A stretch of DNA of 37,363 nucleotides from Bacteroidales bacterium (GTDB taxonomy: Bacteria; Bacteroidota; Bacteroidia; Bacteroidales; VadinHA17): assembly GCA_024762655.1 (NCBI GenBank), contig JANTHB010000032.1, positions 1-37,363 on the forward strand. The letters run 5' to 3'. Both the position numbers and the translations under genes were made by a program. Under the pieces are notes generated by a model, which saw nothing but the letters and a program-made list of their open reading frames with translations, was not told where the DNA came from and made no database searches. This document shows positions 1 to 37,363 of this stretch, one piece after another; the stretch's first letter is position 1; every line of letters starts with the position of its first letter.

Positions 1-116
1 AAGCCAATATATCCGGCATGAAGGGAATTCTTCATCCATGGTCGTCTTGCCTGCCTCTGTGATCATTCGCAAGACCAAAAAGGCCATCCTGACATATCTT
101 TATCTTTTATCTGTCC

Positions 117-150
117 CTTTTGCCTTTTGTCTTTTGTCTTTTGTCTTTTG
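117..150. repeat. Heptanucleotide tandem repeat, about five copies of CTTTTGN
   Basis: Five consecutive 7-base units of the form CTTTTG followed by C, T, T, T or A sit directly beyond the stop codon of the anion symporter gene. Read on the minus strand the unit is NCAAAAG. It could vary in copy number by slippage. No function can be assigned. The first 116 bases of the window hold no gene that can be supported: short open frames run to the left edge on both strands, but neither gives a recognisable protein. Confidence 0.7.
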
Positions 151-151
151 A

Positions 152-1675
152 TCACTTGACCCATGCCGGCAAACCGAGGGTATGAAGGTGCATGATCCCC
201 ATGCCCAATACATGAATAAAGAAATAGATCGTAAACACGCCGGCCATATTGAGCCAGAAACCTGTTTTGATCATGGTTCTGATACCGATGCGATTGGTGC
301 CGAAGACGATGGCATTCGGAGGGGTGGCCGTAGGCAGCATGAACGCCAGCGAAGCGGCCATGGTCACCGGTACCATGATAAGCAGGGGGTTCATGTTAAT
401 GCTCACAGCCAGACCTGCAAATACAGGCAACAGCATCTGTGTGGAGGCCGTGTTGGACGTCAGCTCGGTAAGAAAAGACATCATGGTCAGGATGGTCAGC
501 AGGATCCAGACATCCGAGAACTGTCCCACCCATTTCAGGGCTTCCCCGAACCATACTGCCAGCCCGGACACTTCAAAGCCTTTGGCCAGGGCAAACCCCC
601 CGCCAAAAAGCAGGATCATATTCCAGGGCAGTCGGTTGGCCGATTTCCAGTCGAGGATACGGTCGCCGGGGCGGTTGCGGGAAGGGATCAGGAAGAGGAT
701 CACGGCAATGGTAACGGCTACGGTACCGTCATTGATAAATTTAGGGTGGCCGAACAATCGCGACCACCCGGGAATGGTAACATGTCCCAGTACAAGATCG
801 GCCCGCGTGAGCCACATCAAGGCCAGCAGAATAAACAGAGTTATCACGACCCTTTCTTCATAGTTCATTTTCCCCAGTTGCTTATATTCGTTCCGGAAAG
901 TCCGGATGGAAACGCCTTCCCATTTGTTTTTCGGCCGGTACATGAAGTAAAGAAGGAACCAGGCCACGGTCAGCATGGTCAGGCTGATGGGCAGCCCCAT
1001 CAGCATCCATTCGGCAAAGTTGATTTCCGGAGCATGCGGGAAGAGAATGTTCAGGGTCTTCACCAGCACCAGATTGGGAGGCGTTCCCACCAGTGTAGCC
1101 AGCCCTCCGATAGAAGCGCTGTAAGCAATGCCCAGAAACAATGCCACCGAATACCGTTTTATATCCTCTGTGTTTACTGTCTGTTCCAGCTCAAGGATAA
1201 TGGACAGGGCGATGGGCAGCATCATCATCGCGGTGGCAGTGTTGGATATCCACATGGATAAGAAGGCCGTCGACAGCATAAACCCCAGCAACACTTTTCC
1301 GGGGCTTACGCCCACGTTCATCATGATTGCCAGGGCAATGCGCTTGTGTAAGCTCCATTTCTCCATGGCCAACGCCATCATAAATCCACCCAGAAACAAA
1401 AATATAATATGATTGAAGTAAGTGGTGGACACCGTTTTGCCATCCATAATGCCTAGCATGGGAAACAAAACTACCGGCAGCAGGGCGGTAACTGCCAGCG
1501 GAACCGCTTCGGCGACCCACCAGGTAGCCATTAACACAGCCACCGCCAAAGTACGCGTAACTTCCGGATGTCCGGGTTTCAGGTCGAGAAAAAACAATAT
1601 GATCAGAAAAAACAGAATCCCCAGAATGATACCCCACAGGGAAACCGGCTCGTAGTAACTTTTCCTTTCCTTCAT
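152..1675 (-). CDS. DASS/SLC13-family sodium-coupled anion symporter
   Basis: This inner-membrane carrier of 507 residues most likely takes up di- or tricarboxylates, or possibly sulfate, together with Na+. It is hydrophobic throughout, with about 11-12 predicted membrane segments. It carries the paired family signatures that build the substrate and sodium site: SNT at about residues 144-146 with a following TPPN at 198-201, and a second SNT at about 407-409 with a second TPPN-type loop near 450. Its length is normal for the family (450-550). The start is an ATG with no better upstream choice. It is transcribed away from the hydrogenase cluster and is not obviously linked to it. No clear -7 box was found upstream. 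The family is assigned with confidence, but the substrate cannot be read from the sequence. Confidence 0.9.
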   Translation of the reverse strand: MKERKSYYEPVSLWGIILGILFFLIILFFLDLKPGHPEVTRTLAVAVLMATWWVAEAVPLAVTALLPVVLFPMLGIMDGKTVSTTYFNHIIFLFLGGFMMALAMEKWSLHKRIALAIMMNVGVSPGKVLLGFMLSTAFLSMWISNTATAMMMLPIALSIILELEQTVNTEDIKRYSVALFLGIAYSASIGGLATLVGTPPNLVLVKTLNILFPHAPEINFAEWMLMGLPISLTMLTVAWFLLYFMYRPKNKWEGVSIRTFRNEYKQLGKMNYEERVVITLFILLALMWLTRADLVLGHVTIPGWSRLFGHPKFINDGTVAVTIAVILFLIPSRNRPGDRILDWKSANRLPWNMILLFGGGFALAKGFEVSGLAVWFGEALKWVGQFSDVWILLTILTMMSFLTELTSNTASTQMLLPVFAGLAVSINMNPLLIMVPVTMAASLAFMLPTATPPNAIVFGTNRIGIRTMIKTGFWLNMAGVFTIYFFIHVLGMGIMHLHTLGLPAWVK

Positions 1676-1799
1676 ACACAGTTTATAACAGGTTAAAGGG
1701 CCAAAAACCCCTTAAATTTATCTATTTTTTTCTCTGAATGGGTATTATATTTTCTGTTTAAAAACAAGTTGTGTATATTTCGTTATAATAATCATATAA

Positions 1800-2276
1800 T
1801 TGAAAGGCCACAAATCACATAATAAACGGATACTTATTCTCGGAATCGGCAATCTCCTTTTGGGGGATGAAGGGGCAGGCGTTCATGCGATCCGGTATAT
1901 GAACGAACATCCTTTTCCGGGAAATGTCCGGTTGCTGGACGGGGGCACCGGCGGTTTCAACCTGCTGGCATACCTGCAGGAATATGATCCGGTGATCCTC
2001 ATCGACGCCACCAGTGACAATGATCCTCCGGGGACGTTACATATCATAAAACCCCGTTTTTCTTCCGATTTTCCACGCACCCTCGGGGCACATGACATCG
2101 GGCTGAAAGACCTGATAGAATCAGCTGTATTACTGGATTCCCTGCCTGAAATTTTTCTTATCACCGTCAGCATCCGTATTCCTCATGAGCCCGGGATGGA
2201 ACTTTCTCCGACCCTACGGAAGACCCTGCCCGAAATAGAAAATAAAGTCCGGGAAATCATTGGCAGGTATCCGTAA
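1800..2276 (+). CDS. hyaD: [NiFe]-hydrogenase maturation endopeptidase (HyaD/HupD type)
   Basis: This 158-residue protease should remove the C-terminal peptide of the hydrogenase large subunit once the Ni-Fe site is assembled. The N-terminal motif GIGNLLLGDEGAGV (residues 15-28) is the family hallmark. The three nickel-sensing ligands known from E. coli HybD have clear counterparts: Glu24, Asp69 in LIDA, and His98 in AHDIG. Length matches the family. The start is a TTG, because no ATG or GTG precedes the conserved core in frame. A near-match to a Bacteroidota -7 box (TATATTTC, 1774-1781) lies just upstream. It is the first gene of the hydrogenase island, and its substrate HyaB is encoded 3 kb downstream with the expected cleavable tail. 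Confidence 0.93.
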   Translation: MKGHKSHNKRILILGIGNLLLGDEGAGVHAIRYMNEHPFPGNVRLLDGGTGGFNLLAYLQEYDPVILIDATSDNDPPGTLHIIKPRFSSDFPRTLGAHDIGLKDLIESAVLLDSLPEIFLITVSIRIPHEPGMELSPTLRKTLPEIENKVREIIGRYP

Positions 2277-2327
2277 CAATGATTCGTTTTTTTTCACAAC
2301 ATAACATTCGTCATAGGTTAATAAATA

Positions 2328-2335
2328 TATTTTTG
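2328..2335 (+). promoter_or_regulatory. Bacteroidota -7 box upstream of hypC
   Basis: The octamer TATTTTTG fits TAnnTTTG exactly and would place a transcript start near 2342, about 30 bases before the hypC ATG. No good -33 TTTG lies at the usual distance, so this is a partial match. It suggests that hypC, and perhaps the regulator behind it, can be transcribed by the primary sigma factor. Confidence 0.45.
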
Positions 2336-2373
2336 TTACTTTTATAACGTTTTAATCATAAAATATTTAAGCT

Positions 2374-2637
2374 ATGTGTCTGGCTGTCCCGGGTAAGATT
2401 GTTTCCATCAATAGCAGCGATCCTGAGTTGAAAATGGCAAAAGTGGACTTTGACGGTATGTTGGCCGATGTTTGTATCCAGTGGTTGCCTGAAGAGGTTA
2501 AAGTGGGAGATTATATCCTGGCCCATGTAGGCATGGCTTTAAATAAGCTGGATGAGGAGGATGCCAGACTTACGCTGGAGTCACTGCGGCAAATGGGAGA
2601 ATTAAACGAAGGAAATGCCGCCATTGACGATTCCTGA
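2374..2637 (+). CDS. hypC: Hydrogenase assembly chaperone HypC/HybG/HupF
   Basis: This small cytoplasmic chaperone of 87 residues carries the Fe(CN)2CO unit with HypD and delivers it to the hydrogenase large subunit. It begins MCLAVPGKI, the defining HypC start, in which Cys2 (exposed once the Met is removed) is the essential residue. The rest has the expected small beta-barrel pattern and an acidic C-terminus, and length is normal. It lies 97 bases after the protease gene and 34 bases before the sigma-54 activator. HypD, its obligate partner, is not in this window. The protein could serve more than one hydrogenase in the cell. Confidence 0.95.
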   Translation: MCLAVPGKIVSINSSDPELKMAKVDFDGMLADVCIQWLPEEVKVGDYILAHVGMALNKLDEEDARLTLESLRQMGELNEGNAAIDDS

Positions 2638-2671
2638 CCCGTGTATGGAAAGCAGCATATGACGATATATT

Positions 2672-3685
2672 ATGGATCCCGGCAATTCGGTGCATATTAT
2701 CACACAGAATGAAGCCATGCGGGCCTTAATAAGCCGCATAGACAGAATTTCCGGTACCGGTTCCACCGTATTGCTGATAGGAGAAACAGGGGTAGGAAAA
2801 GAAATACTGGCAGAATACATACATCGTACGAGTGACCGTAGCCTGCACCCTTTGATAAAGATCAGTTTATCCGCGGTTCCTTCCGAGCTGCTGGCCAGTG
2901 AATTATTCGGATATGAAAAGGGAGCTTTCACCGGGGCCCGGGAAAGCAGAAAAGGACTCTTTGAACTGGCCCATACCGGAAGTATCTTTCTGGATGATAT
3001 TGACGATGTGCCCCTGGATATGCAGGTAAAGTTGTTGCGTTTCCTTGAAAACAGGGAGTTCAGACGCGTTGGGGGCACCGCTCCTGTATCCGTGGATGTC
3101 AGGATCATATCTGCCTCCAAGGTGCCTCTCGAAGAAATTGTCAAACGCAAATCATTCCGTGAAGATCTTTTCTACCGGTTGAATGTTATTCCTTTTACCA
3201 TCCCTCCTCTCCGGGAAAGAATCGATGACATCCCGTTGCTTGTCGAATATTTTACCCGTCGTTTATCCCCGGATAAGAAAATCATCTTTTCCCCTGAGGC
3301 CATGACAGCCCTGATGGCATACCATTGGCCGGGAAATGTACGGGAACTACGCAATGTCATTCAGCGGGTTATTGCCTTTTCTACGGATGTCATCAGGAAA
3401 ACAGATCTGCCTCCGGAAATTATTTACAACTCTGCCATCAATCAAATCGTGCATGCCTGTAAGTCCTGTTTTCTGAATAAACATATGAAACTACCCGATG
3501 TGGTCCGTTGTGTAGAAAGCAACCTGATCTTTGAAGCCCTGAAAAAAGCCGGAGGAAACCAGTCGGAAGCAGCCCGTTCGCTACAGATCAGCCTTTCTAC
3601 CTTCAGGGATAAACTGGCAAAGTATGCCGACACTTCACTAAAATGTGCCCCCATTCAAAAAGAAAATTCACACGGGGATACCTGA
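2672..3685 (+). CDS. Sigma-54-dependent activator without a sensor domain (PspF-like), likely hydrogenase regulator
   Basis: This 337-residue AAA+ enhancer-binding protein would drive open-complex formation by sigma-54 RNA polymerase. In order it has Walker A GETGVGKE (37-44), the sigma-54-contacting loop GAFTGA (84-89), Walker B IFLDDID (105-111), a WPGNVREL segment (219-226) and a C-terminal Fis-type helix-turn-helix (about 296-318). There is no receiver, GAF, PAS or other input domain: the AAA+ core starts almost at residue 1, as in PspF. The linker between core and HTH has an unusual cluster with His262, Cys263, Cys266, His271 and Cys280, which might bind metal or sense redox state (inference). 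Two operator-like repeats lie immediately after its stop codon and a -24/-12 promoter follows, ahead of the hydrogenase genes, so those are its likely targets. Confidence 0.9.
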   Translation: MDPGNSVHIITQNEAMRALISRIDRISGTGSTVLLIGETGVGKEILAEYIHRTSDRSLHPLIKISLSAVPSELLASELFGYEKGAFTGARESRKGLFELAHTGSIFLDDIDDVPLDMQVKLLRFLENREFRRVGGTAPVSVDVRIISASKVPLEEIVKRKSFREDLFYRLNVIPFTIPPLRERIDDIPLLVEYFTRRLSPDKKIIFSPEAMTALMAYHWPGNVRELRNVIQRVIAFSTDVIRKTDLPPEIIYNSAINQIVHACKSCFLNKHMKLPDVVRCVESNLIFEALKKAGGNQSEAARSLQISLSTFRDKLAKYADTSLKCAPIQKENSHGDT

Positions 3686-3710
3686 TTCCTATTTGTAGTC
3701 TTATTTTCTT

Positions 3711-3746
3711 TGCGGCTTTCCGCAGATTTTTCTGCGCTTTCCCGCA
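3711..3746 (+). promoter_or_regulatory. Tandem inverted-repeat enhancer (two TGCG-N6-CGCA sites)
   Basis: Two 14-base inverted repeats are seen: TGCGGCTTTCCGCA at 3711-3724 and TGCGCTTTCCCGCA at 3733-3746. Both have the form TGCG-N6-CGCA, and their centres are 22 bases apart, about two helical turns. They lie 110-145 bases upstream of the -24/-12 promoter, a normal distance for binding sites of a sigma-54 activator that loops DNA. The adjacent gene encodes such an activator with a Fis-type HTH, which binds palindromes as a dimer. That they are its sites is inferred from position and symmetry. Confidence 0.75.
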
Positions 3747-3856
3747 TCTTCACAGTCTCTTCTATCCGATTTAAATTTCCCGTATTAATCAGACAAAATC
3801 CTTTCTGTCTCTGTACCTGTACATTATGGTTCTACCGGGATCCAGTTGTCAGAGAC

Positions 3857-3870
3857 GGTATATCCTTTGC
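3857..3870 (+). promoter_or_regulatory. Sigma-54 (-24/-12) promoter of the hydrogenase structural operon
   Basis: GG at 3857-3858 and GC at 3869-3870 are separated by exactly 10 bases, and the -12 half reads TTTGCA. These are the invariant parts of the sigma-54 consensus TGGCACG-N4-TTGCA; the CACG half of the -24 element is not conserved. The predicted transcript start is near 3881-3882, just ahead of an AGGAG at 3884-3888 and the GTG at 3905. Together with the activator gene and tandem repeats upstream, the assignment is strong for a pattern match. Confidence 0.72.
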
Positions 3871-3904
3871 AAAGGGAATAAACAGGAGTATTAAAAAAAG
3901 AAAG

Positions 3905-4129
3905 GTGAATAAGATTGATTTTATCTGGTCGGGAGAAGTAGTGAGCATGATTGAGAAAGAAGGGAAATATCATGTTAAATTAAACTGTTCCAGTCAGCTT
4001 GTAGAGCTAGCCATCCCGGAAACCACAGGGCCATGCAGACTGGGAGATAAAATCATGATCCGTGGCCACATCAGGATCATGGAAATATTCAGAGGCAATA
4101 ACACACAAAACCGGAATTCGAATCTTTAA
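3905..4129 (+). CDS. Unrecognised 74-residue beta-rich protein, first gene of the hydrogenase operon
   Basis: I do not recognise this protein. From a GTG at 3905 it has 74 residues with the alternating pattern of a small beta-barrel: GEVVSMIEKEGKYHVKL, then ELAIPE, then LGDKIMIRGHIRIMEI, followed by a polar Asn-rich tail. The pattern resembles an OB- or SH3-like barrel and recalls HypC, but the N-terminal MC-P motif of HypC is absent. The frame is open back to 3710, but that part overlaps the enhancer and the sigma-54 promoter and does not look like protein, so the start must lie after about 3882. An alternative start is the ATG at 3947. It ends 21 bases before hyaA, so it would be co-transcribed as the first gene. 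A role in hydrogenase assembly or protection is a guess from position. Confidence 0.6.
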   Translation: MNKIDFIWSGEVVSMIEKEGKYHVKLNCSSQLVELAIPETTGPCRLGDKIMIRGHIRIMEIFRGNNTQNRNSNL

Positions 4130-4150
4130 TAAAAACAAAAACTTATCATT

Positions 4151-5251
4151 ATGTCAAAAAAGCAACCTACTATGTATGAGGAAATCATTGAGAAGGGATA
4201 TTCCCGGAGGGATTTCCTCAGGTTTTGCGGAATGATGGGTGCATTCCTGGGCCTTGAATACAGTGGTGTGGGGCAGATCGTCAAGGCCATGGAGACCAAA
4301 ACCCGCATACCCGTAATATGGCTTCACTTTCAGGAATGCACCTGCTGCAGTGAATCATTCATTCGTTCCTCGCACCCCATTGTAGCGGACATCCTTCTTG
4401 ATAAGGTTTCGCTGGATTATACCGAGACCCTCATGGCTGCCGCCGGTTATCAGGCAGAGGAGAACCTGCACAATACCATGGAAAAATACAAAGGAGAATA
4501 TCTTTTGATGGTGGAAGGATCGATACCTGTTAAAAATAAAGCTTATTGCTGTATCGGCGGGCGCACCGCATATGATATCCTGAAAGAAGCCGTGGAGGGA
4601 GCCAAAGGGATTATCGCCTGGGGCAACTGTGCGGTTTCCGGATGCGTACAGGGAGCTTCTCCCAATCCGACAGGAGCCACGCCGGTACACAAGCTGGTCA
4701 GGGGAAAACCCATTATCAACGTTCAGGGTTGTCCTCCCATTGCGGAGGTGATGGCCGGGGTGGTTGTATACCTGCTCACGTTTGACCGCTTCCCGGAACT
4801 GGACGGTCTGGGACGTCCGAAAGCATTCTTCTCCAGACGGGTTCATGATACCTGTTACCGCCGACCCAATTTCGACGCCGGATTATTTGTGGAAACTTTC
4901 GATGATGAAAATGCCAGAAAAGGATACTGTCTTTATAAAATGGGATGCCGGGGACCGGTTACGTATAACTCTTGCGGAGTTATTCGCTGGAATAACGGGA
5001 CCAGCTTTCCGATTCAGTCCGGGCATCCCTGCATCGGTTGCAGCGAAGCCAATTTCTGGGATAACGGTCCTTTCTACAAGCATCTCGCCAGCTTCCCGGG
5101 GTTTGGCATAGAAACCACCGCCGATGACATAGGACTGGCTGTCGGGGCAGTCACTGTCGCCGGTATTGCAGCCCATGCGATTGCCACCAACATACGCAAG
5201 AGAAAAATGATCCGGGAAGGAATCATTCATCCTGAAGAAGACAACGATTAA
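4151..5251 (+). CDS. hyaA: [NiFe]-hydrogenase small subunit, oxygen-tolerant group 1d type
   Basis: This Fe-S subunit of 366 residues passes electrons from the Ni-Fe site to cytochrome b on the periplasmic side of the membrane. A Tat signal with SRRDFLRF (18-25) starts the protein, and a C-terminal membrane anchor spans about 325-347. The proximal cluster motif is ECTCCSE, giving Cys63, Cys65 and Cys66. With Cys160, Cys165 and Cys194 this makes six cysteines, the arrangement of the [4Fe-3S] proximal cluster in E. coli Hyd-1. The extra residues Cys65 and Cys165 correspond to Cys19 and Cys120 there. The distal cluster ligands are His232, Cys235, Cys260 and Cys266, and the medial [3Fe-4S] ligands are Cys275, Cys294 and Cys297. 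It is followed by hyaB after 14 bases. Confidence 0.97.
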   Translation: MSKKQPTMYEEIIEKGYSRRDFLRFCGMMGAFLGLEYSGVGQIVKAMETKTRIPVIWLHFQECTCCSESFIRSSHPIVADILLDKVSLDYTETLMAAAGYQAEENLHNTMEKYKGEYLLMVEGSIPVKNKAYCCIGGRTAYDILKEAVEGAKGIIAWGNCAVSGCVQGASPNPTGATPVHKLVRGKPIINVQGCPPIAEVMAGVVVYLLTFDRFPELDGLGRPKAFFSRRVHDTCYRRPNFDAGLFVETFDDENARKGYCLYKMGCRGPVTYNSCGVIRWNNGTSFPIQSGHPCIGCSEANFWDNGPFYKHLASFPGFGIETTADDIGLAVGAVTVAGIAAHAIATNIRKRKMIREGIIHPEEDND

Positions 5252-5260
5252 AAAAGGAGG
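5251..5260 (+). promoter_or_regulatory. Strong Shine-Dalgarno site of hyaB
   Basis: AAAAAGGAGG ends 5 bases before the hyaB ATG at 5266. Such a complete Shine-Dalgarno match is unusual in Bacteroidota, where most genes have A-rich leaders without one. It fixes the hyaB start and suggests high translation of the large subunit. Confidence 0.75.
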
Positions 5261-5265
5261 TTATC

Positions 5266-6987
5266 ATGGCTAAACGAATCGTAATAGATCCGGTGACACG
5301 CATCGAAGGTCACTTGCGTGTCGAAGTGGAAATCAGAGACGGTCACATCATCGATGCGTACAGTTCAGGCACCATGGTGCGGGGCATTGAAAAGATATTG
5401 AAAGGCAGGGACCCCAGGGATGCCTGGGCGTTTACCGAACGTGTCTGCGGTGTGTGCACGACCGTTCACGCCCTGGCTTCGGTACGCAGTGTCGAAGATG
5501 CCCTCGGTATTGTGGTTCCACCCAATGCCGAAATGATCCGCAACCTCATGTTTTGCACACAATATATGCATGACCACGTGGTTCATTTTTACCATCTGCA
5601 TGCGCTCGACTGGGTGGATGTGGTTTCGGCCCTGAAAGCCGACCCGGCAGAGACATCCAGGATCGCCATGTCGATATCGCACTGGCCCAAAAGCTCTACC
5701 GGTTATTTCAGCGATCTGCAGAAACGACTGACACGTTTTGTGGAAAGCGGTCAACTGGGGATATTCCAAAACGGTTACTGGGGCCACAAAGCCTATAAAC
5801 TGCCTCCTGAAGTAAACCTCCTGGCCGTAGCCCATTATCTGGAAGCCCTGGAGTGGCAGAAAGAGATCGTGAAAGTACATACGATCCTGGGCGGCAAAAA
5901 TCCCCATCCCAACTATCTGGTAGGCGGCGTTCCCTGTGCTATCAATATAGATGAAGAAAATGCGCTGAACAGTGAAAGGCTGGCAAAGATCGGCACCCTG
6001 CTCAAGGAAGCACAGACCTTTGTAGAACAGGTGTATATCCCCGATCTCCTGGCCGTAGCCTCTTTTTACAAAAATGAATGGGGCGCTATCGGAGGAGGTC
6101 TTGAGAATTATCTGGCATACGGCGACCTGCCACTGAACGGCATTCGTGATGCCACTATGTTTAAATTTCCCAGGGGGATCATTATGAACCGTAATCTCAG
6201 TGAGGTGCTGGAAGTAGATGCCACCAGCGCAGACGAGATCCAGGAGTTTATTGCACATTCCTGGTATGAATATCCGGACGGCAATGAAGCAGGCAAGCAT
6301 CCCTGGGAAGGAGAGACCATGTTTAACTATACCGGTCCTGAACCTCCCTATGAACAATTGAATGTTGAAGGAAAATACAGTTGGCTGAAAACACCCCGGT
6401 GGAAAGGAAATCCCATGGAGGTAGGTCCGCTGGCACGCATGCTGGTAGGGTTTGCCTCAGGGAAGGACGAATTCAGGGAAGTGGTCACCTTTGCCCTGAA
6501 AAAACTGGATGTGCCTGTAGAAGCACTTTTCTCCACCCTGGGAAGGACAGCCGCACGGGGTCTGGAAACCAAACTGATCGCCGGCTGGGCGCAGGAGTTT
6601 TATGATCAGCTGCTCAACAACATCCGCACCGGCGACCACAGGACATTCAACCATGAAAAATGGGATCCCCGTTTGTGGCCGGATGAAGCAAAGGGAGTCG
6701 GTCTCTCCGAAGCACCCCGGGGCGCCCTGGCTCACTGGATCAGGATCAAGGATTCTCTGATCGACAATTACCAGATGGTGGTCCCCAGCACCTGGAATGC
6801 TTCACCCCGTGACCCCAAAGGCCAGCGTTCGGCCTACGAAGCCTCTCTGCTGGGCACGCCTGTGGACGACCCTGAAAAACCCCTGGAGATACTGCGGACC
6901 ATCCACTCCTTCGATCCCTGTATCGCCTGCGCGGTTCACCTCTACGATGAAAAAGGCACCTATGTACATCAGATACAGGTTTTTTGA
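5266..6987 (+). CDS. hyaB: [NiFe]-hydrogenase large subunit
   Basis: This catalytic subunit of 573 residues holds the Ni-Fe(CN)2CO site and oxidises H2. The N-terminal motif RVCGVC gives Cys61 and Cys64. The C-terminal motif DPCIACAVH gives Cys552, Cys555 and His558, the other two metal-binding cysteines and the cleavage site. A 15-residue tail (559-573) follows His558 and should be removed by the protease encoded at 1800-2276. The start RIVIDPVTRIEGHLRVEVE is typical. Length fits group 1 enzymes (about 570-600). The protein lacks its own signal and would be exported through Tat together with the small subunit. The gene is flanked by hyaA and hyaC in the usual order. Confidence 0.97.
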   Translation: MAKRIVIDPVTRIEGHLRVEVEIRDGHIIDAYSSGTMVRGIEKILKGRDPRDAWAFTERVCGVCTTVHALASVRSVEDALGIVVPPNAEMIRNLMFCTQYMHDHVVHFYHLHALDWVDVVSALKADPAETSRIAMSISHWPKSSTGYFSDLQKRLTRFVESGQLGIFQNGYWGHKAYKLPPEVNLLAVAHYLEALEWQKEIVKVHTILGGKNPHPNYLVGGVPCAINIDEENALNSERLAKIGTLLKEAQTFVEQVYIPDLLAVASFYKNEWGAIGGGLENYLAYGDLPLNGIRDATMFKFPRGIIMNRNLSEVLEVDATSADEIQEFIAHSWYEYPDGNEAGKHPWEGETMFNYTGPEPPYEQLNVEGKYSWLKTPRWKGNPMEVGPLARMLVGFASGKDEFREVVTFALKKLDVPVEALFSTLGRTAARGLETKLIAGWAQEFYDQLLNNIRTGDHRTFNHEKWDPRLWPDEAKGVGLSEAPRGALAHWIRIKDSLIDNYQMVVPSTWNASPRDPKGQRSAYEASLLGTPVDDPEKPLEILRTIHSFDPCIACAVHLYDEKGTYVHQIQVF

Positions 6988-7067
6988 CAATGATGTCGTG
7001 TATAAATCGCAACCCGGGCCGGAGGAGCCCCGGCAAAGGTTTCTCCGGTGTAAAAAACAAATGACTT

Positions 7068-7733
7068 ATGGATAAAATAAAAAGAATATATGTTTGGGAG
7101 ATCCCCGTCAGGTTTTATCACTGGCTCAACATGTTCTGCATCATCGTGCTGGTGATTACGGGATATTTCATCGGAAGCCCTCCCGCCATCCAACATGGCG
7201 CCGAAGCGTATTTCAATTACTGGTTCGGTATTAACCGGTTTATTCATTTTCTCTTTGCCTATATTTTCTTTTTCAACTTCCTGTTACGAATATACTGGGC
7301 TTTTGCAGGAAATGAATTTTCCAGATGGAACAATTTCCTGCCGCTGAAAAAAAGCCAGTGGAAAGAAGTCATCGAAGTGTTAAAAGTGGATATCTTACAG
7401 CTCAGGACCTGGTCTTTTGAATCCAGGGGACACAATGCGCTGGCCAGCGCCACCTATTTCATCATGTTTCTGGCTTTTCTGCTTCAGTGTCTGACCGGTT
7501 TCGGCATGTACGCAGCCATGAGCACTTCCTGGTTTCCCAGGCTGTTTGCCTGGTTTATTCCGTTGGTCGGCGGCGACATGGCAGCCCGGCATATCCATCA
7601 TATTCTAATGTGGGTTTTCATTCTTTTTGCCATCGTCCACGTTTACCTGGTGTACTACCATGATTACGTAGAACGCACAGGAGAAGCTTCTTCCATGATC
7701 AGCGGCTGGAAATTTGTAAACAACAAAGATTAG
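7068..7733 (+). CDS. hyaC: Hydrogenase cytochrome b subunit
   Basis: This membrane-bound di-heme cytochrome b of 221 residues passes electrons from the hydrogenase small subunit to the quinone pool. It has four hydrophobic segments (about 17-36, 55-79, 128-150 and 176-198). Candidate heme ligands include His18, His60, His177 or His178, and His191. The motif RFYHWLN near the start and HIHHILMW before the last segment are typical of HyaC/HupC. It follows hyaB after 80 bases and ends the operon. Its TAG stop overlaps the stop of the convergent recN by 4 bases, with no terminator hairpin between them. Confidence 0.95.
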   Translation: MDKIKRIYVWEIPVRFYHWLNMFCIIVLVITGYFIGSPPAIQHGAEAYFNYWFGINRFIHFLFAYIFFFNFLLRIYWAFAGNEFSRWNNFLPLKKSQWKEVIEVLKVDILQLRTWSFESRGHNALASATYFIMFLAFLLQCLTGFGMYAAMSTSWFPRLFAWFIPLVGGDMAARHIHHILMWVFILFAIVHVYLVYYHDYVERTGEASSMISGWKFVNNKD

Positions 7734-9406
7734 TTGGAGCCGGCGTTTCCGGAGATTTTGAGCAGTTCGCGGGCATTCTGGTAAGCCGCTTCCGAAAGTT
7801 CCCGGCCGCTGAGCAATTTGGCGATCTCGGTGATTCGTTCCTCGGGGGTAAGTTTTTTTACCTGTGTCCGCGTCTTTCCGTTCGCATCCGTTTTATACAC
7901 CAGATAATGTTCTTTTCCCTTGCTGGCGATCTGGGGGAGATGCGTGATATTCACCACCTGCATCTTTTCGCCCATGCGGGCAATGATTTGCCCCACCCTG
8001 TCGGCGATATCTCCGGACACGCCCGTATCTATTTCGTCAAAGATGATCGTAGGCAATCCCACGCTCTCGGTCAGCAAGGATTTAAGACTCAGCATCAGCC
8101 GTGACAGTTCTCCTCCGGAAGCAATCTTCCCGATCTCCTGCACGGAAGCCTGTGTATTGGCCGAAAACAGAAATGACACCTGGTCGAAACCATAGGGTCC
8201 CGGCTCAGGATTGTCTGTGATCTCTATATGAAAACGAGCCGCGGGGATACCCAATTCCCGTAACAATCCCACCACCGCTTTTTCTATCTCCTCCCTTGCC
8301 GATCTGCGGATTTCCGTAAGCTCTTTGCCCAAAGCCCATAACTTTTCGCGTGCAGCAGCCAGCTGACTTTCAGCCCTGGCCAGTTCCTCATCATAGGACC
8401 CGATACGGGCAATCTTTTCATCCAGATCATTGCGAATCGCAAGCAAGCCGGCAACCGTTTTCACCCGATGCTTATCCTCCAGATGATATATCAGGTTTAA
8501 ACGCTCCCTGACCTGTTCCATGCGGCCGGGTTCATACTCTATATCGTTGCCTTTCACTTCCAGCTCGCCTGCCAGATCTTTCAGGTCAATATAGGCAGTT
8601 TCCAGTCTCTCCACGTAATCTCCCACCTCAGGCAGATAATTCCGGATGCGTTGTAGCGTATGCACCACATCCTTCAGTTTCACCACCACCGCCTGCTCGT
8701 TTTCCTGTAAAACAGTCCAGGCATAAAGCAAAGCATTCTTAATTTCTTCGGCATGCGATAAGACTTCCATCTCACCCTCCAGCCGTTCCTGTTCATCGTC
8801 GTGCAGATCCGCCTTATCCAGTTCCTCAAACTGAAATTGAAGATAATCCAGGTCGGCGCCTGCCTGACGGGCCAGCTCCCGAAGTTCGGAAAAAACCTGT
8901 TTGCTGTGCTGATAATCTTTATAGGCCCGTTGATATGCCCCGGTAAGATCCTGCCGATGTGTGAAGGCATCCAGTACCTGCAGTTGAAAGACATTGGATC
9001 CCAGCAGGATGTTTTGATGCTGTGAATGAATATCAATGAGACTGCTGCCCAGACGCTGCAAGACAGGAAGATTTACGGGAGTATCATTGATAAATGCCCT
9101 GGACCTCCCCGACGGGCTCATCTCTCTACGGACTGTGGTCAACGCTTCATAATCCAGATCATGTGCGTTAAAAAAATCTTCCAGGTGATAGTTGCTCACA
9201 TCAAAAACCGCCTCTACGATACACTTCTTATCTTTGTTCATCAACACGGAGGTGTCCGCTCTCTTTCCGGTGATCAGGTCAATAGCCCCCAAAATGATGG
9301 ATTTGCCTGCACCTGTTTCTCCGGAAATAATAGTCAGTCCCGGACCAAAATCCATTTCCAGCTCCTCTATCAATGCATAATTCCGGATCAATAATGACTT
9401 TAACAT
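7730..9406 (-). CDS. recN: DNA repair protein RecN
   Basis: This SMC-like ATPase of 558 residues takes part in repair of double-strand breaks. Walker A is GETGAGKS (29-36). A long coiled-coil region occupies the middle (about 155-370). The ABC signature ASGGELSRLML and Walker B IIFDEIDTGVSG follow in the C-terminal half, then the D-loop region. Length is normal (550-570). It is the last gene of the bamD-rpoZ-coaBC-porD-recN run, 58 bases after porD. The ATG start precedes the conserved MLKSLLIRNYALIE beginning of the family. Confidence 0.97.
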   Translation of the reverse strand: MLKSLLIRNYALIEELEMDFGPGLTIISGETGAGKSIILGAIDLITGKRADTSVLMNKDKKCIVEAVFDVSNYHLEDFFNAHDLDYEALTTVRREMSPSGRSRAFINDTPVNLPVLQRLGSSLIDIHSQHQNILLGSNVFQLQVLDAFTHRQDLTGAYQRAYKDYQHSKQVFSELRELARQAGADLDYLQFQFEELDKADLHDDEQERLEGEMEVLSHAEEIKNALLYAWTVLQENEQAVVVKLKDVVHTLQRIRNYLPEVGDYVERLETAYIDLKDLAGELEVKGNDIEYEPGRMEQVRERLNLIYHLEDKHRVKTVAGLLAIRNDLDEKIARIGSYDEELARAESQLAAAREKLWALGKELTEIRRSAREEIEKAVVGLLRELGIPAARFHIEITDNPEPGPYGFDQVSFLFSANTQASVQEIGKIASGGELSRLMLSLKSLLTESVGLPTIIFDEIDTGVSGDIADRVGQIIARMGEKMQVVNITHLPQIASKGKEHYLVYKTDANGKTRTQVKKLTPEERITEIAKLLSGRELSEAAYQNARELLKISGNAGSN

Positions 9407-9464
9407 ACGCCTTGCAGGAAATTGAGACAGGTAAAACTAATGAAAATATTCCGGAATAGAAAGG

Positions 9465-10412
9465 TTATTGTCCTTTCAGCATCTTGTCGTACTTCTGGCT
9501 GTTGGCAGGGTCGATTTCTTTCATAATCACGGAAACCCGCGTTCTTTCATCCGGAAAAGACTTGGAAAAGATATTGACGATCTCATCCCGTTTTGCATCC
9601 AGCACCAGCGTCAGGAAAAGCATGTACGGATCGGGTTTAGCCCGGTACACTTTCTGCAACAGTTTAAGGCTGTTGGCTATCTCGGCACGTCCCGTATTCA
9701 GATCACTCTCCATCACGTCCAGGCCCAGACGATGATAACGGTAAATAAATTCCCGCACCGGTGCGTACTTGCTATCCAGAATATTTTGGATCAGCCAGTA
9801 CCGGTTTTTATTGCGCGAGCCGGAAAAAGGTTTCCACCCGGGTTCCACCGCATTCTGCGCATTGTTAACAATCTGTTCCGCCTTCTGAAAATACGGGGTA
9901 CCCCCGTTCAGAGAAAACGAATCATAATCCAGCCCAATGATAATATAGGCATAATAAGCCAGCACGGAGGTCAGGTTATTCAGAAAGCTGGACTCATTGA
10001 ACTCCAGCGGCTGGAATTCGACATAGGTAAACATAAAATCGTTATCCAGAAAATTGAACATTGTGGTGTTGTAGGTCGTATTGAAAACCGGTCTTCTGGA
10101 TTGTATCTGGATGGTACCTTTGAACTGATCGGAAGAGATCTGTTCCGTAAGATTTATCAGCATGGTGCATTCGATGCGTTCATTCACATCAAATACATTG
10201 TTGGTCCATACCGTATTATTCATAAATTCATAGACCGCCTGTTGCAGGGTTTTGAATTTCTCCTGATAAGACCCTTGTATTTTCTGGGCGGAGATGGACA
10301 CATTACAGTGGAGTTCCTGTCCGTAGGTACCGGGAAGTTTCAGGAATAACATCACGACCAGAATACCAGGGAAGAACCACCGACGTATTCCTTTTTGTGG
10401 AGGTCTGTCCAT
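9465..10412 (-). CDS. porD: Type IX secretion system protein PorD (DUF4835 family)
   Basis: This 315-residue periplasmic or outer-membrane-associated protein belongs to the DUF4835 family, of which PorD, linked to type IX secretion, is the named member. A signal peptide covers about residues 10-31, ending near GTYGQ before ELHCNVSI. The body has the family's features: an early ELxCxV motif, YNTTMFNFLDNDF near 115-127, a YYAYIIIGLDYDSF segment near 153-166 and GGTPYFQKA after it. Its start overlaps the coaBC stop by one base (TGATG), so the two are translationally coupled. Placement between coaBC and recN agrees with what I recall from other Bacteroidota. The exact role of PorD in type IX secretion is poorly known. 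Confidence 0.88.
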   Translation of the reverse strand: MDRPPQKGIRRWFFPGILVVMLFLKLPGTYGQELHCNVSISAQKIQGSYQEKFKTLQQAVYEFMNNTVWTNNVFDVNERIECTMLINLTEQISSDQFKGTIQIQSRRPVFNTTYNTTMFNFLDNDFMFTYVEFQPLEFNESSFLNNLTSVLAYYAYIIIGLDYDSFSLNGGTPYFQKAEQIVNNAQNAVEPGWKPFSGSRNKNRYWLIQNILDSKYAPVREFIYRYHRLGLDVMESDLNTGRAEIANSLKLLQKVYRAKPDPYMLFLTLVLDAKRDEIVNIFSKSFPDERTRVSVIMKEIDPANSQKYDKMLKGQ

Positions 10413-11623
10413 CAGAGGAACTTTTGCTGAATAAAATTAAGTATATCCTGCGCAACCTCTGTTTTCGATTTCAGCGGATATTCCTTTTGGTTGCCGGATT
10501 TATCAATGATCGTAATTTTGTTGGTATCGTATCCGAAACCGGCACCTTCGTCGCGCAGAGAGTTCAACACGATATAGTTCAGGTTCTTTTTTCTGATTTT
10601 CGATAAGGCATTCTCCACCTCATTTTCCGACTCCAGGGCAAAGCCTACCAACATCTGGTCATTGGTTTTTATCTTTCCCAGTTCCGCAGCGATATCTATT
10701 GTCGGCTTCAGTTGTATGACCAGTTTGTCTTTGTCTCTTTTCAATTTCTGCCCGTAGGTTTCTACCGGTGTAAAATCGGCCACAGCGGCAGCCAGGATCG
10801 CCACATCACTGTCGGGAAAAACCCTGAGACTTTCCCGGTACATGTCTTCAGCCGAAACCACCGGGACAACTTTCACCTTATGCGGAATCCTGCCATAGGT
10901 CCCCGGTCCGAGGACCAGGGTCACCTCAGCACCCATCTGTACCGCTTTTTCAGCCAGGGCAATACCCATCTTTCCCGAAGAGCGGTTCCCTATATATCTG
11001 ACCGGGTCGATGGCTTCATACGTAGGACCGGCCGTAATCAATATCTTTTTTCCGGCCAGTTTGGTTCTTTTCTTCGGGTGGAGAGCGAGAAAGCTTTTCA
11101 GCTCCAGGACAATCTCTTCGGGTTCCATCATTCTGCCGGCGCCTTCCAGGCCGCTGGCCAGCTCGCCCTCGGGAGACTCCAGGATATGCACTCCTCTTTT
11201 TTTCAGAAGATCCAGATTTTCCCGGGTAGCTGCATGGTTATACATATCCATGTCCATCGCCGGGGAGATCATTACCGGGCAGCGGGCCGAAAGATAGGTC
11301 GTCAGCAAGAAGTTATCCGCGACACCCTGTGCCATCTTGGCAATGGTGTTGGCGGAAACAGGTGCAATAAGCAACAGGTCGGCCCATAACCCGAAATCAA
11401 TATGGCTATACCACTTGCCCGTTTCCGGGTTGAACGGTTCACAATAGATCCGGTTGCGTGACAACACGGCCAGGGTAAGCGGCGTAATAAAATCCCTGGA
11501 TGAAGGGGTCATGATCACTTTCACATCCGCCCGCTCCTTTTTCAGCAAACGGACCAGGTAAGCAGCCTTGTAAGCGGCAATGCTACCGGTTACACCCAAG
11601 ATGATCTTTTTCCCCTTCAACAT
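10412..11623 (-). CDS. coaBC: Bifunctional phosphopantothenoylcysteine decarboxylase / phosphopantothenate-cysteine ligase
   Basis: This 403-residue enzyme carries out two successive steps of coenzyme A synthesis: it joins phosphopantothenate to cysteine (CoaB) and decarboxylates the product (CoaC). The N-terminal flavoprotein half (1-180) begins GVTGSIAAYKAAYLVRLL. It has the catalytic-histidine segment SHIDFGLWAD, the FMN loop PVSANTIAKMA and the substrate clamp PAMDMDMY. The C-terminal half (about 185-400) begins KKILITAGPTYEAIDPVR and has NRSSGKMG, the nucleotide-binding start of CoaB. Length is normal. It lies 14 bases after rpoZ, an arrangement seen in many bacteria. Confidence 0.97.
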   Translation of the reverse strand: MLKGKKIILGVTGSIAAYKAAYLVRLLKKERADVKVIMTPSSRDFITPLTLAVLSRNRIYCEPFNPETGKWYSHIDFGLWADLLLIAPVSANTIAKMAQGVADNFLLTTYLSARCPVMISPAMDMDMYNHAATRENLDLLKKRGVHILESPEGELASGLEGAGRMMEPEEIVLELKSFLALHPKKRTKLAGKKILITAGPTYEAIDPVRYIGNRSSGKMGIALAEKAVQMGAEVTLVLGPGTYGRIPHKVKVVPVVSAEDMYRESLRVFPDSDVAILAAAVADFTPVETYGQKLKRDKDKLVIQLKPTIDIAAELGKIKTNDQMLVGFALESENEVENALSKIRKKNLNYIVLNSLRDEGAGFGYDTNKITIIDKSGNQKEYPLKSKTEVAQDILNFIQQKFL

Positions 11624-11637
11624 AATAAAAGATATTT

Positions 11638-11970
11638 TTATGACTCGTCCGGAAGCTCTTCAACATACCGGTAATAGATCTTCCCTTCCTTAAATTCCTC
11701 AAGAGCAATAGACGTGGGCTTCGGAAGACGTTCATAAAATTTCGAGATCTCGATTTGTTCTTTGTTTTCCATCACCTCTTCCAGATTGTCCGTATAAAAA
11801 GAGAACTCTTCCAGTTTCTTGTTCAGTTCCTGTTTCAGATCCAGGGCAATCTGATTGGCCCGGCGGGAGCAGATAACCACGGTTTCATAAATGTTCCCCG
11901 TTTCCTGATCGAGATTGTTAATGTCCTGAGTGACCGTCGTTACCGGTGCTTTGGTTCTTTTGTAATCCAT
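11638..11970 (-). CDS. rpoZ: RNA polymerase omega subunit (Rpb6-like, Bacteroidota form)
   Basis: This 110-residue protein matches the Bacteroidota form of omega/Rpb6, which supports assembly of RNA polymerase. The conserved core lies at about residues 25-50, with NIYETVVICSRRANQIALDL corresponding to the omega segment that contacts the beta-prime subunit. The C-terminal part ends with KPTSIALEEFKEGKIYYRY, in which the short IALEEF motif is typical of omega. It sits between bamD (35 bases upstream) and coaBC. The leader contains two direct copies of TTTTACG on the plus strand, without a clear meaning. Confidence 0.9.
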   Translation of the reverse strand: MDYKRTKAPVTTVTQDINNLDQETGNIYETVVICSRRANQIALDLKQELNKKLEEFSFYTDNLEEVMENKEQIEISKFYERLPKPTSIALEEFKEGKIYYRYVEELPDES

Positions 11971-12005
11971 ACTATTTTAATTTTACGTTTTTACGTTTTT
12001 CCTGG

Positions 12006-12815
12006 TTATTTTACACTTAAATAATTATTGCAACTACTGTATATTTTCCTGGCTTCCTTTATAAACCGGCTTTTGGGAAACTCATCTATAAAAGAATAAT
12101 AGTCATCCACGGTTTCCTGGAATCTCTCCGGTTGTTTTGCCCGCACGCTGTTCTCAGCATACAGATATTTTGACTTCAGTCTGAGGAACATAAGCTCTTC
12201 CCTGAATTTGGTATCCGGAAAATCCTCAAGGCTGTTACTCAGAGCTACAATGGCAGCCTTGTATTGTTCCAGTCTGAAATATAATTTGGCTGACAAATAA
12301 GATTTTTCCGCCAGCTTTTCCTGTAATTCCTTCGACAGCTTGTCACACTGCTCATTGTATTTGCTGGCGGGGAATTTGGTTTTATGCAAGGCAAAAGCAT
12401 TCAGCGCATTATACGTATTGGTCTGATCCAGTTCGGGCCGCGGGGACAGTTTATAGTAACAATAGCCCATCAGAAAATCAGCATCGTCCGCGTGTTCACT
12501 GGTAAGATAGGTTTTGACAAACGTTTCAAAATAGTGGCCGGCCATCACAAAATCTCCTATTTCATAATAACATTTTGCATGGAGATAATCCAGTTCCTCC
12601 GACTTTGTAGTACCCCTGTAATGCGGCAGGATCTTTTCAATTAAGCTGGCTGCCTGCGTGTATTTACCATTGGCATAATATTCTTTCACCTTGCTGTAGA
12701 TCAGCTCATTGTCCTGACTTTTCATGAGTTTGTCAAACTCACCACAGGAAGATAACACCAGAAAAGTACTGATAATAAATAATGAAAAGTAGATCCTGAT
12801 ATTTCGTACAGCCAT
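12006..12815 (-). CDS. bamD: Outer membrane assembly lipoprotein BamD
   Basis: This 269-residue lipoprotein belongs to the BAM complex that inserts beta-barrel proteins into the outer membrane. The signal has a lipobox LSSC with the lipidated residue Cys24. The mature part is made of TPR-type helical repeats, for example the ones at about 38-66, 74-102 and 108-135. The segment DADFLMGYCYYKLSPRPELDQT is a typical BamD region and is followed by the characteristic FALHKTKFPASKYN. It is the first gene of a five-gene operon, with a TAnnTTTG -7 box about 60 bases upstream of its ATG. Confidence 0.93.
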   Translation of the reverse strand: MAVRNIRIYFSLFIISTFLVLSSCGEFDKLMKSQDNELIYSKVKEYYANGKYTQAASLIEKILPHYRGTTKSEELDYLHAKCYYEIGDFVMAGHYFETFVKTYLTSEHADDADFLMGYCYYKLSPRPELDQTNTYNALNAFALHKTKFPASKYNEQCDKLSKELQEKLAEKSYLSAKLYFRLEQYKAAIVALSNSLEDFPDTKFREELMFLRLKSKYLYAENSVRAKQPERFQETVDDYYSFIDEFPKSRFIKEARKIYSSCNNYLSVK

Positions 12816-12875
12816 TTCCCCGTTGTCGTTTTATACCTTCTTTTGGTTCAGATATGTTCTGAAAAAAGAAACGTG

Positions 12876-12883
12876 CAAAATTA
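12876..12883 (-). promoter_or_regulatory. Bacteroidota -7 box of the bamD-recN operon
   Basis: On the minus strand the octamer is TAATTTTG, an exact TAnnTTTG. The predicted transcript start near 12869 gives a leader of about 54 bases to the bamD ATG. No clean -33 TTTG was found at the usual spacing. Confidence 0.5.
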
Positions 12884-12965
12884 ATGAATATTTTTTAACC
12901 GTCATCTTTTTGACTCAAATAACATACCAAAAGGTTTTTCTTTTTTATCTGATAAATAAAAAAAC

Positions 12966-12973
12966 TACATTTG
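12966..12973 (+). promoter_or_regulatory. Bacteroidota -7 box of the alpha-oxoamine synthase gene
   Basis: TACATTTG is an exact TAnnTTTG. A T-rich stretch lies at the -33 position (TTTT instead of TTTG). The predicted start near 12980 precedes the GTG start at 13005 by about 25 bases and supports that start codon. Confidence 0.55.
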
Positions 12974-13004
12974 CAAAAATTCTCAAACCTAAAAAATTAA
13001 CATC

Positions 13005-14252
13005 GTGGATCTTTTCGATAAATTAAACATTGACAACACATCTCTCGGTCAGTATCATGAAATGGCCGACGGGTATCAGATGTTTCCCAAGCTGGAAGGG
13101 GAAATACAGCCCTGGATGAAATTCAGGGGAAAGGAAGTGCTTACCTGGAGTCTCAATAATTACATAGGTCTGGCCAACCATCCTGAGGTGCGTAAGGCTG
13201 ATGCCGAGGCTGCCAAAGAATGGGGTCTGGCTTATCCCATGGGTGCACGTATGATGTCAGGGCACACAACGATGCACGAAAAACTGGAGGAACAACTGGC
13301 TGCTTTCGTAAACAAGGAAAGCGCTTATCTTCTTAATTACGGTTACCAGGGGATGCTTTCCATCATCGATTCTATGGTAGACCGGAAAGATGTAATCGTT
13401 TATGACTCCGAGTCGCATGCCTGTATCCTTGACGGTCTGCGTCTGCATATGGGGAAACGTTTTGTTTTCCAGCACAATGACATGGAAAACCTGGAAAGAC
13501 AATTAAAACGTGCTACACGGCTTACCAAGATCTCCGGAGGCGGCATTCTGGTAATCACCGAGGGAGTCTTCGGCATGGCCGGCGATCTGGGACATGTCCA
13601 TGAAATCGTCCAGCTGAAAAAGGATTATAGTTTCCGCCTGCTGGTGGATGATGCCCACGGTTTCGGCACCATGGGACCGGAAGGGGCTGGCACGGGAACA
13701 CATTACGGTGTTCAGGATGATATCGATGTTTACTTTGCTACGTTCGCTAAGGCCATGGCCGGTATCGGCGGTTTTGTGGCCGGTAAAAAGGACGTGATCA
13801 CCTACCTGCGTTTTAACATGCGCTCCCAGATCTTTGCCAAGTCTCTGCCCATGCCCATGGTTGTAGGCGCTATGAAAAGACTAGAACTTCTTAAGACCCA
13901 CCCCGAACTGCGCGAAAACCTGTGGAAGATCGTTCGTCTCCTGCAAAACGGACTGAAAGATAACGGATTGAACATAGGCCATACAGAGTCTCCGGTTACC
14001 CCGGTGTTTCTGGAAGGTACGCCCATAGAAGCCGCCAATCTTATTGTGGACCTGCGCGAGAATCATAGTATTTTCTGCTCCATGGTTGTTTATCCGGTGG
14101 TTCCCAAAGGGATAATCATGCTGCGGCTAATACCTACCGCCGTGCATACGGAAAAAGATGTTGAAGTAACCCTGCAGGCTTTCAAGGAAATCAAAAATAA
14201 ACTGGACGGAAGGAAATACAACCGCGAGAAAGTGGAGTTTACCCTGAAATAA
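13005..14252 (+). CDS. PLP-dependent alpha-oxoamine synthase (AONS / serine palmitoyltransferase family)
   Basis: This fold-type I PLP enzyme of 415 residues should condense an amino acid with an acyl-CoA. It has His138 (SHAC) for stacking on the cofactor, Asp215 and His218 in DDAHGFG, and the Schiff-base Lys249 in TFAKAMAGIGGF. The alternatives are serine palmitoyltransferase for sphingolipids, 8-amino-7-oxononanoate synthase for biotin, and 2-amino-3-ketobutyrate CoA ligase. Sphingolipid synthesis is plausible in this phylum, but no lipid or biotin gene lies nearby and I cannot decide from the sequence. The start is GTG, supported by the promoter upstream. The N-terminus MDLFDKLN and the middle PMGARMMSGHTTMHEKLE are like those of other Bacteroidota members of this subgroup, as I recall them. 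A strong terminator follows. Confidence 0.88.
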   Translation: MDLFDKLNIDNTSLGQYHEMADGYQMFPKLEGEIQPWMKFRGKEVLTWSLNNYIGLANHPEVRKADAEAAKEWGLAYPMGARMMSGHTTMHEKLEEQLAAFVNKESAYLLNYGYQGMLSIIDSMVDRKDVIVYDSESHACILDGLRLHMGKRFVFQHNDMENLERQLKRATRLTKISGGGILVITEGVFGMAGDLGHVHEIVQLKKDYSFRLLVDDAHGFGTMGPEGAGTGTHYGVQDDIDVYFATFAKAMAGIGGFVAGKKDVITYLRFNMRSQIFAKSLPMPMVVGAMKRLELLKTHPELRENLWKIVRLLQNGLKDNGLNIGHTESPVTPVFLEGTPIEAANLIVDLRENHSIFCSMVVYPVVPKGIIMLRLIPTAVHTEKDVEVTLQAFKEIKNKLDGRKYNREKVEFTLK

Positions 14253-14267
14253 TCAGATCACCCCCTG

Positions 14268-14304
14268 AAAAAAAGGAGTTATGCATCACATAACTCCTTT
14301 TTTT
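14268..14304. terminator. Bidirectional rho-independent terminator
   Basis: A run of seven A, GGAGTTATG, a 5-base loop CATCA, CATAACTCC and a run of seven T form a perfect stem of nine GC/AT pairs plus the A/T tracts. It lies between the convergent oxoamine synthase and trxB genes and can end transcription in both directions. Confidence 0.9.
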
Positions 14305-14322
14305 ATCTCAAAAACCTGCCGG

Positions 14323-15339
14323 TTATTTTGTCTGGGCATATTTCTCAGCCCAGTACCTTTCGGATTCGATGGCAGCCATACATCCTGAACCCGCTGCCGT
14401 GACCGCCTGCCTGTATACTCTGTCCTGAACATCGCCGCAGGCAAAAACCCCTTCTACATTGGTACGTGCCGTGCCGGGAATGGTTTTGATATATCCGATA
14501 TCATCGGTTTCTATATACTCCTGGAAAATATCCGAGTTGGGTTTATGACCGATCGCCAGGAAAAAACCATCAATCTTGATTCTTACTTCTTCCTCCTCGG
14601 GTTTTCCTTTTTTCTTTATCAGCACAGCTCCCTCCACGACGCCTTCCCCAAAGAGGTCTTTGGTATTATGTTCAAAGAGGATCTCAATGTTGGGGGTGTT
14701 CATCACCCGGTGCTGCATGATCTTGGAGGCACGCAGGTGGGGTTTCCGGACAATCATATAAACTTTGCGGGCAAGTCCGGACAGATAGAGGGCTTCTTCA
14801 CAAGCGGTATCTCCGCCCCCGACCACGGCCACGTCTTTCCCTTTGTAGAAAAAACCGTCGCAGGTGGCACAGGCGGACACGCCGCTGCCGGCATATTTCT
14901 TCTCGGCGGGCAGGCCCAGATATTTGGCAGAGGCCCCGGTGGCAATGATAACCGTATCCGCTTCGATCACTTTTTTATCATCAATGGTCACCTTGTGCGG
15001 AATACGGGAAAAATCCACAGTAGTAGCCGAACCCCAGCGGATATCCGTACCGAAACGTTCGGCTTGTTTTTTAAGGTCTTCCATCATGGTCGGTCCGCTG
15101 ATGCCGTCGGGATATCCCGGGAAGTTTTCCACATCTGTCGTAATCGTCAGTTGGCCTCCCGGTTCCATGCCCTGATACAACACCGGCTCCATATTGGCAC
15201 GGGCCGAATAAATGGCAGCCGTATAACCGGCCGGCCCCGACCCTATGATCAGACATTTTACATGCTCTCTCTCTTCTGCCTGTTTTTTCTGTCCGTCGGT
15301 GTTATCATCCAGATTGTCCATGGGTTTAAATAAGTCCAT
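14323..15339 (-). CDS. trxB: Thioredoxin-disulfide reductase
   Basis: This NADPH-dependent flavoprotein of 338 residues keeps thioredoxin reduced. The FAD motif GSGPAGY is at 33-39, the redox-active pair CATC at Cys157 and Cys160, and the NADPH motif GGGDTACEEA at about 174-183. The C-terminal FAD segment GVFACGDVQD is typical. The protein has about 26 residues before the conserved HVKCLIIGSG, an acidic and polar extension (with DNLDDNTDG) longer than usual. A -7 box at 15390-15397 agrees with the upstream start, so I keep it. It is transcribed as a single gene ending at a shared terminator. Confidence 0.95.
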   Translation of the reverse strand: MDLFKPMDNLDDNTDGQKKQAEEREHVKCLIIGSGPAGYTAAIYSARANMEPVLYQGMEPGGQLTITTDVENFPGYPDGISGPTMMEDLKKQAERFGTDIRWGSATTVDFSRIPHKVTIDDKKVIEADTVIIATGASAKYLGLPAEKKYAGSGVSACATCDGFFYKGKDVAVVGGGDTACEEALYLSGLARKVYMIVRKPHLRASKIMQHRVMNTPNIEILFEHNTKDLFGEGVVEGAVLIKKKGKPEEEEVRIKIDGFFLAIGHKPNSDIFQEYIETDDIGYIKTIPGTARTNVEGVFACGDVQDRVYRQAVTAAGSGCMAAIESERYWAEKYAQTK

Positions 15340-15389
15340 AATCTTCTGTTTTTATGTTGTTTTACATTTAGTTTATGTCATTTCCGTCG

Positions 15390-15397
15390 CAAAAATA
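15390..15397 (-). promoter_or_regulatory. Bacteroidota -7 box of trxB
   Basis: On the minus strand the octamer is TATTTTTG, an exact TAnnTTTG, about 50 bases upstream of the trxB ATG. The -33 element is not clear. Confidence 0.5.
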
Positions 15398-15463
15398 CGA
15401 TCTTTTCCGGATAAACTGCCCCCCGGGTTACAATATTCATACCAGATTTTACTCCCTGAAACT

Positions 15464-15494
15464 TTTGCAGATTCCAAAGGGTTGATTATTTTTG
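15464..15494 (+). promoter_or_regulatory. Promoter of tRNA-Pro (TTTG-N19-TATTTTTG)
   Basis: A -33 box TTTG (15464-15467) and a -7 box TATTTTTG (15487-15494) are separated by 19 bases, which fits the Bacteroidota primary promoter consensus in both elements and spacing. The predicted start near 15501 leaves about 44 bases of leader before the mature tRNA. Confidence 0.75.
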
Positions 15495-15544
15495 CAGTCG
15501 CAATGATCGGGAGGCATGCAACGATTACTCCCGATATTACAAAA

Positions 15545-15618
15545 CGGGATGTAGCTCAGTCAGGTAGAGTACACGTCTGGGGGGCGTGGGGTCGCGAGTT
15601 CAAGTCTCGCCATCCCGA
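15545..15618 (+). tRNA. tRNA-Pro (anticodon GGG)
   Basis: The sequence folds as a complete cloverleaf: acceptor CGGGATG with CATCCCG, D-arm GCTC...GAGT, anticodon stem CACGT with GCGTG enclosing the loop CTGGGGG, and T-arm GCGAG-TTCAAGT-CTCGC. The anticodon in the loop is GGG, for proline. The C1-G72 pair is typical of bacterial tRNA-Pro. The discriminator base is A at 15618, and CCA is not encoded. Confidence 0.96.
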
Positions 15619-15624
15619 CAGCAA

Positions 15625-15660
15625 AGAAAAACCGTATGCCGCAAGGCTGCGGTTTTTCTT
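15625..15660. terminator. Terminator after tRNA-Pro, also serving the convergent GroES-like gene
   Basis: AGAAAAACCG (15625-15634) pairs perfectly with CGGTTTTTCT (15650-15659), enclosing an inner stem GCC-GCAA-GGC. A T-tract ends the hairpin on the plus strand and the A-tract gives one on the minus strand. The right arm overlaps the stop codon of the GroES-like gene. Confidence 0.85.
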
Positions 15661-16042
15661 ATTTAAAAAGATCTTCATCCCGTATCAGCAATAAGATCGC
15701 CGATTGTGGAACGATCACATATTTTTGCTGGTTAAACTCTATCTCAAAAGCGCTGTTCTGCAGATAAACGGCCAGATCCCCTTCTTTGGCCTGCAGCGGC
15801 ACATACTTCACCTTTTCCTGCTTGTCTTTCCATGGTTCGTCTTCATCCGCAATGGCCGGAATGGGGTATCCGGGCCCCACCTTCAGCACATACCCGCTGT
15901 AAATCTTCTCTCTTTCCTGCACCCCCGGCGGAAGATACAACCCCGACCGGGTCATGAGCTCCTCCGATTTGGGCTTGATCAAAACCCGGTCTCCAACCAC
16001 AATGAATTTATTCAGATCCTTTTCGTTTATATTCAAATCCAT
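15659..16042 (-). CDS. GroES-like co-chaperonin family protein, divergent
   Basis: This 127-residue protein has the GroES fold pattern: VVGDRVLIKPK near the start, then SGLYLPPGVQEREKI where GroES has its mobile loop, SGYVLKVGPG, and a C-terminal segment VIVPQSAILLLI. It differs from true GroES (about 95 residues) by an acidic insertion of about 25 residues (PAIADEDEPWKDKQEKVKYV) and by diverged loop residues. No groEL lies nearby, so it is probably not the housekeeping co-chaperonin. I chose the ATG at 16042, which precedes MDLNINEKDLNKF; the longer open frame to 16096 adds 18 residues that do not look like part of the family. It is divergent from trmJ. Confidence 0.82.
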   Translation of the reverse strand: MDLNINEKDLNKFIVVGDRVLIKPKSEELMTRSGLYLPPGVQEREKIYSGYVLKVGPGYPIPAIADEDEPWKDKQEKVKYVPLQAKEGDLAVYLQNSAFEIEFNQQKYVIVPQSAILLLIRDEDLFK

Positions 16043-16188
16043 GTTATTCCGTTTTAGTATGATATATACACGAAAGTAATAAAACCCCCATAACAAATAT
16101 CATTCCTTTGGATAAAAAACCGTAAATTTATCCCACCTCCTCCGGAATTCCGAAGGTGTCATCCGGGTTTATTCAAAACAAAATATTT

Positions 16189-16887
16189 ATGGAGTTTCAT
16201 TTTATTCTTTCTCATCCTGCCGTTGCGGAAAATATCGGCGCCGCCGCACGTGCCCTTAAGACCATGGGGTTCGGTTCTCTACGTCTGGTATCACCCGCCG
16301 GTCATCTGAGCATGGACGCCCGGAAGCTGGCCCACGGATCCCAGGACATACTGGAAAAGGCAAGGGTTTATGGCACCACTGCCGATGCCCTTGCCGACCT
16401 GGATTTCATGGTTGGCACCACCGCTAAAAAGCGAAACATAAGACAGGAATACATCCCGGCCCGGGAGTTGTCTTCTTTTCTTCAAAATAAATCCGGCACG
16501 GTTACTGCCGTGGGTATTCTTTTCGGAAGTGAAACATCGGGGCTGAACAATGAAGAAATACAACGATGTGACATCTTGTCATATATCCCCCTCACTTCCC
16601 CCTATCCTTCCCTCAACCTGGCACAGGCAGTTATGTTGTTTGCCTGGGAACTCTCCGGCGTACACGCCAGGCCACCCCTCCCTGACGGGCCGGTTAAAGA
16701 ACCTGCCTACAAGGTCCTTCAAAATAAAACAAAAGAACTTCTGCCCCTGTTGGGCATTCACGAGGCACGCCCCGTTTATCACCGTATTCTCGAACGCCTG
16801 GCCCTGGCAGGAGAAACGGACATTCACCTGTTACTTTCCGTGACAGAGGCTATCATGAAAAAATTATCCGGCCGGAAAGGGGAATAA
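16189..16887 (+). CDS. trmJ: tRNA/rRNA 2'-O-methyltransferase of the SPOUT superfamily, TrmJ type
   Basis: This 232-residue SPOUT methyltransferase probably 2'-O-methylates position 32 of tRNAs. The family motifs are present: HPAVAENIGAAARALKTMGF near the start (motif 1), FGSETSGLNNEE (motif 2) and SLNLAQAVMLFAWEL (motif 3, knot region that binds S-adenosylmethionine). Length is a little under E. coli TrmJ (246). I chose the ATG at 16189, where MEFHFILSHP matches the family start; a GTG at 16156 would add 11 residues without support. An exact substrate cannot be proved, and a rRNA-directed relative is possible. Confidence 0.88.
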   Translation: MEFHFILSHPAVAENIGAAARALKTMGFGSLRLVSPAGHLSMDARKLAHGSQDILEKARVYGTTADALADLDFMVGTTAKKRNIRQEYIPARELSSFLQNKSGTVTAVGILFGSETSGLNNEEIQRCDILSYIPLTSPYPSLNLAQAVMLFAWELSGVHARPPLPDGPVKEPAYKVLQNKTKELLPLLGIHEARPVYHRILERLALAGETDIHLLLSVTEAIMKKLSGRKGE

Positions 16888-16920
16888 AAAAAATTTCTTA
16901 TCAGGCAATTTCTTTATTCC
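16881..16920. terminator. Weak inverted repeat between convergent trmJ and RHS-type gene
   Basis: GGAATAAA (16881-16888) and TTTATTCC (16913-16920) are complementary and overlap the two facing stop codons. The A and T tracts next to the arms allow further partial pairing. The loop is long (24 bases), so this is at best a weak bidirectional terminator. Confidence 0.35.
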
Positions 16921-19900
16921 GCCACCACAATCAGGATCGTTTCCGTTGCTTCCTTTCCACCGGAGGTCACCCTACAGCGTATGGTAAAATCTTCCGTTCC
17001 GGCGGTCACCCTGATCTGATCGGTGGCAGAAATCCCTTTGAACGATTTCACCCCGGACCACCCGGTAGCCGAGGCATCTTTTCTTTCCCATTCATAGGTA
17101 TATGGGGAAGAACCGTTTTCAACCGTTGCGAACACCTGCACCTCAGTACCCGTAAGGACAAAAGAAGGTTGAAAACTCAGCGTAAGATGCAGGTTACTGT
17201 CCACATGACCCGGTTGTATTAATGAGACCGTATAATCCACCCCGTTCCCTTTCAGTACCAGCAGGCCTGTCCTGGCGGTATCATACGGGTTGGCCTCTGC
17301 CACAAGGCCCACCGTCGCATCACTCATCTCGGCAATGGCAAAACCTTCTCCGGCAACCTGTGCCGACCACGGGTCACATCCTGTGTAACCGCTGAGCACC
17401 CGGACAGGACTTGTTACCCCTTCTGCGGGAAAAACCACTTCCTCATGATCCGGATGAAATGCAGGATCTTCCACCGGCAGGGAGACGCTGGCACACGGAG
17501 TTATATTGGCTCCCCCTTCCGCTCTGACATAATACGTTTCATTTCTCCGGGGAAATACCGTGATCTCAGGGCCTGTCCCGGCAGAATGTACAGCACATCC
17601 TCCGGTATACCATTGCCAGGAAGCACTCGTTCCCAGGATACCTCCTTCCACAGACAACGTCACGGGGCATCCCCGTACTGCATTTTCCGGTGAAACCGTA
17701 ATCCCCGACGGCGGTTGTGAATAGATCCATTGCGTTTGCTGAAACTCCGGCCTGCTGGTATCTCCCTGATATTCCCTGTAGTGATACATGATTTTCTTCA
17801 GGATCCTGTTTTTATGATCCCGTATCTCTTCCAAACGTCCGAAAGGATCATAATCATACCGGGTGGTCCTGCCGTTGGGGTCGGTAACGGAGGTGATGCC
17901 GTAAAACGGATCCTGTGAATATTTTGTTACGGAAGCCTCCGGCGGATAATTGTCCGGGGAACCGGCATACATGGCATGATCAGCACGGGCAATGACCTGT
18001 CCGTAGTCGTTATAATTTAAAGCATGAAGAACATCTCCTTTTTTATGATATTGTAAAAGGTTTCCTTTGCTATCATACCGGTCAAACCATGCCGCTGTCC
18101 GGTAGATCTTCCCTTCCAGCACCTGCACCGAATCGGGAGCTACAATCCTGTTGCCGGAAAAAAGACCGTAGTAAGTTCTGTTCCCGCTGATCTTCACGGA
18201 ATCCAGCCACACCTCTTCCTGAAGTTTCTGTCCGTGCATGTGTCTGGCCAACAACGTGTCGAGGGCTGCCGAAGCATAGGGTTCGTCTGTAGGATATTTA
18301 TAAACCACGGTTTTCGACACGCTGTCGCTGGTGTACGTTGTCGTTTCCCGGATCCTGTAATCGTAAGGGTCATACCTGTATTTTTCCCTTCTGATAAGAG
18401 GATGTGTGCCCTCCCGGTCGTATTGAAAAACCGTTTTGCCCACCGGGTGATTCCAGCCGGTCTGGGTTCCATAGACCGAATATTCTATGGAACTGTAACC
18501 GGTATCTTTTTGAACCACTTTTACCGCAGGTATCGTAAACCGGTGAACCGTATCTTCCGGATCATTGTAATCATAGACAATTTTCTGCCGCAGTCTCCCT
18601 TCGTCCGACCATTTTTCACTCTCTTTAACCTTCCCTCTTTCCCAGTCGAAAGTTACAACAGGGGCAAACGGGAAAAGAGGCTGGCTGATGTCCGGATAGT
18701 CCAGGGCCGAAGTATAGCGGGTAATGGTTTTACCGTTTTTCGGGATGCTCTCCGTAACCTCGGCGTAACCGATATGGCTTCCCGAAGTAGAACCCAGTTC
18801 GGTCCGGGGGGTTGAGTAAACCGTAAGCGGAAGGCAGGAAGAAAAACCCAGGGTCTGGCCCAGATAATACATCCTTACCGGTTCGTCATAGTACAAGGGA
18901 AACCGCATGAGCACCCCGCTCGACCATCTTTTGTTGTTTATTTTTGTCTGATAACCATACCGTGTCAGTCCGACGGTGTCTCTGGCGTAGTCAATGTCCG
19001 TTTTTTGCCGTATGCGAAGCCCTCCGGCCGGCGCATAATTATGGGTGGCGACAGCCTTTTTATACCTGACCCTTATATAACCAGACTCCTTCGGGATCCT
19101 CGGATAAAACTCCACCTGATACTTCCCGGGCTTCAGAACCACCCTGTCATCTCCTTCCCTGAAATATTTTGTCGTCGGATTCCAGTCCAGACTGTCATGC
19201 TCGGTATAGTATTTCTCATATACCGTTTCACCTCCGGCAACAGAAGTTATCCTTACCCGTGTCACAGGATTGGTAAGTCCGGGCTGAGAGACAACATTCG
19301 GCTGGGCTGGGCTGGAAAAATAATAGTGTACAAACATCAGCCGGTCATCCTCTTCCGATAACTCCAATGTTTTAATAACGCGGTAACTGCTGTCATCAGG
19401 AAAATGCGGTAATCCTGATTGTATCTGCACAGTATCGTAGTCATTGGAATATACCTTATAGGTCTTGTCTCTTGACGATTTGTGATAATAAACAATACAA
19501 TCCACCAGAGAGCCTTTGTCTACGGGAATGGTGTAGAGTTTATAATTCCCTTTCTTCAGCCATATTTTATATTGTGTGCCATATCTTTCGCCAGTATTCT
19601 TTATCTGTCCATAACTCAGGCTAAAGATTATCTCGCTCTCCTCCGCATCAAAGCCGACGGAGTCTCTTACCAGGATAACGCGACAATCGTCTCGGATTAC
19701 ATCCTCCTCACTTCTTTTATAAAAAAGAGGTGTCAGGGTAACCATCTGGTCAAACAAAACCGGGATCTTAAAATCAAGGGGTTGTCCCGTAATATTAAGA
19801 TGACCGGATACGATCTGTTTTTCAGGCATCATCACATATCCGGCCCGGTTGGGTTCATATTCCAGAATGGTTTCCCCGCCGGTAGGATAGACGATACGTT

Positions 19901-21401
19901 TCAGAATACCGGCTTGCATGGTCACGGAATCCGGTGTCATATCCGCCCCCGGCAGTTGCCATATCCTGGTCTCGATATTTTCGAAATTAAGTCTGGCCTG
20001 TTTAAACCAATTGAAGTTAACGGCTCCATCCTCTCTCATGGGAGGGTCATTCCCGGTCTGTGAAGGGTCATTTACCACACGCAGTGCGGGCACAGGTGTT
20101 TCATTCTTCTTTCCATTATAATACCCCCAATAATCCTGTGAAAAAGAACCCCTTGGGGGCAACGGCTGCGGATCATAAAAAAAACGGTAGGGGGGTTTGC
20201 TTATCCCGCCGGCTGTTTCCCGGATCTTATCCAGACGCAATCGCTTGCAGGGATATAGATAATCCTGCTCCGTCCCACAACCTGCAGCCGGAAAAAAGCT
20301 GTAATCCAACACAAAGGTTTTATCCTTTTCTTCCGATTCAGGATGCACAATACGAATCTTTTTGAGGGCCAGTACGGAGCCTCCGGGAAAATCACCCATG
20401 GTCTCTGCAAAAAACTCCACCCGCAAGGGGGCTGCATTGTCAACCACCCGGGAAATCTCAGAGAGATGTTTCTCCTCAATCATCGTTTGACTGTATTTGA
20501 AAAGATCTTGCCGGGCCGGAAGGTTACAACCCTGTCTCCTTAAAGGGACCGGGTAACGGTAGGTTACCGTTCGTGAGGAATAACTGAAATGGAATGTCTC
20601 TTCATCGTTGGGAGAAATAATTTCGGACAGATGCCAGGCAGAATAAAACCATTCTCCCGGACTACCGTTGGAGGTAAGATGCGTGGATTTTTCACAGGCA
20701 CCCTCACCACCGAAAACATATTTCACCCCGTAATCATCCGTAATCTCCCAACGGCCAATCTTACCATCAGGATTTTTGAAGGAACGTATCCTAAGATCAG
20801 AGGGGGAAACCAGGACCGGGTTTCCGTCCGGGCCCAGCACAAACTTTCCGGAATTCCCGTTAAAATTAAAGTAAAAGATATCGGGTTCCAGGTCTATAAA
20901 ACCGGCTGCAACCCTGTGCAGGAAATCCTGTCTGTCCGCCACACCGGTCCCGGGAGGCTGCCATTTCCACAAAGCATCCGTATTTTTTTTCAACAATTCA
21001 AGATAAGTATGTCCGTCGTTGAGGTATCCATGAGTCAAGTCGTCCGCATTACCCCGCACCGCCCGGGTGACAGCCCCCCCGGCATTCAAGGACCAGCCCA
21101 TACCGGTCCAGCCCGGGATCTCCGACACTTTCATGCCGCTGCTTTGGTACCTCAGGGAAATGGGAACAGACACGCTGTGCCCTTTGAGGGTCCATATCGG
21201 GATCGCAACACCCGGTAACCCCGTATAAAGGCTGACAGGTACGTCGGCAGCCCGCCCCAGGGCTGCTGCATCGGGGGAGGGAGGAATGACATGGTTCAAT
21301 TGCTCCAGGGCTTCCTGGCTAAAAGAAAGTTCTGTAGTCGCAGGCAAAAACCATAAAACCAGAGAAATAATCTTAAGGATATCACGCAGGAAGTATCTCA
21401 T
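16914..21401 (-). CDS. Large secreted RHS/YD-type protein with Ig-like and BACON C-terminal domains
   Basis: This 1495-residue exported protein starts with a signal peptide (about 1-29, ending LSFSQ). The N-terminal region has DVPVSLYTGLPGVAIPIW and GWTGMGWSLNAGGAVTR, typical of Bacteroidota RHS-type proteins. YD-like repeats appear only at about 1125-1215, for example DPNGRTTRYDYDPFGRLEEI. The usual RHS core and variable toxin end are missing. Instead there is an Ig/PKD-like domain with cysteines (about 1236-1316), a BACON-like domain (about 1318-1396) and a last Ig-like domain (about 1400-1495). I see no type IX sorting domain at its C-terminus. It lies 15 bases after the type IX cargo gene and is probably co-transcribed with it. 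Function is unknown; it may be a surface adhesin-like or scaffold protein. Confidence 0.8.
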   Translation of the reverse strand: MRYFLRDILKIISLVLWFLPATTELSFSQEALEQLNHVIPPSPDAAALGRAADVPVSLYTGLPGVAIPIWTLKGHSVSVPISLRYQSSGMKVSEIPGWTGMGWSLNAGGAVTRAVRGNADDLTHGYLNDGHTYLELLKKNTDALWKWQPPGTGVADRQDFLHRVAAGFIDLEPDIFYFNFNGNSGKFVLGPDGNPVLVSPSDLRIRSFKNPDGKIGRWEITDDYGVKYVFGGEGACEKSTHLTSNGSPGEWFYSAWHLSEIISPNDEETFHFSYSSRTVTYRYPVPLRRQGCNLPARQDLFKYSQTMIEEKHLSEISRVVDNAAPLRVEFFAETMGDFPGGSVLALKKIRIVHPESEEKDKTFVLDYSFFPAAGCGTEQDYLYPCKRLRLDKIRETAGGISKPPYRFFYDPQPLPPRGSFSQDYWGYYNGKKNETPVPALRVVNDPSQTGNDPPMREDGAVNFNWFKQARLNFENIETRIWQLPGADMTPDSVTMQAGILKRIVYPTGGETILEYEPNRAGYVMMPEKQIVSGHLNITGQPLDFKIPVLFDQMVTLTPLFYKRSEEDVIRDDCRVILVRDSVGFDAEESEIIFSLSYGQIKNTGERYGTQYKIWLKKGNYKLYTIPVDKGSLVDCIVYYHKSSRDKTYKVYSNDYDTVQIQSGLPHFPDDSSYRVIKTLELSEEDDRLMFVHYYFSSPAQPNVVSQPGLTNPVTRVRITSVAGGETVYEKYYTEHDSLDWNPTTKYFREGDDRVVLKPGKYQVEFYPRIPKESGYIRVRYKKAVATHNYAPAGGLRIRQKTDIDYARDTVGLTRYGYQTKINNKRWSSGVLMRFPLYYDEPVRMYYLGQTLGFSSCLPLTVYSTPRTELGSTSGSHIGYAEVTESIPKNGKTITRYTSALDYPDISQPLFPFAPVVTFDWERGKVKESEKWSDEGRLRQKIVYDYNDPEDTVHRFTIPAVKVVQKDTGYSSIEYSVYGTQTGWNHPVGKTVFQYDREGTHPLIRREKYRYDPYDYRIRETTTYTSDSVSKTVVYKYPTDEPYASAALDTLLARHMHGQKLQEEVWLDSVKISGNRTYYGLFSGNRIVAPDSVQVLEGKIYRTAAWFDRYDSKGNLLQYHKKGDVLHALNYNDYGQVIARADHAMYAGSPDNYPPEASVTKYSQDPFYGITSVTDPNGRTTRYDYDPFGRLEEIRDHKNRILKKIMYHYREYQGDTSRPEFQQTQWIYSQPPSGITVSPENAVRGCPVTLSVEGGILGTSASWQWYTGGCAVHSAGTGPEITVFPRRNETYYVRAEGGANITPCASVSLPVEDPAFHPDHEEVVFPAEGVTSPVRVLSGYTGCDPWSAQVAGEGFAIAEMSDATVGLVAEANPYDTARTGLLVLKGNGVDYTVSLIQPGHVDSNLHLTLSFQPSFVLTGTEVQVFATVENGSSPYTYEWERKDASATGWSGVKSFKGISATDQIRVTAGTEDFTIRCRVTSGGKEATETILIVVAE

Positions 21402-21416
21402 CGACAGAAGATTTAA

Positions 21417-23498
21417 CTATTGTTTTTTGAGTATGACGATTTTTCTGGACACCTGACCAAACCGGGATTGCATGCGGAGATAATAAACACCTTCTTTCAG
21501 GTTTTTACGGGACCATTCAAACGAGTGGATGCCTTGCCGGGAAGTCTGCCCCGTAAGCACCAGGAGCTTTCTCCCTGCCAGGTCGAACAGACTGATCTCC
21601 ACATAGGTGCCTTCAGGCAAGGAATAAACGACCTGCGTCAGATCTTCAAAGGGGTTGGGATAATTATACAAATCATACACGGCTGTCAGGTCCCGCACGG
21701 GCACCTCCACCTCAGCTTCTGTCTCACACCCTGCCGAATCAACCACCCGGACATGGTATACTCCGGCCTGCAAATCAAACAGGTCTTCGGTTTCCTCCCC
21801 GTTATCCCAGTTTATCCCGTAGGGAGGGATGCCGGAAACCAGGGTCATGTCAACAGATCCGTTGCTCCCGCCGGGTAAGGTCTCGTCCTGTACCTTAAAA
21901 ACCAAACGGACCGAATCCATGGCAACATGTATGCTGTCGTCAGCTGTACATCCGTATTGATCTGTAATATGCACGCCATAGTACCCCGTATCCCGTACAG
22001 CGATTTTTTCCTGTGTATAGTCTCCGGGGGACCAGCGGTATTTTACAAAACCGGGGCCTGCATCCAGGGTATCCGGTATTCCTTTGCAAATGATTTTTTC
22101 GTCCGGCATATCAAAATGCAGCAAGGTACAGGGGTCCATGTATTTCAACAGATAACTCCCGTTTTCCACCGGGATAACCGGTTTTTCTTCTTCTTCATAT
22201 TTCACCTTCAATCCGCTAAAGGCATGTCCGCCCAGCCAGACAGACTGGTCAGTCGTCAGGGTAAGAAACGTGTTGTTTTCTTCACTGGCACCCCCTATCT
22301 GACGAACCCACAGAAACGAAAGGGAGGTGTCAAAACGGGCAAATATCACATCTGAAAAACGATCTCCTGCAACCAGGGTATCTGCGATAAGAAATAGCCT
22401 CTTCTTAAAAGTGGCTGTCAAAAAAAGCCGGTTTCTCTTATCCGCTGTCAGAGATGTCACCCTGTCGTCGGCACGGCCTCCGAGGGTTACCACACGGCAG
22501 GAGGTGTCTGCATTGAGCTTCATCACGAAGCCATCCGTATTACCCCGGGCCTTTACCACCGTATCCCTGAGGGTCATCTCTCCCCGGAACCATCCCGAGA
22601 GATACAGGCTGTTTCCTTCTACCGGCAGCACAGCCGAAGAAAGGGAGATGTCTGCAGAATGAGCCAGAAGGCGGATATCTGCAAATTTTCCCTCTTTATC
22701 CAGGCGGGCCAGCCATACGGCTTTCCGGGGACCCGCACGCAGAGTCGTTGAGTCCGTCACAAGCGTTCGATTAAAGACCCCTGCCAGAAAAAGCTGCCCC
22801 CGGCGCATCCTCAGCAACCGGATTTCCTCGCCTCCCTCCCCACCGGCAAGAGCCATCACCGGCTCCGCAGCCGGTTTCACAGAAATCAGCAAGGCATCAC
22901 TCCTGCCCACAGACCGGTATGATTTTCCGTTAATCCTGCCTCTCCTGATCCTGCCCCCGAGGTATAACACCTCAGCCGTATCGACAACCATATCATAGAT
23001 TCTTCCGGAAAATCCGGTGATCATATCTTTTATTTCCACAGGATTTCCGCCGGCATCCAGCCTTACCAGTGCCAGGGTTCCCGGGCCGGACGCATAATGA
23101 GCTCCTCCCGGTCCGGACAGGGAGTCCCGGTATTGAACCACAAGGTAACCTGTTCCGTCGGGCAAAAACAAGCCTGACTGCACTTCACTGAAACCTTTCC
23201 CACCCAATGCATGTAAGTAATCGGGTTGGCCGGAGCTATCCAGTCTCCCCCAGAAAACATTCCGCCTCCCGGAGGATCTAATTGTTTTTCCCCTTATCTT
23301 TAGAACCCCTGAATAATTTCCCACAAAAAAGAGGTGTCCGGACGTATCGCTGCCGGCACTGATGATGAGGTCAGGTCCCGGCCCCAGGCTTTCTGTCTGC
23401 ACGGGGATATAAGGCTGCGCAAAAAGCCCCGGATAAATGGCAATCAGCAAAAAAACAGACCATAAAATAACCCTTTGGAAATCCTGATTACTTTTCAT
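21417..23498 (-). CDS. Type IX-secreted beta-propeller-like protein with SprB repeat and C-terminal sorting domain
   Basis: This 693-residue protein is exported by Sec (signal about 1-28, ending GLFAQ) and then by type IX secretion. Residues of about 40-440 contain repeated strands such as LYLGGRI, LFLAGVF, LYLSGWF and VWLGGHAF at regular spacing, as in SBBP-type beta-propellers. An Ig/PKD-like segment follows (about 455-528, with KYRWSPGDYTQ and YGCTADDSIHV). A SprB-like repeat comes next (about 540-600, with SGIPPYGINWDNGEETEDL and AGVYHVRVVDSAGC). The C-terminus (about 613-693) is a type A sorting domain starting YNYPNPFED and ending VSRKIVILKKQ. It is upstream of the RHS-type gene in one transcription unit, so the two may act together at the cell surface. 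Confidence 0.85.
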   Translation of the reverse strand: MKSNQDFQRVILWSVFLLIAIYPGLFAQPYIPVQTESLGPGPDLIISAGSDTSGHLFFVGNYSGVLKIRGKTIRSSGRRNVFWGRLDSSGQPDYLHALGGKGFSEVQSGLFLPDGTGYLVVQYRDSLSGPGGAHYASGPGTLALVRLDAGGNPVEIKDMITGFSGRIYDMVVDTAEVLYLGGRIRRGRINGKSYRSVGRSDALLISVKPAAEPVMALAGGEGGEEIRLLRMRRGQLFLAGVFNRTLVTDSTTLRAGPRKAVWLARLDKEGKFADIRLLAHSADISLSSAVLPVEGNSLYLSGWFRGEMTLRDTVVKARGNTDGFVMKLNADTSCRVVTLGGRADDRVTSLTADKRNRLFLTATFKKRLFLIADTLVAGDRFSDVIFARFDTSLSFLWVRQIGGASEENNTFLTLTTDQSVWLGGHAFSGLKVKYEEEEKPVIPVENGSYLLKYMDPCTLLHFDMPDEKIICKGIPDTLDAGPGFVKYRWSPGDYTQEKIAVRDTGYYGVHITDQYGCTADDSIHVAMDSVRLVFKVQDETLPGGSNGSVDMTLVSGIPPYGINWDNGEETEDLFDLQAGVYHVRVVDSAGCETEAEVEVPVRDLTAVYDLYNYPNPFEDLTQVVYSLPEGTYVEISLFDLAGRKLLVLTGQTSRQGIHSFEWSRKNLKEGVYYLRMQSRFGQVSRKIVILKKQ

Positions 23499-23659
23499 AG
23501 AAGGCTTTTTATGGAACCGGGAACAGATACATGCCTTACAGTGGCATCACCGGTCCACATTATATAAGTGTCGCCGGACCGGAAAATCTTACCTGAATCT
23601 TTATATGTTTTACAACATAAACGCAGACTCACAAAAGGGAGGCCGCGCATATGGATGAT

Positions 23660-25825
23660 TTATTCATCCATTCCCAGCAGATGCAGCATAAAAGCATATT
23701 CCATGGCGGTTTCACGATAGCGCCGGAAACGGCCGGAAGCCCCGCCGTGGCCCGCATCAAAATTCACATGCAGTAACAACAGATTGTCATCCGTTTTCAT
23801 ATCCCGCAGCTTGGCGACCCACTTCGTGGGCTCCCAGTACTGCACCTGAGAATCCCAATATCCGGTGGTAACAAGCATATTGGGATAGTCCTGCGGTTTC
23901 ACATTATCATACGGGGAATATTTCATCATGTAATCGTAATACTTTTTTATGTGCGGATTGCCCCATTCGTCATATTCGAAGGTCGTCAGGGGGATGGTCT
24001 CATCAAGCATGGTGGTGACCACATCCACAAACGGCACATTGGCAATGATCCCTTTATACAACCCCGGGCTCATATTGGCCACGGCACCCATCAGCAGACC
24101 GCCGGCACTGCCTCCCATGGCAAACAACCGGCCGGGGTTGGTGTAGTTCTGATCCACCAGGTATTCGCTGCAGGCGATAAAATCGGTAAACGTATTCATC
24201 TTCTTCAGCAACTTACCGTCTTCGTACCACTGTCTGCCCAGGTCGCCACCACCCCGGATATGGGCTATCGCATAGACAAACCCTCGATCGAGGAGACTCA
24301 ACCGTACCGAGCTGAAATAGGGATCCATAGGATAACCGTAAGAACCATATCCGTAGATAAGTACCGGGTTATTGCCATCGGTCTGCAATCCTTTTTTGTA
24401 AACCAGGGAAACAGGCACGGCGACACTGTCTTTGGCCAGGGCATAAAGTCTTTTTTCCTCATACCTTGTAGGATCATACCCTCCTTCCACTTCATCCTGT
24501 TTCATCAGCACCCGCTGCTTGGTATCCATATTAAAATCATAGACAGACCGGGGCGTTACCAGGGAGGAGTATGAAAACCTCAGGATATCGGTATTGAACT
24601 CCGGATTGACGGAAGGATGCGTCACATAAGTTGGTTCGTCAAAAGAAATAAAGTATCCGTCTGCAGGGTTTTTCCAGGGGATAACCCGGATTTGTGTCAA
24701 TCCTTTGATGCGTTCGGAAAGCACCAGATAATTTTTAAATATCTCAAAACCGGTCAGATACACCGACTCATCATAAGGGATCACCTCCTGCCAGTACTGC
24801 ATGGCTGTGCGGGTAACGGGTGTGCGCACCAACTTGAAGTTCCTGGCTCCGCCGGCATTGGTACGGATGTAGAAATAATTCCCAAAATGATCCACATGGT
24901 ATTCCAGATTCTTTTTCCGGGGCTGTATGACCCGGAAGGTACCTTTGGGATTATCGGCATCCAGATAGCGGTATTCCGTGGAAAGGGTCTGATCGGAGTA
25001 GATCATCAGGTATTTCCTGCTTTTGGTTTTGAAGATCCCTGTGCTGAAGGTCTCATCTTTCTCAAAAAACACCTGCGTATCCTTGTTCCGGGGTTGTCCC
25101 AGTTCATGACGGCGGATTTCTTCAGCCCGCAAGGTCTCTTTGTTTTTCCGGGTATAAAAAACCGTTTTGTTATCATTGGCCCATACGGGGCTTCCGGTGG
25201 TGTTGACCACCTCATCTTTCAGAAGATTGCCGGTTTCCAGGTCCTTAAATAAGATAACATACCTGCGGCGCCCTACGGTGTCCATACCAAAGGCCAGAAT
25301 CTTATTATCAGGGCTTACACTCCATCCCCCGATCTGGAAAAAATCATGTCCCGCCGCCAGCTCATTGGCATTGAGCATAACCTCCTCGGGCGCATCCAGC
25401 GACCCTTTTTTGCGGCAATACACAGGATATTCCTTATGCTCCTCATATCTGACATAATAATAGTACCCATTGTCCAGGTAAGGAACCGATTCGTCATTTT
25501 TCTTGATACGGCCTGTAATCTCCTGAAACAAAGTCTCCCTCAATTGTTTTACAGGCTGTAACATAGCTTCGCTATAATCATTCTCAGTATGAAGATAATC
25601 CAGTACCTTCCGGGTTTGTTCATCCGGGGTTTTAGCATTTTTCTGCGCATCCGACAGCCTCATCCAGTAATAATTATCTGTACGGGTATCCCCATGTTCG
25701 GTTAATTTATAAGGTATCTTCTCAGCAACGGGAGGTTTGATCATCTTTTTTTGATTTTGATTGTTACAGGAAGTTATCACCAAAAATGTTGGCAAAAGAA
25801 ACAAAACAGACCCTATCCATTTCAT
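23660..25825 (-). CDS. ptrB: S9A-family serine peptidase, oligopeptidase B-like lipoprotein
   Basis: This 721-residue prolyl-oligopeptidase-type enzyme should cut short peptides, probably after basic residues. The N-terminus is a lipoprotein signal with lipobox VITSC, so the enzyme is likely anchored in the periplasm rather than cytosolic like E. coli PtrB. A seven-bladed propeller (about 80-430) precedes the alpha/beta hydrolase domain. The catalytic triad is Ser573 in GGSAGG, Asp658 in YWDSQV and His693 in DAGHGG. The family's YGSYGYPMDPYFS segment and the GGGDLGRQWYEDGK loop are present. It is transcribed alone or with the barrel gene upstream (138-base gap). No clear -7 box was found. Confidence 0.93.
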   Translation of the reverse strand: MKWIGSVLFLLPTFLVITSCNNQNQKKMIKPPVAEKIPYKLTEHGDTRTDNYYWMRLSDAQKNAKTPDEQTRKVLDYLHTENDYSEAMLQPVKQLRETLFQEITGRIKKNDESVPYLDNGYYYYVRYEEHKEYPVYCRKKGSLDAPEEVMLNANELAAGHDFFQIGGWSVSPDNKILAFGMDTVGRRRYVILFKDLETGNLLKDEVVNTTGSPVWANDNKTVFYTRKNKETLRAEEIRRHELGQPRNKDTQVFFEKDETFSTGIFKTKSRKYLMIYSDQTLSTEYRYLDADNPKGTFRVIQPRKKNLEYHVDHFGNYFYIRTNAGGARNFKLVRTPVTRTAMQYWQEVIPYDESVYLTGFEIFKNYLVLSERIKGLTQIRVIPWKNPADGYFISFDEPTYVTHPSVNPEFNTDILRFSYSSLVTPRSVYDFNMDTKQRVLMKQDEVEGGYDPTRYEEKRLYALAKDSVAVPVSLVYKKGLQTDGNNPVLIYGYGSYGYPMDPYFSSVRLSLLDRGFVYAIAHIRGGGDLGRQWYEDGKLLKKMNTFTDFIACSEYLVDQNYTNPGRLFAMGGSAGGLLMGAVANMSPGLYKGIIANVPFVDVVTTMLDETIPLTTFEYDEWGNPHIKKYYDYMMKYSPYDNVKPQDYPNMLVTTGYWDSQVQYWEPTKWVAKLRDMKTDDNLLLLHVNFDAGHGGASGRFRRYRETAMEYAFMLHLLGMDE

Positions 25826-25963
25826 AATTGTACGTTTTTATAAAACATTTATACCTGTCAATATCATTGATCCGGTAAAAGCCTAAAATTACAATTTTTT
25901 CTGATAAAATCATGTAAACACCGGGTACAGGAAGTCTCCGGGCCGAAAAACAGGAAGCACGTG

Positions 25964-26626
25964 TCAGAAGCTCAGTTCAAAAGCCAGCAGGCTGACAGGA
26001 TTCCATCTGTGAATAAAAAGGGAGTGTTTCAGCGGTGTATTGAGGGGTATCCCGTCGGCAGTCCAGGTAAAGTCGGTCCCTTTTTCATGAGCATACCCCA
26101 GTTCAAAATTAGTTTCTACAGAAAAGGAGACCACCCTGGATACCTGCAGGGTGAAGCCCAGGGCCGGTAAAGCGGATATCCCCATCTGTCTGGTCTGCCG
26201 TTTTTCATAGGTACCGGCATCCGTCCCTCCTGTTTCCGCATATAGAAGGGCATTCGTAAACAAGATATCTCCGGCGAGGTAAGGTTTTACTATTTTTTCA
26301 CCGAACCCCTGCTCATATCCGGCTCCCATTTCCAAAGAGGTATATAGGTGCACGTCAAAATAATGTTTATCGGGTACCGAATGATCCAGGTTTCTTTGAA
26401 AATAATCAAACCGGACCCTCGCAAAACGGTTCATGTTTATCTGACGGGTATATATCAGGCCGTGCATCGCCATAGGATAATACGCATTATCATACGGGAT
26501 AACCGGCCTTTGGACATAGCTGAACAGATTGACGGACATTTTGTTCTGCAGAACAATCAGATCCCCTTGTGAAAACCCTGAAACCGACAGGAACAGGAAT
26601 ATCCCCGTGGCTAAAATTTTCCTCAT
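25964..26626 (-). CDS. Small putative outer-membrane beta-barrel protein, hypothetical
   Basis: I do not recognise a named family. The 220-residue protein begins with a clear signal peptide (1-19, ending GFSQ). The mature part is rich in alternating hydrophobic/polar strands and aromatic residues, such as FARVRFDYFQRN, FDVHLYTSLEMGAGYEQG and VVSFSVETNFELGYA. It ends in Phe, as many outer-membrane barrels do (SLLAFELSF). This suggests an 8- to 10-stranded barrel in the outer membrane. It follows the MFS transporter gene after 104 bases on the same strand and precedes the peptidase gene, but no common function is evident. Confidence 0.65.
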   Translation of the reverse strand: MRKILATGIFLFLSVSGFSQGDLIVLQNKMSVNLFSYVQRPVIPYDNAYYPMAMHGLIYTRQINMNRFARVRFDYFQRNLDHSVPDKHYFDVHLYTSLEMGAGYEQGFGEKIVKPYLAGDILFTNALLYAETGGTDAGTYEKRQTRQMGISALPALGFTLQVSRVVSFSVETNFELGYAHEKGTDFTWTADGIPLNTPLKHSLFIHRWNPVSLLAFELSF

Positions 26627-26730
26627 AAACGCAATTATTCAAAAAGAGAGAAATACATTACATCACCTTACGGAGGAAACTGAAAAAAGATACATCCGGT
26701 CGCCGGGAATTTTCATGCCGTTCGACATAA

Positions 26731-28038
26731 TTACGCTTCCCTCTCCCTGTCTCTCAGGTATGTTTTGCCTTTTTCTAAATCTCTTCCCGCCACCTTCAGT
26801 TTTACCAGGGAGGATAAAGCCAGAAGAAACAAAGATACCAGGATCAGACCCGTCGCAACGCCGAATTTATCAATGAGAAAACCGGTTACCGGCGCCAGGA
26901 TCGCAGCAAAAAGGCTGCGTACCTGTGACTCGGTGGAAAGGACCGTTGCCAGAATATGGGAAGGAAAGATTTCTGACACATAAGCAACCCCCACAGGTCT
27001 GCGTATGTTTTCAAGCAGGTAGATCATACTGAAAGGGATAACCACCAGCCAGTACCAGGGAGGGTGAAACAAAAAAAACACCCCGCTAAACAAAACCAGG
27101 AAGAGTCCGGCCAGCAGGCTCCGGTTCAGAAAAACAGGATAACTGTCATACCGGGAAGCAAACCTCCCGGCATTCCTTGAGGCGCGGGAAGTACCCATGT
27201 ATAAAGCAAAGTACATTATCCCGATTAACAAAGCGGACATCTGCTTTTGTCCGATCCCCCGGATATGCAAAGCCAGTCCGGCAGCCAGAGTTGCCAGTAC
27301 GGGCTGGTAATAATCCTTCACAACCCTGAAATAGCCACTATACAAGGCAATATTGGACAAAGCCCTGACGGTACTCTTCTCCCTGAGAGACCGGACCGTA
27401 ACCCGGATGATCTCGCGGAACGCCCCCCGGATCATCTTCCAGGATCCTTTTGCCACCTTCCCGTCGAGGGCTTTGGGATAAGTTATCATCAAAAGGAGGT
27501 CCAGAAAATACGGAACGGATGAAAAAAGAAAAACACTACTGTAACTGCCCGCGTAAAAGACAATACCGGCAGCCAGCAGGGAGGAGACCGCTGAGCCCAC
27601 CTGCGACCACGAACGGGTATGGCCGTAATATTCCACTTTCTCATGCTCCCACCCCCTGATATGAAGATATTCAAAGATCATCGCTTTGTGGGTGCCTGTC
27701 CGGAAAGCATCCCCGACGGCATAAAAGATCATGGCCACGAAAAACACACCGAAGGATGAAGACAGGTAAAAAACCATAAAGGACAGGATATAGAAAAGAA
27801 AAGAACCCGTCATGGTACGGCGGCGTCCGAGAATATCCGAGAACATCCCCGTAGGGATCTCCAATACATTCCTCAGTACCTCCCGAATGGTTATCAAGGT
27901 ACCTATCTGCAGATAGGTCAACCCTTTCTCCAGAAAAAAAAGATAGAGAAACGGTTCAAAAAAGCGCAAATTCTTGAGGAAACCATAGGTACAAAACTTA
28001 TAGTACTGCAAATCCTTATGAAAGGCAAGAGGCTTCAT
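26731..28038 (-). CDS. Major facilitator superfamily transporter
   Basis: This inner-membrane carrier of 435 residues has about 12 predicted membrane segments. The MFS motif A is visible between the second and third segments as GMFSDILGRRRTM (about 63-75). The long first cytoplasmic stretch and charged middle loop (about 195-220, before EKSTVRALSNIALY) agree with the fold of two halves. The substrate cannot be inferred. A -7 box (TAGGTTTG on the minus strand) lies about 25-30 bases upstream of the ATG. It diverges from yaaA. Confidence 0.88.
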   Translation of the reverse strand: MKPLAFHKDLQYYKFCTYGFLKNLRFFEPFLYLFFLEKGLTYLQIGTLITIREVLRNVLEIPTGMFSDILGRRRTMTGSFLFYILSFMVFYLSSSFGVFFVAMIFYAVGDAFRTGTHKAMIFEYLHIRGWEHEKVEYYGHTRSWSQVGSAVSSLLAAGIVFYAGSYSSVFLFSSVPYFLDLLLMITYPKALDGKVAKGSWKMIRGAFREIIRVTVRSLREKSTVRALSNIALYSGYFRVVKDYYQPVLATLAAGLALHIRGIGQKQMSALLIGIMYFALYMGTSRASRNAGRFASRYDSYPVFLNRSLLAGLFLVLFSGVFFLFHPPWYWLVVIPFSMIYLLENIRRPVGVAYVSEIFPSHILATVLSTESQVRSLFAAILAPVTGFLIDKFGVATGLILVSLFLLALSSLVKLKVAGRDLEKGKTYLRDREREA

Positions 28039-28061
28039 CCCTGCATATTTATCCGGTTTTT

Positions 28062-28069
28062 CAAACCTA
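28062..28069 (-). promoter_or_regulatory. Bacteroidota -7 box of the MFS transporter gene
   Basis: The minus-strand octamer TAGGTTTG is an exact TAnnTTTG, 24 bases upstream of the ATG at 28038. The same octamer occurs upstream of recG (37019-37026). No clear -33 box was found. Confidence 0.5.
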
Positions 28070-28194
28070 CATAATTTTTTTCAGAGGAAAAATACCCTGA
28101 CACATTCGGGAAAGACTATTTTTTACCTGTAGTCATACCATTTCACCTTCACCGGTAATTTTAAAAAATATATAAAATGTTCTTATTTAAAAAA

Positions 28195-28224
28195 TTTGGA
28201 TTTTAACAAAATATTTTACTTTTG
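28195..28224 (+). promoter_or_regulatory. Promoter of yaaA (TTTG-N18-TACTTTTG)
   Basis: A -33 box TTTG (28195-28198) and a -7 box TACTTTTG (28217-28224) are 18 bases apart. The predicted start near 28231 lies after the in-frame TTG at 28222, which rules that codon out as the usual start and supports the ATG at 28264. Confidence 0.7.
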
Positions 28225-28263
28225 TGCCTGTTAATCATTGCACATCCCCCATCAAGAATACAT

Positions 28264-29028
28264 ATGATCATCATCCTTTCGCCGGCTAAACGAATGAATT
28301 TCAAACCATTGACGTCTGTCAAGAGTTTGTCTGTCCCGGTGTTTGCAAAGGAAGCGTGGGAGATAGCCAATAAAATGAAAGATTATAGTCCGGTACAACT
28401 GACCCGGCTTCTGGGAGTAAATTCAGACCTGGCCCTGTCCACAGCCGAGCGCTTTGCCTCCTTCCGGGAAGATCCCTTTGACCTGACCACCAAGCCTGCT
28501 GTCTTTGCCTATTCCGGAGATGCTTACCGCGGTTTGGACTCGGAGAGCCTGTCCCCGGAATCTCTTGCTTTCTCGCAGGAACATTTACGCATTCTGTCGG
28601 CACTTTACGGCGTTTTAAGACCTCTTGACGCCATTCAGCCTTACCGTCTGGAGATGGGGACCACCCTGCATGTGAACAAGTCAAAAAACCTTTACAATTT
28701 CTGGCAGAAGAAAATCTCCGATGTCCTTGCGAAAGATCTGACTGCCGATCCCGTTCCGGTGCTGATCAATCTGGCTTCTCAGGAATATTTCTCAGCTATC
28801 AATACGAAAGCCCTGGGGGTCCGCATTATAACTCCTGTGTTTAAAGAATACCGTGACGGGAATTATAAAATTCTATCCATGTATGCCAAGTATGCCCGGG
28901 GAAAAATGACCCGTTATATTCTGGAAAAACAGATCAACAACCCCGAAGAACTGAAAGGGTTCGATCTGGAAGGATATGCCTACGATGACAATCTATCCAA
29001 CGAAAATAACTGGGTATTTACAAGGTAA
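28264..29028 (+). CDS. yaaA: Peroxide stress protein YaaA (UPF0246)
   Basis: This 254-residue protein belongs to the YaaA/DUF328 family, which in E. coli lowers free iron and limits damage by hydrogen peroxide. It begins MIIILSPAKRMNF, the family signature, and contains AVFAYSGDAYRGLD, LRILSALYGVLRPLDAIQPYRLEMGT, the segment VLINLASQEYFSAI and a late ITPVFKEYRDGNYKILSMYAK. Length is normal (about 250-258). The start is supported by a promoter that begins transcription after the upstream TTG. It is a single gene, convergent with the rnf operon. Confidence 0.94.
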   Translation: MIIILSPAKRMNFKPLTSVKSLSVPVFAKEAWEIANKMKDYSPVQLTRLLGVNSDLALSTAERFASFREDPFDLTTKPAVFAYSGDAYRGLDSESLSPESLAFSQEHLRILSALYGVLRPLDAIQPYRLEMGTTLHVNKSKNLYNFWQKKISDVLAKDLTADPVPVLINLASQEYFSAINTKALGVRIITPVFKEYRDGNYKILSMYAKYARGKMTRYILEKQINNPEELKGFDLEGYAYDDNLSNENNWVFTR

Positions 29029-29039
29029 ACGGCAAAGAG

Positions 29040-29065
29040 AAAAAACAATCACCTACGTAGGTGAT
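29040..29065 (-). terminator. Terminator of the rnf operon
   Basis: A perfect 18-base palindrome ATCACCTACGTAGGTGAT (29048-29065) is followed on the minus strand by TGTTTTTT, giving a hairpin and U-tract 76 bases past the rnfA stop. On the plus strand it is followed by A residues, so it is not an efficient terminator for yaaA. Confidence 0.75.
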
Positions 29066-29140
29066 CAAAAAAAAAGTTGCGTTTTTTCTGCTCTCTTTTT
29101 TCTTTCCGTTTGACGGACTACCCCCTGCGATCATCGATCT

Positions 29141-29713
29141 TTACACCAGGCCGGCAAATCCCATGAAAGCCATGGCCAGAATTCCGGCCACAACAAAAGC
29201 GATAGGAATACCTTTCATCCCTTTGGGGACTTCTACCATATCGAGGGCTTCTCGGATACTGGACAGGAGTACGAGCGCCAGCCCGAAACCCAGGGCTGTG
29301 GAAAAGGAGAATACCACTGCTTCGGGAAGGTTGTATTTACCCTGTATAGTCAGAATAGCTACCCCGAGTACCGCACAGTTGGTTGTTATCAGCGGAAGGA
29401 AGATCCCCAGTGCCTGATACAGTTCGGGACTGACTTTTTTCAGCACAATCTCAACCATCTGTACGAGGGCTGCAATGACCAGGATAAAAGTAATGGTCTG
29501 CATGAAGCCCAGCCCGAGGGGGTTCAGCACATAATATTGCAACAGGTAAGTCACGATGGTCGCCAGCACCATAACGAAAGCCACCGCCCCCGTCATGCCC
29601 ACCGAAGTCTCCAGCCTGGAAGAAACGCCCATAAAGGGACAGATGCCTAAAAACTTGGCCAGGACAATGTTGTTAACGAATATTGCAGATATCAGGATCA
29701 CAAAATATTCCAT
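29141..29713 (-). CDS. rnfA: Rnf complex membrane subunit RnfA
   Basis: This 190-residue integral membrane protein has six hydrophobic segments. Together with RnfE it forms a pseudo-symmetric pair in the inner membrane that, in known Rnf and Nqr structures, holds an Fe-S centre. It begins MEYFVILISAIFVNNIVLAK and contains FLGICPFMGVSS and TTNCAVLGVAIL, whose cysteines (Cys25 in ICPFMG and Cys in TNCAVLG) correspond to the iron ligands. Length is as usual (about 190). It is the last gene of the rnf operon, 11 bases after rnfE, and is followed by an intrinsic terminator. Confidence 0.96.
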   Translation of the reverse strand: MEYFVILISAIFVNNIVLAKFLGICPFMGVSSRLETSVGMTGAVAFVMVLATIVTYLLQYYVLNPLGLGFMQTITFILVIAALVQMVEIVLKKVSPELYQALGIFLPLITTNCAVLGVAILTIQGKYNLPEAVVFSFSTALGFGLALVLLSSIREALDMVEVPKGMKGIPIAFVVAGILAMAFMGFAGLV

Positions 29714-29724
29714 AATGCTGTCTT

Positions 29725-30312
29725 TTAGGCGTTTTTACGGTTGAACTTGTTCATAATGGCGATTAAGTATGCCAAAGCCAGGAAGGCACCCGGGGCCAGA
29801 ACAAAAAGAAGCATGCCGTCACCCTGGATAAACTTCAGGCCGAACCAGGACCCGGAACCCAGGATCTCCCGGACGGAACCCAGCATAAACAATGCGAGGG
29901 TAAAACCCAGTCCCATACCCAGCCCGTCGAGGGTGGACGACCAGATTGTGTTTTTGGAAGCAAAGGCTTCGGCCCTGCCCAGTACCAGGCAGTTCACCAC
30001 AATAAGCGGAATGAAGAGTCCCAGCTCTTCAAACAAGGCCGGCAGATAAGCCTGCATGGTCAGCTCGACCACGGTAACAAACGAGGCAATGATCACAATA
30101 AAGGAAGGGATCCTGACCTTATCCGGGATATAATTCCGGACCATAGATACTACAATGTTGGACATCACCAGAACGAAAGTGGTGGCCAACCCCATTCCCA
30201 GACCGTTGTAGGCCGAGGTTGTTGTGCCCAGGGTGGGACACATGCCCAGCACCTGTACAAAAATGGCATTTTCAGCGATAAGACCTTTACTGAAATTCTT
30301 CCATTGGTTCAT
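29725..30312 (-). CDS. rnfE: Rnf complex membrane subunit RnfE
   Basis: This 195-residue membrane protein is the partner of RnfA. It starts MNQWKNFSKGLIAENAIFVQ, has VLGMCPTLGTT (Cys25) and IVVNCLVLGRAEAFAS, with the two cysteines at positions equivalent to the RnfA ligands. Six membrane segments are visible. Its start overlaps the rnfG stop by 4 bases, so the pair is translationally coupled. Confidence 0.96.
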   Translation of the reverse strand: MNQWKNFSKGLIAENAIFVQVLGMCPTLGTTTSAYNGLGMGLATTFVLVMSNIVVSMVRNYIPDKVRIPSFIVIIASFVTVVELTMQAYLPALFEELGLFIPLIVVNCLVLGRAEAFASKNTIWSSTLDGLGMGLGFTLALFMLGSVREILGSGSWFGLKFIQGDGMLLFVLAPGAFLALAYLIAIMNKFNRKNA

Positions 30313-30887
30313 TTTGCACCTCCTTCCGTAAGATTTTTATAAGCCCGTTCCAGCGCATCACAGAAAGCTCTGGAACTGATCGTTGAGGCGGTAATGGCAT
30401 CCACGTCACCCCCGTCTTTTTTTACAGCCAGCTTGAAAGTTTTCGGATTCTTCCCCTGGAATTGCACGCTCCAGTCGGATTTACTGCGCACCATTTTTTC
30501 TCCCAGCCCGGGCGTTTCCTTGTGTTCCAGCACAGCCACGTCCCTGATGGTACCGTCCGGCAGAAAACCTACCATAATGCGTATCATTCCGCTGAAACCT
30601 TTGGGACTGAAGGTATTTACCGCGATCCCCACCAACGCCGAATCCTTACGGGCCGGAAAGAAATAAAGGGTGTCGCCGTCAACGGCTTTCTTATACATTT
30701 CCTGTACCGGGTTGTTGTTGAACGGAGGCAGTACCTTTTTCAGCGCCTCTGTCTGTTTGGCAGCCCTGGATTCGGCAATGGCATCTTTGGTAAACTCATA
30801 CACGAACCCCAGGATGGTGGCTGATATGAGCGTTACCAAAAACAACGCCAGAAACATGCTCAGCAATGTAGATTCTTTTTTAGCCAT
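30309..30887 (-). CDS. rnfG: Rnf complex flavoprotein subunit RnfG
   Basis: This 192-residue subunit has one N-terminal membrane anchor (about 8-30) and an FMN-binding domain on the outside. The flavin is expected on Thr169 through a phosphodiester bond, in the motif DAITASTISSRA, which varies from the common SGATxTS but keeps the acceptor threonine. The segment EHKETPGLGEKM is typical. It overlaps rnfD by 8 bases and rnfE by 4. The attachment itself requires ApbE, which is not in the window. Confidence 0.95.
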   Translation of the reverse strand: MAKKESTLLSMFLALFLVTLISATILGFVYEFTKDAIAESRAAKQTEALKKVLPPFNNNPVQEMYKKAVDGDTLYFFPARKDSALVGIAVNTFSPKGFSGMIRIMVGFLPDGTIRDVAVLEHKETPGLGEKMVRSKSDWSVQFQGKNPKTFKLAVKKDGGDVDAITASTISSRAFCDALERAYKNLTEGGAK

Positions 30888-31881
30888 TTTTCTTCACCTC
30901 CCCGAACCGTTTAGGTTTTACATACATATTGATCAGAGGCACAAAGGCATTCATAATAAGAATAGCAAACTGCACCCCTTCGGGATATGCCCCCCACCGG
31001 CGTATGATCACCGTCAACAGGCCGATGCCTGTAGCATAGATGATCATCCCTTTGGGGGTCATGGGCGATGTAACGTAATCGGTGGCCATAAAAATGGAAC
31101 CGAGCATCACCCCCCCGGTAAGCAGATGAAACACCGGATCGGCATTATTGGCGGGGTTAATCAGCCATAACAATCCGCTGAACAGGAACACGGTAGTCAG
31201 GATCGTCACCGGGATATGCCAGGTGATGATCTTTTTCCACAAAAGGTACAGAAAGCCCAGCAGAAGGGCTGCCGCAGCCACCTCCCCCATCGAACCGCCC
31301 ATATAACCAAGGAACATCTGCATGTGATCCGGCACATTCTTCAGGAGGGTGGACACCTGCTCGCCACTGCGCATCCCTTCTTTGAGCAACCCCAGCGGTG
31401 TGGCGCCAGTTACCGCATCGGTAAGAGAGGTATGAAACCCTTTGGGCACCGGCCAGCTTGTCAACTGCACGGGAAAGGAGATAAACAGAAACACCCGTCC
31501 CACCAGCGCCGGATTGAAAGGGTTGGTGCCCAGACCTCCGAAAGACATCTTGCCGACACCGATAGCGACCAGCGCCCCGATAGCCAAAATCCATACGGGC
31601 AGGCTGGACGGCAGGGTAAAGGCCAGCAAAAGTCCGGTCACTATCGCCGACCCGTCTTTCAGGGAAGAGGCTCTCTTCAGCATGTATTTTTGAATCACAA
31701 ACTCAAAAAACATACAAAAAACGACCGACAGAACCGGCAGGTACAGGGCGGCCCAGCCGAAATAATAAACCGATACCGCCCAGGCCGGAAGCAAAGCGAT
31801 CACCACACCGGTCATCAGCCGGGAAGTGGAATCCTTTCCATGCACATGCGGGGATAATGATACGGTCAGTAATTTATTCAT
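30880..31881 (-). CDS. rnfD: Rnf complex membrane flavoprotein subunit RnfD
   Basis: This 333-residue membrane protein has about nine to ten hydrophobic segments and a covalently bound FMN. The flavinylation motif is DAVTGATPLGLL with Thr161 as the acceptor. It opens with SPHVHGKDSTSRLM, and the segment FGGLGTNPFNPALVGRVFL is a strong family marker. Together with RnfG it carries electrons through the membrane part of the complex. Length is a little below the usual 350. It lies 18 bases after rnfC. Confidence 0.95.
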   Translation of the reverse strand: MNKLLTVSLSPHVHGKDSTSRLMTGVVIALLPAWAVSVYYFGWAALYLPVLSVVFCMFFEFVIQKYMLKRASSLKDGSAIVTGLLLAFTLPSSLPVWILAIGALVAIGVGKMSFGGLGTNPFNPALVGRVFLFISFPVQLTSWPVPKGFHTSLTDAVTGATPLGLLKEGMRSGEQVSTLLKNVPDHMQMFLGYMGGSMGEVAAAALLLGFLYLLWKKIITWHIPVTILTTVFLFSGLLWLINPANNADPVFHLLTGGVMLGSIFMATDYVTSPMTPKGMIIYATGIGLLTVIIRRWGAYPEGVQFAILIMNAFVPLINMYVKPKRFGEVKKNG

Positions 31882-31899
31882 GGTTCATGGTTTATTCCG

Positions 31900-33258
31900 T
31901 TAACTGACTGCTTTTTTTTCTTTTCTGATCAACGCACCTATCCTCATCTTATCGAGCCGTATATAATCCAGCAGAGGCCGGTCTGCCGGGCAGATAAAAC
32001 TGCAGGAGCCGCATTCGATGCAATCCAGGGCTCTTTCCCTTCGGGCTTTGTCCCATAACTGATGCTGGCCCAGTGACATCAGCAGGTAAGGTTCCAGACC
32101 CATCGGACAGACAGAAACACATTTGGCACAACGGATACAGGGCTGCACCGGCTTACGATGGGCTTCGCTGTCAGGGAGGATAAGAATTCCGGAGGTTCCC
32201 TTGGTAACGGGGATATCCAGTTTCGACACGGCTTTGCCCATCATCGGGCCGCCGAGGACCACTTTTCCCGTATCCTCGGGCAGGCCGCCGGCAGCTTCGA
32301 TCACTTCCGCAACAGGGGTTCCGATACGTACCAGAAAATTGGAGGGCTCCTGTAGTGATTTCCCGGTCACGGTGACGATCCGTTCCACCAGGGGTTTGTT
32401 TTTCTGCACCGCTTCATAGGCTGCCAGGGTTGTTCCCACATTGTGCACTACCGCCCCCACATCCACAGGCAGAGCCCCGGAAGGCACTTCCCGGCCCGTA
32501 ATGGCTTTGATCAACTGTTTCTCACCACCCTGCGGATATTTCACTTTCAAGGCCTGCACCGTGATCCCGGAAGACTTTTCAGCCAGACTGCTCAGCAGGT
32601 CAATGGCATCAGGTTTGTTCTGCTCGATCCCGATCACGGCCCTATCCACCCCCAGTGCTTTCATCAGGATGCGTATCCCCACCATCAGTTCTTTGCTCTT
32701 CTCGAGCATAAGACGGTGGTCGGCGGTCAGAAAAGGTTCACACTCCACCCCGTTGATGATCAGGATATCGGCTTTTTTCCCTTTGGGTACATTCAGTTTG
32801 ATATGCGTCGGGAAAGTAGCTCCTCCCATCCCGACAATTCCGGCCTCCTGAATTTTCCGGATGATCTCCTCGCGGGATGCCGTAATATGCTCATGCAGTG
32901 TATCGCTGCGGTCAATGGCCGGATCCCATGTATCGTCATGCCGGTCGATCACAAAGGCAAGGCGTTTATATCCGGAGGCATCAAAACGTTCTTCTATTCT
33001 GAAGACTTTCCCCGAGACCGAGGCGTGGATGTTGGCCGAGACAAAACCCTTGCTTTGGGCCAGCAGTTGTCCTGCCACCACGGTATCTCCTTTCTGTACG
33101 ACGGGTTCTGCCGGGGCACCCAAATGCTGTACAACAGGGATCACCACCCTTTCAGGCAACGGAAGGATCTTTATGGGACTGCCGGCGGATAATTTATTCT
33201 CTGCCGGGTGAACACCTCCCTTTGGAAACGTCTTGAGTTGATACTTCTGCACGGTCAA
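31900..33258 (-). CDS. rnfC: Rnf complex NADH-binding subunit RnfC
   Basis: This 452-residue peripheral subunit oxidises or reduces NAD(H) in the cytoplasm and passes electrons to the other Rnf subunits. It has the NADH/FMN site segment GIVGMGGATFPTHIKL with a following NGVECEPFLTADHRLM, as in the 51-kDa subunit of complex I. Two [4Fe-4S] clusters are given by Cys374, 377, 380, 384 and Cys413, 416, 419, 423. The length is that of the compact RnfC type without the long C-terminal repeats found in E. coli RsxC (740 residues). It overlaps the rnfB stop by 4 bases. Confidence 0.96.
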   Translation of the reverse strand: MTVQKYQLKTFPKGGVHPAENKLSAGSPIKILPLPERVVIPVVQHLGAPAEPVVQKGDTVVAGQLLAQSKGFVSANIHASVSGKVFRIEERFDASGYKRLAFVIDRHDDTWDPAIDRSDTLHEHITASREEIIRKIQEAGIVGMGGATFPTHIKLNVPKGKKADILIINGVECEPFLTADHRLMLEKSKELMVGIRILMKALGVDRAVIGIEQNKPDAIDLLSSLAEKSSGITVQALKVKYPQGGEKQLIKAITGREVPSGALPVDVGAVVHNVGTTLAAYEAVQKNKPLVERIVTVTGKSLQEPSNFLVRIGTPVAEVIEAAGGLPEDTGKVVLGGPMMGKAVSKLDIPVTKGTSGILILPDSEAHRKPVQPCIRCAKCVSVCPMGLEPYLLMSLGQHQLWDKARRERALDCIECGSCSFICPADRPLLDYIRLDKMRIGALIRKEKKAVS

Positions 33259-34214
33259 TCGTTTTTATTTTGTGTTTCAGTGGAGTCGCCGGAAGAACTC
33301 TTTTTCCCGGTAGCGGTATCTTTTGTCCCCGCAGTTTTTCCGGAAGAATCTGCCCCGGCGGTTGTCACCAGTTCTTTTTTCACCCTGGGCGCCGGAAAGT
33401 TGATCTCCAGGATCGAGTGGGTAGGACACACCGGTACGCACTTGCGACACAGACGGCAGGCGTCGCTGTCAATAAAGGCAAGATTGTTCCCCATCGTAAT
33501 GGCATCAAAAGGACACACCTGGAAACATTTACTGCACCCGATGCAGGCCACGGAACAATATTTCCGGGCCACACCGCCTCTGTCTTCATTGATACAGGAG
33601 ACAAAGATCTTACGGTCTTTTTTGTTTCTCTTACGCAACTCGATGATATCCCTGGGGCAGGCTTCCACACAGGCCCCGCATGCGGTACAGTTCTCATCTA
33701 TCACCACCGGCAAGCCTGTTTTCTCATCCATATAGAGGGCCTCGAAATTACAGGCTTCCACACAATCTCCCAGGCCGAGACAGCCCCATGGACAGTCCGT
33801 ATCACCGGTATAAAGAGCATGCTCGACCGCGCAGGTTGTGGCTCCTTCATAATGGCTGGTACGGGGCCGGTTTTCAAAAGAACCCTGACAGCGTATCACC
33901 GCTACGCGCGGTTCTTCCTCCACGGCTTCCAGTCCCAGGATCTCCGCAACTCTAGCCATCACCTCATTGCCTCCCACCGGACAGAATAAACCCTCCAGAC
34001 TGTCGGCCTTCACACAGGCTTCGGCAAACTGCCGGCATCCGGGATACCCGCATCCCCCACAGTTGGCATGGGGCAAGACATCTTCCACCTCATCGATGCG
34101 GGGATCCTCCGTCACTTTGAATTTCTGAGCGACAAAATAAAGGATCACCGCAGCTATCGCCCCCAGCCCACTCAGGGAGATGACGGTGTAAAGCACAGTA
34201 TTGCTCATAAACAA
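33255..34214 (-). CDS. rnfB: Rnf complex ferredoxin-like subunit RnfB, long form
   Basis: This 319-residue subunit is the entry point for electrons from ferredoxin. One membrane anchor (about 7-29) precedes an Fe-S domain with Cys52, Cys55, Cys60 and Cys78, then several further cysteine clusters at about 141-155, 176-186, 216-234 and 253-263. E. coli RsxB has 192 residues, so this is the longer form with extra clusters seen in anaerobes. Residues of about 278-319 form a Ser/Thr/Gly/Lys-rich tail without obvious structure, which is unusual. It follows rseC after 5 bases and overlaps rnfC. Confidence 0.95.
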   Translation of the reverse strand: MFMSNTVLYTVISLSGLGAIAAVILYFVAQKFKVTEDPRIDEVEDVLPHANCGGCGYPGCRQFAEACVKADSLEGLFCPVGGNEVMARVAEILGLEAVEEEPRVAVIRCQGSFENRPRTSHYEGATTCAVEHALYTGDTDCPWGCLGLGDCVEACNFEALYMDEKTGLPVVIDENCTACGACVEACPRDIIELRKRNKKDRKIFVSCINEDRGGVARKYCSVACIGCSKCFQVCPFDAITMGNNLAFIDSDACRLCRKCVPVCPTHSILEINFPAPRVKKELVTTAGADSSGKTAGTKDTATGKKSSSGDSTETQNKND

Positions 34215-34219
34215 AAAAG

Positions 34220-34642
34220 TTAAACAAATTTTCTCACAAAAAACTTAAACTCTTTTCCGATCCTCGTCCTGAACAGATACAATCCTCCGTAATAAGGCAC
34301 CAGCACAAACAAGGCAGCCAGACCGCCGGCAAGCTCTTCACCGGTGATCCCATACACGACAAATAAGGTGACCATCAAAAGGAGAAAAGGGAAAATATAC
34401 CCGTACATCAGGGCTTTTATCCCCAGCGACCTGGCCAGCACGATATTGACTTTCTCCCCTACCTGATACGTCTGCCCCAGCACATCCACTTCCACTTCCT
34501 TATCCTCTATTTCTGAAGCAGAACAAACCCCTTTTAACTGGCAATGGGCACAGGCCGATTTAGCTAAAAAAGCCACCCTGGCTTTTCCGTCACGGATTTC
34601 CCGTACCGTACCCTCATGTTCAATGACTTTCGGTGCATCCAT
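34220..34642 (-). CDS. rseC: RseC/SoxR-reducing-system family protein
   Basis: This 140-residue membrane protein belongs to the RseC family, which accompanies Rnf/Rsx genes and helps keep SoxR reduced in E. coli. An N-terminal soluble part contains Cys31, Cys34 and Cys40 in CAHCQLKGVC, likely a redox or metal site. Two membrane segments follow (about 72-94 and 103-122). It begins MDAPKVIEHEGTVREI. It is the first gene of the rnf operon, 5 bases ahead of rnfB. No SoxR gene is seen in the window, so here it more likely serves the Rnf complex itself. Confidence 0.93.
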   Translation of the reverse strand: MDAPKVIEHEGTVREIRDGKARVAFLAKSACAHCQLKGVCSASEIEDKEVEVDVLGQTYQVGEKVNIVLARSLGIKALMYGYIFPFLLLMVTLFVVYGITGEELAGGLAALFVLVPYYGGLYLFRTRIGKEFKFFVRKFV

Positions 34643-34863
34643 CCAACCCGGTCTATAATTTTTCGCAATGCAAGTATATTATTTTTCCGATATCCTCAAA
34701 ATGATAATGTTCCATTTTTCCTAATTTATTTTTGATATAAATAAAAATAATATGAAAACATGTAGAAATATAGATAGTTATATGAGAATTGGGAGGAAAA
34801 GTTCCGGGAGCCGGGTTTGTCAAGGAACGGTTACTGTTCCTCGTTCATCATTGTGTCTTTTTT
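34643..34863. other. Intergenic region between recG and the rnf operon
   Basis: This AT-rich stretch of 221 bases must hold the promoter of the rnf operon on the minus strand. A weak -7 box (TATACTTG on the minus strand, about 34668-34675) is the nearest match to TAnnTTTG. Beyond the recG stop, a 6-base stem AGGAAC/GTTCCT (34823-34841) without a T-tract may act as a weak terminator. The open frame on the plus strand here overlaps the end of recG and shows no protein-like pattern. Confidence 0.4.
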
Positions 34864-36969
34864 CTAGGAGATCCTGCTCCAATCCTTATCATTTCTGGCA
34901 TACAAACGGATCCCTTTTTTCAGCACCCGGTTTTCAGGACGGTTCAGCTCAGGGTCTTTCTGCAGGATTTTACCGGCGGCATCTCTAGCCAGTTGCAGGA
35001 TCTGTCCATCCTGTGCCAGGTTGGCGATCCGCAGGTTAAAAGGGATTCCGCTCTGCTGTGTACCTTCGATATCTCCCGGGCCTCTCAGTTTCAGGTCGGC
35101 GTCGGCGATTTTGAAACCGTCGTTTGTTTCCACCATAATCCGGAGGCGTTTGCGTGCTTCGTTGGAAAGTTTATAGGAGGCCATCAGAATGCACCAGGAT
35201 TGGTCGGCGCCGCGCCCCACACGGCCTCTGAGTTGATGAAGCTGTGACAAACCAAAACGTTCGGCGCTCTCGATCACCATCACCGAGGCGTTGGGGACAT
35301 CCACCCCCACTTCGATCACGGTGGTAGCCACCAGGATGTGTGCACGTCCTTCCACGAAATGTCTCATGGCTATTTCTTTCTCCCGGGGTTTCATGCGCCC
35401 GTGCACCACGCTCACCCCGTATTCGGGGGAAGGGAAGGCCCTGACAATGCTTTCATAACCGTCTTCCAGGTCTTTATAGTCCATAGCTTCGCTCTCGCTG
35501 ATAAGCGGATAAACAACATATATCTGGCGTCCTTCGCGGATCTGCTGTCTCATAAAGCCAAAAAGCCGTTCCCGTTTGCTGTCGTTCATCAGGATGGTTT
35601 TTATGGGCTTTCTTCCCGGCGGCATCTCATCAATAACCGACACATCCAGGTCTCCATACAGGGTCATGGCCAGGGTTCTCGGGATGGGGGTCGCCGTCAT
35701 CACCAGCACATGGGGCAACAAGTCACTTTTTTCCCACAAACGGGCCCTTTGGGCCACCCCGAAACGGTGTTGTTCGTCAATGACCACCATGCCCAGTTTA
35801 TGAAACTGCACCTCATCCTCGATCAGGGCATGGGTCCCGACGAGGATATGCGTCTCTCCGCTACGCAGTTGGTCGTGCAGTATTTTCCTTTCTGATTTCC
35901 TGGAAGATCCTGTCAACAGGCCCACCTGCACCCCGGTACCTTCCAGCCATTTACGTATGGTATTGAAGTGCTGTTGCGCCAGAATTTCCGTAGGAGCCAT
36001 CAGCGCACTCTGATATCCGTTGTCGGCGGCGATCAGCATGGTCATCAGGGCTACCAATGTCTTCCCGCTGCCCACATCCCCCTGCAACAAACGGTTCATC
36101 TGTCGTCCGGAACCCAGATCGCGGCGGATCTCTTTCATCACCCTTTTCTGGGCCCCCGTCAACTCAAAATGCAGTTTATCATGATAAAAACGATTGAAGA
36201 ACTCTCCCACTTTTTCGAACGGGTACCCCCGCACATGTTTGATCCGGTTTACTTTCTGCATCAACAGATTAAGCTGGATAAAAAAGAGCTCTTCGAACTT
36301 CAGCCGCAGGCGGGCCTTCTCCAGCATACCCGCATCTTTGGGGTAGTGAATATTCATCAGTGCCTCCTCCCTCGGGATAAGTCCTTTTTCCCTGAGCAGG
36401 GGCTGCGGCAGGGTTTCTTCCAGTTTCCCGGCCGTTTGTTTCAGCAAGGTTGCCTGGAGTTTATGGATCACCCGTGAAGTCAGGAACTGGTTTTTCAGTT
36501 TTTCAGTCGTACTGTAATGAGCCTGCAGGGCGGCATTGATCTTTTTCTCCGTTTTGGCTACCTCTTCCACTTCCGGATGTACCAGGTTGATGCTGCTGCC
36601 ATAGCGGGTGGGTTTCCCGAAGACAATATATTCCCTGTCCGGAGGATAAGAAGAGGTCACCCAGGAGAGCCCCCGGAACCATACCAGCTCAAGGGTCCCC
36701 GTATCATCCGAAAAACGGGCCACCAGTCTTTTTTTCCGCGGAGCGCCGGTCATCCGGTACCCTTCGATCCTGCCTCTCAACTGAATGTACGGAAGATCAC
36801 CCGATATTTCGCTGATCCGGTAAAAACGGGTGCGGTCAATATACTTGTACGGGAAATAATAGAGCAGGTCGAAGAAGGTAGTAATGCCCAATTCTTTTTT
36901 CAGCAAGTCAGCCCTTTTGGGACCCACCCCCTGCAGGTATTTGATATCCGTCTGTAATATTTTCTCCAT
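34864..36969 (-). CDS. recG: ATP-dependent DNA helicase RecG
   Basis: This 701-residue helicase remodels branched DNA at stalled forks and recombination junctions. The N-terminal wedge domain begins LQTDIKYLQGVGPKRADLL, and an OB-like segment follows (about 55-130). The helicase motifs are clear: Walker A GDVGSGKTLVAL, the DEAH-type box VVIDEQHRFG, motif III MTATPIPRTLAMTLYG, and motif VI HQLRGRVGRGADQSWC. Length matches the family (about 690-700). I chose the ATG at 36969; an in-frame ATG at 36996 adds nine residues that do not match the usual start. A -7 box at 37019-37026 serves either start. Confidence 0.96.
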   Translation of the reverse strand: MEKILQTDIKYLQGVGPKRADLLKKELGITTFFDLLYYFPYKYIDRTRFYRISEISGDLPYIQLRGRIEGYRMTGAPRKKRLVARFSDDTGTLELVWFRGLSWVTSSYPPDREYIVFGKPTRYGSSINLVHPEVEEVAKTEKKINAALQAHYSTTEKLKNQFLTSRVIHKLQATLLKQTAGKLEETLPQPLLREKGLIPREEALMNIHYPKDAGMLEKARLRLKFEELFFIQLNLLMQKVNRIKHVRGYPFEKVGEFFNRFYHDKLHFELTGAQKRVMKEIRRDLGSGRQMNRLLQGDVGSGKTLVALMTMLIAADNGYQSALMAPTEILAQQHFNTIRKWLEGTGVQVGLLTGSSRKSERKILHDQLRSGETHILVGTHALIEDEVQFHKLGMVVIDEQHRFGVAQRARLWEKSDLLPHVLVMTATPIPRTLAMTLYGDLDVSVIDEMPPGRKPIKTILMNDSKRERLFGFMRQQIREGRQIYVVYPLISESEAMDYKDLEDGYESIVRAFPSPEYGVSVVHGRMKPREKEIAMRHFVEGRAHILVATTVIEVGVDVPNASVMVIESAERFGLSQLHQLRGRVGRGADQSWCILMASYKLSNEARKRLRIMVETNDGFKIADADLKLRGPGDIEGTQQSGIPFNLRIANLAQDGQILQLARDAAGKILQKDPELNRPENRVLKKGIRLYARNDKDWSRIS

Positions 36970-37018
36970 AACTCCTCCGGGATTACTCCCGTCCATACAT
37001 CCTGAAACAGGTTTTTAA

Positions 37019-37026
37019 CAAACCTA
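37019..37026 (-). promoter_or_regulatory. Bacteroidota -7 box of recG
   Basis: The minus-strand octamer TAGGTTTG is an exact TAnnTTTG and is identical to the box before the MFS transporter gene. The predicted start near 37012 gives a leader of about 43 bases to the ATG at 36969. Confidence 0.5.
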
Positions 37027-37331
37027 CATAAATTTCTCCATGCAAGTATACACAGACTGTCTTAAAAAATCATATTTTATGCTCAAATAAAGAAATTCGT
37101 TTCCTCCGGCAGATGAATATTTTTTTTTGCAAAAACACCTTTATCTCTTATTCTGCATATCTTATTTTAATAATACCTTTATTATAAGTGTAAAGTTTTT
37201 CTGAGGGATGGAGTAGAGTGGTCTTTTTCCGTTTTTGGTCCGGAATATAAGATGATGGAGGAATTGATAATGGTTCCCTGTAATTACCCGGTTGTTGACC
37301 CCCTTCGGGGATCCGTTTGAGTGTCACTTCT

Positions 37332-37354
37332 AACCGTCCGGTGCCCGGACGGTT
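37332..37354. terminator. Strong 10-bp hairpin at the right edge (terminator or attenuator)
   Basis: AACCGTCCGG and CCGGACGGTT form a perfect stem of ten pairs around a three-base loop TGC. A short T-containing stretch follows on the plus strand but there is no long U-tract within the window. It could be a terminator, an attenuator for a gene beyond the edge, or a structured leader. Confidence 0.5.
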
Positions 37355-37363
37355 ATTCAGATT

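Follow-up and report, generated by a model that had tools for sequence, protein, structure and literature searches.

Transcription of an uptake [NiFe] hydrogenase in a member of the Bacteroidales is probably controlled by a dedicated sigma-54 switch, the activator of which is encoded beside the hydrogenase and may be gated by cysteines in its linker. The predicted circuit lies in a stretch of 37,363 nucleotides (contig JANTHB010000032.1 of assembly GCA_024762655.1; hereafter, the window) and is well supported by comparison with related sequences: activator and hydrogenase genes are paired, the operator pair and the -24/-12 promoter are conserved, and the sites track the presence of the activator. 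The result supplies a named regulator, a predicted operator and promoter, and a testable sensor site.

Organization of the locus

The gene order proposed in a first-pass annotation of the window, i.e., activator, repeats, promoter and hydrogenase (Table 1), holds, except that a small gene, orfX, precedes hyaA. The switch had been called self-contained, a description that leaves this companion gene aside; position 4129, at which that annotation ended, is the end of orfX.

Table 1. Features of the predicted switch and of the neighboring hydrogenase genes
Feature	Position	Strand	Basis
Hydrogenase maturation protease, HyaD/HybD type; opens upstream group	1800..2276	+	PF01750, E 6.9e-17; TIGR00072 above cut-off
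hypC, hydrogenase maturation chaperone; directly 5' of activator	2374..2637	+	PF01455, E 1.3e-23
Sigma-54 activator, 337 aa	2672..3685	+	PF00158, PF25601, PF02954
Operator 1 (predicted), TGCGGCTTTCCGCA	3711..3724		Sequence; conserved CGG-N4-CCG pair
Operator 2 (predicted), TGCGCTTTCCCGCA; starts 22 bp past start of operator 1	3733..3746		Sequence; spacing of 21 or 22 conserved
-24/-12 promoter (predicted), CGGTATATCCTTTGC; GG 3857-3858, GC 3869-3870	3856..3870	+	Relatives match better at equal distance
orfX, 74 aa, GTG start; first gene past promoter, no family assigned	3905..4129	+	Relatives; beta-rich model
[NiFe]-hydrogenase small subunit (hyaA), O2-tolerant group-1 type	4151..5251	+	TIGR00391 above cut-off; nearest solved chain HoxK 5mdj
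[NiFe]-hydrogenase large subunit	5266..6987	+	PF00374, E 6.8e-239
Hydrogenase b-type cytochrome	7068..7733	+	TIGR02125 above cut-off

Among solved chains, HoxK of a membrane-bound hydrogenase is closest to the small subunit (5mdj, E 3.1e-134). In addition, the proximal cluster has two further cysteines nearby, in the motifs ECTCCS and GCVQ, which align with the corresponding HoxK residues and which we take to be the mark of an O2-tolerant group-1 [NiFe] hydrogenase. Elsewhere in the window, on the minus strand, open reading frames at 29141-34214 resemble by eye an Rnf electron-transport operon, and a 1495-residue protein with an RHS repeat is encoded beside a 693-residue protein with a Por secretion tail (16914-23498).

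The surroundings of 30 activators from 29 genomes were read, including the genome of the window; 29 of these activators are full length. The same hydrogenase lies near the activator in 21 of 29 regions, downstream and in line with it in 17 and convergent with it in four (L199, L200, L202 and L203), and three of the eight regions without it stop at a contig edge (L130, L138 and L174). hypC is directly 5' of the activator in the same-genus relatives, and hypC-hypD-hypE could be recognized by eye in this position in L174 and L129. The L128 activator adjoins an apparent rpsF, also by eye, and in that genome the hydrogenase is found on a different contig, preceded by 162 bases.

The activator and its orthologues

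That the first gene of the switch encodes a sigma-54 activator with a GAFTGA loop, as first annotated, was borne out, with the loop at residues 84-89. Pfam delimits an AAA+ domain (residues 9-174), a lid (181-254) and a Fis-type helix-turn-helix (HTH) domain (281-318), with C263, C266 and C280 in the linker; PF00158 and PF02954 both score above cut-off. A bacterial enhancer-binding protein is recognized by a Fis-type HTH together with an AAA+ domain that has Walker A, arginine fingers and a loop of the GAFTGA type, and the activator is accordingly placed in this class. No Pfam domain lies ahead of the AAA+ domain, which starts at residue 9, and no receiver match was found, in agreement with the proposal that this activator differs in type from the receiver-bearing HoxA/HupR proteins. 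Scores against the NCBIfam PspF model TIGR02974 (254.7 bits; cut-off 443.55) and the NifA model (296.8 bits; cut-off 528.85) fall below the thresholds of both. A structural model built with 26 general activators resembles solved sigma-54 activators, with a mean confidence of 87.3 and linker blocks at 58-77. The genome holds four strong Sigma54_activat matches, this activator being one, and four weak ones, and contains the rpoN gene that the proposal presupposes (one match).

Three arginines, R163, R169 and R224, which are presumably the arginine fingers and sensor II, are invariant in the 29 activator rows. The Walker B motif (window 2993-3007) is DDIDD in 29 of 29 orthologues, with Asp at residue 109, where Glu is usual; most control activators have Glu at the second place and Gly at the fourth, and the orthologues also carry Lys at sensor I. 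Walker B Asp and sensor I Lys were rejected as a mark of the clade, D109 and K150 each being present in 18 of 119 controls. Asp109 would count against the preferred explanation as regards the predicted ATPase activity. The GAFTGA loop itself (window 2921-2938) varies across the clade, with GSFTSA, GAYTSA, GAYTNA, GAYTTA and GAFTGS among its forms, and Tyr replaces its Phe in 9 of 30 activators.

Orthologues were collected from overlapping order, family and phylum samples and from 60 relatives, among which 12 proteins with 57-100% identity were found, one cut by a contig end; a further 183-residue fragment sits at a contig edge in G008, also among the 60. Nine of the 393 order-sample genomes gave scores of at least 484 bits from frames of 332-352 residues, while the next best score was 335.5 bits. 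The next 20 matches listed in that sample had frames of at least 445 residues, so this short activator type stands apart. Another contig-edge fragment (299 bits) was found in order-sample genome G361. The activator is present in 11 of 117 family-sample and 13 of 395 phylum-sample genomes. When the 29 were placed in a tree together with 54 other activators, a branch supported at 100/100 set them apart from the rest; a group of 15 longer activators, of which the same order supplies 14, joins the clade at 97/86, the root being a midpoint only. Neighbours in this tree that come from same-order genomes bear the labels Bacteroidales and Labilibacter, in keeping with a Bacteroidales-like order.

The operator pair

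Two repeats had been described as TGCG-N6-CGCA, and TGCGGCTTTCCGCA and TGCGCTTTCCCGCA do stand where they were reported, 22 bp apart start to start, but the conserved core is CGG-N4-CCG, from which the second palindrome of the window differs at one position. As the earlier reading implied, the repeats are conserved in homologous loci: a CGG-N4-CCG pair with a spacing of 21 or 22 bp and no more than two mismatches in all was found upstream of hyaA in 19 of 21 loci, compared to 0.31 expected from near dinucleotide-preserving shuffles, and 16 of 21 have a pair with at most one mismatch (0.01 expected). Spacing was 22 bp in 11 pairs and 21 bp in seven, the next commonest value accounting for two. 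For the window, 300 near dinucleotide-preserving shuffles of the 650 bases ahead of hyaA produced no pair as good, core and spacings having been chosen post hoc. The loci were also scored with a weight matrix from whose training the genus or group in question had been left out. Fewer than 5% of mononucleotide shuffles equalled or beat its best site in 19 of 21 loci, the exceptions being L198 and L199; in L202 this best site lies away from the operator pair. An acceptable plain-core pair was not found in L136 and L170, where the matrix detects a weak pair and one good site, respectively. Because the core, spacings and matrix seeds were picked by eye from loci that were later counted, the shuffle figures flatter the result, and the spacing scan and the loci of genomes lacking the activator are fairer checks.

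In the four convergent loci, where over 4 kb separates the activator gene from the hydrogenase promoter, the pair still lies at that promoter. Furthermore, a search of the 400 bases ahead of the activator gave no pair with at most one mismatch for any of the 28 activators with at least 300 bases upstream, so the activator is not seen to control itself. Exact pairs with a leading A, sought in 24 activator genomes, gave 19 matches in 11 genomes versus 4 for a reversed control, nine of them at an activator or hydrogenase locus and ten elsewhere. A regulon of the window's own genome drawn from single palindromes was abandoned, as these are too common (297 matches per strand with at most two mismatches, where the reversed control gave 172 and 147). 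A perfect lone palindrome, TGCGGTTTTCCGCA, occurs about 2 kb from rpoN in G000 (contig C2, 63240-63253), possibly by chance.

The -24/-12 promoter

Sigma-54 promoters have the consensus TGGCA-N6-TTGC. The letters first read as GG-N10-GC with TTTGCA were confirmed, and the site so defined, CGGTATATCCTTTGC, is weak when taken alone, with two mismatches to the consensus and 23% of shuffles as good. It is convincing because the promoters of three same-genus relatives (TGGTACATCCTTTGC, TGGTATATCCTTTGC and TGGCATTTCCTTTGC) match better at an equal distance, the 143 bp from operator 1 in the window being reproduced within 1 bp in all three. Conservation extends to the homologous loci in general, as had been predicted: downstream of the pair, TGGCA-N6-TTGC is perfect in 11 of 21 loci (0.02 expected) and has at most one mismatch in 17 (0.60 expected). 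The promoters with two mismatches, in L192, L195, L203 and the window, are favored because they all sit at common distances (83, 84, 85 and 143); L203 has two tied sites, of which one was measured. Distances from operator 1 fall into groups of 83-85 (six loci), 142-143 (five), 151-154 (six) and 159-162 (three), and although each group is tight, the steps from one to the next do not always correspond to whole helical turns, so that no phasing of operator with promoter is claimed. L136 is unplaced; its distance of 312 is meaningless because the plain core chose a wrong pair.

Sites and hydrogenase in genomes with and without a detected activator

Hydrogenase loci were compared between genomes with and without a detected activator, counting a pair with at most two mismatches and a promoter with at most one. 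Both sites were found in 11 of 19 loci from activator genomes, which are mostly the loci of the 21-locus count above. The eight that fail these strict limits include the window, by virtue of its promoter, and two loci (L256 and L257) that were kept with only 142 and 162 bases upstream; L244, with 3 bases upstream, was dropped. Among phylum-sample genomes without a detected activator, in contrast, none of 19 loci (57-76% identity) has both sites or the promoter, and five show a pair at the looser setting; these loci come from 87 genomes, from which the 30 best-scoring loci were fetched, and seven of the 19 belong to one family. The order sample gave a similar picture, with no pair, and hence not both sites, in any of 17 loci from genomes without a detected activator (63-77% identity); one of the 17 has a one-mismatch promoter far upstream. 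These came from 33 genomes, from which 18 loci were added and one, L264 of G361, was set apart. L264 has a perfect pair with a two-mismatch promoter 155 bp on, and its genome holds the contig-edge activator fragment, which had been missed at first.

The sites also occur where the hydrogenase is on a contig other than that of the activator. L258 (G363) has a pair with one mismatch and a promoter with two at 142 bp. L261 (G051) has a pair with two mismatches and a perfect promoter at 144 bp, in a genome in which the activator contig ends nearby, so that the two genes may be closer together than the contigs suggest.

The small subunit is present in 9 of 9 order-sample genomes with the activator versus 33 of 384 others, and in 10 of 13 phylum-sample genomes with it versus 87 of 382 others, counts that are not corrected for kinship. 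Thus, hydrogenase without a detected activator occurs in 33 order-sample and 87 phylum-sample genomes. The switch is itself not tied to the uptake hydrogenase, because the latter is absent from three of the 13 phylum-sample activator genomes and from family-sample genome G024.

Cysteines in the linker

C263, C266 and C280 are invariant in all 29 full-length activators, and the pattern C-X2-C-X13-C, which lies between the AAA+ lid and the HTH domain, is also present in both contig-edge fragments (G008 and G361), i.e., in 31 of 31 readable orthologues. The L138 activator (226 residues) stops short of the linker and was left out of the cysteine counts and the tree. General activators with at most 51% identity, from the 80 loci among the matches listed for named genomes, served as controls. 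C-X2-C was found nowhere in the C-terminal part of 131 control proteins (130 distinct), and in a joint alignment none of 119 controls, many of them gapped there, has Cys at the three positions. An earlier form of the comparison had retained 121 controls, ten having failed an anchor pattern, and was repeated on all 131. Bias from the cysteine columns inside the search profile, A1, is unlikely because of the gap between scores of at least 484 and at most 335.5 bits.

In the structural model, C280 lies in the helix before the HTH domain. The activator had been described as sensorless, which is correct insofar as it has no sensor domain. However, the occurrence of the three cysteines in 31 of 31 orthologues, together with the absence of C-X2-C from 131 controls, makes an intrinsic sensor likely, and on this comparison the linker cysteines are a likely redox or metal site.

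orfX

By eye and by alignment, a gene corresponding to orfX was recognized in 15 of 21 hydrogenase loci, where it separates hyaA from the promoter, and also after the activator in L129, L193 and L197; its GTG start is common to the same-genus relatives. None was seen in L132, L173, L199, L200 and L202, and that in L203 is doubtful. An alignment of 17 sequences, from which the near copy in L134 was left out, has a shared pattern around GEV and LGDK and one invariant column. Profiles of the two halves of this alignment match each other with a probability of 98.6%, which supports the existence of one family and not the membership of each sequence.

The single-sequence model of OrfX (pLDDT 68.5) consists of four long strands and is all beta but for three residues. 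Foldseek searches with this model gave a best E of 0.012 and no match at or below 0.001. Mop-like chains top the fold list at a Z of about 6, MopII and related chains among them, in a range that is common by the scale of the tool, and none exceeds 8, which says little for a model of this confidence. OrfX may be weakly alike in fold to the Mop/TOBE small beta-barrels, but has no significant sequence match to them (one of the 17 members matches Pfam TOBE, at E 0.1). Kinship with HypC is not claimed, the profile comparison giving a probability of 19% and an E of 0.0012 and Pfam HypC matching 1 of 17 members at E 0.06. Assignment to another known family was likewise set aside, the best Pfam match being DUF4165 (E 0.005 in 1 of 17) and the best PDB sequence match having an E of 0.089.

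Proposed mechanism and alternative explanations

By analogy with established sigma-54 biology, dimers of the activator would bind the two CGG-N4-CCG palindromes, two helical turns apart, and assemble into an AAA+ ring. Through a DNA loop, the activator would then reach the RNA polymerase that RpoN keeps at the -24/-12 site, 143 bp further along, and would use ATP to open the promoter for orfX-hyaA-hyaB-hyaC. With less certainty, the cysteines of C-X2-C-X13-C, close to the DNA-binding domain, may gate this activity as a thiol or metal redox switch, which could allow the hydrogenase to be made under reducing conditions. Feedback, if there is any, might most readily enter through OrfX, because it is the first product of the switched operon.

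The same circuit could instead receive its signal in trans, the activator being intrinsically active in the manner of PspF and held back by OrfX or by a maturation protein, with the cysteines serving a structural purpose such as a zinc knuckle. Activators without an N-terminal domain are indeed regulated in this way, PspF by PspA and HrpR/HrpS by HrpV (PMC7057263). The place of orfX at the head of the switched operon in 15 of 21 loci, and beside the activator in L193 and L197, where the genomes yielded no such hydrogenase, would suit it as a partner of this kind. The explanation nevertheless seems unlikely, since OrfX is divergent and unseen or doubtful in six loci, while the cysteines are kept in every readable orthologue.

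A constitutive activator, which just sets a high sigma-54 output while the point of regulation is rpoN or the expression of the hypC-activator group, would agree with the lack of a sensor domain and with the finding that none of 28 activators is preceded by an operator pair; the three invariant cysteines, with C-X2-C absent from the controls, would be hard to explain without a role, and this reading is considered rather improbable. The suggestion that repeats and promoter are chance occurrences, and that the hydrogenase is transcribed from a housekeeping promoter of the TAnnTTTG type, can draw on the window's -24/-12 match, which alone is within chance, but becomes extremely improbable in view of the conservation at fixed spacing across the phylum sample and the absence of the sites from loci in which the genome has no detected activator. 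A dedicated switch for the uptake hydrogenase, gated perhaps by the linker cysteines, is preferred.

Relation to known systems

Sigma-54 activators dedicated to an uptake [NiFe] hydrogenase and encoded beside it are familiar from proteobacteria as HoxA/HupR, which have an N-terminal receiver domain and respond to a signal chain of a kinase and a regulatory hydrogenase. The window activator resembles these proteins in its target and its place beside the hydrogenase genes, and differs from them in having no N-terminal domain. In architecture it is closer to PspF and HrpR/HrpS, which consist of AAA+ plus HTH with no regulatory domain in front (PMC7057263); the target of PspF is another one, and the window activator scores below the PspF cut-off and carries the three cysteines.

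NifA of alpha- and beta-proteobacteria provides the nearest parallel for the cysteines. Four conserved cysteines, from the end of the AAA+ domain to the start of the linker, have been proposed to form a metal-binding redox sensor, and DNA binding by NifA was found not to be regulated by a Cys pair that directly precedes its DNA-binding domain (PMC10590331). The likeness is one of cysteine place and setting, at the linker start after AAA+, and does not make the window activator a NifA: that protein contains a GAF domain and its cysteines lie partly inside AAA+, whereas the window activator has no GAF match and its cysteines lie in the linker. By analogy, the difference in number (four versus three) and the nonregulating Cys pair speak against cysteine sensing. 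Should the comparison hold, the window activator, free of a GAF domain, would allow redox sensing through cysteines of the linker to be studied in a simpler form than in NifA, where the mechanism is poorly understood.

In the open-licence literature, no account was found of hydrogenase genes being transcribed under sigma-54 control in Bacteroidota, and within that scope such control appears to be unpublished, as the first-pass annotation had surmised. The consulted part of a survey of sigma-54 regulons gives hydrogenase subunits as targets under Proteobacteria (PMC12316311).

The module at other loci

Several activators of the clade precede genes other than those of the uptake hydrogenase. In L129 (G024) the activator lies ahead of genes that resemble by eye a heterodisulfide reductase (Hdr)-linked hydrogenase, and the uptake small subunit was not found in this genome, which is 89% complete. 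The L201 activator stands before a set that is similar by eye to that of L129. In L193 and L197 activator and orfX are followed by genes that appear by eye to be unrelated, and no such hydrogenase was found in either genome. A wider reading, advanced tentatively and with rather less than even confidence, is that the circuit constitutes a transferable hydrogen-metabolism switch of the phylum, in which the three linker cysteines would form a metal or thiol sensor and the beta-rich OrfX would close a feedback loop, the module of activator, operators, promoter and orfX having been rewired from the uptake hydrogenase to the hydrogenase/heterodisulfide-reductase-like set (L129, and perhaps L201 and the second copy in L192) and to others (L193 and L197).

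The L129 cluster (6799-17139) runs hypC-hypD-hypE-activator-operators-promoter-orfX and then the Hdr-linked hydrogenase-like genes. In L192 (G731, 8361-14815), one cluster contains two activators of the clade, and both have an operator pair of their own. The first precedes the uptake hydrogenase; the second lies ahead of Hdr-like genes and of an additional maturation protease. Finally, the large-subunit gene of L170 is split over two overlapping frames (10989-12636), either by a frameshift or by an assembly error.
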